Below are positions 1 through 64,000 of a stretch of DNA of 64,000 bases, piece after piece. The notes beneath the pieces were generated by a model. It was not told the DNA's origin. It saw only the letters and a program-made list of their open reading frames with translations, and ran no database searches. Numbering within the stretch: the stretch's first letter is position 1; each line of letters opens with the position of its first letter. The stretch spans positions 1 through 64,000 of the forward strand of contig NW_026991471.1 of NCBI RefSeq assembly GCF_036370855.1. The letters are read 5' to 3'. This stretch comes from Dromaius novaehollandiae. Its lineage: Eukaryota > Chordata > Aves > Casuariiformes > Dromaiidae. A program made the translations under genes and the position numbers.

Positions 1-299
1 GCTAAGGTGTCGACACTGTCAAGAAATGCCTCTGGGGAAAAAGGGAGAAATCTGCAGGGGTTGCGAGGAGACTAGAGGGGGTCTAAGGGGCCTGGGGGGC
101 CAGAAGATAGCTGGGGGGCTGCATTCTGTGGAAAAGAGGGGTGCAGAGCGCACTAGAGGGGTTCTATGGCGTCTACACAGTCAAAAAATGCCTCTGGGGA
201 AGAAGGGAGAAATCTGGAGGGGATGAGAGGAGACTAGAGGGTGTCTAAGGGGCCTGGGGGGCCAGAAGAGAGCTGGGAGCTGGACTCTGTGGAAAAGAG

Positions 300-648
300 C
301 ACCCCTCTAGTGCACTCTGGACCTCTCTCTGTTCCACAGAATTTGGTCCCCCAGCACTCTTCTGGGCCCCCAGACCCCTTAGACACCCTCTAGTCTCTTC
401 GCAACCCCTCCAGATTTCTCCTTTCTTCCCCAGAGGCATTTCTGGACCATGTAGACACCTTAGCACCCCCTCTAGTGCGCTCTGGACACCTCTTTTCCAC
501 AGAATTGGGCCCCCAGCTCTCTTATGGCCCCCTAGACCACTTAGACACTCTCTAGTCTCCTCAGAAGGCTTCCAGATTACTCCCTTCTTTCCCAGAGACA
601 TTTCTTGACCATGTAGACACCTTAGCACCCCTCTAGTGCGCTCTGGAC
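300..648 (-). repeat. Inverted satellite block within the HOR (about 2.2 monomers)
   Basis: Here the sequence is the reverse complement of the monomer. It opens with CACCCCTCTAGTGCACTCTGG, minus-strand reading of the usual tail, and contains TTCCCCAGAGGCATTTCTGG and GACACCTTAGCACCCC. Forward monomers lie directly on both sides, so each HOR contains long imperfect inverted repeats. The block recurs in every HOR: about 4351, 8402, 12453, 16504, 20231, 24282, 28171, 32222, 35462, 36598 and 39346 are the starts. It was therefore present before the HOR was amplified. Confidence 0.92.
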
Positions 649-1620
649 CCCTAAGGTGTCTACATGGTCAAGAAAGGCCTCTGGGGAAGAAGGGAGACAT
701 ATGAAGGGAGTTGCGAAGAGATTAAAAGGAGTCTAAGGAGTCTGGAGTGCCACAGGAGGGGTGGGGGGCCCCACTCTATGGAAAAGAGGAATCCAGAGCA
801 CACTAGAGGGGTGCTATGACATCTACATGGTCCAGAAATACCTCTGGGAAAGAAGGGAGAAATCTGGAGAGGTTGTGAGGAGACTAGAGGGGGTCTAAGG
901 GGTCTGGGGGGCCACAAGACAGCTGGGGGCCCTATTCTACGGAAAAGAGAGGTCCAGAGCGCACTAGAGGGGTGCTAAAGGGTCTACACGGTCCAGAAAT
1001 GCTTCTGGGGAAGAAATGAGAAATCTGGAGGGGTTGCCAGGAGACTAGAGGGTGTCTAAGGAGTCTCGAGGTCCCAAAGATATCTGGGGGGCCCCATTCC
1101 GTAGAAAAGAGGGGTCCAGAGCACACTAGAAGGGTGCTAAGGGGTCTACACTGTCAAGAAACGGCTCTGGGGAAGAAGGGCGAAATCTGGAGGGATTGCG
1201 AGGAGACTAGAGGGTGTCTAAGGGGCCTGGGGGGCCACAAGAGAGCTAGGGAGCCCCACTCTGTGGAAAAGAGGAATCCAAATTGCACTAGTGAGGTGCT
1301 AAAGGGTCTACGATGTCAAAAAATGGCTCTGGGCAAGAAAGGAGAAATCTGGAGGGGTTGCAAGGAGACTAGAGGGTGTCTAACGAGGCTAGAGGCCCAC
1401 AAGAGACCTGGGGGGCCCAATTCTGTGGCAAAGAGGGGTCCAGAGCGCACTAGAGGGGTGCTAAGGGGTCTACATAGTCAAGAAATGCCTCTGGGCAAGA
1501 AGGAAGAAATCTAGAGGGGTGCCAAGGAGACTAGAGGGTGTCTAAGGGGCCTGGAGGTCCCAAAGATACCTGGGGGGCCCAATTCTGTGGAAAAGAGGGG
1601 TCCACAGCGCACTAGAGGGG

Positions 1621-1782
1621 TGCTAAGACATCTACACTGTCCAGAAATGCCTCTGGGGAAGAAGGGAGAAATCTGGAGGGGTTGCGAGGTGACTAGAGGC
1701 TGTCTAAGGGGTCTGGGGGGCCAGAAGAGAGCTGGGGGGCACAATTCTGTGGAAAAGAGAGGTCCAGAGCGCACTAGAGGGG
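1621..1782 (+). repeat. Representative 162-bp satellite monomer
   Basis: This is one monomer in the convention starting at TGCTAAG. Its parts in order are a CTACACTGTC segment, a highly conserved GGGAGAAATCTGGAGGGG box, a GACTAGAG segment, a TCTAAGGGG / G6 segment, a second CTGGGGGG segment, and a GTCCAGAGCGCACTAGAGG tail. The monomer reads as about six degenerate sub-blocks of 22-30 bp, several opening with CTAAGGGG, CTGGGGGG or CTGGAGGGG. This suggests it grew from a shorter minisatellite. The length of 54 codons keeps one frame open on each strand over several monomers; I treat those frames as non-coding. Confidence 0.9.
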
Positions 1783-3893
1783 TGCTAAGGCGTCTACACT
1801 GTCAAGAAATGGCTCTGGGGAAGAAGGCAGAAATCTGGAGGGGTTGCGAGCACACTATAGGGTGTCTAAGGGTACTGGGGGGCCAGAAGAGAGCTGGGGG
1901 AACCCATTCTGTGGAAAAGAGGGATCCAGAGCAAAGTAGAGAGGTGCTAAGGGGTCTACACTGTCCATAAATGCCTCTGGGGAAGAATGGAGAAATCTGG
2001 AGGGGTTGCGAGCACACTAAAGGCTGCCTAAAGGGGTTTGGGAGGCCAGAAGAGAGCTGGGGGGCACCATTCTGTGTAAAAGAGGGGCCCAGAGCACACT
2101 AGAGGGGCACTAAGGGGTCTACACGGTCAAGAAATGCCTCTGGGGAAGAAGGGAGAAATCTGGAGGGGTTGCGAGGAGACTAGAGGGTGTCTAAGGGGCC
2201 TGGAGATTCCAAATATATCTGGGGGACCCAATTTTGTGGAAAAGAGGGGTCCAGAGTGCACTAGAGGAGTGCTAATGTGTGTACACTGTCAAATAATGCT
2301 TCTGGGGAAGAAGGGAGAAATCTGGAGGGATTGCGAGTAGACTAGAGGGTGGCTAAGGTTTCGGGGGGCACCAAAAGAGCTGGGGGGCCACATTTCTGTG
2401 GAAAAGAGGGGTCCAGAGCGCACTAGAGGGGTGCTAAGGTGTCTACATAGTCCAGAAATGCCTCTGGGGAAGAAGGGAGAAATCTGGAGGGGTTGCGAGG
2501 AGACTAGAGGGTGGCTAAGGCTTCTGGGGGGCCACAAGAGAGCTGGGGGGGCCCATGCTGAGGAATAGAGGGGTCCAGAGTGCACTAGAGGGGTGCTAAA
2601 GCATCTACATGGTCAAGAAATGCCTCTGGGGAAGAAGGGAGAAATCTGGAGTGGTTGCGAGGAGACTACAGGGTGGCTAAGGTTTCGGGGTGGCACCAAA
2701 AGAACTGGGGGGCCACATTTCTGTGGAAAAGAGGGGCCCAGAGCACACTAGAGAGGTGCTAAGGGGACTACAGTGTCCAGAAATGGCTCGGGGGAAGAAG
2801 GGAGAAATCTGGAAGGGTTGCGAGCACACTATAGGGTGTCTAAGGGTCCTGGGGGGCCAGAAGAGAGCTGGTGGGGGTCACTCTGTGGAAAAGAGGAGTC
2901 CAGAGCGCACTAGAGGGGTGCTAAGGTGACTACACTGTCCAGAAATGGCTCGGGGAAAGAAGGGAGAAATCTGGAGGGGTTGCGAGCACACTAAAGGATG
3001 TCTAAAGGGGCTTGGGGGGCGAGAAGAGAGCTAGAGGACCCCATTCTGTGCAAAAGAGGGGTCCAGAGCGCACTAGAAGGGTGCTAAGACATCTACACTG
3101 TCAAGAAATGCCTCTGGGGAAAAAGGGAGAAATCTGGAGGGGTTGCGATGAGACTAGAGGGCGTCTAAGGGGTCTGGAGGTCCCAAAGATAACTGGGGGG
3201 CCCAATTCTGTGGAAAAGAGGGGTCCCGAGTGCACTAGAGGAATGCTAAGGCGTCTACACTGTACATAAATGCTTCTGGGGAAGAAGGGAGAAATCTGGA
3301 GGTGTGGCAAGGAGACTAGAGGGTGTCCAAGGGACCTGGGGGGCCACAAGAGAGCTAGGGGGCCCCACTCTGTGGAAAAGAGGAATCCAGAGTGCACTAG
3401 AGAGGTAGTAAGGTGTCTACATGGTCCAGAAAAGCCTCTGGGGAAGAAGGGAGAAATCTGGAGGGGTTGCGAGGAGACTAGAGGGGGTCTAAGGGGTCTG
3501 GGGGGCCCGAAGAGAGCTGGGGGGCCCAATTCTGTGGAAAAGAGGGATTCAGAGTGCACTAGAGGGGTGCTAAGGTGTCTACGCTGTGAAGAAATGCCTC
3601 TGGGGAAGAAGGGAGAAATCTGGAGGGGTTGCAAAGAGACTAGAGGGTGTCTAAAGCGTCTGGAGATCCGAAAGATATCTGGTGGGCCCAATTATGTGGA
3701 AAAGGGGGGTCCAGAGCGCACTAGAGGGGTGCTACGGCGTCTACACTGTCCATAAATGCTTCTGGGGAAGAAGGGAGAAATCTGGAGGTGTGGCAAGGAG
3801 ACTAGAGGGTGCCTAAGGGGTCTGGGGGGCCAAAAGAGAGCTAGGGGTCCTATTCCGTTGAACAGAGGGATCAAGAGGGCACTAGAGGGGTGC

Positions 3894-4028
3894 TCTTTTC
3901 CAGAAAGTGGGGACCCCACCTCTCATTTGGTCCCCAGACCCCCAAGACACCCTGTAGTCTCCACAGAAGCCCTCCAGATTGCTTCCTTCTTCCCCATAGG
4001 CATTTCTTGACCACGTCAACACCTTAGG
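3894..4028 (-). repeat. Short inverted satellite block at the HOR end
   Basis: About 135 bp of reverse-complement monomer running from CTTTTCCAGAAAGTGG to CAACACCTTAGG. It is more diverged from the consensus than the longer inverted block. It recurs at about 7945, 11996, 16047, 19774, 23825, 27876, 31765, 35166 and 38888, just before each new HOR start, and so marks the HOR junction. Confidence 0.88.
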
Positions 4029-4051
4029 GGTCCAGAGCGCAGTAGAGGGGT

Positions 4052-7000
4052 GCTAAGGTGTCGACACTGTCAAGAAATGCCTCTGGGGAAAAAGGGAGAA
4101 ATCTGCAGGGGTTGCGAGGAGACTAGAGGGGGTCTAAGGGGCCTGGGGGGCCAGAAGATAGCTGGGGGGCTGCATTCTGTGGAAAAGAGGGGTGCAGAGC
4201 GCACTAGAGGGGTTCTATGGCGTCTACACAGTCAAAAAATGCCTCTGGGGAAGAAGGGAGAAATCTGGAGGGGATGAGAGGAGACTAGAGGGTGTCTAAG
4301 GGGCCTGGGGGGCCAGAAGAGAGCTGGGAGCTGGACTCTGTGGAAAAGAGCACCCCTCTAGTGCACTCTGGACCTCTCTCTGTTCCACAGAATTTGGTCC
4401 CCCAGCACTCTTCTGGGCCCCCAGACCCCTTAGACACCCTCTAGTCTCTTCGCAACCCCTCCAGATTTCTCCTTTCTTCCCCAGAGGCATTTCTGGACCA
4501 TGTAGACACCTTAGCACCCCCTCTAGTGCGCTCTGGACACCTCTTTTCCACAGAATTGGGCCCCCAGCTCTCTTATGGCCCCCTAGACCACTTAGACACT
4601 CTCTAGTCTCCTCAGAAGGCTTCCAGATTACTCCCTTCTTTCCCAGAGACATTTCTTGACCATGTAGACACCTTAGCACCCCTCTAGTGCGCTCTGGACC
4701 CCTAAGGTGTCTCCATGGTCAAGAAAGGCCTCTGGGGAAGAAGGGAGACATATGAAGGGAGTTGCGAAGAGATTAAAAGGAGTCTAAGGAGTCTGGAGTG
4801 CCACAGGAGGGGTGGGGGGCCCCACTCTATGGAAAAGAGGAATCCAGAGCACACTAGAGGGGTGCTATGACATCTACATGGTCCAGAAATACCTCTGGGA
4901 AAGAAGGGAGAAATCTGGAGAGGTTGTGAGGAGACTAGAGGGGGTCTAAGGGGTCTGGGGGGCCACAAGACAGCTGGGGGCCCTATTCTACGGAAAAGAG
5001 AGGTCCAGAGCGCACTAGAGGGGTGCTAAAGGGTCTACACGGTCCAGAAATGCTTCTGGGGAAGAAATGAGAAATCTGGAGGGGTTGCCAGGAGACTAGA
5101 GGGTGTCTAAGGAGTCTCGAGGTCCCAAAGATATCTGGGGGGCCCCATTCCGTAGAAAAGAGGGGTCCAGAGCACACTAGAAGGGTGCTAAGGGGTCTAC
5201 ACTGTCAAGAAACGGCTCTGGGGAAGAAGGGCGAAATCTGGAGGGATTGCGAGGAGACTAGAGGGTGTCTAAGGGGCCTGGGGGGCCACAAGAGAGCTAG
5301 GGAGCCCCACTCTGTGGAAAAGAGGAATCCAAATTGCACTAGTGAGGTGCTAAAGGGTCTACGATGTCAAAAAATGGCTCTGGGCAAGAAAGGAGAAATC
5401 TGGAGGGGTTGCAAGGAGACTAGAGGGTGTCTAACGAGGCTAGAGGCCCACAAGAGACCTGGGGGGCCCAATTCTGTGGCAAAGAGGGGTCCAGAGCGCA
5501 CTAGAGGGGTGCTAAGGGGTCTACATAGTCAAGAAATGCCTCTGGGCAAGAAGGAAGAAATCTAGAGGGGTGCCAAGGAGACTAGAGGGTGTCTAAGGGG
5601 CCTGGAGGTCCCAAAGATACCTGGGGGGCCCAATTCTGTGGAAAAGAGGGGTCCACAGCGCACTAGAGGGGTGCTAAGACATCTACACTGTCCAGAAATG
5701 CCTCTGGGGAAGAAGGGAGAAATCTGGAGGGGTTGCGAGGTGACTAGAGGCTGTCTAAGGGGTCTGGGGGGCCAGAAGAGAGCTGGGGGGCACAATTCTG
5801 TGGAAAAGAGAGGTCCAGAGCGCACTAGAGGGGTGCTAAGGCGTCTACACTGTCAAGAAATGGCTCTGGGGAAGAAGGCAGAAATCTGGAGGGGTTGCGA
5901 GCACACTATAGGGTGTCTAAGGGTACTGGGGGGCCAGAAGAGAGCTGGGGGAACCCATTCTGTGGAAAAGAGGGATCCAGAGCAAAGTAGAGAGGTGCTA
6001 AGGGGTCTACACTGTCCATAAATGCCTCTGGGGAAGAATGGAGAAATCTGGAGGGGTTGCGAGCACACTAAAGGCTGCCTAAAGGGGTTTGGGAGGCCAG
6101 AAGAGAGCTGGGGGGCACCATTCTGTGTAAAAGAGGGGCCCAGAGCACACTAGAGGGGCACTAAGGGGTCTACACGGTCAAGAAATGCCTCTGGGGAAGA
6201 AGGGAGAAATCTGGAGGGGTTGCGAGGAGACTAGAGGGTGTCTAAGGGGCCTGGAGATTCCAAATATATCTGGGGGACCCAATTTTGTGGAAAAGAGGGG
6301 TCCAGAGTGCACTAGAGGAGTGCTAATGTGTGTACACTGTCAAATAATGCTTCTGGGGAAGAAGGGAGAAATCTGGAGGGATTGCGAGTAGACTAGAGGG
6401 TGGCTAAGGTTTCGGGGGGCACCAAAAGAGCTGGGGGGCCACATTTCTGTGGAAAAGAGGGGTCCAGAGCGCACTAGAGGGGTGCTAAGGTGTCTACATA
6501 GTCCAGAAATGCCTCTGGGGAAGAAGGGAGAAATCTGGAGGGGTTGCGAGGAGACTAGAGGGTGGCTAAGGCTTCTGGGGGGCCACAAGAGAGCTGGGGG
6601 GGCCCATGCTGAGGAATAGAGGGGTCCAGAGTGCACTAGAGGGGTGCTAAAGCATCTACATGGTCAAGAAATGCCTCTGGGGAAGAAGGGAGAAATCTGG
6701 AGTGGTTGCGAGGAGACTACAGGGTGGCTAAGGTTTCGGGGTGGCACCAAAAGAACTGGGGGGCCACATTTCTGTGGAAAAGAGGGGCCCAGAGCACACT
6801 AGAGAGGTGCTAAGGGGACTACAGTGTCCAGAAATGGCTCGGGGGAAGAAGGGAGAAATCTGGAAGGGTTGCGAGCACACTATAGGGTGTCTAAGGGTCC
6901 TGGGGGGCCAGAAGAGAGCTGGTGGGGGTCACTCTGTGGAAAAGAGGAGTCCAGAGCGCACTAGAGGGGTGCTAAGGTGACTACACTGTCCAGAAATGGC

Positions 7001-8102
7001 TCGGGGAAAGAAGGGAGAAATCTGGAGGGGTTGCGAGCACACTAAAGGATGTCTAAAGGGGCTTGGGGGGCGAGAAGAGAGCTAGAGGACCCCATTCTGT
7101 GCAAAAGAGGGGTCCAGAGCGCACTAGAAGGGTGCTAAGACATCTACACTGTCAAGAAATGCCTCTGGGGAAAAAGGGAGAAATCTGGAGGGGTTGCGAT
7201 GAGACTAGAGGGCGTCTAAGGGGTCTGGAGGTCCCAAAGATAACTGGGGGGCCCAATTCTGTGGAAAAGAGGGGTCCCGAGTGCACTAGAGGAATGCTAA
7301 GGCGTCTACACTGTACATAAATGCTTCTGGGGAAGAAGGGAGAAATCTGGAGGTGTGGCAAGGAGACTAGAGGGTGTCCAAGGGACCTGGGGGGCCACAA
7401 GAGAGCTAGGGGGCCCCACTCTGTGGAAAAGAGGAATCCAGAGTGCACTAGAGAGGTAGTAAGGTGTCTACATGGTCCAGAAAAGCCTCTGGGGAAGAAG
7501 GGAGAAATCTGGAGGGGTTGCGAGGAGACTAGAGGGGGTCTAAGGGGTCTGGGGGGCCCGAAGAGAGCTGGGGGGCCCAATTCTGTGGAAAAGAGGGATT
7601 CAGAGTGCACTAGAGGGGTGCTAAGGTGTCTACGCTGTGAAGAAATGCCTCTGGGGAAGAAGGGAGAAATCTGGAGGGGTTGCAAAGAGACTAGAGGGTG
7701 TCTAAAGCGTCTGGAGATCCGAAAGATATCTGGTGGGCCCAATTATGTGGAAAAGGGGGGTCCAGAGCGCACTAGAGGGGTGCTACGGCGTCTACACTGT
7801 CCATAAATGCTTCTGGGGAAGAAGGGAGAAATCTGGAGGTGTGGCAAGGAGACTAGAGGGTGCCTAAGGGGTCTGGGGGGCCAAAAGAGAGCTAGGGGTC
7901 CTATTCCGTTGAACAGAGGGATCAAGAGGGCACTAGAGGGGTGCTCTTTTCCAGAAAGTGGGGACCCCACCTCTCATTTGGTCCCCAGACCCCCAAGACA
8001 CCCTGTAGTCTCCACAGAAGCCCTCCAGATTGCTTCCTTCTTCCCCATAGGCATTTCTTGACCACGTCAACACCTTAGGGGTCCAGAGCGCAGTAGAGGG
8101 GT
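4052..8102 (+). repeat. HOR copy 2 (4,051 bp)
   Basis: Same length as copy 1 and almost identical to it. Inverted blocks are at about 4351-4699 and 7945-8079. It carries the C variant (TCTCCATGG) near 4711, unlike copy 1. The central part is type I. Confidence 0.93.
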
Positions 8103-11100
8103 GCTAAGGTGTCGACACTGTCAAGAAATGCCTCTGGGGAAAAAGGGAGAAATCTGCAGGGGTTGCGAGGAGACTAGAGGGGGTCTAAGGGGCCTGGGGG
8201 GCCAGAAGATAGCTGGGGGGCTGCATTCTGTGGAAAAGAGGGGTGCAGAGCGCACTAGAGGGGTTCTATGGCGTCTACACAGTCAAAAAATGCCTCTGGG
8301 GAAGAAGGGAGAAATCTGGAGGGGATGAGAGGAGACTAGAGGGTGTCTAAGGGGCCTGGGGGGCCAGAAGAGAGCTGGGAGCTGGACTCTGTGGAAAAGA
8401 GCACCCCTCTAGTGCACTCTGGACCTCTCTCTGTTCCACAGAATTTGGTCCCCCAGCACTCTTCTGGGCCCCCAGACCCCTTAGACACCCTCTAGTCTCT
8501 TCGCAACCCCTCCAGATTTCTCCTTTCTTCCCCAGAGGCATTTCTGGACCATGTAGACACCTTAGCACCCCCTCTAGTGCGCTCTGGACACCTCTTTTCC
8601 ACAGAATTGGGCCCCCAGCTCTCTTATGGCCCCCTAGACCACTTAGACACTCTCTAGTCTCCTCAGAAGGCTTCCAGATTACTCCCTTCTTTCCCAGAGA
8701 CATTTCTTGACCATGTAGACACCTTAGCACCCCTCTAGTGCGCTCTGGACCCCTAAGGTGTCTACATGGTCAAGAAAGGCCTCTGGGGAAGAAGGGAGAC
8801 ATATGAAGGGAGTTGCGAAGAGATTAAAAGGAGTCTAAGGAGTCTGGAGTGCCACAGGAGGGGTGGGGGGCCCCACTCTATGGAAAAGAGGAATCCAGAG
8901 CACACTAGAGGGGTGCTATGACATCTACATGGTCCAGAAATACCTCTGGGAAAGAAGGGAGAAATCTGGAGAGGTTGTGAGGAGACTAGAGGGGGTCTAA
9001 GGGGTCTGGGGGGCCACAAGACAGCTGGGGGCCCTATTCTACGGAAAAGAGAGGTCCAGAGCGCACTAGAGGGGTGCTAAAGGGTCTACACGGTCCAGAA
9101 ATGCTTCTGGGGAAGAAATGAGAAATCTGGAGGGGTTGCCAGGAGACTAGAGGGTGTCTAAGGAGTCTCGAGGTCCCAAAGATATCTGGGGGGCCCCATT
9201 CCGTAGAAAAGAGGGGTCCAGAGCACACTAGAAGGGTGCTAAGGGGTCTACACTGTCAAGAAACGGCTCTGGGGAAGAAGGGCGAAATCTGGAGGGATTG
9301 CGAGGAGACTAGAGGGTGTCTAAGGGGCCTGGGGGGCCACAAGAGAGCTAGGGAGCCCCACTCTGTGGAAAAGAGGAATCCAAATTGCACTAGTGAGGTG
9401 CTAAAGGGTCTACGATGTCAAAAAATGGCTCTGGGCAAGAAAGGAGAAATCTGGAGGGGTTGCAAGGAGACTAGAGGGTGTCTAACGAGGCTAGAGGCCC
9501 ACAAGAGACCTGGGGGGCCCAATTCTGTGGCAAAGAGGGGTCCAGAGCGCACTAGAGGGGTGCTAAGGGGTCTACATAGTCAAGAAATGCCTCTGGGCAA
9601 GAAGGAAGAAATCTAGAGGGGTGCCAAGGAGACTAGAGGGTGTCTAAGGGGCCTGGAGGTCCCAAAGATACCTGGGGGGCCCAATTCTGTGGAAAAGAGG
9701 GGTCCACAGCGCACTAGAGGGGTGCTAAGACATCTACACTGTCCAGAAATGCCTCTGGGGAAGAAGGGAGAAATCTGGAGGGGTTGCGAGGTGACTAGAG
9801 GCTGTCTAAGGGGTCTGGGGGGCCAGAAGAGAGCTGGGGGGCACAATTCTGTGGAAAAGAGAGGTCCAGAGCGCACTAGAGGGGTGCTAAGGCGTCTACA
9901 CTGTCAAGAAATGGCTCTGGGGAAGAAGGCAGAAATCTGGAGGGGTTGCGAGCACACTATAGGGTGTCTAAGGGTACTGGGGGGCCAGAAGAGAGCTGGG
10001 GGAACCCATTCTGTGGAAAAGAGGGATCCAGAGCAAAGTAGAGAGGTGCTAAGGGGTCTACACTGTCCATAAATGCCTCTGGGGAAGAATGGAGAAATCT
10101 GGAGGGGTTGCGAGCACACTAAAGGCTGCCTAAAGGGGTTTGGGAGGCCAGAAGAGAGCTGGGGGGCACCATTCTGTGTAAAAGAGGGGCCCAGAGCACA
10201 CTAGAGGGGCACTAAGGGGTCTACACGGTCAAGAAATGCCTCTGGGGAAGAAGGGAGAAATCTGGAGGGGTTGCGAGGAGACTAGAGGGTGTCTAAGGGG
10301 CCTGGAGATTCCAAATATATCTGGGGGACCCAATTTTGTGGAAAAGAGGGGTCCAGAGTGCACTAGAGGAGTGCTAATGTGTGTACACTGTCAAATAATG
10401 CTTCTGGGGAAGAAGGGAGAAATCTGGAGGGATTGCGAGTAGACTAGAGGGTGGCTAAGGTTTCGGGGGGCACCAAAAGAGCTGGGGGGCCACATTTCTG
10501 TGGAAAAGAGGGGTCCAGAGCGCACTAGAGGGGTGCTAAGGTGTCTACATAGTCCAGAAATGCCTCTGGGGAAGAAGGGAGAAATCTGGAGGGGTTGCGA
10601 GGAGACTAGAGGGTGGCTAAGGCTTCTGGGGGGCCACAAGAGAGCTGGGGGGGCCCATGCTGAGGAATAGAGGGGTCCAGAGTGCACTAGAGGGGTGCTA
10701 AAGCATCTACATGGTCAAGAAATGCCTCTGGGGAAGAAGGGAGAAATCTGGAGTGGTTGCGAGGAGACTACAGGGTGGCTAAGGTTTCGGGGTGGCACCA
10801 AAAGAACTGGGGGGCCACATTTCTGTGGAAAAGAGGGGCCCAGAGCACACTAGAGAGGTGCTAAGGGGACTACAGTGTCCAGAAATGGCTCGGGGGAAGA
10901 AGGGAGAAATCTGGAAGGGTTGCGAGCACACTATAGGGTGTCTAAGGGTCCTGGGGGGCCAGAAGAGAGCTGGTGGGGGTCACTCTGTGGAAAAGAGGAG
11001 TCCAGAGCGCACTAGAGGGGTGCTAAGGTGACTACACTGTCCAGAAATGGCTCGGGGAAAGAAGGGAGAAATCTGGAGGGGTTGCGAGCACACTAAAGGA

Positions 11101-12153
11101 TGTCTAAAGGGGCTTGGGGGGCGAGAAGAGAGCTAGAGGACCCCATTCTGTGCAAAAGAGGGGTCCAGAGCGCACTAGAAGGGTGCTAAGACATCTACAC
11201 TGTCAAGAAATGCCTCTGGGGAAAAAGGGAGAAATCTGGAGGGGTTGCGATGAGACTAGAGGGCGTCTAAGGGGTCTGGAGGTCCCAAAGATAACTGGGG
11301 GGCCCAATTCTGTGGAAAAGAGGGGTCCCGAGTGCACTAGAGGAATGCTAAGGCGTCTACACTGTACATAAATGCTTCTGGGGAAGAAGGGAGAAATCTG
11401 GAGGTGTGGCAAGGAGACTAGAGGGTGTCCAAGGGACCTGGGGGGCCACAAGAGAGCTAGGGGGCCCCACTCTGTGGAAAAGAGGAATCCAGAGTGCACT
11501 AGAGAGGTAGTAAGGTGTCTACATGGTCCAGAAAAGCCTCTGGGGAAGAAGGGAGAAATCTGGAGGGGTTGCGAGGAGACTAGAGGGGGTCTAAGGGGTC
11601 TGGGGGGCCCGAAGAGAGCTGGGGGGCCCAATTCTGTGGAAAAGAGGGATTCAGAGTGCACTAGAGGGGTGCTAAGGTGTCTACGCTGTGAAGAAATGCC
11701 TCTGGGGAAGAAGGGAGAAATCTGGAGGGGTTGCAAAGAGACTAGAGGGTGTCTAAAGCGTCTGGAGATCCGAAAGATATCTGGTGGGCCCAATTATGTG
11801 GAAAAGGGGGGTCCAGAGCGCACTAGAGGGGTGCTACGGCGTCTACACTGTCCATAAATGCTTCTGGGGAAGAAGGGAGAAATCTGGAGGTGTGGCAAGG
11901 AGACTAGAGGGTGCCTAAGGGGTCTGGGGGGCCAAAAGAGAGCTAGGGGTCCTATTCCGTTGAACAGAGGGATCAAGAGGGCACTAGAGGGGTGCTCTTT
12001 TCCAGAAAGTGGGGACCCCACCTCTCATTTGGTCCCCAGACCCCCAAGACACCCTGTAGTCTCCACAGAAGCCCTCCAGATTGCTTCCTTCTTCCCCATA
12101 GGCATTTCTTGACCACGTCAACACCTTAGGGGTCCAGAGCGCAGTAGAGGGGT
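8103..12153 (+). repeat. HOR copy 3 (4,051 bp)
   Basis: Full-length unit. Inverted blocks are at about 8402-8750 and 11996-12130. It has the A variant near 8763 and a type I central part. By eye it is the closest match to copy 1. Confidence 0.93.
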
Positions 12154-15100
12154 GCTAAGGTGTCGACACTGTCAAGAAATGCCTCTGGGGAAAAAGGGAG
12201 AAATCTGCAGGGGTTGCGAGGAGACTAGAGGGGGTCTAAGGGGCCTGGGGGGCCAGAAGATAGCTGGGGGGCTGCATTCTGTGGAAAAGAGGGGTGCAGA
12301 GCGCACTAGAGGGGTTCTATGGCGTCTACACAGTCAAAAAATGCCTCTGGGGAAGAAGGGAGAAATCTGGAGGGGATGAGAGGAGACTAGAGGGTGTCTA
12401 AGGGGCCTGGGGGGCCAGAAGAGAGCTGGGAGCTGGACTCTGTGGAAAAGAGCACCCCTCTAGTGCACTCTGGACCTCTCTCTGTTCCACAGAATTTGGT
12501 CCCCCAGCACTCTTCTGGGCCCCCAGACCCCTTAGACACCCTCTAGTCTCTTCGCAACCCCTCCAGATTTCTCCTTTCTTCCCCAGAGGCATTTCTGGAC
12601 CATGTAGACACCTTAGCACCCCCTCTAGTGCGCTCTGGACACCTCTTTTCCACAGAATTGGGCCCCCAGCTCTCTTATGGCCCCCTAGACCACTTAGACA
12701 CTCTCTAGTCTCCTCAGAAGGCTTCCAGATTACTCCCTTCTTTCCCAGAGACATTTCTTGACCATGTAGACACCTTAGCACCCCTCTAGTGCGCTCTGGA
12801 CCCCTAAGGTGTCTCCATGGTCAAGAAAGGCCTCTGGGGAAGAAGGGAGACATATGAAGGGAGTTGCGAAGAGATTAAAAGGAGTCTAAGGAGTCTGGAG
12901 TGCCACAGGAGGGGTGGGGGGCCCCACTCTATGGAAAAGAGGAATCCAGAGCACACTAGAGGGGTGCTATGACATCTACATGGTCCAGAAATACCTCTGG
13001 GAAAGAAGGGAGAAATCTGGAGAGGTTGTGAGGAGACTAGAGGGGGTCTAAGGGGTCTGGGGGGCCACAAGACAGCTGGGGGCCCTATTCTACGGAAAAG
13101 AGAGGTCCAGAGCGCACTAGAGGGGTGCTAAAGGGTCTACACGGTCCAGAAATGCTTCTGGGGAAGAAATGAGAAATCTGGAGGGGTTGCCAGGAGACTA
13201 GAGGGTGTCTAAGGAGTCTCGAGGTCCCAAAGATATCTGGGGGGCCCCATTCCGTAGAAAAGAGGGGTCCAGAGCACACTAGAAGGGTGCTAAGGGGTCT
13301 ACACTGTCAAGAAACGGCTCTGGGGAAGAAGGGCGAAATCTGGAGGGATTGCGAGGAGACTAGAGGGTGTCTAAGGGGCCTGGGGGGCCACAAGAGAGCT
13401 AGGGAGCCCCACTCTGTGGAAAAGAGGAATCCAAATTGCACTAGTGAGGTGCTAAAGGGTCTACGATGTCAAAAAATGGCTCTGGGCAAGAAAGGAGAAA
13501 TCTGGAGGGGTTGCAAGGAGACTAGAGGGTGTCTAACGAGGCTAGAGGCCCACAAGAGACCTGGGGGGCCCAATTCTGTGGCAAAGAGGGGTCCAGAGCG
13601 CACTAGAGGGGTGCTAAGGGGTCTACATAGTCAAGAAATGCCTCTGGGCAAGAAGGAAGAAATCTAGAGGGGTGCCAAGGAGACTAGAGGGTGTCTAAGG
13701 GGCCTGGAGGTCCCAAAGATACCTGGGGGGCCCAATTCTGTGGAAAAGAGGGGTCCACAGCGCACTAGAGGGGTGCTAAGACATCTACACTGTCCAGAAA
13801 TGCCTCTGGGGAAGAAGGGAGAAATCTGGAGGGGTTGCGAGGTGACTAGAGGCTGTCTAAGGGGTCTGGGGGGCCAGAAGAGAGCTGGGGGGCACAATTC
13901 TGTGGAAAAGAGAGGTCCAGAGCGCACTAGAGGGGTGCTAAGGCGTCTACACTGTCAAGAAATGGCTCTGGGGAAGAAGGCAGAAATCTGGAGGGGTTGC
14001 GAGCACACTATAGGGTGTCTAAGGGTACTGGGGGGCCAGAAGAGAGCTGGGGGAACCCATTCTGTGGAAAAGAGGGATCCAGAGCAAAGTAGAGAGGTGC
14101 TAAGGGGTCTACACTGTCCATAAATGCCTCTGGGGAAGAATGGAGAAATCTGGAGGGGTTGCGAGCACACTAAAGGCTGCCTAAAGGGGTTTGGGAGGCC
14201 AGAAGAGAGCTGGGGGGCACCATTCTGTGTAAAAGAGGGGCCCAGAGCACACTAGAGGGGCACTAAGGGGTCTACACGGTCAAGAAATGCCTCTGGGGAA
14301 GAAGGGAGAAATCTGGAGGGGTTGCGAGGAGACTAGAGGGTGTCTAAGGGGCCTGGAGATTCCAAATATATCTGGGGGACCCAATTTTGTGGAAAAGAGG
14401 GGTCCAGAGTGCACTAGAGGAGTGCTAATGTGTGTACACTGTCAAATAATGCCTCTAGGGAAGAAGGGAGAAATCTGGAGGGATTGCGAGTAGACTAGAG
14501 GGTGGCTAAGGTTTCGGGGGGCACCAAAAGAGCTGGAGGGCCACATTTCTGTGGAAAAGAGGGGTCCAGAGCGCACTAGAGGGGTGCTAAGGTGTCTACA
14601 TAGTCCAGAAATGCCTCTGGGGAAGAAGGGAGAAATCTGGAGGGGTTGCGAGGAGACTAGAGGGTGGCTAAGGCTTCTGGGGGGCCACAAGAGAGCTGGT
14701 GGGGGTCACTCTGTGGAAAAGAGGGGTCCAGAGCGCACTAGAGGGGTGCTAAAGCATCTACATGGTCAAGAAATGCCTCTGGGGAAGAAGGGAGAAATCT
14801 GGAGTGGTTGCGAGGAGACTACAGGGTGGCTAAGGTTTCGGGGTGGCACCAAAAGAACTGGGGGGCCACATTTCTGTGGAAAAGAGGGGCCCAGAGCACA
14901 CTAGAGAGGTGCTAAGGGGACTACAGTGTCCAGAAATGGCTCGGGGGAAGAAGGGAGAAATCTGGAAGGGTTGCGAGCACACTATAGGGTGTCTAAGGGT
15001 CCTGGGGGGCCAGAAGAGAGCTGGTGGGGGTCACTCTGTGGAAAAGAGGGGTCCAGAGCGCACTAGAGGGGTGCTAAGGTGACTACACTGTCCAGAAATG

Positions 15101-16204
15101 GCTCGGGGAAAGAAGGGAGAAATCTGGAGGGGGTGCGAGCACACTAAAGGATGTCTAAAGGGGCTTGGGGGGCGAGAAGAGAGCTAGAGGACCCCATTCT
15201 GTGCAAAAGAGGGGTCCAGAGCGCACTAGAGGGGTGCTAAGACATCTACACTGTCAAGAAATGCCTCTGGGGAAAAAGGGAGAAATCTGGAGGGGTTGCG
15301 ATGAGACTAGAGGGCGTCTAAGGGGTCTGGAGGTCCCAAAGATAACTGGGGGGCCCAATTCTGTGGAAAAGAGGGGTCCCGAGTGCACTAGAGGAATGCT
15401 AAGGCGTCTACACTGTACATAAATGCTTCTGGGGAAGAAGGGAGAAATCTGGAGGTGTGGCAAGGAGACTAGAGGGTGTCCAAGGGACCTGGGGGGCCAC
15501 AAGAGAGCTAGGGGGCCCCACTCTGTGGAAAAGAGGAATCCAGAGTGCACTAGAGAGGTAGTAAGGTGTCTACATGGTCCAGAAAAGCCTCTGGGGAAGA
15601 AGGGAGAAATCTGGAGGGGTTGCGAGGAGACTAGAGGGGGTCTAAGGGGTCTGGGGGGCCCGAAGAGAGCTGGGGGGCCCAATTCTGTGGAAAAGAGGGA
15701 TTCAGAGTGCACTAGAGGGGTGCTAAGGTGTCTACGCTGTGAAGAAATGCCTCTGGGGAAGAAGGGAGAAATCTGGAGGGGTTGCAAAGAGACTAGAGGG
15801 TGTCTAAAGCGTCTGGAGATCCGAAAGATATCTGGTGGGCCCAATTATGTGGAAAAGGGGGGTCCAGAGCGCACTAGAGGGGTGCTACGGCGTCTACACT
15901 GTCCATAAATGCTTCTGGGGAAGAAGGGAGAAATCTGGAGGTGTGGCAAGGAGACTAGAGGGTGCCTAAGGGGTCTGGGGGGCCAAAAGAGAGCTAGGGG
16001 TCCTATTCCGTTGAACAGAGGGATCAAGAGGGCACTAGAGGGGTGCTCTTTTCCAGAAAGTGGGGACCCCACCTCTCATTTGGTCCCCAGACCCCCAAGA
16101 CACCCTGTAGTCTCCACAGAAGCCCTCCAGATTGCTTCCTTCTTCCCCATAGGCATTTCTTGACCACGTCAACACCTTAGGGGTCCAGAGCGCAGTAGAG
16201 GGGT
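12154..16204 (+). repeat. HOR copy 4 (4,051 bp, type II centre)
   Basis: Full length. Inverted blocks are at about 12453-12801 and 16047-16181. It has the C variant near 12813. The central part is type II: a GCCTCTAGGG variant near 14451, a GGTGGGGGTCACTCTG segment near 14698, and GGAGGGGGTGCGAGC near 15126. These variants are shared with copy 7 and partly with copy 5, which points to exchange between non-adjacent copies. Confidence 0.93.
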
Positions 16205-19200
16205 GCTAAGGTGTCGACACTGTCAAGAAATGCCTCTGGGGAAAAAGGGAGAAATCTGCAGGGGTTGCGAGGAGACTAGAGGGGGTCTAAGGGGCCTGGG
16301 GGGCCAGAAGATAGCTGGGGGGCTGCATTCTGTGGAAAAGAGGGGTGCAGAGCGCACTAGAGGGGTTCTATGGCGTCTACACAGTCAAAAAATGCCTCTG
16401 GGGAAGAAGGGAGAAATCTGGAGGGGATGAGAGGAGACTAGAGGGTGTCTAAGGGGCCTGGGGGGCCAGAAGAGAGCTGGGAGCTGGACTCTGTGGAAAA
16501 GAGCACCCCTCTAGTGCACTCTGGACCTCTCTCTGTTCCACAGAATTTGGTCCCCCAGCACTCTTCTGGGCCCCCAGACCCCTTAGACACCCTCTAGTCT
16601 CTTCGCAACCCCTCCAGATTTCTCCTTTCTTCCCCAGAGGCATTTCTGGACCATGTAGACACCTTAGCACCCCCTCTAGTGCGCTCTGGACACCTCTTTT
16701 CCACAGAATTGGGCCCCCAGCTCTCTTATGGCCCCCTAGACCACTTAGACACTCTCTAGTCTCCTCAGAAGGCTTCCAGATTACTCCCTTCTTTCCCAGA
16801 GACATTTCTTGACCATGTAGACACCTTAGCACCCCTCTAGTGCGCTCTGGACCCCTAAGGTGTCTACATGGTCAAGAAAGGCCTCTGGGGAAGAAGGGAG
16901 ACATATGAAGGGAGTTGCGAAGAGATTAAAAGGAGTCTAAGGAGTCTGGGGTGCCACAGGAGGGGTGGGGGGCCCCACTCTATGGAAAAGAGGAATCCAG
17001 AGCACACTAGAGGGGTGCTATGACATCTACATGGTCCAGAAATACCTCTGGGAAAGAAGGGAGAAATCTGGAGAGGTTGTGAGGAGACTAGAGGGGGTCT
17101 AAGGGGTCTGGGGGGCCACAAGACAGCTGGGGGCCCTATTCTACGGAAAAGAGAGGTCCAGAGCGCACTAGAGGGGTGCTAAAGGGTCTACACGGTCCAG
17201 AAATGCTTCTGGGGAAGAAATGAGAAATCTGGAGGGGTTGCCAGGAGACTAGAGGGTGTCTAAGGAGTCTCGAGGTCCCAAAGATATCTGGGGGGCCCCA
17301 TTCCGTAGAAAAGAGGGGTCCAGAGCACACTAGAAGGGTGCTAAGGGGTCTACACTGTCAAGAAACGGCTCTGGGGAAGAAGGGCGAAATCTGGAGGGAT
17401 TGCGAGGAGACTAGAGGGTGTCTAAGGGGCCTGGGGGGCCACAAGAGAGCTAGGGAGCCCCACTCTGTGGAAAAGAGGAATCCAAATTGCACTAGTGAGG
17501 TGCTAAAGGGTCTACGATGTCAAAAAATGGCTCTGGGCAAGAAAGGAGAAATCTGGAGGGGTTGCAAGGAGACTAGAGGGTGTCTAACGAGGCTAGAGGC
17601 CCACAAGAGACCTGGGGGGCCCAATTCTGTGGCAAAGAGGGGTCCAGAGCGCACTAGAGGGGTGCTAAGGGGTCTACATAGTCAAGAAATGCCTCTGGGC
17701 AAGAAGGAAGAAATCTAGAGGGGTGCCAAGGAGACTAGAGGGTGTCTAAGGGGCCTGGAGGTCCCAAAGATACCTGGGGGGCCCAATTCTGTGGAAAAGA
17801 GGGGTCCACAGCGCACTAGAGGGGTGCTAAGACATCTACACTGTCCAGAAATGCCTCTGGGGAAGAAGGGAGAAATCTGGAGGGGTTGCGAGGTGACTAG
17901 AGGCTGTCTAAGGGGTCTGGGGGGCCAGAAGAGAGCTGGGGGGCACAATTCTGTGGAAAAGAGAGGTCCAGAGCGCACTAGAGGGGTGCTAAGGCGTCTA
18001 CACTGTCAAGAAATGGCTCTGGGGAAGAAGGCAGAAATCTGGAGGGGTTGCGAGCACACTATAGGGTGTCTAAGGGTACTGGGGGTCCAGAAGAGAGCTG
18101 GGGGAACCCATTCTGTGGAAAAGAGGGATCCAAAGCAAAGTAGAGAGGTGCTAAGGGGTCTACACTGTCCATAAATGCGTCTGGGGAAGAATGGAGAAAT
18201 CTGGAGGGGTTGCGAGCACACTAAAGGCTGCCTAAAGGGGTTTGGGAGGCCAGAAGAGAGCTGGGGGGCACCATTCTGTGTAAAAGAGGGGCCCAGAGCA
18301 CACTAGAGGGGCACTAAGGGGTCTACACGGTCAAGAAATGCCTCTGGGGAAGAAGGGAGAAATCTGGAGGGATTGCGAGGAGACTAGAGGGTGGCTAAGG
18401 TTTCGGGGGGCACCAAAAGAGCTGGGGGGCCACATTTCTGTGGAAAAGAGGGGTCCAGAGCGCACTAGAGGGGTGCTAAAGCATCTACATGGTCAAGAAA
18501 TGCCTCTGGGGAAGAAGGGAGAAATCTGGAGTGGTTGCGAGGAGACTACAGGGTGGCTAAGGTTTCGGGGTGGCACCAAAAGAACTGGGGGGCCACATTT
18601 CTGTGGAAAAGAGGGGTCCAGAGCACACTGGAGAGGTGCTAAGGGGACTACAGTGTCCAGAAATGGCTCGGGGGAAGAAGGGAGAAATCTGGAAGGGTTG
18701 CGAGCACACTATAGGGTGTCTAAGGGTCCTGGGGGGCCAGAAGAGAGCTGGTGGGGGTCACTCTGTGGAAAAGAGGGGTCCAGAGCGCACTAGAGGGGTG
18801 CTAAGGTGACTACACTGTCCAGAAATGGCTCGGGGAAAGAAGGGAGAAATCTGGAGGGGGTGCGAGCACACTAAAGGATGTCTAAAGGGGCTTGGGGGGC
18901 GAGAAGAGAGCTAGAGGACCCCATTCTGTGCAAAAGAGGGGTCCAGAGCGCACTAGAAGGGTGCTAAGACATCTACACTGTCAAGAAATGCCTCTGGGGA
19001 AAAAGGGAGAAATCTGGAGGGGTTGCGATGAGACTAGAGGGCGTCTAAGGGGTCTGGAGGTCCCAAAGATAACTGGGGGGCCCAATTCTGTGGAAAAGAG
19101 GGGTCCCGAGTGCACTAGAGGAATGCTAAGGCGTCTACACTGTACATAAATGCTTCTGGGGAAGAAGGGAGAAATCTGGAGGTGTGGCAAGGAGACTAGA

Positions 19201-19931
19201 GGGTGTCCAAGGGACCTGGGGGGCCACAAGAGAGCTAGGGGGCCCCACTCTGTGGAAAAGAGGAATCCAGAGTGCACTAGAGAGGTAGTAAGGTGTCTAC
19301 ATGGTCCAGAAAAGCCTCTGGGGAAGAAGGGAGAAATCTGGAGGGGTTGCGAGGAGACTAGAGGGGGTCTAAGGGGTCTGGGGGGCCCGAAGAGAGCTGG
19401 GGGGCCCAATTCTGTGGAAAAGAGGGATTCAGAGTGCACTAGAGGGGTGCTAAGGTGTCTACGCTGTGAAGAAATGCCTCTGGGGAAGAAGGGAGAAATC
19501 TGGAGGGGTTGCAAAGAGACTAGAGGGTGTCTAAAGCGTCTGGAGATCCGAAAGATATCTGGTGGGCCCAATTATGTGGAAAAGGGGGGTCCAGAGCGCA
19601 CTAGAGGGGTGCTACGGCGTCTACACTGTCCATAAATGCTTCTGGGGAAGAAGGGAGAAATCTGGAGGTGTGGCAAGGAGACTAGAGGGTGCCTAAGGGG
19701 TCTGGGGGGCCAAAAGAGAGCTAGGGGTCCTATTCCGTTGAACAGAGGGATCAAGAGGGCACTAGAGGGGTGCTCTTTTCCAGAAAGTGGGGACCCCACC
19801 TCTCATTTGGTCCCCAGACCCCCAAGACACCCTGTAGTCTCCACAGAAGCCCTCCAGATTGCTTCCTTCTTCCCCATAGGCATTTCTTGACCACGTCAAC
19901 ACCTTAGGGGTCCAGAGCGCAGTAGAGGGGT
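16205..19931 (+). repeat. HOR copy 5 (3,727 bp, two monomers lost)
   Basis: It is 324 bp shorter than the standard unit, exactly two monomers. Comparison with copy 4 places one single-monomer loss near 18,370, at or just after the GGGAGAAATCTGGAGGG box, and another near 18,475. Inverted blocks are at about 16504-16852 and 19774-19908. It has the A variant near 16866, a type II centre, and a private cluster of substitutions near 18,080-18,180. Confidence 0.92.
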
Positions 19932-22900
19932 GCTAAGGTGTCGACACTGTCAAGAAATGCCTCTGGGGAAAAAGGGAGAAATCTGCAGGGGTTGCGAGGA
20001 GACTAGAGGGGGTCTAAGGGGCCTGGGGGGCCAGAAGATAGCTGGGGGGCTGCATTCTGTGGAAAAGAGGGGTGCAGAGCGCACTAGAGGGGTTCTATGG
20101 CGTCTACACAGTCAAAAAATGCCTCTGGGGAAGAAGGGAGAAATCTGGAGGGGATGAGAGGAGACTAGAGGGTGTCTAAGGGGCCTGGGGGGCCAGAAGA
20201 GAGCTGGGAGCTGGACTCTGTGGAAAAGAGCACCCCTCTAGTGCACTCTGGACCTCTCTCTGTTCCACAGAATTTGGTCCCCCAGCACTCTTCTGGGCCC
20301 CCAGACCCCTTAGACACCCTCTAGTCTCTTCGCAACCCCTCCAGATTTCTCCTTTCTTCCCCAGAGGCATTTCTGGACCATGTAGACACCTTAGCACCCC
20401 CTCTAGTGCGCTCTGGACACCTCTTTTCCACAGAATTGGGCCCCCAGCTCTCTTATGGCCCCCTAGACCACTTAGACACTCTCTAGTCTCCTCAGAAGGC
20501 TTCCAGATTACTCCCTTCTTTCCCAGAGACATTTCTTGACCATGTAGACACCTTAGCACCCCTCTAGTGCGCTCTGGACCCCTAAGGTGTCTCCATGGTC
20601 AAGAAAGGCCTCTGGGGAAGAAGGGAGACATATGAAGGGAGTTGCGAAGAGATTAAAAGGAGTCTAAGGAGTCTGGAGTGCCACAGGAGGGGTGGGGGGC
20701 CCCACTCTATGGAAAAGAGGAATCCAGAGCACACTAGAGGGGTGCTATGACATCTACATGGTCCAGAAATACCTCTGGGAAAGAAGGGAGAAATCTGGAG
20801 AGGTTGTGAGGAGACTAGAGGGGGTCTAAGGGGTCTGGGGGGCCACAAGACAGCTGGGGGCCCTATTCTACGGAAAAGAGAGGTCCAGAGCGCACTAGAG
20901 GGGTGCTAAAGGGTCTACACGGTCCAGAAATGCTTCTGGGGAAGAAATGAGAAATCTGGAGGGGTTGCCAGGAGACTAGAGGGTGTCTAAGGAGTCTCGA
21001 GGTCCCAAAGATATCTGGGGGGCCCCATTCCGTAGAAAAGAGGGGTCCAGAGCACACTAGAAGGGTGCTAAGGGGTCTACACTGTCAAGAAACGGCTCTG
21101 GGGAAGAAGGGCGAAATCTGGAGGGATTGCGAGGAGACTAGAGGGTGTCTAAGGGGCCTGGGGGGCCACAAGAGAGCTAGGGAGCCCCACTCTGTGGAAA
21201 AGAGGAATCCAAATTGCACTAGTGAGGTGCTAAAGGGTCTACGATGTCAAAAAATGGCTCTGGGCAAGAAAGGAGAAATCTGGAGGGGTTGCAAGGAGAC
21301 TAGAGGGTGTCTAACGAGGCTAGAGGCCCACAAGAGACCTGGGGGGCCCAATTCTGTGGCAAAGAGGGGTCCAGAGCGCACTAGAGGGGTGCTAAGACAT
21401 CTACACTGTCAAGAAATGCCTCTGGGCAAGAAGGAAGAAATCTAGAGGGGTGCCAAGGAGACTAGAGGGTGTCTAAGGGGCCTGGAGGTCCCAAAGATAC
21501 CTGGGGGGCCCAATTCTGTGGAAAAGAGGGGTCCACAGCGCACTAGAGGGGTGCTAAGACATCTACACTGTCCAGAAATGGCTCTGGGGAAGAAGGCAGA
21601 AATCTGGAGGGGTTGCGAGGTGACTAGAGGCTGTCTAAGGGGTCTGGGGGGCCAGAAGAGAGCTGGGGGGCACAATTCTGTGGAAAAGAGAGGTCCAGAG
21701 CGCACTAGAGGGGTGCTAAGGCGTCTACACTGTCAAGAAATGCCTCTGGGGAAGAAGGGAGAAATCTGGAGGGGTTGCGAGCACACTATAGGGTGTCTAA
21801 GGGTACTGGGGGGCCAGAAGAGAGCTGGGGGAACCCATTCTGTGGAAAAGAGGGATCCAGAGCAAAGTAGAGAGGTGCTAAGGGGTCTACACTGTCCATA
21901 AATGCCTCTGGGGAAGAATGGAGAAATCTGGAGGGGTTGCGAGCACACTAAAGGCTGCCTAAAGGGGTTTGGGAGGCCAGAAGAGAGCTGGGGGGCACCA
22001 TTCTGTGTAAAAGAGGGGCCCAGAGCACACTAGAGGGGCACTAAGGGGTCTACACGGTCAAGAAATGCCTCTGGGGAAGAAGGGAGAAATCTGGAGGGGT
22101 TGCGAGGAGACTAGAGGGTGTCTAAGGGGCCTGGAGATTCCAAATATATCTGGGGGACCCAATTTTGTGGAAAAGAGGGGTCCAGAGTGCACTAGAGGAG
22201 TGCTAATGTGTGTACACTGTCAAATAATGCTTCTGGGGAAGAAGGGAGAAATCTGGAGGGATTGCGAGTAGACTAGAGGGTGGCTAAGGTTTCGGGGGGC
22301 ACCAAAAGAGCTGGGGGGCCACATTTCTGTGGAAAAGAGGGGTCCAGAGCGCACTAGAGGGGTGCTAAGGTGTCTACATAGTCCAGAAATGCCTCTGGGG
22401 AAGAAGGGAGAAATCTGGAGGGGTTGCGAGGAGACTAGAGGGTGGCTAAGGCTTCTGGGGGGCCACAAGAGAGCTGGGGGGGCCCATGCTGAGGAATAGA
22501 GGGGTCCAGAGTGCACTAGAGGGGTGCTAAAGCATCTACATGGTCAAGAAATGCCTCTGGGGAAGAAGGGAGAAATCTGGAGTGGTTGCGAGGAGACTAC
22601 AGGGTGGCTAAGGTTTCGGGGTGGCACCAAAAGAACTGGGGGGCCACATTTCTGTGGAAAAGAGGGGCCCAGAGCACACTAGAGAGGTGCTAAGGGGACT
22701 ACAGTGTCCAGAAATGGCTCGGGGGAAGAAGGGAGAAATCTGGAAGGGTTGCGAGCACACTATAGGGTGTCTAAGGGTCCTGGGGGGCCAGAAGAGAGCT
22801 GGTGGGGGTCACTCTGTGGAAAAGAGGAGTCCAGAGCGCACTAGAGGGGTGCTAAGGTGACTACACTGTCCAGAAATGGCTCGGGGAAAGAAGGGAGAAA

Positions 22901-23982
22901 TCTGGAGGGGTTGCGAGCACACTAAAGGATGTCTAAAGGGGCTTGGGGGGCGAGAAGAGAGCTAGAGGACCCCATTCTGTGCAAAAGAGGGGTCCAGAGC
23001 GCACTAGAAGGGTGCTAAGACATCTACACTGTCAAGAAATGCCTCTGGGGAAAAAGGGAGAAATCTGGAGGGGTTGCGATGAGACTAGAGGGCGTCTAAG
23101 GGGTCTGGAGGTCCCAAAGATAACTGGGGGGCCCAATTCTGTGGAAAAGAGGGGTCCCGAGTGCACTAGAGGAATGCTAAGGCGTCTACACTGTACATAA
23201 ATGCTTCTGGGGAAGAAGGGAGAAATCTGGAGGTGTGGCAAGGAGACTAGAGGGTGTCCAAGGGACCTGGGGGGCCACAAGAGAGCTAGGGGGCCCCACT
23301 CTGTGGAAAAGAGGAATCCAGAGTGCACTAGAGAGGTAGTAAGGTGTCTACATGGTCCAGAAAAGCCTCTGGGGAAGAAGGGAGAAATCTGGAGGGGTTG
23401 CGAGGAGACTAGAGGGGGTCTAAGGGGTCTGGGGGGCCCGAAGAGAGCTGGGGGGCCCAATTCTGTGGAAAAGAGGGATTCAGAGTGCACTAGAGGGGTG
23501 CTAAGGTGTCTACGCTGTGAAGAAATGCCTCTGGGGAAGAAGGGAGAAATCTGGAGGGGTTGCAAAGAGACTAGAGGGTGTCTAAAGCGTCTGGAGATCC
23601 GAAAGATATCTGGTGGGCCCAATTATGTGGAAAAGGGGGGTCCAGAGCGCACTAGAGGGGTGCTACGGCGTCTACACTGTCCATAAATGCTTCTGGGGAA
23701 GAAGGGAGAAATCTGGAGGTGTGGCAAGGAGACTAGAGGGTGCCTAAGGGGTCTGGGGGGCCAAAAGAGAGCTAGGGGTCCTATTCCGTTGAACAGAGGG
23801 ATCAAGAGGGCACTAGAGGGGTGCTCTTTTCCAGAAAGTGGGGACCCCACCTCTCATTTGGTCCCCAGACCCCCAAGACACCCTGTAGTCTCCACAGAAG
23901 CCCTCCAGATTGCTTCCTTCTTCCCCATAGGCATTTCTTGACCACGTCAACACCTTAGGGGTCCAGAGCGCAGTAGAGGGGT
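19932..23982 (+). repeat. HOR copy 6 (4,051 bp, local monomer conversion)
   Basis: Full length. Inverted blocks are at about 20231-20579 and 23825-23959. It has the C variant near 20592 and a type I centre. At 21,391-21,420 and 21,578-21,600 it carries monomer sequence that sits one position along in copies 1-5 (GACATCTACACTGTCAAG, and GCTCTGGGGAAGAAGGCAG). Copy 8 shares these changes. This looks like local gene conversion between neighbouring monomers. Confidence 0.93.
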
Positions 23983-26900
23983 GCTAAGGTGTCGACACTG
24001 TCAAGAAATGCCTCTGGGGAAAAAGGGAGAAATCTGCAGGGGTTGCGAGGAGACTAGAGGGGGTCTAAGGGGCCTGGGGGGCCAGAAGATAGCTGGGGGG
24101 CTGCATTCTGTGGAAAAGAGGGGTGCAGAGCGCACTAGAGGGGTTCTATGGCGTCTACACAGTCAAAAAATGCCTCTGGGGAAGAAGGGAGAAATCTGGA
24201 GGGGATGAGAGGAGACTAGAGGGTGTCTAAGGGGCCTGGGGGGCCAGAAGAGAGCTGGGAGCTGGACTCTGTGGAAAAGAGCACCCCTCTAGTGCACTCT
24301 GGACCTCTCTCTGTTCCACAGAATTTGGTCCCCCAGCACTCTTCTGGGCCCCCAGACCCCTTAGACACCCTCTAGTCTCTTCGCAACCCCTCCAGATTTC
24401 TCCTTTCTTCCCCAGAGGCATTTCTGGACCATGTAGACACCTTAGCACCCCCTCTAGTGCGCTCTGGACACCTCTTTTCCACAGAATTGGGCCCCCAGCT
24501 CTCTTATGGCCCCCTAGACCACTTAGACACTCTCTAGTCTCCTCAGAAGGCTTCCAGATTACTCCCTTCTTTCCCAGAGACATTTCTTGACCATGTAGAC
24601 ACCTTAGCACCCCTCTAGTGCGCTCTGGACCCCTAAGGTGTCTACATGGTCAAGAAAGGCCTCTGGGGAAGAAGGGAGACATATGAAGGGAGTTGCGAAG
24701 AGATTAAAAGGAGTCTAAGGAGTCTGGAGTGCCACAGGAGGGGTGGGGGGCCCCACTCTATGGAAAAGAGGAATCCAGAGCACACTAGAGGGGTGCTATG
24801 ACATCTACATGGTCCAGAAATACCTCTGGGAAAGAAGGGAGAAATCTGGAGAGGTTGTGAGGAGACTAGAGGGGGTCTAAGGGGTCTGGGGGGCCACAAG
24901 ACAGCTGGGGGCCCTATTCTACGGAAAAGAGAGGTCCAGAGCGCACTAGAGGGGTGCTAAAGGGTCTACACGGTCCAGAAATGCTTCTGGGGAAGAAATG
25001 AGAAATCTGGAGGGGTTGCCAGGAGACTAGAGGGTGTCTAAGGAGTCTCGAGGTCCCAAAGATATCTGGGGGGCCCCATTCCGTAGAAAAGAGGGGTCCA
25101 GAGCACACTAGAAGGGTGCTAAGGGGTCTACACTGTCAAGAAACGGCTCTGGGGAAGAAGGGCGAAATCTGGAGGGATTGCGAGGAGACTAGAGGGTGTC
25201 TAAGGGGCCTGGGGGGCCACAAGAGAGCTAGGGAGCCCCACTCTGTGGAAAAGAGGAATCCAAATTGCACTAGTGAGGTGCTAAAGGGTCTACGATGTCA
25301 AAAAATGGCTCTGGGCAAGAAAGGAGAAATCTGGAGGGGTTGCAAGGAGACTAGAGGGTGTCTAACGAGGCTAGAGGCCCACAAGAGACCTGGGGGGCCC
25401 AATTCTGTGGCAAAGAGGGGTCCAGAGCGCACTAGAGGGGTGCTAAGGGGTCTACATAGTCAAGAAATGCCTCTGGGCAAGAAGGAAGAAATCTAGAGGG
25501 GTGCCAAGGAGACTAGAGGGTGTCTAAGGGGCCTGGAGGTCCCAAAGATACCTGGGGGGCCCAATTCTGTGGAAAAGAGGGGTCCACAGCGCACTAGAGG
25601 GGTGCTAAGACATCTACACTGTCCAGAAATGCCTCTGGGGAAGAAGGGAGAAATCTGGAGGGGTTGCGAGGTGACTAGAGGCTGTCTAAGGGGTCTGGGG
25701 GGCCAGAAGAGAGCTGGGGGGCACAATTCTGTGGAAAAGAGAGGTCCAGAGCGCACTAGAGGGGTGCTAAGGCGTCTACACTGTCAAGAAATGGCTCTGG
25801 GGAAGAAGGCAGAAATCTGGAGGGGTTGCGAGCACACTATAGGGTGTCTAAGGGTACTGGGGGGCCAGAAGAGAGCTGGGGGAACCCATTCTGTGGAAAA
25901 GAGGGATCCAGAGCAAAGTAGAGAGGTGCTAAGGGGTCTACACTGTCCATAAATGCCTCTGGGGAAGAATGGAGAAATCTGGAGGGGTTGTGAGCACACT
26001 AAAGGCTGCCTAAAGGGGTTTGGGAGGCCAGAAGAGAGCTGGGGGGCACCATTCTGTGTAAAAGAGGGGCCCAGAGCACACTAGAGGGGCACTAAGGGGT
26101 CTACACGGTCAAGAAATGCCTCTGGGGAAGAAGGGAGAAATCTGGAGGGGTTGCGAGGAGACTAGAGGGTGTCTAAGGGGCCTGGAGATTCCAAATATAT
26201 CTGGGGGACCCAATTTTGTGGAAAAGAGGGGTCCAGAGTGCACTAGAGGAGTGCTAATGTGTGTACACTGTCAAATAATGCCTCTAGGGAAGAAGGGAGA
26301 AATCTGGAGGGATTGCGAGTAGACTAGAGGGTGGCTAAGGTTTCGGGGGGCACCAAAAGAGCTGGGGGGCCACATTTCTGTGGAAAAGAGGGGTCCAGAG
26401 CGCACTAGAGGGGTGCTAAGGTGTCTACATAGTCCAGAAATGCCTCTGGGGAAGAAGGGAGAAATCTGGAGGGGTTGCGAGGAGACTAGAGGGTGGCTAA
26501 GGCTTCTGGGGGGCCACAAGAGAGCTGGTGGGGGTCACTCTGTGGAAAAGAGGGGTCCAGAGCGCACTAGAGGGGTGCTAAAGCATCTACATGGTCAAGA
26601 AATGCCTCTGGGGAAGAAGGGAGAAATCTGGAGTGGTTGCGAGGAGACTACAGGGTGGCTAAGGTTTCGGGGTGGCACCAAAAGAACTGGGGGGCCACAT
26701 TTCTGTGGAAAAGAGGGGTCCAGAGCACACTAGAGAGGTGCTAAGGGGACTACAGTGTCCAGAAATGGCTCGGGGGAAGAAGGGAGAAATCTGGAAGGGT
26801 TGCGAGCACACTATAGGGTGTCTAAGGGTCCTGGGGGGCCAGAAGAGAGCTGGTGGGGGTCACTCTGTGGAAAAGAGGGGTCCAGAGCGCACTAGAGGGG

Positions 26901-28033
26901 TGCTAAGGTGACTACACTGTCCAGAAATGGCTCGGGGAAAGAAGGGAGAAATCTGGAGGGGGTGCGAGCACACTAAAGGATGTCTAAAGGGGCTTGGGGG
27001 GCGAGAAGAGAGCTAGAGGACCCCATTCTGTGCAAAAGAGGGGTCCAGAGCGCACTAGAAGGGTGCTAAGACATCTACACTGTCAAGAAATGCCTCTGGG
27101 GAAAAAGGGAGAAATCTGGAGGGGTTGCGATGAGACTAGAGGGCGTCTAAGGGGTCTGGAGGTCCCAAAGATAACTGGGGGGCCCAATTCTGTGGAAAAG
27201 AGGGGTCCCGAGTGCACTAGAGGAATGCTAAGGCGTCTACACTGTACATAAATGCTTCTGGGGAAGAAGGGAGAAATCTGGAGGTGTGGCAAGGAGACTA
27301 GAGGGTGTCCAAGGGACCTGGGGGGCCACAAGAGAGCTAGGGGGCCCCACTCTGTGGAAAAGAGGAATCCAGAGTGCACTAGAGAGGTAGTAAGGTGTCT
27401 ACATGGTCCAGAAAAGCCTCTGGGGAAGAAGGGAGAAATCTGGAGGGGTTGCGAGGAGACTAGAGGGGGTCTAAGGGGTCTGGGGGGCCCGAAGAGAGCT
27501 GGGGGGCCCAATTCTGTGGAAAAGAGGGATTCAGAGTGCACTAGAGGGGTGCTAAGGTGTCTACGCTGTGAAGAAATGCCTCTGGGGAAGAAGGGAGAAA
27601 TCTGGAGGGGTTGCAAAGAGACTAGAGGGTGTCTAAAGCGTCTGGAGATCCGAAAGATATCTGGTGGGCCCAATTATGTGGAAAAGGGGGGTCCAGAGCG
27701 CACTAGAGGGGTGCTACGGCGTCTACACTGTCCATAAATGCTTCTGGGGAAGAAGGGAGAAATCTGGAGGTGTGGCAAGGAGACTAGAGGGTGCCTAAGG
27801 GGTCTGGGGGGCCAAAAGAGAGCTAGGGGTCCTATTCCGTTGAACAGAGGGATCAAGAGGGCACTAGAGGGGTGCTCTTTTCCAGAAAGTGGGGACCCCA
27901 CCTCTCATTTGGTCCCCAGACCCCCAAGACACCCTGTAGTCTCCACAGAAGCCCTCCAGATTGCTTCCTTCTTCCCCATAGGCATTTCTTGACCACGTCA
28001 ACACCTTAGGGGTCCAGAGCGCAGTAGAGGAGT
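23983..28033 (+). repeat. HOR copy 7 (4,051 bp, type II centre)
   Basis: Full length. Inverted blocks are at about 24282-24630 and 27876-28010. It has the A variant near 24643. Its type II centre shares with copy 4 the GCCTCTAGGG variant near 26,280, the TCACTCTGTGG segment near 26,535 and the GGAGGGGGTGCGAGC variant near 26,957. Confidence 0.93.
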
Positions 28034-31000
28034 GCTAAGGTGTCGACACTGTCAAGAAATGCCTCTGGGGAAGAAGGGAGAAATCTGGAGGGGATGAGAG
28101 GAGACTAGAGGGTGTCTAAGGGGCCTGGGGGGCCAGAAGAGAGCTGGGAGCTGGACTCTGTGGAAAAGAGCACCCCTCTAGTGCACTCTGGACCTCTCTC
28201 TGTTCCACAGAATTTGGTCCCCCAGCACTCTTCTGGGCCCCCAGACCCCTTAGACACCCTCTAGTCTCTTCGCAACCCCTCCAGATTTCTCCTTTCTTCC
28301 CCAGAGGCATTTCTGGACCATGTAGACACCTTAGCACCCCCTCTAGTGCGCTCTGGACACCTCTTTTCCACAGAATTGGGCCCCCAGCTCTCTTATGGCC
28401 CCCTAGACCACTTAGACACTCTCTAGTCTCCTCAGAAGGCTTCCAGATTACTCCCTTCTTTCCCAGAGACATTTCTTGACCATGTAGACACCTTAGCACC
28501 CCTCTAGTGCGCTCTGGACCCCTAAGGTGTCTACATGGTCAAGAAAGGCCTCTGGGGAAGAAGGGAGACATATGAAGGGAGTTGCGAAGAGATTAAAAGG
28601 AGTCTAAGGAGTCTGGGGTGCCACAGGAGGGGTGGGGGGCCCCACTCTATGGAAAAGAGGAATCCAGAGCACACTAGAGGGGTGCTATGACATCTACATG
28701 GTCCAGAAATACCTCTGGGAAAGAAGGGAGAAATCTGGAGAGGTTGTGAGGAGACTAGAGGGGGTCTAAGGGGTCTGGGGGGCCACAAGACAGCTGGGGG
28801 CCCTATTCTACGGAAAAGAGAGGTCCAGAGCGCACTAGAGGGGTGCTAAAGGGTCTACACGGTCCAGAAATGCTTCTGGGGAAGAAATGAGAAATCTGGA
28901 GGGGTTGCCAGGAGACTAGAGGGTGTCTAAGGAGTCTCGAGGTCCCAAAGATATCTGGGGGGCCCCATTCCGTAGAAAAGAGGGGTCCAGAGCACACTAG
29001 AAGGGTGCTAAGGGGTCTACACTGTCAAGAAACGGCTCTGGGGAAGAAGGGCGAAATCTGGAGGGATTGCGAGGAGACTAGAGGGTGTCTAAGGGGCCTG
29101 GGGGGCCACAAGAGAGCTAGGGAGCCCCACTCTGTGGAAAAGAGGAATCCAAATTGCACTAGTGAGGTGCTAAAGGGTCTACGATGTCAAAAAATGGCTC
29201 TGGGCAAGAAAGGAGAAATCTGGAGGGGTTGCAAGGAGACTAGAGGGTGTCTAACGAGGCTAGAGGCCCACAAGAGACCTGGGGGGCCCAATTCTGTGGC
29301 AAAGAGGGGTCCAGAGCGCACTAGAGGGGTGCTAAGACATCTACACTGTCAAGAAATGCCTCTGGGCAAGAAGGAAGAAATCTAGAGGGGTGCCAAGGAG
29401 ACTAGAGGGTGTCTAAGGGGCCTGGAGGTCCCAAAGATACCTGGGGGGCCCAATTCTGTGGAAAAGAGGGGTCCACAGCGCACTAGAGGGGTGCTAAGAC
29501 ATCTACACTGTCCAGAAATGGCTCTGGGGAAGAAGGCAGAAATCTGGAGGGGTTGCGAGGTGACTAGAGGCTGTCTAAGGGGTCTGGGGGGCCAGAAGAG
29601 AGCTGGGGGGCACAATTCTGTGGAAAAGAGAGGTCCAGAGCGCACTAGAGGGGTGCTAAGGCGTCTACACTGTCAAGAAATGGCTCTGGGGAAGAAGGCA
29701 GAAATCTGGAGGGGTTGCGAGCACACTATAGGGTGTCTAAGGGTACTGGGGGGCCAGAAGAGAGCTGGGGGAACCCATTCTGTGGAAAAGAGGGATCCAG
29801 AGCAAAGTAGAGAGGTGCTAAGGGGTCTACACTGTCCATAAATGCCTCTGGGGAAGAATGGAGAAATCTGGAGGGGTTGCGAGCACACTAAAGGCTGCCT
29901 AAAGGGGTTTGGGAGGCCAGAAGAGAGCTGGGGGGCACCATTCTGTGTAAAAGAGGGGCCCAGAGCACACTAGAGGGGCACTAAGGGGTCTACACGGTCA
30001 AGAAATGCCTCTGGGGAAGAAGGGAGAAATCTGGAGGGGTTGCGAGGAGACTAGAGGGTGTCTAAGGGGCCTGGAGATTCCAAATATATCTGGGGGATCC
30101 AATTTTGTGGAAAAGAGGGGTCCAGAGTGCACTAGAGGAGTGCTAATGTGTGTACACTGTCAAATAATGCTTCTGGGGAAGAAGGGAGAAATCTGGAGGG
30201 ATTGCGAGTAGACTAGAGGGTGGCTAAGGTTTCGGGGGGCACCAAAAGAGCTGGGGGGCCACATTTCTGTGGAAAAGAGGGGTCCAGAGCGCACTAGAGG
30301 GGTGCTAAGGTGTCTACATAGTCCAGAAATGCCTCTGGGGAAGAAGGGAGAAATCTGGAGGGGTTGCGAGGAGACTAGAGGGTGGCTAAGGCTTCTGGGG
30401 GGCCACAAGAGAGCTGGGGGGGCCCATGCTGAGGAATAGAGGGGTCCAGAGTGCACTAGAGGGGTGCTAAAGCATCTACATGGTCAAGAAATGCCTCTGG
30501 GGAAGAAGGGAGAAATCTGGAGTGGTTGCGAGGAGACTACAGGGTGGCTAAGGTTTCGGGGTGGCACCAAAAGAACTGGGGGGCCACATTTCTGTGGAAA
30601 AGAGGGGCCCAGAGCACACTAGAGAGGTGCTAAGGGGACTACAGTGTCCAGAAATGGCTCGGGGGAAGAAGGGAGAAATCTGGAAGGGTTGCGAGCACAC
30701 TATAGGGTGTCTAAGGGTCCTGGGGGGCCAGAAGAGAGCTGGTGGGGGTCACTCTGTGGAAAAGAGGAGTCCAGAGCGCACTAGAGGGGTGCTAAGGTGA
30801 CTACACTGTCCAGAAATGGCTCGGGGAAAGAAGGGAGAAATCTGGAGGGGTTGCGAGCACACTAAAGGATGTCTAAAGGGGCTTGGGGGGCGAGAAGAGA
30901 GCTAGAGGACCCCATTCTGTGCAAAAGAGGGGTCCAGAGCGCACTAGAAGGGTGCTAAGACATCTACACTGTCAAGAAATGCCTCTGGGGAAAAAGGGAG

Positions 31001-31922
31001 AAATCTGGAGGGGTTGCGATGAGACTAGAGGGCGTCTAAGGGGTCTGGAGGTCCCAAAGATAACTGGGGGGCCCAATTCTGTGGAAAAGAGGGGTCCCGA
31101 GTGCACTAGAGGAATGCTAAGGCGTCTACACTGTACATAAATGCTTCTGGGGAAGAAGGGAGAAATCTGGAGGTGTGGCAAGGAGACTAGAGGGTGTCCA
31201 AGGGACCTGGGGGGCCACAAGAGAGCTAGGGGGCCCCACTCTGTGGAAAAGAGGAATCCAGAGTGCACTAGAGAGGTAGTAAGGTGTCTACATGGTCCAG
31301 AAAAGCCTCTGGGGAAGAAGGGAGAAATCTGGAGGGGTTGCGAGGAGACTAGAGGGGGTCTAAGGGGTCTGGGGGGCCCGAAGAGAGCTGGGGGGCCCAA
31401 TTCTGTGGAAAAGAGGGATTCAGAGTGCACTAGAGGGGTGCTAAGGTGTCTACGCTGTGAAGAAATGCCTCTGGGGAAGAAGGGAGAAATCTGGAGGGGT
31501 TGCAAAGAGACTAGAGGGTGTCTAAAGCGTCTGGAGATCCGAAAGATATCTGGTGGGCCCAATTATGTGGAAAAGGGGGGTCCAGAGCGCACTAGAGGGG
31601 TGCTACGGCGTCTACACTGTCCATAAATGCTTCTGGGGAAGAAGGGAGAAATCTGGAGGTGTGGCAAGGAGACTAGAGGGTGCCTAAGGGGTCTGGGGGG
31701 CCAAAAGAGAGCTAGGGGTCCTATTCCGTTGAACAGAGGGATCAAGAGGGCACTAGAGGGGTGCTCTTTTCCAGAAAGTGGGGACCCCACCTCTCATTTG
31801 GTCCCCAGACCCCCAAGACACCCTGTAGTCTCCACAGAAGCCCTCCAGATTGCTTCCTTCTTCCCCATAGGCATTTCTTGACCACGTCAACACCTTAGGG
31901 GTCCAGAGCGCAGTAGAGGGGT
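28034..31922 (+). repeat. HOR copy 8 (3,889 bp, one monomer lost)
   Basis: It is 162 bp short, one monomer. The missing monomer is the one that follows the HOR start: sequence near 28,090 jumps from the first monomer to the GGGGATGAGAGGAG segment of the second, through the conserved GGGAGAAATCTGG box. Inverted blocks are at about 28171-28519 and 31765-31899. It has the A variant near 28532 and a type I centre. It shares a substitution near 28,617 with copy 5 and the converted monomers near 29,340 and 29,520 with copy 6. Confidence 0.92.
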
Positions 31923-34900
31923 GCTAAGGTGTCGACACTGTCAAGAAATGCCTCTGGGGAAAAAGGGAGAAATCTGCAGGGGTTGCGAGGAGACTAGAGG
32001 GGGTCTAAGGGGCCTGGGGGGCCAGAAGATAGCTGGGGGGCTGCATTCTGTGGAAAAGAGGGGTGCAGAGCGCACTAGAGGGGTTCTATGGCGTCTACAC
32101 AGTCAAAAAATGCCTCTGGGGAAGAAGGGAGAAATCTGGAGGGGATGAGAGGAGACTAGAGGGTGTCTAAGGGGCCTGGGGGGCCAGAAGAGAGCTGGGA
32201 GCTGGACTCTGTGGAAAAGAGCACCCCTCTAGTGCACTCTGGACCTCTCTCTGTTCCACAGAATTTGGTCCCCCAGCACTCTTCTGGGCCCCCAGACCCC
32301 TTAGACACCCTCTAGTCTCTTCGCAACCCCTCCAGATTTCTCCTTTCTTCCCCAGAGGCATTTCTGGACCATGTAGACACCTTAGCACCCCCTCTAGTGC
32401 GCTCTGGACACCTCTTTTCCACAGAATTGGGCCCCCAGCTCTCTTATGGCCCCCTAGACCACTTAGACACTCTCTAGTCTCCTCAGAAGGCTTCCAGATT
32501 ACTCCCTTCTTTCCCAGAGACATTTCTTGACCATGTAGACACCTTAGCACCCCTCTAGTGCGCTCTGGACCCCTAAGGTGTCTCCATGGTCAAGAAAGGC
32601 CTCTGGGGAAGAAGGGAGACATATGAAGGGAGTTGCGAAGAGATTAAAAGGAGTCTAAGGAGTCTGGAGTGCCACAGGAGGGGTGGGGGGCCCCACTCTA
32701 TGGAAAAGAGGAATCCAGAGCACACTAGAGGGGTGCTATGACATCTACATGGTCCAGAAATACCTCTGGGAAAGAAGGGAGAAATCTGGAGAGGTTGTGA
32801 GGAGACTAGAGGGGGTCTAAGGGGTCTGGGGGGCCACAAGACAGCTGGGGGCCCTATTCTACGGAAAAGAGAGGTCCAGAGCGCACTAGAGGGGTGCTAA
32901 AGGGTCTACACGGTCCAGAAATGCTTCTGGGGAAGAAATGAGAAATCTGGAGGGGTTGCCAGGAGACTAGAGGGTGTCTAAGGAGTCTCGAGGTCCCAAA
33001 GATATCTGGGGGGCCCCATTCCGTAGAAAAGAGGGGTCCAGAGCACACTAGAAGGGTGCTAAGGGGTCTACACTGTCAAGAAACGGCTCTGGGGAAGAAG
33101 GGCGAAACCTGGAGGGATTGCGAGGAGACTAGAGGGTGTCTAAGGGGCCTGGGGGGCCACAAGAGAGCTAGGGAGCCCCACTCTGTGGAAAAGAGGAATC
33201 CAAATTGCACTAGTGAGGTGCTAAAGGGTCTACGATGTCAAAAAATGGCTCTGGGCAAGAAAGGAGAAATCTGGAGGGGTTGCAAGGAGACTAGAGGGTG
33301 TCTAACGAGGCTAGAGGCCCACAAGAGACCTGGGGGGCCCAATTCTGTGGCAAAGAGGGGTCCAGAGCGCACTAGAGGGGTGCTAAGGGGTCTACATAGT
33401 CAAGAAATGCCTCTGGGCAAGAAGGAAGAAATCTAGAGGGGTGCCAAGGAGACTAGAGGGTGTCTAAGGGGCCTGGAGGTCCCAAAGATACCTGGGGGGC
33501 CCAATTCTGTGGAAAAGAGGGGTCCACAGCGCACTAGAGGGGTGCTAAGACATCTACACTGTCCAGAAATGCCTCTGGGGAAGAAGGGAGAAATCTGGAG
33601 GGGTTGCGAGGTGACTAGAGGCTGTCTAAGGGGTCTGGGGGGCCAGAAGAGAGCTGGGGGGCACAATTCTGTGTAAAAGAGGGGCCCAGAGCACACTAGA
33701 GGGGCACTAAGGGGTCTACACGGTCAAGAAATGCCTCTGGGGAAGAAGGGAGAAATCTGGAGGGGTTGCGAGGAGACTAGAGGGTGTCTAAGGGGCCTGG
33801 AGATTCCAAATATATCTGGGGGACCCAATTTTGTGGAAAAGAGGGGTCCAGAGTGCACTAGAGGAGTGCTAATGTGTGTACACTGTCAAATAATGCTTCT
33901 GGGGAAGAAGGGAGAAATCTGGAGGGGTTGCGAGGAGACTAGAGGGTGGCTAAGGTTTCGGGGGGCACCAAAAGAGCTGGGGGGCCACATTTCTGTGGAA
34001 AAGAGGGGTCCAGAGCGCACTAGAGGGGTGCTAAGGTGTCTACATAGTCCAGAAATGCCTCTGGGGAAGAAGGGAGAAATCTGGAAGGGTTGCGAGGAGA
34101 CTACAGGGTGGCTAAGGTTTCGGGGTGGCACCAAAAGAACTGGGGGGCCACATTTCTGTGGAAAAGAGGGGTCCAGAGCACACTAGAGAGGTGCTAAGGG
34201 GACTACAGTGTCCAGAAATGGCTCGGGGGAAGAAGGGAGAAATCTGGAAGGGTTGCGAGCACACTATAGGGTGTCTAAGGGTCCTGGGGGGCCAGAAGAG
34301 AGCTGGTGGGGGTCACTCTGTGGAAAAGAGGGGTCCAGAGCGCACTAGAGGGGTGCTAAGGTGACTACACTGTCCAGAAATGGCTCGGGGAAAGAAGGGA
34401 GAAATCTGGAGGGGTTGCGATGAGACTAGAGGGCGTCTAAGGGGTCTGGAGGTCCCAAAGATAACTGGGGGGCCCAATTCTGTGGAAAAGAGGGGTCCCG
34501 AGTGCACTAGAGGAATGCTAAGGCGTCTACACTGTACATAAATGCTTCTGGGGAAGAAGGGAGAAATCTGGAGGTGTGGCAAGGAGACTAGAGGGTGTCC
34601 AAGGGACCTGGGGGGCCACAAGAGAGCTAGGGGGCCCCACTCTGTGGAAAAGAGGAATCCAGAGTGCACTAGAGAGGTAGTAAGGTGTCTACATGGTCCA
34701 GAAAAGCCTCTGGGGAAGAAGGGAGAAATCTGGAGGGGTTGCGAGGAGACTAGAGGGGGTCTAAGGGGTCTGGGGGGCCCGAAGAGAGCTGGGGGGCCCA
34801 ATTCTGTGGAAAAGAGGGATTCAGAGTGCACTAGAGGGGTGCTAAGGTGTCTACGCTGTGAAGAAATGCCTCTGGGGAAGAAGGGAGAAATCTGGAGGGG

Positions 34901-35323
34901 TTGCAAAGAGACTAGAGGGTGTCTAAAGCGTCTGGAGATCCGAAAGATATCTGGTGGGCCCAATTATGTGGAAAAGGGGGGTCCAGAGCGCACTAGAGGG
35001 GTGCTACGGCGTCTACACTGTCCATAAATGCTTCTGGGGAAGAAGGGAGAAATCTGGAGGTGTGGCAAGGAGACTAGAGGGTGCCTAAGGGGTCTGGGGG
35101 GGCAAAAGAGAGCTAGGGGTCCTATTCCGTTGAACAGAGGGATCAAGAGGGCACTAGAGGGGTGCTCCTTTCCAGAAAGTGGGGACCCCACCTCTCATTT
35201 GGTCCCCAGACCCCCAAGACACCCTGTAGTCTCCACAGAAGCCCTCCACATTGCTTCCTTCTTCCCCAGAGGCATTTCTTGACCACGTCAACACCTTAGG
35301 GGTCCAGAGCGCAGTACAGGGGT
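31923..35323 (+). repeat. HOR copy 9 (3,401 bp, four monomers lost)
   Basis: It is 650 bp short. Comparison with copy 2 suggests three events: two monomers lost near 33,673 (AATTCTGTG joined to TAAAAGAGG), one near 34,085 and one near 34,410. The last two lie at the GGGAGAAATCTGGA box. Inverted blocks are at about 32222-32570 and 35166-35300. It has the C variant near 32583. As the last homogeneous copy before the diverged edge, its shortening is typical of an array flank. Confidence 0.9.
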
Positions 35324-38300
35324 GCTAAGGTGTCGACACTGTCAAAAAAATGCCTCTGGGGAAGAAGGGAGAAATCTGGAGGGGATGAGAGGAGACTAGA
35401 GGGTGTCTAAGGGGCCTGGGGGGCCAGAAGAGAGCTGGGAGCTGGACTCTGTGGAAAAGAGCACCCCTCTAGTGCACTCTGGACCTCTCTCTGTTCCACA
35501 GAATTTGGTCCCCCAGCACTCTTCTGGGCCCCCAGACCCCTTATACACCCTCTAGTCTCTTCGCAACTCCTCCAGATTTCTCCCTTCTTCCCCAGAGCCA
35601 TTTCTGGACCATGTAGACACCTTAGCACCCCCTCTAGTGCACTCTGGACCCCTCTTTTCCACAGAATTGGGCCCCCAGCTCTCTTATGGCCCCCTAGACC
35701 ACTTAGACACCCTCTACTCTCCTCGGAAGGCCTCCAGATTGCTCCCTTCTTTCCCAGAGACATTTCTTGACCATGTAGACACCTTAGCACCCCTCTAGTG
35801 TGCTCTGGACCCCTAAGGTGTCTACATGGTCCAGAAATGCCTCTGGGGAAGAAGGGAGAAATCTGGAGGGGTTCCGAGGAGACTAGAGGGTGTCTAAGGG
35901 GCCTGGGGGGCCACAAGAGAGCTAGGGGGTCCCATTCGATAGAAAAAAAGAGCTCCAGAGTGCACTAGAGGGATGCTAAGGCATCTACACTGTCAAGAAA
36001 TGTCTCTGGGGAAGAAGGGAGAAATCTGGAAGGGTTGCGAGCACACTATAGGGTGTCTAAGGGGCCTGGGGGGCCAGAAGAAAGCTGGGGGCCCCATTCT
36101 GTGGAAAAGAGGGGTCCACAGCGCACTAGAGAGGTGCTAAGACATCTACACTGTCCAGAAATGCCTCTGGAGAAGAAGGGAGAAATCTGGATGGGTTGCG
36201 AGGAGACTAGAGGCTGTCTAAGGGGTCTGGGGGGCCAGAAGATATCTGAGGGGCACAATTCTGTGGAACAGAGGGGTCCACAGTGCACTAGAGAGGTGCT
36301 AAGACATCTACACTATCAAGAAATGCCTCTGGGGAAGAAGGGAGAAATCTGGATGGGTTGCGAGGAGACTAGAGGCTGTCTAAGGGGTCTGGGGGGCCAG
36401 AAGATATCTGAGGGGCACAATTCTGTGGAACAGAGGGGTCCAGAGTGCACTAGAGGGGTGCTAAGGCCTCTACACTGTCAAGAAATGCCTCTGGGGAAGA
36501 ACGGAGAAATCTGGAAGGATTGCGAGCAGACTGTAGGGTGTCTAAGGGGCCTGGGGGGCCAGAAGAGAGCTGGGAGCTGGACTCTGTGGAAAAGAGCACC
36601 CCTCTAGTGTACTCTGGACCCCTCTGTTCCACAGAATTTGGCCACCCAGCACTCTTCTGGGCCCCCAGACCCGTTAGACACCCTCTAGTCTCTTCGCAAC
36701 CCCTCCAGATTTCTCCCTTCTTCCCCAGAGCCATTTCTGGACTATGTAGACACCTTAGCACCCCCTCTAGTGCTCTCTGGACACCTCTTTTCCACAGAAT
36801 TGGGCCCCCAGCTCTCTTATGGCCCCCTAGACCACTTAGACACCCTCTAGTCTCCTCAGAAGGCCTCCAGATTACTCCCTTCTTTCCCAGAGACATTTCT
36901 TAACCATGTAGACACCTTAGCACCCCTCTAGTGCGCTCTGGAACCCTAAGGTGTCTACATAGTCCAGAAATGCCTCTGGGGAAGAAGGGAGAAATCTGGA
37001 GAAGTTTCAGGGAGACTAGAGGATGTCTAAGGGGTCTGGCGTGCCACAGGAGGAGTGGGGGGCCCCACTCTGTGGAAAAGAGGGGTCCAGAGCACACTAG
37101 AGGGATGTTAAGGTGTCTACACTGTCAAGAAATGCCTCTGGGGAAGAAGGGAGAAATCTGGAGGTGTTGCGAGGAGACTAGAGGGTGTCTAATGGGTCTG
37201 GGGGGCCAAAAGATGTCTGGGGGGGCCAATTCTGTGGAAAAGAAGAGTCCAAAGCGCACTAGAGGGGTGCTAAAGCGTCTACATGGTCCAGAAATGGCTC
37301 TGAGGAAAAAGGGAACAATCTGGAGGCACTGCTAGGAGACTAGAGGATGTCTAAGGGGCCTGGGGGGCCAGAAGAGAGCTGGGGGCCCAATTCTCTGGAA
37401 AAGAGTGGTCCAGAGCGCACTAGATGGGTGCCAAGACGTATACAATGTCAAGAAATGCCTCTGGGGAAGAAAGGAAAAATGTGGAGCGGTTGCGAGGAGA
37501 CTAGAGGGTGTCTAAGGAGTCTGGGGGCCAAAAGACGGATGGGGGCCCCATTCTGTGGATAAGAAGGGTCCAGAGTGCACTAGAGGGGTGCTAAGGTGTC
37601 TACACGGTCAAGAAATGACTCTGGGCGAGAAGGAAGAAATCTAGAGGGGTGCCAAGAAGACTAGAGGGTGTCTCAGGGGTCTGGAGGTCCCAAAGATACC
37701 TGGGGGGCCCAATTCTGTGGAAAAGAGGGTTCCAGAGTGCACTAGAGGAGTGCTAAGACATCTAAATTATCAAGAAATGCCTCTGGGGAAGAAGGGAGAA
37801 ATCTAGATGGGTTGCGAGGATGCTAGAGGGTGTCTAAATCGTCTGGAGATCCGAAAGATATCTGATGGGCCCAATTCTGTGGAAAAGACGGGTCCAGAGT
37901 GCACTAGAGGGTGCTAAGGCGTCTACACTGTCAAGAAATACCTCTGGGGAAGAAGGGAGAAATCTAGATGGGTTGCGAGGATACTAGAGGGTGTCTAAGG
38001 GGCCTGGGGGGCCAAAAGAGTGCTGGGGGACCCAATTCTGTGGAAAAGAGGGGTCCAGAGAGCACTAGAGGGGTGCTAAGGCATCTACACTGTCAAGACA
38101 TGCCTCTGGGGAAGAAGGGAGAAATCTAGATGGGTTGCGAGGATACTAGAGGGTGTCTAAGGGGCCTGGGGGGCCAAAAGAGTGCTGGGGGGCCCAATTC
38201 CGTGGAAAAGACGGGTCCAGAGTGCACTAGAGGCATGGTTACTTGTGTACACTGTCAAATAATGCCTCTGGGGAAGAAAGGAGAAATCTGGAGGGGTTGC

Positions 38301-39045
38301 GAGGAGACTAGAGGGTGTCTTAGGAATATGGGGGGCAATAAGAGAGCTGGGGGGGGCCCAATTCTGTGAAAAAGAGTGGTCCAGGGTGCACTACAGAGGT
38401 GCCAAAGCGTCCACACTGTCAAGATATGCCTCTGGGGAAGAAGGGAGAAATCCGGAGGGCTTGCGAGGAGACTAGAGGGTGTCTAAGGGGTCTGGGGGGA
38501 CCAAAGACAGCTGGAGGGCCCAATTCTGTGGAAAAGAGGAGTCCAGAGTGCACTAGAGGGGTGCTAAGGTGCCTGCATGGTCTGGAAATGTCTCTGGGGA
38601 AGAAGGGAGAAATCTGGAGGGGTTGCAAAGAGACTAGAGGGTGTCTAAAGCGTCTGGAGATCCGAAAGCTATCTGGTGGGCCCCATTCTGTGGAAAAGAG
38701 TGGTCCAGAATGCACTAGAGGGGTGCTAAGGCGTCTACACTGTCCATAAATGCTTCTGGGGAAGAAGGGAGAAATCTGGAGGTGTGGCAAGGAGACTAGA
38801 GGGTGCCTAAGGGGTCTGGGGGGCCAAAAGAGAGCTAGGGGTCCTATTCCGTTGAACAGAGGGATCAAGAGGGCACTAGAGGGGTGCTCCTTTCTAGAAA
38901 GTGGGGACCCCACCTCTCATTTGGTCCCCAGACCCCCAAGACACCCTGTAGTCTCCGCAGAAGCCCTCCACATTGCTTCCTTCTTCCCCATAGGCATTTC
39001 TTGACCACGTCAACACCTTAGGGGTCCAGAGCGCAGTAGAGGGGT
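35324..39045 (+). repeat. HOR copy 10 (3,722 bp, strongly diverged)
   Basis: Monomers remain recognisable but carry many private substitutions. Two long inverted blocks are visible (about 35462-35810 and 36598-36943) where standard copies have one, plus the short one at about 38888-39022. Local direct duplications of nearly identical monomers occur at 36,187-36,470 and again between 37,900 and 38,200. The last 330 bp return to the standard sequence. This is what an older, less homogenised edge copy would look like. Confidence 0.88.
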
Positions 39046-40125
39046 GCTAAGGTGTCGACACTGTCAAGAAATGCCTCTGGGGAAAAAGGGAGAAATCTGC
39101 AGGGGTTGCGAGGAGACTAGAGGGGGTCTAAGGGGCCTGGGGGGCCAGAAGATAGCTGGGGGGCTGCATTCTGTGGAAAAGAGGGGTGCAGAGCGCACTA
39201 GAGGGGTTCTATGGCGTCTACACAGTCAAAAAATGCCTCTGGGGAAGAAGGGAGAAATCTGGAGGGGATGAGAGGAGACTAGAGGGTGTCTAAGGGGCCT
39301 GGGGACCAGAAGAGAGCTTGGATCTGGACTCTGTGGAAAAGAGCACCCCTCTAGTGCACTCTGGACCCCTCTGTTCCACAGAATTTGGCCCCCCAGCACT
39401 CTTCTAGGCCCCCAGACCCCTTAGACACCCTCTAGTCTCTTCGCAACTCCTCCAGATTTCTCCCTTCTTCCCCAGTGGCATTTCTGGACCATGTAGACAC
39501 CTTAGCACCCCCTCTAGTGCACTCTGGACACCTCTTTTCCACAGAATTGGGCCCCCAGCTCTCTTATGGCCCCCTAGACCACTTAGACACCCTCTAGTCT
39601 CCTCAGAAGGCCTCCAGATTGCTCCCTTCTTTCCCAGAGACATTTCTTAACCATGTAGACACCTTAGCACCCCTGTAGTGCGCTCTGGACCCCTAAGGTG
39701 TCTACATGGTCCAGAAATGCCTCTGGGGAAGAAGGGAGAAATCTGGAGGGGTTCCGAGGAGACTAGAGGGGGTCCAAGGGGCCTGGGGGGCCACAAGAGA
39801 GCTAGGGGGCCCCACTCTATGGAAAAGAGGAATCCAGAGTGCACTAGAGAGGTAGTAAGGTGTCTACATGGTCCAGAAATGCCTCTGGGGAAGAAGGGAG
39901 AAATCTGGAGGGGTTGCGAGGAGACTAGAGGGGGTCTAAGGGGTCTGGGGTGCCACAGGAGGGGTGGGGGGCCCTATTCTGTGGAAAAGAGGGGTCCAGA
40001 GCGCACTAGAGGGGTGCTAAGGGGTCTACACTGTCAAGAAATACCTCTGGGGAAGAAGGGAGAAATCTGGAGGGGTTGCGAGGAGACTAGAGGGTGTCTA
40101 AGGCGCCTGGGGGGCCTGAAGACAG
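39046..40125 (+). repeat. HOR copy 11, truncated edge copy
   Basis: The first 300 bp match the standard HOR start closely. An inverted block follows at about 39346-39692, and then three to four forward monomers. The monomer pattern is lost after about 40,125, where GGGGCCTGAAGACAGCTCC runs into unrelated sequence. This marks the right end of the satellite array. Confidence 0.88.
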
Positions 40126-41105
40126 CTCCAGGTCACAGCAAGCACCCCAGTAGGGGTGTTCTGAGCATGTGAGGAGTTTTAAGGGGACTAGGTGGCCAAA
40201 AACCCAACTGTGGGGAACCAGGACGAAATATGAAAGGTTTCTGAGGAGACCAGCTGTTCTCTAGGAGGCCTGGGGTCCAGAGAACAGCTCTGGGGCCATA
40301 CCAGCACCCCAGGAGGCATGCTCAGCAGAGCAGAGGGGTCCTAAGGGGCCTAAACAGCCAAAATAGGAGAACTGGCTAACAAGGAAGACCTCAGGAGGTG
40401 CTCTGAGGGGACAGGAGGGGATGGATTTTGAGCAGACTAGGGGACGCATAGAGGTATGTGAGGCACAACCAAGGAAGACAGAGGAGCCTTAAGGGGACTG
40501 GAAGGAAAGGGGAGCGGAAGGAAAGGGGATCTGATGGGATAGAGGGCACATGGAATGGTCATAGCGATAGGGCATAGAGAGGACTCTACAGTGCAGCCAA
40601 TGGAAAAGAAGGGCCGTAGGGCATACTGAAAGGGTGCAATGAATGCATAGGGCTCTGGGGTACCCCCAAGGCAAACCAAGGCGTCCTGAGGGGAGCGTGT
40701 GGCACTCAGAGGGGTTCTGATGGGGCTAAAGGGCTAGGAGATGGACCCTAAGGGGCTCAGAGGGCAAAGAGAGGCATCCTGAGAGGACTAGAGGGAAAAG
40801 CAAAGGCGCCGAGACGCACCAATGGCAAACGGAGAGGTTTTGAGGAGACTAGAGGGAAAAGAGGGGGGACTTAATAGGACAAGAGGACAAACATAGGAGT
40901 CTTGATGCTACCAGAGGGCCTACAGACACCAAATGTCAGAATAACCTTGCAGGAACTAGAAAGAAGCAAAGAATTTTGAAGGGGCAAGAGAACAAATGGA
41001 GTGCCTTGGAGCATACCTAAAAGCAAATGGATTGGTCCTGAGGGAACTAGGGAGCAAATGGGTGAGTCCTGGGGGGGACGCGGAGGAAAACTGAAGGTTC
41101 TGGGG
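40126..41105 (+). repeat. Degenerate minisatellite of about 31 bp at the array edge
   Basis: Phrases like CCTGAGGGGACTAGAGG and GGCAAATGGAG recur at irregular but roughly 31-bp steps. Examples of the CCTGAGG-type anchor are near 40681, 40713, 40746, 40774, 40805, 40838, 40868, 40899, 40973, 41003 and 41035. Copies are heavily diverged. The vocabulary (CTAAGGGG, GACTAGAGGG, GGAGGGGT) overlaps that of the 162-bp monomer. The same family appears in duplicons A and A', where CAAGAGAACAAATGGAG near 43,590 matches 40,986. Confidence 0.7.
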
Positions 41106-41789
41106 CATTAGCTCACCTGCCATAATCTTCCTGTGTGGAGCCTGCTTCTTCCCTCTGAGAAGTTGGCCTTTGCTTTCATTGCACAGGCAGCTGTGAGCTG
41201 TTGCGTAGTCTCGGCAGACAAGTTGGGGATCGCTGCCCAGGCAGTCGTGACCTGCAACACTGCATGCTCAGAACAGTTCTCAGGAAGTCACGCGTACTCG
41301 TAACCTGAAGAGCAAAAAGCAAATCTCTCTTAAGGTCAGTTTTTATTTCATCATAGGAGCAAGCTTTCCCTCTCTTCTGCACTGTACTGCCTCTAACAGC
41401 ACACCTTCCTCATCACCATTTTCCCCTGCTCCTTTCACTCCTCTCAGTTGCCCCTGCGTCTTAGATCTCTAAAGCAGCTGTTTCTCATCCACAGGTACTT
41501 TCCTGTCCTGTTGCCGATTCACCCCCCGGTTGTCCTATAGCAAGCAGTTGAGACACCTTGGCCTAGTTCTTAGCCGCACACGCCTTTTGATCTGGCAAGC
41601 AGCTCAGACAGAGCAGAGGGCAGCAAGAAAGGTGGATCTGAATGTAGTAGACTTGGGCACCGAGCAAGATGGAAGCAGCAGCAAGGCATCAAAGAGATGG
41701 CATCTTTGTAAAGAAAAGAGATATAGTTCCAGGCTACCGGGGATTCTCTGTACCTGTGGCCAGGGCTCCTGCCTGCAGGCTCTTTCCAC
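41106..41789. other. Single-copy spacer, no feature recognised
   Basis: Mixed-composition sequence between the diverged minisatellite and duplicon A. It contains short pyrimidine tracts followed by CAG and a few GTAAG-like strings. I see no consistent exon, RNA gene or repeat. The longest open frame (about 100 codons near 41,530-41,832) has no recognisable protein features. Confidence 0.5.
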
Positions 41790-42420
41790 ACAGTTAAAGG
41801 TAGCTGAACGCAGTGCCCTTGGGAGGCAGTGACATGGTGTCCCCGGTACTGCTGTGGGGTGGCTGTTCCAGGGTCTCTCAGGCTGTTTTGGGGTCCTTGG
41901 ACAGAGACAGTGCTGTTCACATTTCCTTGAGGACTTTCCCTTGTGCTGCACAGCAGGACAGCTCCGCACCGTGCCCTCCCAGCACTGCCACTCCTCATAG
42001 CTGCTGCCTAATTGGCCCCAATCTTGAGCAAAGCTACAACTACCAGGAGCCTGCAGCGCCCTCCTACTCTCCCTGCCCTCCCCATTTCCAAGAGGGACGG
42101 CCCCAGCCCCTGGGGGCAAGCCTGCCTGGTCACACCAGAGATGGAAAATGCTTCCTGCCTTGTACCAGGGAAAACCAGGGAAATGCCACTGTCCCCAATG
42201 ACCTATGGGGACTCCTGCGTGAGCGGCACATGTCCAGTAAGGAACAGACCCAGCGGGCCACTGCTGCAGGGCTGAGAAGGCACCGGCACCTGGAACTGCA
42301 GCTCCTGGCCTGCCACAGAGCATAACGTGGCCGGCTGGTGAGAACCCCGCTGGCAAAGGACTGCCCCTCCGGCCGCCTCGAGAGGCACAGCATGCTGTCC
42401 GAGCAGCCCAATGCGGGAAG

Positions 42421-42440
42421 ACTACCGCTCCCGGCATGCC
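42421..42440 (+). promoter_or_regulatory. ZNF143/Staf-type motif in duplicon A
   Basis: ACTACCGCTCCCGGCATGCC fits the long ZNF143 (Staf/SBS2) pattern ACTACAnnTCCCAnnATGC at most positions. A GGGAAG string lies immediately upstream. Such motifs mark vertebrate CpG-island promoters and some chromatin-loop anchors. The following 700 bp are C-rich, as expected near a promoter. No transcript can be inferred from sequence alone. Confidence 0.6.
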
Positions 42441-43250
42441 AGCGGCGCCCCCGGCCCCCCCCCCCCTCCCCCCGTAGCGCTAGGTGAAGTTTAACCCTGT
42501 GGAGATTCCGTTCCTTTCCGTCCCGCCCCCGTTCCCTTTTCCTCCCTGTCTCCCCGGAATCCACCGCAGAGCCCCGAGCGCGACCCCGCGATCCCCAGCA
42601 CCGGCCCGGGGCTCCCCCGACACCGCCGCGGCCGGCTACGGGTCAACTCCAACACTGCCCCTGCCTCCCCCCACGACCCTCCCTGCGCTTCCCCTGGGAT
42701 CCCTCCTCCCCCTCCCCAACGCGGTCCCCAGCGGACATAGGAGACACCCCCCCCCCCCTCCCCGCGCTCCTCCGACTGCGCAATAAACCGCACCACAGCC
42801 CCAGCGGACCGCCTGCCTTCCCCCCTGCCCCATCCTGGCGCACCCCCCTTCTTCCCCCCCAGCACCACTGCAGACCCACCGCACCTCCTTCCTCCCCACC
42901 CGAACCCCAACGCACCCCCTTACCCCCCCCCCATACCACCACAGCCTCGGCACACCCCCTTCCTCCCTCCCTCCACCTCCATGGCCCCGGAGCACTGCTC
43001 TTCCCCACCACATCCTCAGCCCCCACTGCCCCAGCACACCACCCTCCCTAGCCCCGGTGCAGTTTCCCCTGGCCCCAGTGCACCCCAGTTGTGCTGCGCT
43101 GCCCAGGACACTCCCACCCACCAGGACCCCCGGCACATGAGGGACCTGCAGCCCGGAGCGCGCACCCCCCCAGCCCCGCTCACCTCCTCCGCAGGGCAGC
43201 CGCGTGCCGGTCCCAGGCAGCAGTGCTCAGCAGCAGCTCCATCGTCCAGA
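42441..43250. other. C-rich, CpG-containing tract downstream of the ZNF143 motif
   Basis: Strongly C-rich on the plus strand, with poly-C runs near 42,458 and 42,748. CpGs are frequent up to about 42,650 and thin out after that. The equivalent part of A' (57,700-58,160) keeps many more CpGs. It is probably the remnant of a CpG-island promoter. Open frames here arise from lack of stop codons and carry only proline-, glycine- or arginine-rich low-complexity sequence. Confidence 0.55.
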
Positions 43251-43539
43251 ACCAGCCCCAGCATGAGCTTCCCCCAAATGCAGCCCCAGCCCAGGCGTGT
43301 GCCCGCCCTTGCCATCAGCCCCACCTGGGGCTTGTCCCACCTGTCCCAGCCATGGAGCCCCACCTGGGGCCTGTCCTGCCACCCAGCTCCACCTGGCATT
43401 CATCCCAGCCCCAGGGCCTGCAGCTGCAGCCCATCAGGAACTGGGGAGAGGGAATGGCCATCAGCCCCATCAGGGACAACTGGGGCTGCCAGGGCAGCAG
43501 AGGCACCCCCACTCCTGAGAGCAGCTTCCTGAAAGCTGA

Positions 43540-44110
43540 AGGGAGAGGCCTGGGGTATAGAGAGGGGAAAGGGGAGTATGCAGAGGACAAGAGAACAAAT
43601 GGAGAGCTCTGGGTACAACAAAAGTAGAAAAAGGCAATGACAGAGCAAACAGAGTGACTCTGGGGGCACCACCAAGAAGCACCCAGAAAACTCTGGGACA
43701 GGAGAGAAAGCTAAACAGAGAACTTTGCAGTGTGCTGCAAAACAACCACAGGGCCCAACAAAAGGCACACAGAGCCCTTGGGGGCAACCCAAAATGTGAA
43801 TTGAGGGCTCCGGAGGGCATCAGAGGGCAAATGCAGGGCTCTGGGGCAAAGCAAAATACAAATAAAGGGGCTTAGGGCACACCAGAGGGGCCATAAGGCA
43901 TGTCACAGGGCTCAGTGCAGCTGACAGGATGGTGCCTGCAGGCTCCCCCCACCCCCATGGAAACTCTATCTCCCCACTCCAGGCATACAGGCCCTGGCAC
44001 CAGACCCACAAGGGACACTGGGGAGTGCTGAAAGCAAATCCAGAAGCAGTCTGGGGACCTCACACAGCCCTGCAGGGGCCCTGGGTGCCCCCACAATGAT
44101 GGGAAACACC
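43540..44110 (+). repeat. 31-bp degenerate minisatellite inside duplicon A
   Basis: The GGGCTCTGGGG-type anchor recurs about every 31 bp (for example 43805, 43836, 43868), with GAGGGCAAATGCAG and GAGAACAAATGGAG between. It belongs to the same family as 40,126-41,105 and as 58,480-58,870 in A'. Many positions that are CG in A' read CA or TG here. Confidence 0.65.
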
Positions 44111-44760
44111 CCCAAGAGCCCAGGCAATGCAAGGGAAATTCCCCACAGCTCTGTCAACAGCACTGGGTTCCCTGGGAAGCGCAGGCACTCCAAAGTACAA
44201 GGGACTCGGGGACCAGCTCCCAGCCCCGGACACAATGTGTAATCTCCTCCCCTGGGCATCATCTTCAGGCAAACCAACAGCAGGAACCACAGAGATGAGT
44301 GCAAAGAATAAAGCAACTGTTTATTGTTTTACTGCGCAGAAACAATAGCTGGAAGCAAGTCTGCCATGGAGCTCAGTGTCAGCATGCTTCCCCTTACCTG
44401 TGATGCCTGAAGAGTCATCACTACACCAGCGTCCATCCATCCATCAGGGAAGGGTCATCTCCTGCTGCTGCCCTTGATGTGGCAGGTGTCCGAGTAGCTG
44501 ACAGCCTACTCCTCTGCTTTTTCCTTCAGGCATAGGATTCATCTCAGAGATGAGAGGAAAATGCCTGATCTTGCCTGTCTGCACTTCTGCCCTACCCCAG
44601 GCTAGAGCCCTGCAAGACACTTCCACAACTCTCAGCTCACCCGTCACATTGCCAGTCTCCGTGTGATGGGCCTGCGCCATATCAAATCCAGAGCGCAGGT
44701 CGGTGTGCAGAGCTGAACGCTGGGTACAGGGGAAGGTTACAAAGCCCAAAGAAGGGTTTG

Positions 44761-45090
44761 CAGCCTGCTGCTTAGGCTTCAGGGCTTACAGTTTATCTAA
44801 GGATTTAGCCCTTTTCCTTTATCAGTAAGTCATAAGCCCTGAACACTAACTGCAGGTCTTGGAACCCTAATAGTTGCCGAGACTTTAAAATTTATGGCTA
44901 AGGTTGGATTTTAAATTCTGTGCCCTGATCACTAAACGAGCAAACTGTAAACCCTGACTGATAAAGACTGAGCCCCACAAAAGAAAGGAATAAACTGTAA
45001 CTCCGGAGTGAGAGACCCTCAACAACAAACTAAACAATAAACCTTAAGTGAAAAATTCCAAACCCTCAGCTTTAAGCAACAAACACCAAA
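44761..45090. repeat. AT-richer patch with AACCCT-like motifs
   Basis: Short strings such as AACCCTAATAG, AAACCCTGACTG, AAGCCCTGAAC and CCAAACCCTCAG recur at about 25-60-bp spacing. They resemble telomeric CCCTAA, but no two perfect hexamers are in tandem. This could be a decayed telomere-associated repeat or an unrelated minisatellite. The evidence is weak. Confidence 0.3.
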
Positions 45091-46479
45091 GCACCCATAC
45101 GCATGAAAACAGTAAAGAGAAGGCAAGGAGTTTTGCCCACAGCTTAAGAAGTTTTCCCTTCCTCTAGAAGCACAGCAGAACGGGAAGACATGCACCAGAA
45201 TCACGTTACAGCTGCTGTTTAGAGGCTTGGTTTTAGCCACCATTCAAATGTGAGCATGTGCAAGAATCACTCCACAGGACTGCACTAGGCTGCACTTGCA
45301 CTGAACCTACCTGAAGCACTGCAAGCACTAATTCATCTCCGGGTCAGACAATTAATATTTTTGGTCCTCTCAGCTCCATGGGCAAACATCCACAGCCAGT
45401 GACACCAGTGACCACCTAGGGAACAATCACCTCGCACCTCCCAGCACTGCTCACATATGATGCAGCCCAGGACTTAGCTGTGTCCACGCTGCAAGTCAGA
45501 GCTCACTCTCCATGGCCAGCCGCGCATCTCCGCAGAGCTCCCAGCTGTGACAAGGCTCCTTCGACTGCCCGACTGGGCTTCGGCACCTGCAAAGAGGCCA
45601 GAGCAGTTAGTTAGAGGCCGGGCAACTGCACAGCCCTCCTAGAACTACTCCCTAGTCCAAGGCCCGTAATTGTTCCCACAGTTATGACTGACCCTCCGTG
45701 CTGCTTCAGTCACCCTCTCTGGCTCCATTTCATCACAAAGATGTCACAGCAGCTCTCACGGACAGGCAGGCTCGCTCAGGCACCCGGCCGCCTCCAGCCT
45801 TTGCTAGATGGTCCTCCGCAGGGAAACTCTGCCTCTGATGGACACTCTCAGAAAGCACCGTCCAGCCAAGGCAGGATAAAAAGTAAGGCCTCCAAAACCT
45901 CCAAACCCTGGAGAGATGGAGCTGATGGGAAACTGACTTGTGCTACCAGTACTGTAGATTATGGCTTTGCTGTGTACTACGGTGCTGTTGCTCATACACA
46001 TGTAACCCCATTTCTCTGCTATAGCAAAGTTACTGTTGTAGCTGGCTCCTGAAAGAAACAGTAACTTGCGAAAACGAAAATCCCAGGTAAGGCAGTTGCA
46101 TACTTAAGACATGAGTTGTGAAGGACCTTTACTCTCAAAGTACAAACAATACTGGAACCTCTGGACTTCAAAGAAGGAAGGTCTAGAAGGTTTAGGGCCC
46201 AACACTAATAATGCTAGAAACAGAAATTGTTTGGAGGGACCAGAACAGCAAAGAGAAAGGAGTTCCAAGGAAAGAAACAAGCCAGAAGCTATGTAAATGA
46301 CTGCATTCATCAGGAAGCGATGGCAGGGGTGGGGTGGGTGTGCGTGTTGACAGCACAGCATATCCCCTCAGGAAGCACTAAATCAACAACATGGGTTGAG
46401 CTGTAGACATAGGGAAGACACCACTTTGCATAAAGGCAGACCTGACAGAAAAGTGGGCTCGATGCCAGCATCGCAATCA
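45091..46479. other. Single-copy sequence, no feature recognised
   Basis: Mixed-composition DNA with no tandem repeat, clear exon or RNA gene. Open frames near 45,684-46,052 and 46,104-46,361 are short and lack recognisable domains. A stretch near 46,130-46,300 is purine-rich. Confidence 0.5.
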
Positions 46480-46915
46480 CAACTCAAGCTGCACCACGTG
46501 ACAGCCCTGGCTGCGCGCAGGCAGACAAGAGGCAGTAACTGCAGACCGCGCTGACGAGTAGGACAGACAGCAGCAGCAGCTCCAGACCGCCCTACCGCGA
46601 GCGCCTGTCCTAACGCCCAAGGTCTCGGAGCCTCTGCTGCTCTCTGCCTCCGTGACACCTTCCCCAGGAGCCTCTTCGCTGCCTGCCGCGTACCCCACGG
46701 CATCTCTAGCCCGCTAGCGCTCCCCCACTGCACAGCCACAGCCCCGCGCCTCCGCGGGCAGAGTCCCCGCGGAGGTGTCCGACGTGACCCGAACCAGACC
46801 GACCGACGACACCCTCCGGGCGCTGCCGATCACCATCTCTGCCGAGCGCCGACCACCTCTCGCCACCCGCCGCACCAGACAAAACGCAAAGGAACGACAG
46901 ACCTCCACCTGGACG
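46480..46915. promoter_or_regulatory. Small CpG-rich block with a hairpin
   Basis: CpG density rises from about 46,500. At 46,750-46,757 and 46,767-46,774 the sequences CTCCGCGG and CCGCGGAG form a perfect 8-bp inverted repeat around a 9-bp loop. The block sits directly upstream of the purine-rich minisatellite. It may be a minor CpG island; no core promoter element is obvious. Confidence 0.4.
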
Positions 46916-47730
46916 CGGGGACAGGGGGGAGAACAAAAGAAAAGAGGGGCAGAGAGCTTGGCAGATGGATGGAGGGAGAAAGAAAGAGAGGGACAGAGAG
47001 CCGGCCCCAGGGTCTGGGCACTGGACAAAGGAAGAGAAAGAGAGGGACAGAGGGCCACACAGATGGAGGGAGGGCTGCACAGAGGACCGGGGAGCAGAAG
47101 AGAGAAAAATGGGGAAGGCGAGACGGCCAGAGGAACGGCAAGGGAGCAACAGAGAAGGGGGGAGAACCGGAGAGAGGAACGGGGACAGGAAGAGAGGGAC
47201 AGGGAGCCAGTAGGAGCGATGGGAAGAGGACGAGAACGACGAAGAGCTGGCCAGAAAGGTGGAGAGAGAAAAAGAGGGAGGGCAATTCAGACAGAGAGAT
47301 GGGACAAAACAGGGGAAAAGAGGGATAGGGAGGCAAATAGATGGATGAGGAGCTGAGCAGAGGGATGGAAATAGAGAGAGATGGCTGGAGGGGTGGACAG
47401 AGGGCTGGGAAGGCAAAGAGAAGTACAGGCAGAAAGGCAGACGAGAGCGGCAGACGGATGGGGAGCCGCACGGAAGGACAGCGGGCAGGTACTGGGATAG
47501 GAAGAGGAAGAGGACGATGAAGAGCTGGATAGAGCGATAGAGAGCCAGTTAGATGGACGCAGATATTGTCACAGAGATGGAAAGAGTACAAGAGGGATGG
47601 GGGAGCTGGGCAGAGGAACGAGTAGCTAAACAAAGGGATGGGGCACTGGACAGAGCCACGGGGAAAGAAAGAGAAGGATGGAGCGCTGGACAGAGGGGCA
47701 GGGAGCGGAACCGGATGGATCCCGACAGCC
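46916..47730 (+). repeat. Purine-rich minisatellite of about 40 bp
   Basis: A GCTGG[A/G]CAGAGG-type anchor recurs at 40-bp steps (47605, 47645, 47685), with GAAAGAGAGGGACAGAG and GATGGAGGGAG between. The plus strand is almost wholly purine for hundreds of bases. Copies are degenerate. Open frames on both strands (Arg/Glu/Lys-rich on plus, Ser/Pro/Leu-rich on minus) reflect composition, not coding. Such tracts can form triplex or R-loop structures. Confidence 0.75.
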
Positions 47731-50369
47731 TGGCTCGCCATGCTCCGACTCCACCCCACCGGCTGAGCCCGCAGCGCTCTCTGCGCACCGCTGTGCCCAA
47801 AGTCCGCTCGTGGGCCTGCTCACCCGTTTCCCTACGGCTCCGGGGTGTCTGTGGGAGCGAGGGTGCACACACGGGCCCAGGCCGGGGAGGAACCTCGCGT
47901 TCAGTCACAGCATTTTACCATTCCTCGTGCATTAGCCCCTCTCAGATGCTCAACACCAAACGCCCTCAGCCCGTAACAACTTCAGTACCCGCGGCACCTA
48001 GTTTTTCCACGCTCTCAAATCTTCCTTGCTCTTTCCCGTCTTGTTTGAAAACCCTCCCAGACCCCTTCTGTACTTACATGCTTCCTCAAAACAGCATCAC
48101 CAAAGTCAACAAAAAGGGCCGAGCTGCATCCCTTCGAGTTGCTGGCCCTCAGAACAGCATCCTGCAAGTGAATCAAGCCACCAAGGTCACTGGGAGATTC
48201 TCCTTTTAGAGCTTTCTTCCCCCAAAGCTTTAATGATGGCTCCCTAACCTGGGCAAATGCAGAGCCTCCCTTAAGCACTGCGGCAGTTTTTACTCTGGCA
48301 TCCCAAGTTGCTGCTAGGCAGCGAAGCAAGGCAAAGACGGGTGCGGTCACAGCTGACCCATCTAGCCACGAAAATTCTTATTTTAGGCGTCACTGGTCAT
48401 TCCAGGTAAACAGACCAAAACAGAGCTCCAAACAGACAGGCGAGGCTTCGCACAGACCTCGTGGCCCAGCTAGCAACAGTAAGACTCTGTCTTACTGAAG
48501 ACTCTGGGCTACCAGTCGCTATCCCCCCCTCCTTTGCCGGTCCATGCATCGCGGCTTATTACCCGCGAGTCCGGTAAGGACGCTGCCGACCTTCCTGTGG
48601 CCGAAGCCTCCTCGTCGGGACCGGGCGGAGAACCTTTCTGCTGGCATTTGAATTCTCCTGGAAGCTCTCGACGCGTGATAACTTACAAAGGTCCGAGAGC
48701 GGTGGTAGCCTGTAGTTCTTCACGGCAGCACACAGTCGTTCCCCGAGGTCCTGAACGCCTACGATTAACACAGTTTATCAAAACAAAAATACTACTGCTA
48801 CAGGGTGTAAAGGCAAGCTAAAATTTCCGCAGCCAAAGAAAACCCCTTCGCGTCTGACACAACGAGCCACACGCACCAGCGCCTATAGCTCGAGGCTAGC
48901 AACCCCTCCTGGGCGACGTTCTTCTGGCAGGCTGCGGATCTGAACTCCTCCATCTCGCCTAAGAGTCTCCGCTGGGACACAGCAACTTTGCCAGCCAGGG
49001 CTCGTTGACGGAGGCGTAGTAAAATCCATCAGGGAGGGAGCAAAGCAAAAAAAAAAAAAAAACAAACCAAGAAGAAAAAGAAAAAAAGAAAAAGATCAAA
49101 GCTCTGCAGAAAATCATAAGAATCCAAAGTTGTTTATAAGCACAAAAGTGGATCCAATATACACACTCAAGCAAGGTAAACAAGAATACGCAAGCCACAA
49201 GTACCGCTTCCCCTAACCCCTGTTCTGAGAGCTATGAAGACAGTCGGGCTTGCCGCGAAAGGGAAGTCAGACTAAGTAGCCGCTAGAGATCAACCTCTCG
49301 GAAACCTCCTGCGTCCGCGTTTTTGGCGCAACCGTGCTCTGCCCCTCAGTCAATTCAGACGCGCACAAGAAGAGCCGCTGCTTGTAACACTTGCACAGCA
49401 ACTGCCCCCCTGCCCCCGCTCGTTAAGATCAGCGCCCACTGCGCCACTCGGATAGATGATACTCCGCTGTCTCTTCATTTCCCTGACGTGATTACTTTAG
49501 AGAGAACTGAATAGATTGGATGGCCCCTGCGCGATCAAAGCTAAAAGTCTCAAAGACGGTTACAGCCCACATCGCTGCTGAACAGTCTTTCTCACAGCCA
49601 GAGACTTTTTGTTCCACCCCCAAAGGGGACGTAAAGGTGAGGCGACCGGCACCCGCTTTCCTTTACTGCCGTTTTCTAGTGGTGCTGCTCCCACGCAGTC
49701 AGCAGATGTGGAAAGCATTACCGAAAAAGGCTTTCCTTGTCCTGGGAATTTGAGGGCAGGAGGTTTTATAGCCACTTCTTCCAGTTCAGTGAAAGCAGAG
49801 TCACGTTCCTCATCCCAGCTCCCTTTCCGACTCCCTCCCAGTACTTTCCACCGTGGTCTGCTGACACCGGCAAAGCCACCTTAATGCTGCTGGAGGAAAC
49901 TAAATCCTCCTACAATTGCTCTAAGCGGGAACTGGTGAGAAGGAGCCTTAATTCCATGAGGCTTCAACCTATCTACTGTCATCCCGTCTCCCCAAATACC
50001 ATTGCCAGGTAACTAACCCGGGGCTTGCGCTGATTGAGCCTTCCTGAAATCGATCTCTCAGTTTTACACTTCAGACCCTTCTCTCGCTCCCTTCCTCTTC
50101 AGTAGCTCTGGTCACTTGACCACCACTCCCCCAAGATAATAATTTGCTGTCTCGCAGCTCGTGAAGCATGACGCTTCACAGGCACGTAAAGTCACACACA
50201 TGGAGACACATGTACGCACAGCACTTCTCATAATGCATACAGACCTTCCGTTATACGCTGGCGATCTATTATTCGGATCGCTATTAATGGCGCTCCTTCC
50301 TTGCCAGGAGGAACGGGCTTTCCCTTTTTCTGGCAGAGGAAGACAGCTTTCACTTGGCTCCCTTGGATT
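47731..50369. other. Single-copy region, no gene recognised
   Basis: GC-moderate sequence. It contains an A-rich run at 49,047-49,062 followed by an A/G-rich stretch to about 49,095. CpGs are moderately frequent at 47,730-47,900 and 48,530-48,700. Several open frames of 60-110 codons exist, none with a recognisable domain or a consistent splice pattern. I cannot assign repeats or RNA genes here. Confidence 0.5.
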
Positions 50370-50620
50370 CTATTACTTCAGCTTGCTCACGTTTTTTACT
50401 CTCTTCAACCTCAGCCGTGGCAATTAATCTAAGAGAGCATTCGTTCTGTCTTTCCCTTTCCACGTACGCGCGTGCAGTAACAACGCAAAATACAAACAGC
50501 CAAAGCAAAGCTAAGGCAGATACAGGGAACAGCAGCCACAGGGCAGGAACGGGTTACTCAGTCCTCAGCGCTGCCTCGGGGAGGCCGAAATAACTGCTAA
50601 CGGTCATTAGCGATACTTAC

Positions 50621-50787
50621 CCTAGTTACCCGTGCCAGAACGCCTCCTCCTGTAGCAGTTCCTGGTGATATCAAGGGGCCGCTGCATTCTGGCTTCCTTG
50701 TTTCATCCCGTCCCTTCGGTATTAACCGCAAGCAAACGCTCGTCCGTCTCTTCTCCTCGTCAGCATTTGCTGTCCTTGGTTCCATCT
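50621..50787 (-). other. Exon-like segment conserved in all 933-bp units
   Basis: On the minus strand, CTTCCTTACAG precedes the segment (acceptor-like) and GTAAGTATC follows it (an excellent donor match), leaving a 167-bp putative exon. The overlapping 82-codon frame starts with Met-His-Lys-Pro upstream and stays open through the donor. It is intact in all seven units: 50597, 51531, 52464, 59522, 60436, 61365 and 62299 are the left ends, the fifth with an in-frame 3-bp deletion. Most differences between units are amino-acid changing, so selection on a protein is not shown. It could be an exon of a repeat-derived transcript or coincidence. Confidence 0.35.
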
Positions 50788-51038
50788 CTGTAAGGAAGCG
50801 ATAAACTCGCGTTTTACTTCCAGTGAAACGCTTAGGTTTATGCATGATCTTTTTCTCTTTACCCTGTTTTCTTTTTCCCCCTTTTTTTTCTTTTTTTCCT
50901 TCTTCTTTTCCTTAAGGGAAAGGTCTTAATACGGCACTTTGCACCATACGTTGCAGGGTAAACGGTCTGGAAACGTTACACACAGCAATTAGGGCTAGGT
51001 TATTAGGCAGGCGGGCACGTCGCCTAATACCTTCCTAA

Positions 51039-51047
51039 CGCCATCTT
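51039..51047 (-). promoter_or_regulatory. YY1-like motif in the 933-bp unit
   Basis: CGCCATCTT on the plus strand is AAGATGGCG on the minus strand, the core of the YY1 consensus. It occurs once per unit (also near 51,972, 52,906, 59,965, 60,876, 61,807 and 62,740), so the arrays present regularly spaced YY1-like sites. Binding is not demonstrable from sequence. Confidence 0.45.
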
Positions 51048-51517
51048 CCACGAAACCTTATTTTTATTCCGCTTCAGTGTTATTGTTACTGTTCGCAAAC
51101 CCTCGTATGCATGCGCTTAACCCACAACTCTCTCGGTCTTTAACTACGTGGAGGAACGACAGCCCTCGATTTGCCTGTCTCCCTTTCAGACCTATTACCT
51201 TTTTGAGACTGCTCCTAGCTTCCTCTTACTCTTGCATGCTGGCCTCACAGGCGACGACCAAAACGAACAACTGCATCGCTAGGTCTAGCCCCCTCTCTTC
51301 AAGATGTGCCCCTTCGGGGCTTACGTTTCTTGGTCTCTTCAACTTCAGCCGTGGCAATTAATCTAAAAAAGTAAGTATGACATCTATTCCTTTCCGTAGC
51401 TGCGTGTACGATAACAAAACAAAAGAGAAACAGCCAAAGCAAAGCTAAGGCAGATACAGGGAACAGCAGCCACAGGGCAGGAACGGGTTACTCAGTCCTC
51501 AGCGCTGCCTCGGGGAG

Positions 51518-52450
51518 GCCGAAATAACTGCTAACAGTCATTAGCGATACTTACCCTAGTTACCCGTGCCAGAACGCCTCCTCCTGTAGCAGTTCCTGGT
51601 GATATCGAGGGGCCGCTGCATTCTGGCTTCCTTGTTTCATCCCGTCCCTTCGGTATTAACCGCAAGCAAACGCTCGTCCGTCTCTTCTCCTCGTCAGCAT
51701 TTGCTGTCCTTGGTTCCATCTCTGTAAGGAAGCGATAAACTCGCGTTTTACTTCCAGTGAAACGCTTAGGTTTATGCATGATCTTTTTCTCTTTACCCTG
51801 TTTTCTTTTTCCCCCTTTTTTTCTTTTTTTCCTTCTTCTTTTCCTTAAGGGAAAGGTCTTAATACGGCACTTTGCACCATACGTTGCAGGGTAAACGGTC
51901 TGGAAACGTTACACACAGCAATTAGGGCTAGGTTATTAGGCAGGCGGGCACGTCGCCTAATACCTTCCTAACGCCATCTTCCACGAAACCTTATTTTTAT
52001 TCCGCTTCAGTGTTATTGTTACTGTTCGCAAACCCTCGTATGCATGCGCTTAACCCACAACTCTCTCGGTCTTTAACTACGTGGAGGAACGACAGCCCTC
52101 GATTTGCCTGTCTCCCTTTCAGACCTATTACCTTTTTGAGACTGCTCCTAGCTTCCTCTTACTCTTGCACGCTGGCCTCACAGGCGACGACCAAAACGAA
52201 CAACTGGATCGCTAGGTCTAGCCCCCTCTCTTCAAGATGTGCCCCTTCGGGGCTTACGTTTCTTGGTCTCTTCAACTTCAGCCGTGGCAATTAATCTAAA
52301 AAAGTAAGTATGACATCTATTCCTTTCCGTAGCTGCGCGTACGATAACAAAACAAAAGAGAAACAGCCAAAGCAAAGCTAAGGCAGATACAGGGAACAGC
52401 AGCCACAGGGCAGGAACGGGTTACTCAGTCCTCAGCGCTGCCTCGGGGAG
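51518..52450 (+). repeat. 933-bp unit, array 1 copy 2
   Basis: Same layout as copy 1. The minus-strand 82-codon frame (51531-51779) is intact with a Leu-to-Ser change. The pyrimidine tract is one or two bases shorter. The YY1-like motif lies near 51,972. Confidence 0.9.
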
Positions 52451-53134
52451 GCCGAAATAACTGCTAACGGTCATCAGCGATACTTACCCTAGTTACCCGT
52501 GCCAGAACGCCTCCTCCTGTAGCAGTTCCTGGTGATATCAAGGGGCCGCTGCATTCTGGCTTCCTTGTTTCATCCCGTCCCTTCGGTATTAACCACAAGC
52601 AAACGCTCGTCCGTCTCTTCTCCTCGTCAGCATTTGCTGTCCTTGGTTCCATCTCTGTAAGGAAGCGATAAACTCGCGTTTTACTTCCAGTGAAACGCTT
52701 AGGTTTATGCATGATCTTTTTCTCTTTACCCTGTTTTCTTTTTCCCCCTTTTTTTTCTTTTTTTCCTTCTTCTTTTCCTTAAGGGAAAGGTCTTAATACG
52801 GCACTTTGCACCATACGTTGCAGGGTAAACAGTCTGGAAACGTTACACACAGCAATTAGGGCTAGGTTATTAGGCAGGCGGGCACGTCGCCTAATACCTT
52901 CCTAACGCCATCTTCCACGAAACCTTATTTTTATTCCGCTTCAGTGTTATTGTTACTGTTCGCAAACCCTCGTATGCATGCGCTTAACCCACAACTCTCT
53001 CGGTCTTTAACTACGTGGAGGAACGACAGCCCTCGATTTGCGTGTCTCCCTTTCAAACCTATTACCTTTTTGAGACTGCTCCTAGCTTCCTCTTACTCTT
53101 GCATGCTGGCCTCACAGGCGACGACCAAAATGAA
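52451..53134 (+). repeat. 933-bp unit, array 1 copy 3, truncated
   Basis: About 684 bp. The minus-strand frame (52464-52712) is intact with an Arg-to-Trp change. Similarity to the other units ends shortly after GGCGACGACCAAAA, where the sequence changes to ATGAACCACCGGATCC and enters block B. The equivalent junction in array 2 is at about 62,968. Confidence 0.88.
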
Positions 53135-53274
53135 CCACCGGATCCCCAGGTCTTGCTGCTTCTCTTCGAGATGTCCCCCTTCGGTGGGCTACCTTGCCAA
53201 ACAAACCAAAAAGACTGCCGAGGCCGCGAGGGTACCAGATTTTCAGACCGCTTCTCCGAGGCTTTCGGGGTGAC

Positions 53275-53282
53275 TGACGTCA
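53275..53282. promoter_or_regulatory. Palindromic CRE (TGACGTCA)
   Basis: A perfect TGACGTCA octamer, the full CREB/ATF site, with its CpG intact. It is also present in the second copy of block B at 63,109-63,116. It lies about 1 kb upstream of the CpG island and may belong to its promoter region. Confidence 0.6.
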
Positions 53283-53785
53283 CCGCTTCGCTTCACGTTA
53301 CTCACAGCTACCTTCGTCTATTACTTAGGGCTAAACCTGTTTCTGTTTGCAGAGGGGCTTGTTGCTTGTTTAAACTTGACATATAGTCCATAACCTGCTC
53401 TGCATGCTCCCTAGTCCCTTCTGCTTTTGCAACACTTGTGGTAATTCAAGGCGGTAATTAAGAGTCCCCATTGTCCCATAGGCTGGAGCGAGACATTGCT
53501 GCTGCTCTGAGGAGGTGCCTAAAAGCCACGCTGTTTTCGCTAGCATCACTGGGGCTTCCCAGAGCCCATCGGTGTTCTCTTTTGCTCTTCCCGAGCCTTT
53601 TAGGTTTTTTAGGCTATTCCTTAGCCCTCCATTTTAGGGCAATGTTCTCCTTAAGCACTGCGCACAGCACGATTATCCCAGATCAGCCACATCGTGCACA
53701 CACAGAGGCTTCTGAGAGGCGGCTCAGAAGAAAAGAGAGAGAAGTCTCTTTGTCATCCGCACATTCACCCGTCAACACTCTTCAC

Positions 53786-53807
53786 CAGGAAGTGCTGTAA
53801 CTTCCTG
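53786..53807. promoter_or_regulatory. Inverted ETS site pair
   Basis: CAGGAAGT and ACTTCCTG form a perfect 8-bp inverted repeat around the 6-bp spacer GCTGTA. Each arm holds a GGAA ETS core. Closely spaced inverted GGAA sites can bind ETS dimers. The pair is preserved in the second block B at 63,620-63,641. Confidence 0.55.
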
Positions 53808-54701
53808 TTTCTCTAAAGCGGGACTGAGTCGAGGCGGAGACGCACATCGCACCCCATCTTTGTTAGAACGCCTCACTGCTGCGGGGACTGGGTCTGGCAG
53901 CAGTTTGAGGAATGTTTGGGGCCTTGCACAGAGTGCAGGGGAAGGTCTGGAGTCAGTGACAACATTGCGGCAGGGCTCGGAGGCGTTTTGGGGCCTGTGG
54001 GGGTGTTGGGGCAGGATTTGTGGGTGGTTTAATGGCTCTGGGGGGGCTGGTTGCAGGAAGGGTGGGACTCTGCGGGGCCCTCAGGGCAGGGGTGCCATCC
54101 CAGATGCGTAGTGAGCACATAGGGGTGCCCTACGTGGCTCTCAGCTCGGCGGGAGCAGCCACCGGTCTCCCACCCCACCAGACAGGGGAGCGGGGCGGGG
54201 GGGGGGGGGGGAGAGGAGGTGGAGGGATCTATGAGCTCGCAGAGAACGCCAGAGGAGGCAGCAGGGAACTCCCCAAGGACCCCGCGTCCCAGACGGGAGG
54301 AGGCATCAGGCTGCCGTGCCGCTGCTAGAGACATCCAGACCCCCGCGCAGGCACCCCACACACACTCCTCCAGGCTGCGTCCGCAGGGGCGAGCGCACGC
54401 CCCGGCCCGCGCTGGGGAGGAACCGGGGCCCTACAGGCGACACACGCAAAAGGGAGAGTCAGAGCCGCGCTCCGGCAGACCCGGCGCGGCGCGGCGCGGC
54501 GCGGACCCCGGCCCGACTCCCCCCCCCGCCCCGCCGCCTCCACGCAGCGACGGCCCCGGCTGGCAGGACACAGCCCGACACCCGCGGCCACCCGAAGGCA
54601 CACGCTCGCCTCACCTCGCCTCACCGCGGCCCCCACATGCTCGACTCCAGCCCGCCTCTGCCCTCGCCCGCCGCCGTCCAGCCAAAACACCCGCCCTGCT
54701 C

Positions 54702-54713
54702 GCCGCCATCTTG
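54702..54713 (-). promoter_or_regulatory. YY1 consensus in the CpG island
   Basis: GCCGCCATCTTG is the reverse complement of the canonical CAAGATGGCGGC YY1 motif. In vertebrate CpG-island promoters this motif commonly lies just downstream of the transcription start and is strand-biased. That would suggest a start nearby, with the 39-bp minisatellite immediately to the right. Confidence 0.65.
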
Positions 54714-54714
54714 C

Positions 54715-54975
54715 CCGCCGCCGCACCGCGCGTGCGCCGGCCGCCCAGGGCTCGCGCCGCCGCACCGCGCGTGCGCCGGCCGCCCAGGGCTCGCGCCGCC
54801 GCACCGCGCGTGCGCCGGCCGCCCAGGGCTCGCGCCGCCGCACCGCGCGTGCGCCGGCCGCCCAGGGCTCGCGCCGCCGCACCGCGCGTGCGCCGGCCGC
54901 CCAGGGCTCGCGCCGCCGCACCGCGCGTGCGCCGGCCGCCCAGGGCTCGCGCCGCCGCACCGCGCGTGCGCGGCC
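54715..54975 (+). repeat. 39-bp GC-rich minisatellite with one NRF1 site per unit
   Basis: Six full units and a seventh partial one, virtually identical, at a 39-bp period. Each contains CGCGCGTGCGC, a perfect match to the NRF1 consensus YGCGCRTGCGC, starting at 54727, 54766, 54805, 54844, 54883, 54922 and 54961. The remainder of the unit is CGGCCGCCCAGGGCTCGCG. The 39-bp length keeps every frame open and accounts for the long spurious reading frames. Confidence 0.95.
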
Positions 54976-54988
54976 CAGGACCGCGAGA

Positions 54989-55078
54989 GAGGGGCGGGGG
55001 GAGCGCGAGGGGCGGGGGGAGCGCGAGGGGCGGGGGGAGCGCGAGGGGCGGGGGGAGCGCGAGGGGCGGGGGGAGCGG
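54989..55078 (+). repeat. 18-bp GC-box minisatellite
   Basis: Five tandem units of GAGGGGCGGGGGGAGCGC (starts 54989, 55007, 55025, 55043, 55061; the last differs at its final base). Each contains GGGGCGGGG, a consensus Sp1/KLF GC box. The runs of G also make G-quadruplex formation plausible on the plus strand. Confidence 0.93.
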
Positions 55079-55533
55079 AGCGCGAGGCAGCCCAGACCCG
55101 CAATGGCCCCACCCTCGCGTGGTCGCAGCGCCGCGCTGCAGCCGGCCGGCTCCCGCGCGCCAACCGCAGCCCGCCGCGCCACCCCGGCGCTCAGGCCGAG
55201 CAGCGAGCGCCCCGAGGCTGCTCTGCCCGCGCCCGAGAGAGCGGCGGGCATCAGCGAGCAGGCGCTGGGGCTGCCCCGGGGAGAGAGCGCCGCGGAGCAG
55301 CTCCGAGACGGCACTGCCCGTCCCCGCGCCCCCAGGAAGCACCGAGAAGGAAAAGCCCTCTCGGGAAAAGCGCTCCCGGTCCGTGAGCACCGGGCAGGGG
55401 GCACGAGCGCGGCCCCTGCGCTTACCCGTCCCCGAGAGAGCGCAGAGTAGCGGCCAACACGGCGACCGGCAGCGCGCACGTGTGCGCCGGCTGCCCGCAA
55501 CGGTCTCCGTACGCAGCGGTGGCCGCCGGCGGC

Positions 55534-55566
55534 TGCAGTGCTGCCTTGTCGACACGCGAGGGCAGC
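55534..55566 (+). promoter_or_regulatory. CTCF-type composite site 1
   Basis: A 33-bp match to the long CTCF pattern: an upstream TGCAGTGCT element followed, after the known spacing, by the core ACACGCGAGGGCAGC. The core agrees with the CTCF consensus at the GAGGGCAGC positions and tolerates two mismatches. Orientation is the same as site 2. It lies at the right edge of the CpG island. Confidence 0.6.
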
Positions 55567-55587
55567 CGTGAGCGCGCCGGAACGCAA

Positions 55588-55598
55588 TGCGCATGCGC
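55588..55598. promoter_or_regulatory. NRF1 palindrome
   Basis: TGCGCATGCGC is the perfect palindromic NRF1 site. It sits between the two CTCF-type composites and is an eighth NRF1 site in the island, outside the minisatellite. Confidence 0.65.
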
Positions 55599-55615
55599 GC
55601 CCCCCCCCTCCCGCG

Positions 55616-55648
55616 TGCAGTGCCGCCTTTCAGACACGCGAGGGCAGC
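55616..55648 (+). promoter_or_regulatory. CTCF-type composite site 2
   Basis: Again a 33-bp composite: upstream element TGCAGTGCC, then core ACACGCGAGGGCAGC. It starts 82 bp from site 1 in the same orientation. Beyond the motif the two sites share only patchy similarity, so the core may be constrained. Tandem same-strand CTCF sites are typical of insulators and loop anchors. Confidence 0.62.
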
Positions 55649-55700
55649 AAGGAGCAGGGCGCAGCGCTTTCCTGCCCCCCTTGCAAAATACTCGCTAGAC

Positions 55701-56362
55701 AAAAACGGCTTGGGCTCCTCCCGAACGCTTACCTGGCTTCATTACTACAGCTATTAGGAACCGAAGTGCATAGCCTTCTAGCAAAGGGAACGACCGTCTT
55801 TTCAAAACTTCCCGCGACTCCCCAGAATTGTCACTGCCTTGCATCAGCAGCCAGCTTCTTCCAACCCAGCCGCAAGAAACATTTTGCCTTCCCGGCAGAA
55901 CTTTCTGCTCCCCGGGGGGTCCAAAGGAAACCCGTCACTCACTACTGTCTGTCAAAACGTACCGGAAGCCCTCAAATACAGGACAAGACGCCTTCTCTAA
56001 GGAAGCTGACTACTAGGTCTGCTTCACGGCAGCTTCTCCCCAGTATCAGGGCCCACTCAATAAACAAAATAGGACGAGAAATGTCTTAATCTGCTCCAAG
56101 TGCTTTCGTATAAGAGAACAACATCAAAACGAGGTATTATTGCATTTAGCCTCCACTACACGTGCTACCCCAGCGCCACGGACTTGCTTTAAAGCATCAG
56201 TGACGTACGCGGTCTGGCAGTAATTAATATTCACAGAATGAATACGCACTCGATCGAGTACGGGTGTTCATAAAAAGCTTTGCCAGTGCGTCGCTAGGTA
56301 ACAAACCTAGACAAGCAGCTATTTGCCCTGATCCTTCGGCTTACATTTCTTCTGCCGGATGT
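55701..56362. other. Single-copy spacer, no feature recognised
   Basis: Ordinary composition between the CpG island and duplicon A'. A frame of 183 codons enters from the island on the plus strand (55,538-56,089) but has no recognisable domain and no clear coding signature. No repeat or RNA gene is seen. Confidence 0.5.
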
Positions 56363-56685
56363 AGTCAAACGTACCTGCATGCGGTGGCCTTGCGAGGCAG
56401 TGACACGGTGTCCGTGGGGTGGCTGTTCCAGGGTCTCTCGGGCTGTTCCAGGGTCCTCGGACAGCAACGGTGCTGGTCGACTTTCCCTTGCGCTGCACAG
56501 CAGGACAGCTCCGCACCGTGCCCTCCCAGCACCGCCACTCCTCCCAGCAGCTGCCTAACCGGCCCCAATCCTGAGCAAAGCTACGACCCCCAGGAGCCCG
56601 CAGCACCCCTCCTACTCTTCCCGCCCTCCCCATTTCCAAGAGGGACAGCCCCAGCCCCCGGGGACAACCCTGCGCCTGGTCACGC

Positions 56686-57267
56686 TGCTGTCCGAAAAGC
56701 GGATTCGTTGCCCGCTGTGCACTAAGCCAATAATGACACGCTCAGGAGAGACATTTGCTTATTTATTTCAGAGTTGTGCAAGCCTGGCTGCTCGGTGTTT
56801 TCCCCACAAATCAAGCGCAACTTCCCCCCCTCCCCCCCGCCCCGGCTTTCCAAGTAGCATTTATACAAGTTGCAAGGTTTGCAACTTTCCCTCTTACACC
56901 GGTTGGTTAGTGATTTACATACAATTCTAATATTGCTTACACACCATTTTAAAACTACGCATGCTCAGGGGAGGGGTCTTCACCCGGGCACAGGTCTTTC
57001 TGACCTATGGGCGTGATTTTCTTGTATTATAATGAGGACAGTTCAGTTCGGGGATACCTCGAATTCCTTTGCTAAATCGGCAACGTCTACATAGAAAACA
57101 AAACATTTTGATTTACTATTTCTTTAAGGCTTTAGCACTTCTAGCATGGCCTTGATTAAAGAATTATTTCCTCCCAGGAAATTGGGGGGGGGGGGGGTGT
57201 TCTCCTCATCTGCCTAGTTTAAACAGCAGGAACACTCTTTCTGAGCTTCCAAGGTTGTCTTGCAACA
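56686..57267 (-). mobile_element. Probable solo LTR of an endogenous retrovirus
   Basis: This 582-bp segment is absent from duplicon A, where GGTCAC runs straight into ACCAGAGATGG. On the minus strand it starts TGTTGCAAG and ends GGACAGCA, giving the TG...CA ends of an LTR. It has a TATAAAT box (plus 56,870-56,876) and an AATAAA signal (56,762-56,767) about 100 bp downstream, leaving a short U5. Layout and wording resemble avian ERV LTRs, from memory only. No internal viral genes are present. The target-site duplication is not clear, so the ends may be off by a few bases. A 14-G run lies at 57,184-57,197. Confidence 0.7.
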
Positions 57268-57527
57268 CCATCGGAGATGGAAAACACTTCCTGCCCTGTA
57301 CCGGGGAAAAACAGGGGCATTCCACTGTCCCCCGTGACCTGTGGGGACTCAGGCGTGAGTGACACATGTCCAGTAAGGAACAGACCCAGCGGGCACTACA
57401 GCTCCTGGCCTGCCACGCGGCCGCCTGCTGGGAACCCCGCTGGCAGGGACCTGCCGCCGCCGCCCCCCCCCCCGCGGGGCCACCTCGAGAGGCGCAGCAT
57501 GGTCACCCAGTAGCCCCGCCTGAGAAG

Positions 57528-57547
57528 ACTACACCTCCCAGCATACC
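57528..57547 (+). promoter_or_regulatory. ZNF143-type motif 1 in duplicon A'
   Basis: ACTACACCTCCCAGCATACC matches the ZNF143 pattern ACTACAnnTCCCAnnATGC with one change near the end. It is preceded by GAGAAG in the position where the next modules carry CGGAAG. Confidence 0.6.
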
Positions 57548-57588
57548 GTGCACGCGAAAAGGGCGGCCCGGAAGCCCAGTGCCGGAAG

Positions 57589-57608
57589 ACTACCGCTCCC
57601 AGCATGCC
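57589..57608 (+). promoter_or_regulatory. ZNF143/ETS module 2 in duplicon A'
   Basis: ACTACCGCTCCCAGCATGCC, a strong ZNF143 motif, directly preceded by GCCGGAAG, an ETS/GABP core. It starts 61 bp after motif 1. Confidence 0.68.
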
Positions 57609-57652
57609 GCGCTCAGAACAAACAGGCCCCACCGGAAGCCCAGTGCCGGAAG

Positions 57653-57672
57653 ACTACTGCTCCCGGCATGCC
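57653..57672 (+). promoter_or_regulatory. ZNF143/ETS module 3 in duplicon A'
   Basis: ACTACTGCTCCCGGCATGCC, preceded by GCCGGAAG and by an additional CCGGAAGCCCAG. It starts 64 bp after module 2. The module has therefore been tandemly duplicated. The single motif in duplicon A (42,421) corresponds best to this or module 2. Confidence 0.65.
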
Positions 57673-58160
57673 GCGCCGAAAGCTACGGCTCCCCGCAGTC
57701 CCGCCCCCCAACGCCCGCCCCCCACCCGCAGCGCTGGGGCACCTTTGACCCTCGGCACATTCCGTTCCTTTCCGTCCCGCCCCCCTTCCCCTTCCCCCCT
57801 GTCCCCCCGGAAACGGCCGCAGAGCCCCGAGCGCGGCCCCGCCGGCCCCACCACCGGCCCGGGGCTCCCCCGACACCCCCGCGACCGGCCCCGCCTCAGC
57901 TCCGACACTGCCCCCGCCCCTCCACGACCCTCCTCCCCCCGCTCCCCGACACGCTCCCGAGCTGACACAGGAGACCCCCCCCCCCCCCCGCGCTCCTCCG
58001 ACCGCGCAGTAAACCGCACCACAGCCCCGGCGCACCCCCTTCCTCCCCCCGCCTCCGTGGCCCCGGGACGCTCCCAGCCGCCGGGACCCCCGGCACATGC
58101 GGGACCCGCAGCCTGCAGCGCGCCTCCCCCGGCCCCGCTCACCTCCTCCGCGGGGCGGCC
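57673..58160. promoter_or_regulatory. CpG island of duplicon A'
   Basis: GC- and CpG-rich sequence directly downstream of the ZNF143/ETS modules, with CCGTTCCTTTCCGTCCCGCC and repeated CCCCGG strings. With the modules it makes a credible CpG-island promoter. Frames open here on both strands are Pro/Arg/Gly-rich and carry no domain. Confidence 0.6.
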
Positions 58161-58479
58161 GCCGGGCTGGGCCCAAAGGGCCGTGCTCCGTGGCAGCTCC
58201 GCTGCCCAGCTCCGCTGCCCAGCTCCTGCCCCAGCGCCAGCTCCCCCCAACTGCGGCCCCAGCCCCCAAATGTGGGCCTGCCCTTGCCATCAGCCCCACC
58301 TGGGGCCTGTCCTGCCACCCAGCTCCCCCTGGCATTCATCCCAGCCCCAGGGCCCGCAGCTGTGGGCCTGCAGGAACTGGGCAGGGGGCCTGGCCATCAG
58401 CCCCTTCAGGGACAGCTGGGGCTGCCAGGGCAGCAGAGGCACCCCCACTCTCCTGACAGCAGCTTGCTGAGAGCTGAAG

Positions 58480-58870
58480 GGAGAGCCCTGCCTGGGGTGT
58501 AGAGTGCGGAAAGGGGAGTATGCGGAGCACAAGAGAACAAATCGAGAGCTCTGGGTGCAACACAAGTCAAGAAAAAAAAAAAAAAAAAAAGAACAACGAT
58601 AGAGCAAACAGAGTGACTCGGGGGGCACCAAAAGGAGGGCCCTGGGGCACACCCAGAAGCACCCAGAAAACTCCAGGACAGGAGAAAAAGCTAAACAGAG
58701 ACCTCTGCGGCGTGCCGCAAAACACACACGGGGCCACGGGGCGCACCGAAAGGCGCGCAGAGGGCTCGGGGGCAACCCAGAATGTGAACTGAGGGGTCCT
58801 GAGGGCATCAGAGGGCAAGTGCAGGGCTCTGGGGCAGACCAAAATACAGAGGAAGGGCCTTGGCGCACAC
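58480..58870 (+). repeat. 31-bp degenerate minisatellite in duplicon A'
   Basis: Counterpart of 43,540-43,930. It has the same GGGCTCTGGGGCA and GAGGGCAAGTGCAG phrases but keeps CG dinucleotides, such as GGCGCGCAGAGGGCTCGGGGG. The A-run at 58,572-58,590 (19 A) lies within it. Confidence 0.65.
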
Positions 58871-59476
58871 CAGAGGGGTCACCAGGCACGCCGCAGGGCT
58901 CAACGCGGCTGACAGGATGGCGCCTGCAGGCTGCCCCAGGCACACGAGCGACACTGCGGAGTGCCAAAAGCAAATCCGGGAGCGGTTCGGGGACCTCACG
59001 CAGCCCTGGAGGGGCTCTGGCAGCCCTCGCGATGAGGGGAAACACCCCCAAGAGCCCCGAGGGTCCAGGCAACGCAAGGGAAATTCCCCGCAGCTCTGGG
59101 AACAGCACCGGGCTCCCTGGCAAGCGCAGGCACTCCCAAGTACATGGGACTCGGGGACCAGCTCCCAGCCCCGGACACAATGCATAACCTCCTGCCTCAG
59201 GCATCGTGTTCAGGCAAACCGCCCTGGAGCTCGGCACCAGCGTGCCTCCCCTTACCTACGATATCCAAAGAGTCACCGCCGCACCAGCGTCTGTCCGTCC
59301 GTCCGTCCGTCGGGGAAGGGTCAGCTCCTGCCCCTGCCCTCGACGTGGCAGGTGTCCGAGTAGCCTCCCCCCAGTGCTTTTTCCTTCAGGGCCAGGATTC
59401 AGCTTGGAGAGCTGAGAGGAAAATGCCTGATCCCGCCTGCCTGCACTTCTGCCCTAACCCAGGCCAGAGCCCCTCA

Positions 59477-60422
59477 GGTTACTTAGTCCTCAGCGCTGCC
59501 TCGGGGAGGCCGAAATAACTGCTAACGGTCATTAGCGATACTTACCCTAGTTACCCGTGCCAGAACGCCTCCTCCTGTAGCAGTTCCTGGTGATATCGAG
59601 GGGCCGCTGCATTCTGGCTTCCTTGTTTCATCCCGTCCCTTCGGTATTAACCGCAAGCAAACGCTCGTCCGTCTCTTCTCCTCGTCAGCATTTGCTGTCC
59701 TTGGTTCCATCTCTGTAAGGAAGCGATAAACTCGCGTTTTACTTCCAGTGAAACGCTTAGGTTTATGCATGATCTTTTTCTCTTTACCCTGTTTTCTTTT
59801 TCCCCCTTTTTTTTCTTTTTTTCCTTCTTCTTTTCCTTAAGGGAAAGGTCTTAATACGGCACTTTGCACCATACGTTGCAGGGTAAACGGTCTGGAAACG
59901 TTACACACAGCAATTAGGGCTAGGTTATTAGGCAGGCGGGCACGTCGCCTAATACCTACCTAACGCCATCTTCCACGAAACCTTATTTTTATTCCGCTTC
60001 AGTGTTATTGTTACTGTTCGCAAACCCTCGTATGCATGCGCTTAACCGACAACTCTCTCGGTCTTTAACTACGTGGAGGAACGACAGCCCTCGATTTGCC
60101 TGTCTCCCTTTCAAACCTATTACCTTTTTGAGACTGCTCCTAGCTTCCTCTTACTCTTGCATGCTGGCCTCACAGGCGACGACCAAAACGAACAACTGCA
60201 TCGCTAGGTCTAGCCCCCTCTCTTCAAGATGTGCCCCTTCGGGGCTTACGTTTCTTGGTCTCTTCAACTTCAGCCGTGGCAATTAATCTAAAAAAGTAAG
60301 TATGACATCTATTCCTTTCCGTAGCTGCGCGTACGATAACAAAACAAAAGAAAGGCAGATACAGGGAACAGCAGCCACAGGGTAGGAACGGGTTACTCAG
60401 TCCTCAGCGCTGCCTCGGGGAG
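59477..60422 (+). repeat. 933-bp unit, array 2 copy 1
   Basis: Entire unit with a shortened right end. The exon-like minus-strand frame is intact (59522-59770). The YY1-like motif is near 59,965. Confidence 0.88.
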
Positions 60423-61351
60423 GCCGAAATAACTGCTAACGGTCATTAGCGATACTTACCCTAGTTACCCATGCCAGAACGCCTCCTCCTGTAGCAGTTC
60501 CTGGTGATATCGAGGGGCCGCTGCATTCTGGCTTCCTTGTTTCATCCCGTCCCTTCGGTATTAACCACAAGCAAACGCTCGTCCGTCTCTTCTCGTCAGC
60601 ATTTGCTGTCCTTGGTTCCATCTCTGTAAGGAAGCGATAAACTCGCGTTTTACTTCCAGTGAAACGCTTAGGTTTATGCATGATCTTTTTCTCTTTACCC
60701 TGTTTTCTTTTTCCCCCTTTTTTTTCTTTTTTTCCTTCTTCTTTTCCTTAAGGGAAAGGTCTTAATACGGCACTTTGCACCATACGTTGCAGGGTAAACG
60801 GTCTGGAAACGTTACACACAGCAATTAGGGCTAGGTTATTAGGCAGGCGGGCACGTCGCCTAATACCTACCTAACGCCATCTTCCACGAAACCTTATTTT
60901 TATTCCGCTTCAGTGTTATTGTTACTGTTCGCAAACCCTCGTATGCATGCGCTTAACCCACAACTCTCGGTCTTTAACTACGTGGAGGAACGACAGCCCT
61001 CGATTTGCCTGTCTCCCTTTCAAACCTATTACCTTTTTGAGACTGCTCCTAGCTTCCTCTTACTCTTGCATGCTGGCCTCACAGGCGACGACCAAAACGA
61101 ACAACTGGATCGCTAGGTCTAGCCCCCTCTCTTCAAGATGTGCCCCTTCGGGGCTTACGTTTCTTGGTCTCTTCAACTTCAGCCGTGGCAATTAATCTAA
61201 AAAAGTAAGTATGACATCTATTCCTTTCCGTAGCTGCGTGTACGATAACAAAACAAAAGAGAAACAGCCAAAGCAAAGCTAAGGCAGATACAGGCAACAG
61301 CAGCCACAGGGTAGGAACGGGTTACTCAGTCCTCAGCGCTGCCTCGGGGAG
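60423..61351 (+). repeat. 933-bp unit, array 2 copy 2
   Basis: 929 bp. A 3-bp deletion near 60,595 keeps the minus-strand frame open (60436-60681, 81 codons). A 2-bp deletion near 60,966 (CTCTCGG instead of CTCTCTCGG) shifts the plus-strand frame that is open in most other units. This speaks against the plus-strand frame being coding. Confidence 0.88.
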
Positions 61352-62285
61352 GCCGAAATAACTGCTAACGGTCATCAGCGATACTTACCCTAGTTACCCG
61401 TGCCAGAACGCCTCCTCCTGTAGCAGTTCCTGGTGATATCGAGGGGCCGCTGCATTCTGGCTTCCTTGTTTCATCCCGTCCCTTCGGTATTAACCGCAAG
61501 CAAACGCTCGTCCGTCTCTTCTCCTCGTCAGCATTTGCTGTCCTCGGTTCCATCTCTGTAAGGAAGCGATGAACTCGCGTTTTACTTCCAGTGAAACGCT
61601 TAGGTTTATGCATGATCTTTTTCTCTTTACCCTGTTTTCTTTTTCCCCCTTTTTTTTCTTTTTTTCCTTCTTCTTTTCCTTAAGGGAAAGGTCTTAATAC
61701 GGCACTTTGCACCATACGTTGCAGGGTAAACGGTCTGGAAACGTTACACACAGCAATTAGGGCTAGGTTATTAGGCAGGCGGGCACGTCGCCTAATACCT
61801 ACCTAACGCCATCTTCCACGAAACCTTATTTTTATTCCGCTTCAGTGTTATTGTTACTGTTCGCAAACCCTCGTATGCATGCACTTAACCGACAACTCTC
61901 TCGGTCTTTAACTACGTGGAGGAATGACAGCCCTCGATTTGCCTGTCTCCCTTTCAAACCTATTACCTTTTTGAGACTGCTCCTAGCTTCCTCTTACTCT
62001 TGCATGCTGGCCTCACAGGCGACGACCAAAACGAACAACTGCATCGCTAGGTCTAGCCCCCTCTCTTCAAGATGTGCCCCTTCGGGGCTTACGTTTCTTG
62101 GTCTCTTCAACTTCAGCCGTGGCAATTAATCTAAAAAAGTAAGTATGACATCTATTCCTTTCCGTAGCTGCGTGTACGATAACAAAACAAAACAGAAACA
62201 GCCAAAGCAAAGCTAAGGCAGATACAGGGAACAGCAGCCACAGGGCAGGAACGGGTTACTCAGTCCTCAGCGCTGCCTCGGGGAG
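61352..62285 (+). repeat. 933-bp unit, array 2 copy 3
   Basis: 934 bp with the standard layout. The minus-strand frame (61365-61613) is intact with a Tyr-to-His change. Confidence 0.88.
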
Positions 62286-62968
62286 GCCGAAATAACTGCT
62301 AACGGTCATTAGCGATACTTACCCTAGTTACCCGTGCCAGAACGCCTCCTCCTGTAGCAGTTCCTGGTGATATCGAGGGGCCGCTGCATTCTGGCTTCCT
62401 TGTTTCATCCCGTCCCTTCGGTATTAACCGCAAGCAAACGCTCGTCCGTCTCTTCTCTTCGTCAGCATTTGCTGTCCTCGGTTCCATATCTGTAAGGAAG
62501 CGATAAACTCGCGTTTTACTTCCAGTGAAACGCTTAGGTTTATGCATGATCTTTTTCTCTTTACCCTGTTTTCTTTTTCCCCCTTTTTTTCTTTTTTTCC
62601 TTCTTCTTTTCCTTAAGGGAAAGGTCTTAATACGGCACTTTGCACCATACGTTGCAGGGTAAACGGTCTGGAAACGTTACACACAGCAATTAGGGCTAGG
62701 TTATTAGGCAGGCGGGCACGTCGCCTAATACCTTCCTAACGCCATCTTCCACGAAACCTTATTTTTATTCCGCTTCAGTGTTATTGTTACTGTTCGCAAA
62801 CCCTCGTATGCATGCGCTTAACCCACAACTCTCTCGGTCTTTAACTACGTGGAGGAACGACAGCCCTCGATTTGCGTGTCTCCCTTTCAAACCTATTACC
62901 TTTTTGAGACTGCTCCTAGCTTCCTCTTACTCTTGCATGCTGGCCTCACAGGCGACGACCAAAATGAA
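62286..62968 (+). repeat. 933-bp unit, array 2 copy 4, truncated
   Basis: About 683 bp. It matches the truncated third unit of array 1 up to the same junction, including the private GATTTGCGTGTC variant near 62,872. The truncated unit and block B were therefore duplicated together. The minus-strand frame is intact (62299-62547). Confidence 0.88.
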
Positions 62969-64000
62969 CCACCGGATCCCCAGGTCTTGCTGCTTCTCTT
63001 CGAGATGTCCCCCTTCGGTGGGCTACCTTGCCAAACAAACCAAAAAGACTGCCGAGGCCGCGAGGGTACCAGATTTTCAGACCGCTTCTCCGAGGCTTTC
63101 GGGGTGACTGACGTCACCGCTTCGCTTCACGTTACTCACAGCTACCTTCCTCTATTACTTAGGGCTAAACCTGTTTCTGTCTGCAGAGGGGCTTGTTGCT
63201 TGTTTAAACTTGACATATAGTCCATAACCTGCTCTGCATGCTCCCTAGTCCCTTCTGCTTTTGCAACACTTGTGGTAATTCAAGGCGGTAATTAAGAGTC
63301 CCCATTGTCCCATAGGCTGGAGCGAGACATTGCTGCTGCTCTGAGGAGGTGCCTAAAAGCCACGCTGTTTTCGCTAGCATCACTGGGGCTTCCCAGAGCC
63401 CATCGGTGTTCTCTTTTGCTCTTCCCGAGCCTTTTAGGTTTTTTAGGCTATTCCTTAGCCCTCCATTTTAGGGCAATGTTCTCCTTAAGCACTGCGCACA
63501 GCACGATTATCCCAGATCAGCCACATCGTGCACACACAGAGGCTTCTGAGAGGCGGCTCAGAAGAAAAGAGAGAGAAGTCTCTTTGTCATCCGCACATTC
63601 ACCCGTCAACACTCTTCACCAGGAAGTGCTGTAACTTCCTGTTTCTCTAAAGCGGGACTGAGTCGAGGCGGAGACGCACATCGCACCCCATCTTTGTTAG
63701 AACGCCTCACTGCTGCGGGCACTGGGTCTGGCAGCAGTTTGAGGAAAGTTTGGGGCCTTGCACAGAGTGCAGGGGAAGGTCTGGAGTCAGTGACAACATT
63801 GCGGCAGGGCTCGGAGGCGTTTTGGGGCCTGTGGGGGTGTTGGGGCAGGATTTGTGGGTGGTTTAATGGCTCTGGGGGGGCTGGTTGCAGGAAGGGTGGG
63901 ACTCTGCGGGGCCCTCAGGGCAGGGGTGCCATCCCAGATGCGTAGTGAGCACATGGGGTGCCCTACGTGGCTCTCAGCTCGGCGGGAGCAGCCACCGGTC
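62969..64000. repeat. Block B, second copy (cut by window end)
   Basis: Near-identical to 53,135-54,167. The CRE is at 63,109-63,116 and the ETS palindrome at 63,620-63,641. The window ends at the point equivalent to 54,167, just before the first copy enters the CpG island. Whether the island is repeated cannot be seen. Confidence 0.9.

What the first reader, a model, noticed from the sequence alone, without database searches (positions are those of the whole stretch)
54168..55700. CpG island built from arrays of transcription-factor sites (7+1 NRF1, 5 GC boxes, YY1, 2 CTCF)
Two minisatellites inside the island are in effect motif amplifiers. A 39-bp unit gives seven perfect NRF1 sites and an 18-bp unit gives five GC boxes, followed by a further NRF1 palindrome and two long CTCF-type sites. 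It lies between copies of a macrosatellite. Human subtelomeric TERRA promoters also combine short CpG-rich tandem repeats with CTCF sites. This may be an independent, undescribed promoter/insulator of that kind. Site presence is seen; function is inferred.
Basis: partly seen in the sequence, partly recalled or inferred. Interest (0 to 1): 0.82.

Follow-up and report, generated by a model that had tools for sequence, protein, structure and literature searches.

The report
Promoter island inside a giant repeat
A short, very CpG-rich stretch with repeated switch-protein landing sites looks like a gene-type promoter that forms part of a long repeated DNA block and points into the neighbouring repeats; whether it is switched on has not been measured.

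Summary
The listed elements are real: seven NRF1 10-mer cores in a 39-bp array (54716-54975), five GC boxes in an 18-bp array (54989-55077), a YY1 site (54702-54712), an NRF1 palindrome (55588-55599) and two CTCF-type sites (cores 55549-55567, 55631-55649). Corrections: one of seven array sites matches the 12-mer NRF1 consensus; the CTCF cores are weak alone, but both carry the upstream CTCF motif at one spacing, the only two such composites in 64 kb. The start 54168 is not biological: 50385-54167 recurs at 60244-64000, its last 982 aligned bases differ at 4 sites, and the match ends with the window. The island probably belongs to a ~9.83-kb tandem unit. Best reading: a CpG-island promoter pointing to the minus strand (NRF1 array, YY1/ATG, donor 54615), firing into 934-bp repeats that each hold an exon-like acceptor/donor pair on that strand. 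The TERRA parallel holds in design, but the window has no tandem TTAGGG. Closest in kind: DXZ4/FIRRE-type transcribed repeats. Transcription, binding and methylation are untested; the species was not identified.

The parts
54210..55825 (.). CpG island (GC 0.76, 240 CpG)
   Evidence: Sliding 200-bp CpG-island scan; o/e 1.0 over 54168-55700
54716..54975 (-). 39-bp minisatellite, 6.7 copies, 7 NRF1 10-mer cores on the minus strand
   Evidence: TRF; motif scan; unit comparison
54989..55077 (+). 18-bp minisatellite, 4.9 copies, 5 GC boxes GGGGCGGGG
54702..54712 (-). YY1-type site AAGATGGCGGC containing an ATG (54709)
54615..54709 (-). Predicted first-exon piece: ATG 54709 to splice donor GAG|GTGAGG (last exon base 54615)
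   Evidence: Donor scan with frequencies from memory; translation; inferred
55588..55599 (.). NRF1 palindrome (12-mer consensus on both strands)
55534..55567 (+). CTCF-type composite site 1: TGCAGTGCT 55534-55542, core 55549-55567
55616..55649 (+). CTCF-type composite site 2: TGCAGTGCC 55616-55624, core 55631-55649
50385..53184 (.). Array of three 934-bp units on the side the promoter points to
50621..50787 (-). Exon-like module (acceptor TTCCTTACAG| to donor |GTAAGT, 167 nt) in the first 934-bp unit; also 51555-51721, 52488-52654, 59546-59712, 60460-60623 (164 nt), 62323-62489; the unit 61153-62085 keeps both AG and GT but was not called at the threshold
   Evidence: inferred
53185..54167 (.). 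Non-934 flank of the island, repeated at 63019-64000 with 4 differences in 982 aligned bases and one gap column
59477..63018 (.). Second 934-bp array (one partial and three longer units)
63019..64000 (.). Copy of the island's left flank, cut by the window end; a second island is predicted just beyond
   Evidence: the second island is inferred
56363..59476 (.). Segment with an older diverged copy at 41792-44610 (BLAST pieces 67-86% identical)

Best explanation
The island is an NRF1/Sp1/YY1-type CpG-island promoter built into a ~9.83-kb macrosatellite unit. A likely main start lies at about 54712-54725 on the minus strand, between the last NRF1 copy and the YY1 site. RNA runs leftwards through a short first exon into the 934-bp array and may be spliced to the exon-like module in each repeat, giving a mostly noncoding RNA with repeated exons. 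The two same-direction CTCF-type sites on the far side would anchor a boundary. Shown: the sites, their order, spacing and strand, the duplication, and the splice-like signals. Inferred: binding, start site, splicing, insulation, and the island in the next unit.
For: Order on one strand: NRF1 array, then YY1 (nearest centres about 25 bp apart), ATG, donor. In human cells NRF1 sites activate starts downstream of them and YY1 works at or just downstream of the start (PMC11269187, passages). GC skew is -0.31 on the plus strand in 54451-54715, so G-rich on the predicted transcript. Enrichment holds after arrays are collapsed. CTCF composites: the only 2 in the window, 0 of 1000 shuffles with two. 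Duplicated flank 978 of 982 identical at offset 9834. Exon-like pair on the same strand in 6 of 7 units at threshold, AG and GT kept in 7 of 7; 9 of 1500 shuffles of one unit give such a pair. CpG o/e 1.0 in the island and 0.92-0.95 in the 934 arrays against 0.20 in the 162-bp satellite. In the older duplicated segment, CpG of the island-side copy reads TG/CA in the satellite-side copy at 72 places, the reverse at 15.
Against: No transcript, binding or methylation data. A stronger minus-strand donor (CAG|GTAAGC, 55733, score 11.3 against 10.2 at 54615) lies on the other side of the arrays, and another at 55426 (9.0), so a start further right is possible. The GC skew does not persist (+0.05 over 54168-54450, +0.22 over 53700-54167 on the plus strand). 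No minus-strand acceptor scores over 11.5, while acceptor-like sites over 8 are common in 44000-54600 (25 against 7.5 expected from base-shuffled DNA), so weak ones mean little. The CpG asymmetry is not significant against the GpC control (29 to 14; Fisher p 0.07). CpG transitions are about five-fold raised in the 934 units (16 of 672 against 11 of 2371), so those arrays have been methylated in the germline at least part of the time. The island has no second copy in the window to test, and only one full unit is seen. No protein family above cut-off was found in the frames scanned. Splice and CTCF values are from memory and thresholds were set after looking.
Confidence: 0.48

Rival explanations
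1. An ordinary CpG-island promoter of a gene, single or recently duplicated, whose two minisatellites grew by replication slippage; the extra NRF1 and GC-box copies and the neighbouring repeats have no special role. The first exon may start right of the arrays and end at donor 55733.
For: YY1 downstream of the start is common in housekeeping promoters (conserved in 52% of mammalian ribosomal-protein promoters, PMC554972, passages). Array units are identical, as expected from recent slippage. The best minus-strand donor near the island is 55733.
Against: No recognisable protein exons in the frames scanned. The duplicated flank puts the island inside a repeat unit.
Confidence: 0.29
2. Silent repeat DNA: a GC-rich minisatellite cluster inside satellite heterochromatin, methylated and unbound, its CpGs kept only because it is young or homogenised.
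For: Methylation-type CpG decay is detectable in the neighbouring 934 arrays. A 40-kb satellite with 4051-bp higher-order units adjoins.
Against: Ordered NRF1/YY1/ATG/donor and a paired CTCF composite are not expected of random GC-rich DNA.
Confidence: 0.17
3. A TERRA-type promoter: a subtelomeric CpG island that transcribes a chromosome end.
For: Short CpG-rich tandem repeats with NRF1 sites plus CTCF sites, as in human 61-29-37 promoters (PMC6600276 and PMC12242772, passages).
Against: No two adjacent TTAGGG in 64 kb. The predicted direction is into the 934-bp and then the 162-bp arrays. The CTCF-type cores lie about 575 and 655 bp from the array on the side away from the predicted start, whereas in human the CTCF sites are reported about 300 bp downstream of the 29-bp repeats.
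Confidence: 0.05
4. The arrays are coding: a protein with 13-residue and 6-residue repeats.
For: 39 and 18 are both multiples of three, and long frames run through.
Against: All six frames are open across the arrays. No homologue at E 0.001 or better for the minus-frame query 54614-55735, though only the 7993 candidates sharing most words were scored. The units are identical at DNA level, so no codon signal can be read.
Confidence: 0.04

Closest known systems
FIRRE / ICCE / DXZ4 tandem repeats of the mammalian X (PMC6985041, passages)
   Same: Tandem repeats inside transcribed units, CpG hypomethylation with paired CTCF-YY1 sites in the published loci; here CpG-rich tandem DNA with CTCF-type and YY1-type sites. 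FIRRE yields nuclear noncoding RNAs.
   Different: Unit ~9.83 kb here with nested 934-bp repeats; an NRF1 array is not mentioned in the passages read; no sequence comparison with these loci was made; copy number unknown.
Human TERRA promoters, 61-29-37 repeats (PMC6600276, PMC12242772, passages)
   Same: CpG island made partly of short tandem repeats that carry NRF1 sites, with CTCF sites near.
   Different: No tandem TTAGGG in the window; 39- and 18-bp units; CTCF-type sites on the other side of the array from the predicted start.
Clustered CTCF sites (2xCTSes) at promoters bound by CTCF and BORIS (PMC4562119, passages)
   Same: Two closely spaced CTCF-type motifs in a promoter-like island, same strand, 82 bp start to start.
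   Different: Binding unknown; cores score low; whether the source species has BORIS is unknown.
NRF1/YY1 promoters (position rules in PMC11269187, passages)
   Same: NRF1 upstream, YY1 at the start or just downstream.
   Different: Seven tandem NRF1 copies rather than one or two (the usual number is from memory).

Membership tests
CpG island | At least 200 bp, GC at least 0.55, CpG o/e at least 0.65 | tested here: met
   54210-55825
NRF1/YY1 promoter | NRF1 consensus upstream and YY1 downstream on one strand | tested here: met
   the start site itself is inferred
NRF1/YY1 promoter | Transcription start between them | not testable with these tools
   No transcript data for the source
CTCF site with upstream motif | Core plus TGCAGTNCC-type motif at close fixed spacing | tested here: met
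   2 of 2 with a six-base gap to the matrix start; CTCF test substrates printed in PMC11194110 (passages) have the same build with the core one base closer
CTCF site with upstream motif | High-scoring core | tested here: inconclusive
   8.0 and 8.7 of 26.1 bits, matrix from memory
TERRA promoter | Next to and directed at a TTAGGG tract | tested here: inconclusive
TERRA promoter | Homology to 61-29-37 repeats | not tested
   No human sequence at hand
Macrosatellite (DXZ4/FIRRE kind) | Kilobase-size units in tandem | tested here: inconclusive
   934-bp arrays: yes; ~9.83-kb unit: one full and one cut copy
Macrosatellite (DXZ4/FIRRE kind) | CTCF and promoter in each unit | not testable with these tools
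   The next unit lies beyond 64000; the genome search did not complete

The most novel reading that the evidence does not exclude
A macrosatellite that is its own gene: each ~9.83-kb unit carries an NRF1-array promoter whose strength varies with array length, a paired CTCF boundary, and a block of 934-bp repeats that act as repeated exons of a long RNA. This would be a FIRRE/DXZ4-like system of independent origin.
Probability: 0.2. Interest if true: 0.75.

Novelty: new variant of a known kind. Interest (0 to 1): 0.5.

Why it matters
If transcribed, it would show that the pairing of short NRF1-bearing repeats with CTCF sites, known from human chromosome ends, can arise in another setting, and would give a natural series of array lengths for asking how copy number of an activator site sets promoter output and protects repeat DNA from methylation.

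Tried and rejected
Protein coding: Pfam scans of ten long ORFs and of frame translations with stops as X. The latter covered 44611-50384, 50385-53184, 53185-56362 and 56363-59476 in six frames, 40128-42600 on plus and 40300-44610 on minus; 1-40127, 42601-44610 on plus, 40128-40299 on minus and 59477-64000 were not scanned this way. Result: no family above its cut-off; one retrovirus-like RT/RNase H fragment (E 1.8e-5) and two weaker hits (E 5.4e-4 and 0.042), all below cut-off. Three protein searches gave no match at E 0.001 or better (searches scored the 7991 and 7993 candidates sharing most words; one search had 140 candidates). Rfam at gathering thresholds: 0 matches.

Species: a CR1 tail written from memory gave only two 11-base chance matches; a 34-base piece of the 39-bp unit had no exact match in viral contigs. 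A bird source was my guess from composition and is not established; the passages I saw of two chicken papers (PMC9974502, PMC4301066) do not mention 162-bp or 934-bp repeats. In a literature search for these lengths (18 papers hold 3 or more terms, 12 listed) one listed paper holds '162 bp': the Nile crocodile satellites, consensus lengths 31 to 162 bp (PMC9656864, passages). That is a length only; no sequence was compared, and a reptile source is not excluded. A 41-bp origin of the 162-bp satellite was not supported.

CpG asymmetry as proof of germline protection: dropped, because against the GpC control p is 0.07.

Full report
What is there. The island holds two short arrays. The 39-bp array at 54716-54975 has six identical units and a partial seventh; all seven carry GCGCAYGCGC on the minus strand, and only the seventh also fits the 12-mer consensus, as does the palindrome at 55588-55599. 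The 18-bp array at 54989-55077 gives five GC boxes; two more lie elsewhere in the island. One YY1-type AAGATGGCGGC lies at 54702-54712 on the minus strand. The motif consensuses are from memory. With each array collapsed to one unit, NRF1 10-mer, GC box and YY1 counts still exceed 1000 dinucleotide shuffles, so the enrichment is not only copy number. In that control the kept 39-bp unit was the seventh, which lifts the 12-mer count to 2; with a regular unit it is 1.

CTCF. With a matrix written from memory the two named cores score 8.0 and 8.7 bits of 26.1; another island site at 54585 scores higher, 11.9. What sets the named pair apart is the upstream motif: TGCAGTGCT and TGCAGTGCC, each ending six bases before the matrix start, both on the plus strand. 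By that rule, set after seeing the sites, they are the only 2 in 64 kb; 10 of 1000 shuffled islands gave one or more, none gave two. Published CTCF test substrates have the same build with the core one base closer (PMC11194110, passages). An upstream motif, there given as resembling CAGCTGTTCC, is reported as a usual part of insulator-type CTCF sites (PMC12885311, passages). The two elements look like diverged repeats of each other, 82 bp start to start, in which the upstream motif and core are the best-kept parts.

Setting. The stretch 50385-54167 matches 60244-64000 at 97.6%. Its last part, outside the 934-bp array, differs at 4 of 982 aligned positions with one gap column, and the match ends exactly with the window. 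The offset is 9833-9834 bp. A much older copy of 56363-59472 lies at 41792-44610. To the left is a 162-bp satellite with 4051-bp higher-order units: two neighbouring pairs differ at 1 of 4051 bases each, while over 651-35000 the match at lag 4051 is 0.87, so the array is not uniform.

Direction. On the minus strand the order is NRF1 array, YY1 with an ATG at 54709, and a donor GAG|GTGAGG at 54615. The nearest NRF1 and YY1 centres are about 25 bp apart. In human cells NRF1 sites activate when upstream of the start and reduce initiation when downstream, and YY1 works at or just downstream of the start (PMC11269187, passages). That predicts a minus-strand start at about 54712-54725. The stretch just downstream is G-rich on the transcript strand (plus-strand skew -0.31 over 54451-54715), but the skew does not persist further left. 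Against a single start there, a stronger minus-strand donor lies at 55733, to the right of the arrays, and a weaker one at 55426.

The 934-bp units. Each holds, on that same minus strand, an acceptor TTCCTTACAG and a donor AGG|GTAAGT 167 nt apart (164 in one unit). 6 of 7 pass the thresholds, which were chosen after looking, and the seventh keeps both AG and GT. 9 of 1500 shuffles of one unit, one strand, give such a pair. Acceptor-like sites over a lower threshold are common in this region (25 against 7.5 expected). One frame is open through the module in all six that passed, and the one length change is a multiple of three. That is weak support for coding: the peptides differ at several residues, and variable columns inside (6 of 167) are not significantly fewer than outside (58 of 766; p 0.09). 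The usual module length, 167, is not a multiple of three, so repeated modules would not keep one frame; a noncoding RNA is more likely. Each unit also has an NRF1 half-site (6 of 7) about 70 nt before an AAGATGGC core (7 of 7) in the same orientation; both motifs together occur in 2 of 3000 shuffles of one unit.

Methylation record. CpG o/e is 1.0 in the island, 0.92 and 0.95 in the two 934 arrays, 0.20 in the 162-bp satellite. Against a simple reading of unmethylated DNA, the 934 units show CpG transitions at 16 of 672 positions against 11 of 2371 elsewhere (Fisher p 3e-5). The older duplicated segment lost CpG mostly on the satellite side (72 against 15), but a GpC control also leans that way (29 against 14) and the difference from it is not significant (p 0.07). 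The island itself could not be tested.

Compared with the known. Membership has no support, for want of a telomeric tract in the window. DXZ4, FIRRE and ICCE (PMC6985041, passages) are nearer: tandem repeats in transcribed units with CpG hypomethylation and paired CTCF-YY1 sites.

Verdict. A real promoter-like island, probably one part of a larger repeat unit; a new variant of a known kind; activity unknown.

Noticed in passing
49641-49817, minus: Retrovirus-like reverse transcriptase/RNase H fragment (PF17919, E 1.8e-5, below the family cut-off), next to the 934-bp array.
   Followed up: partly
50385-53184 and 59477-63018: Each 934-bp unit carries a minus-strand NRF1 half-site (6 of 7) about 70 nt before an AAGATGGC core (7 of 7), an order like the island's.
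   Followed up: partly
1-40127: 162-bp satellite with 4051-bp higher-order units; two neighbouring pairs of units differ at 1 of 4051 bases each, with opposite-strand-type units listed near 298-652, 35460-35814 and 39342-39694.
   Followed up: no
46401-48071: Two further CpG-rich stretches with a purine-rich, degenerate minisatellite on the plus strand.
   Followed up: no
44398 and 59256, minus: A splice-donor-like GTAAGG is kept in both of the old diverged segment copies.
   Followed up: no
55733, minus: The strongest donor-like site near the island (CAG|GTAAGC, 11.3) lies right of the arrays and could end an alternative first exon.
   Followed up: no
   Followed up: no
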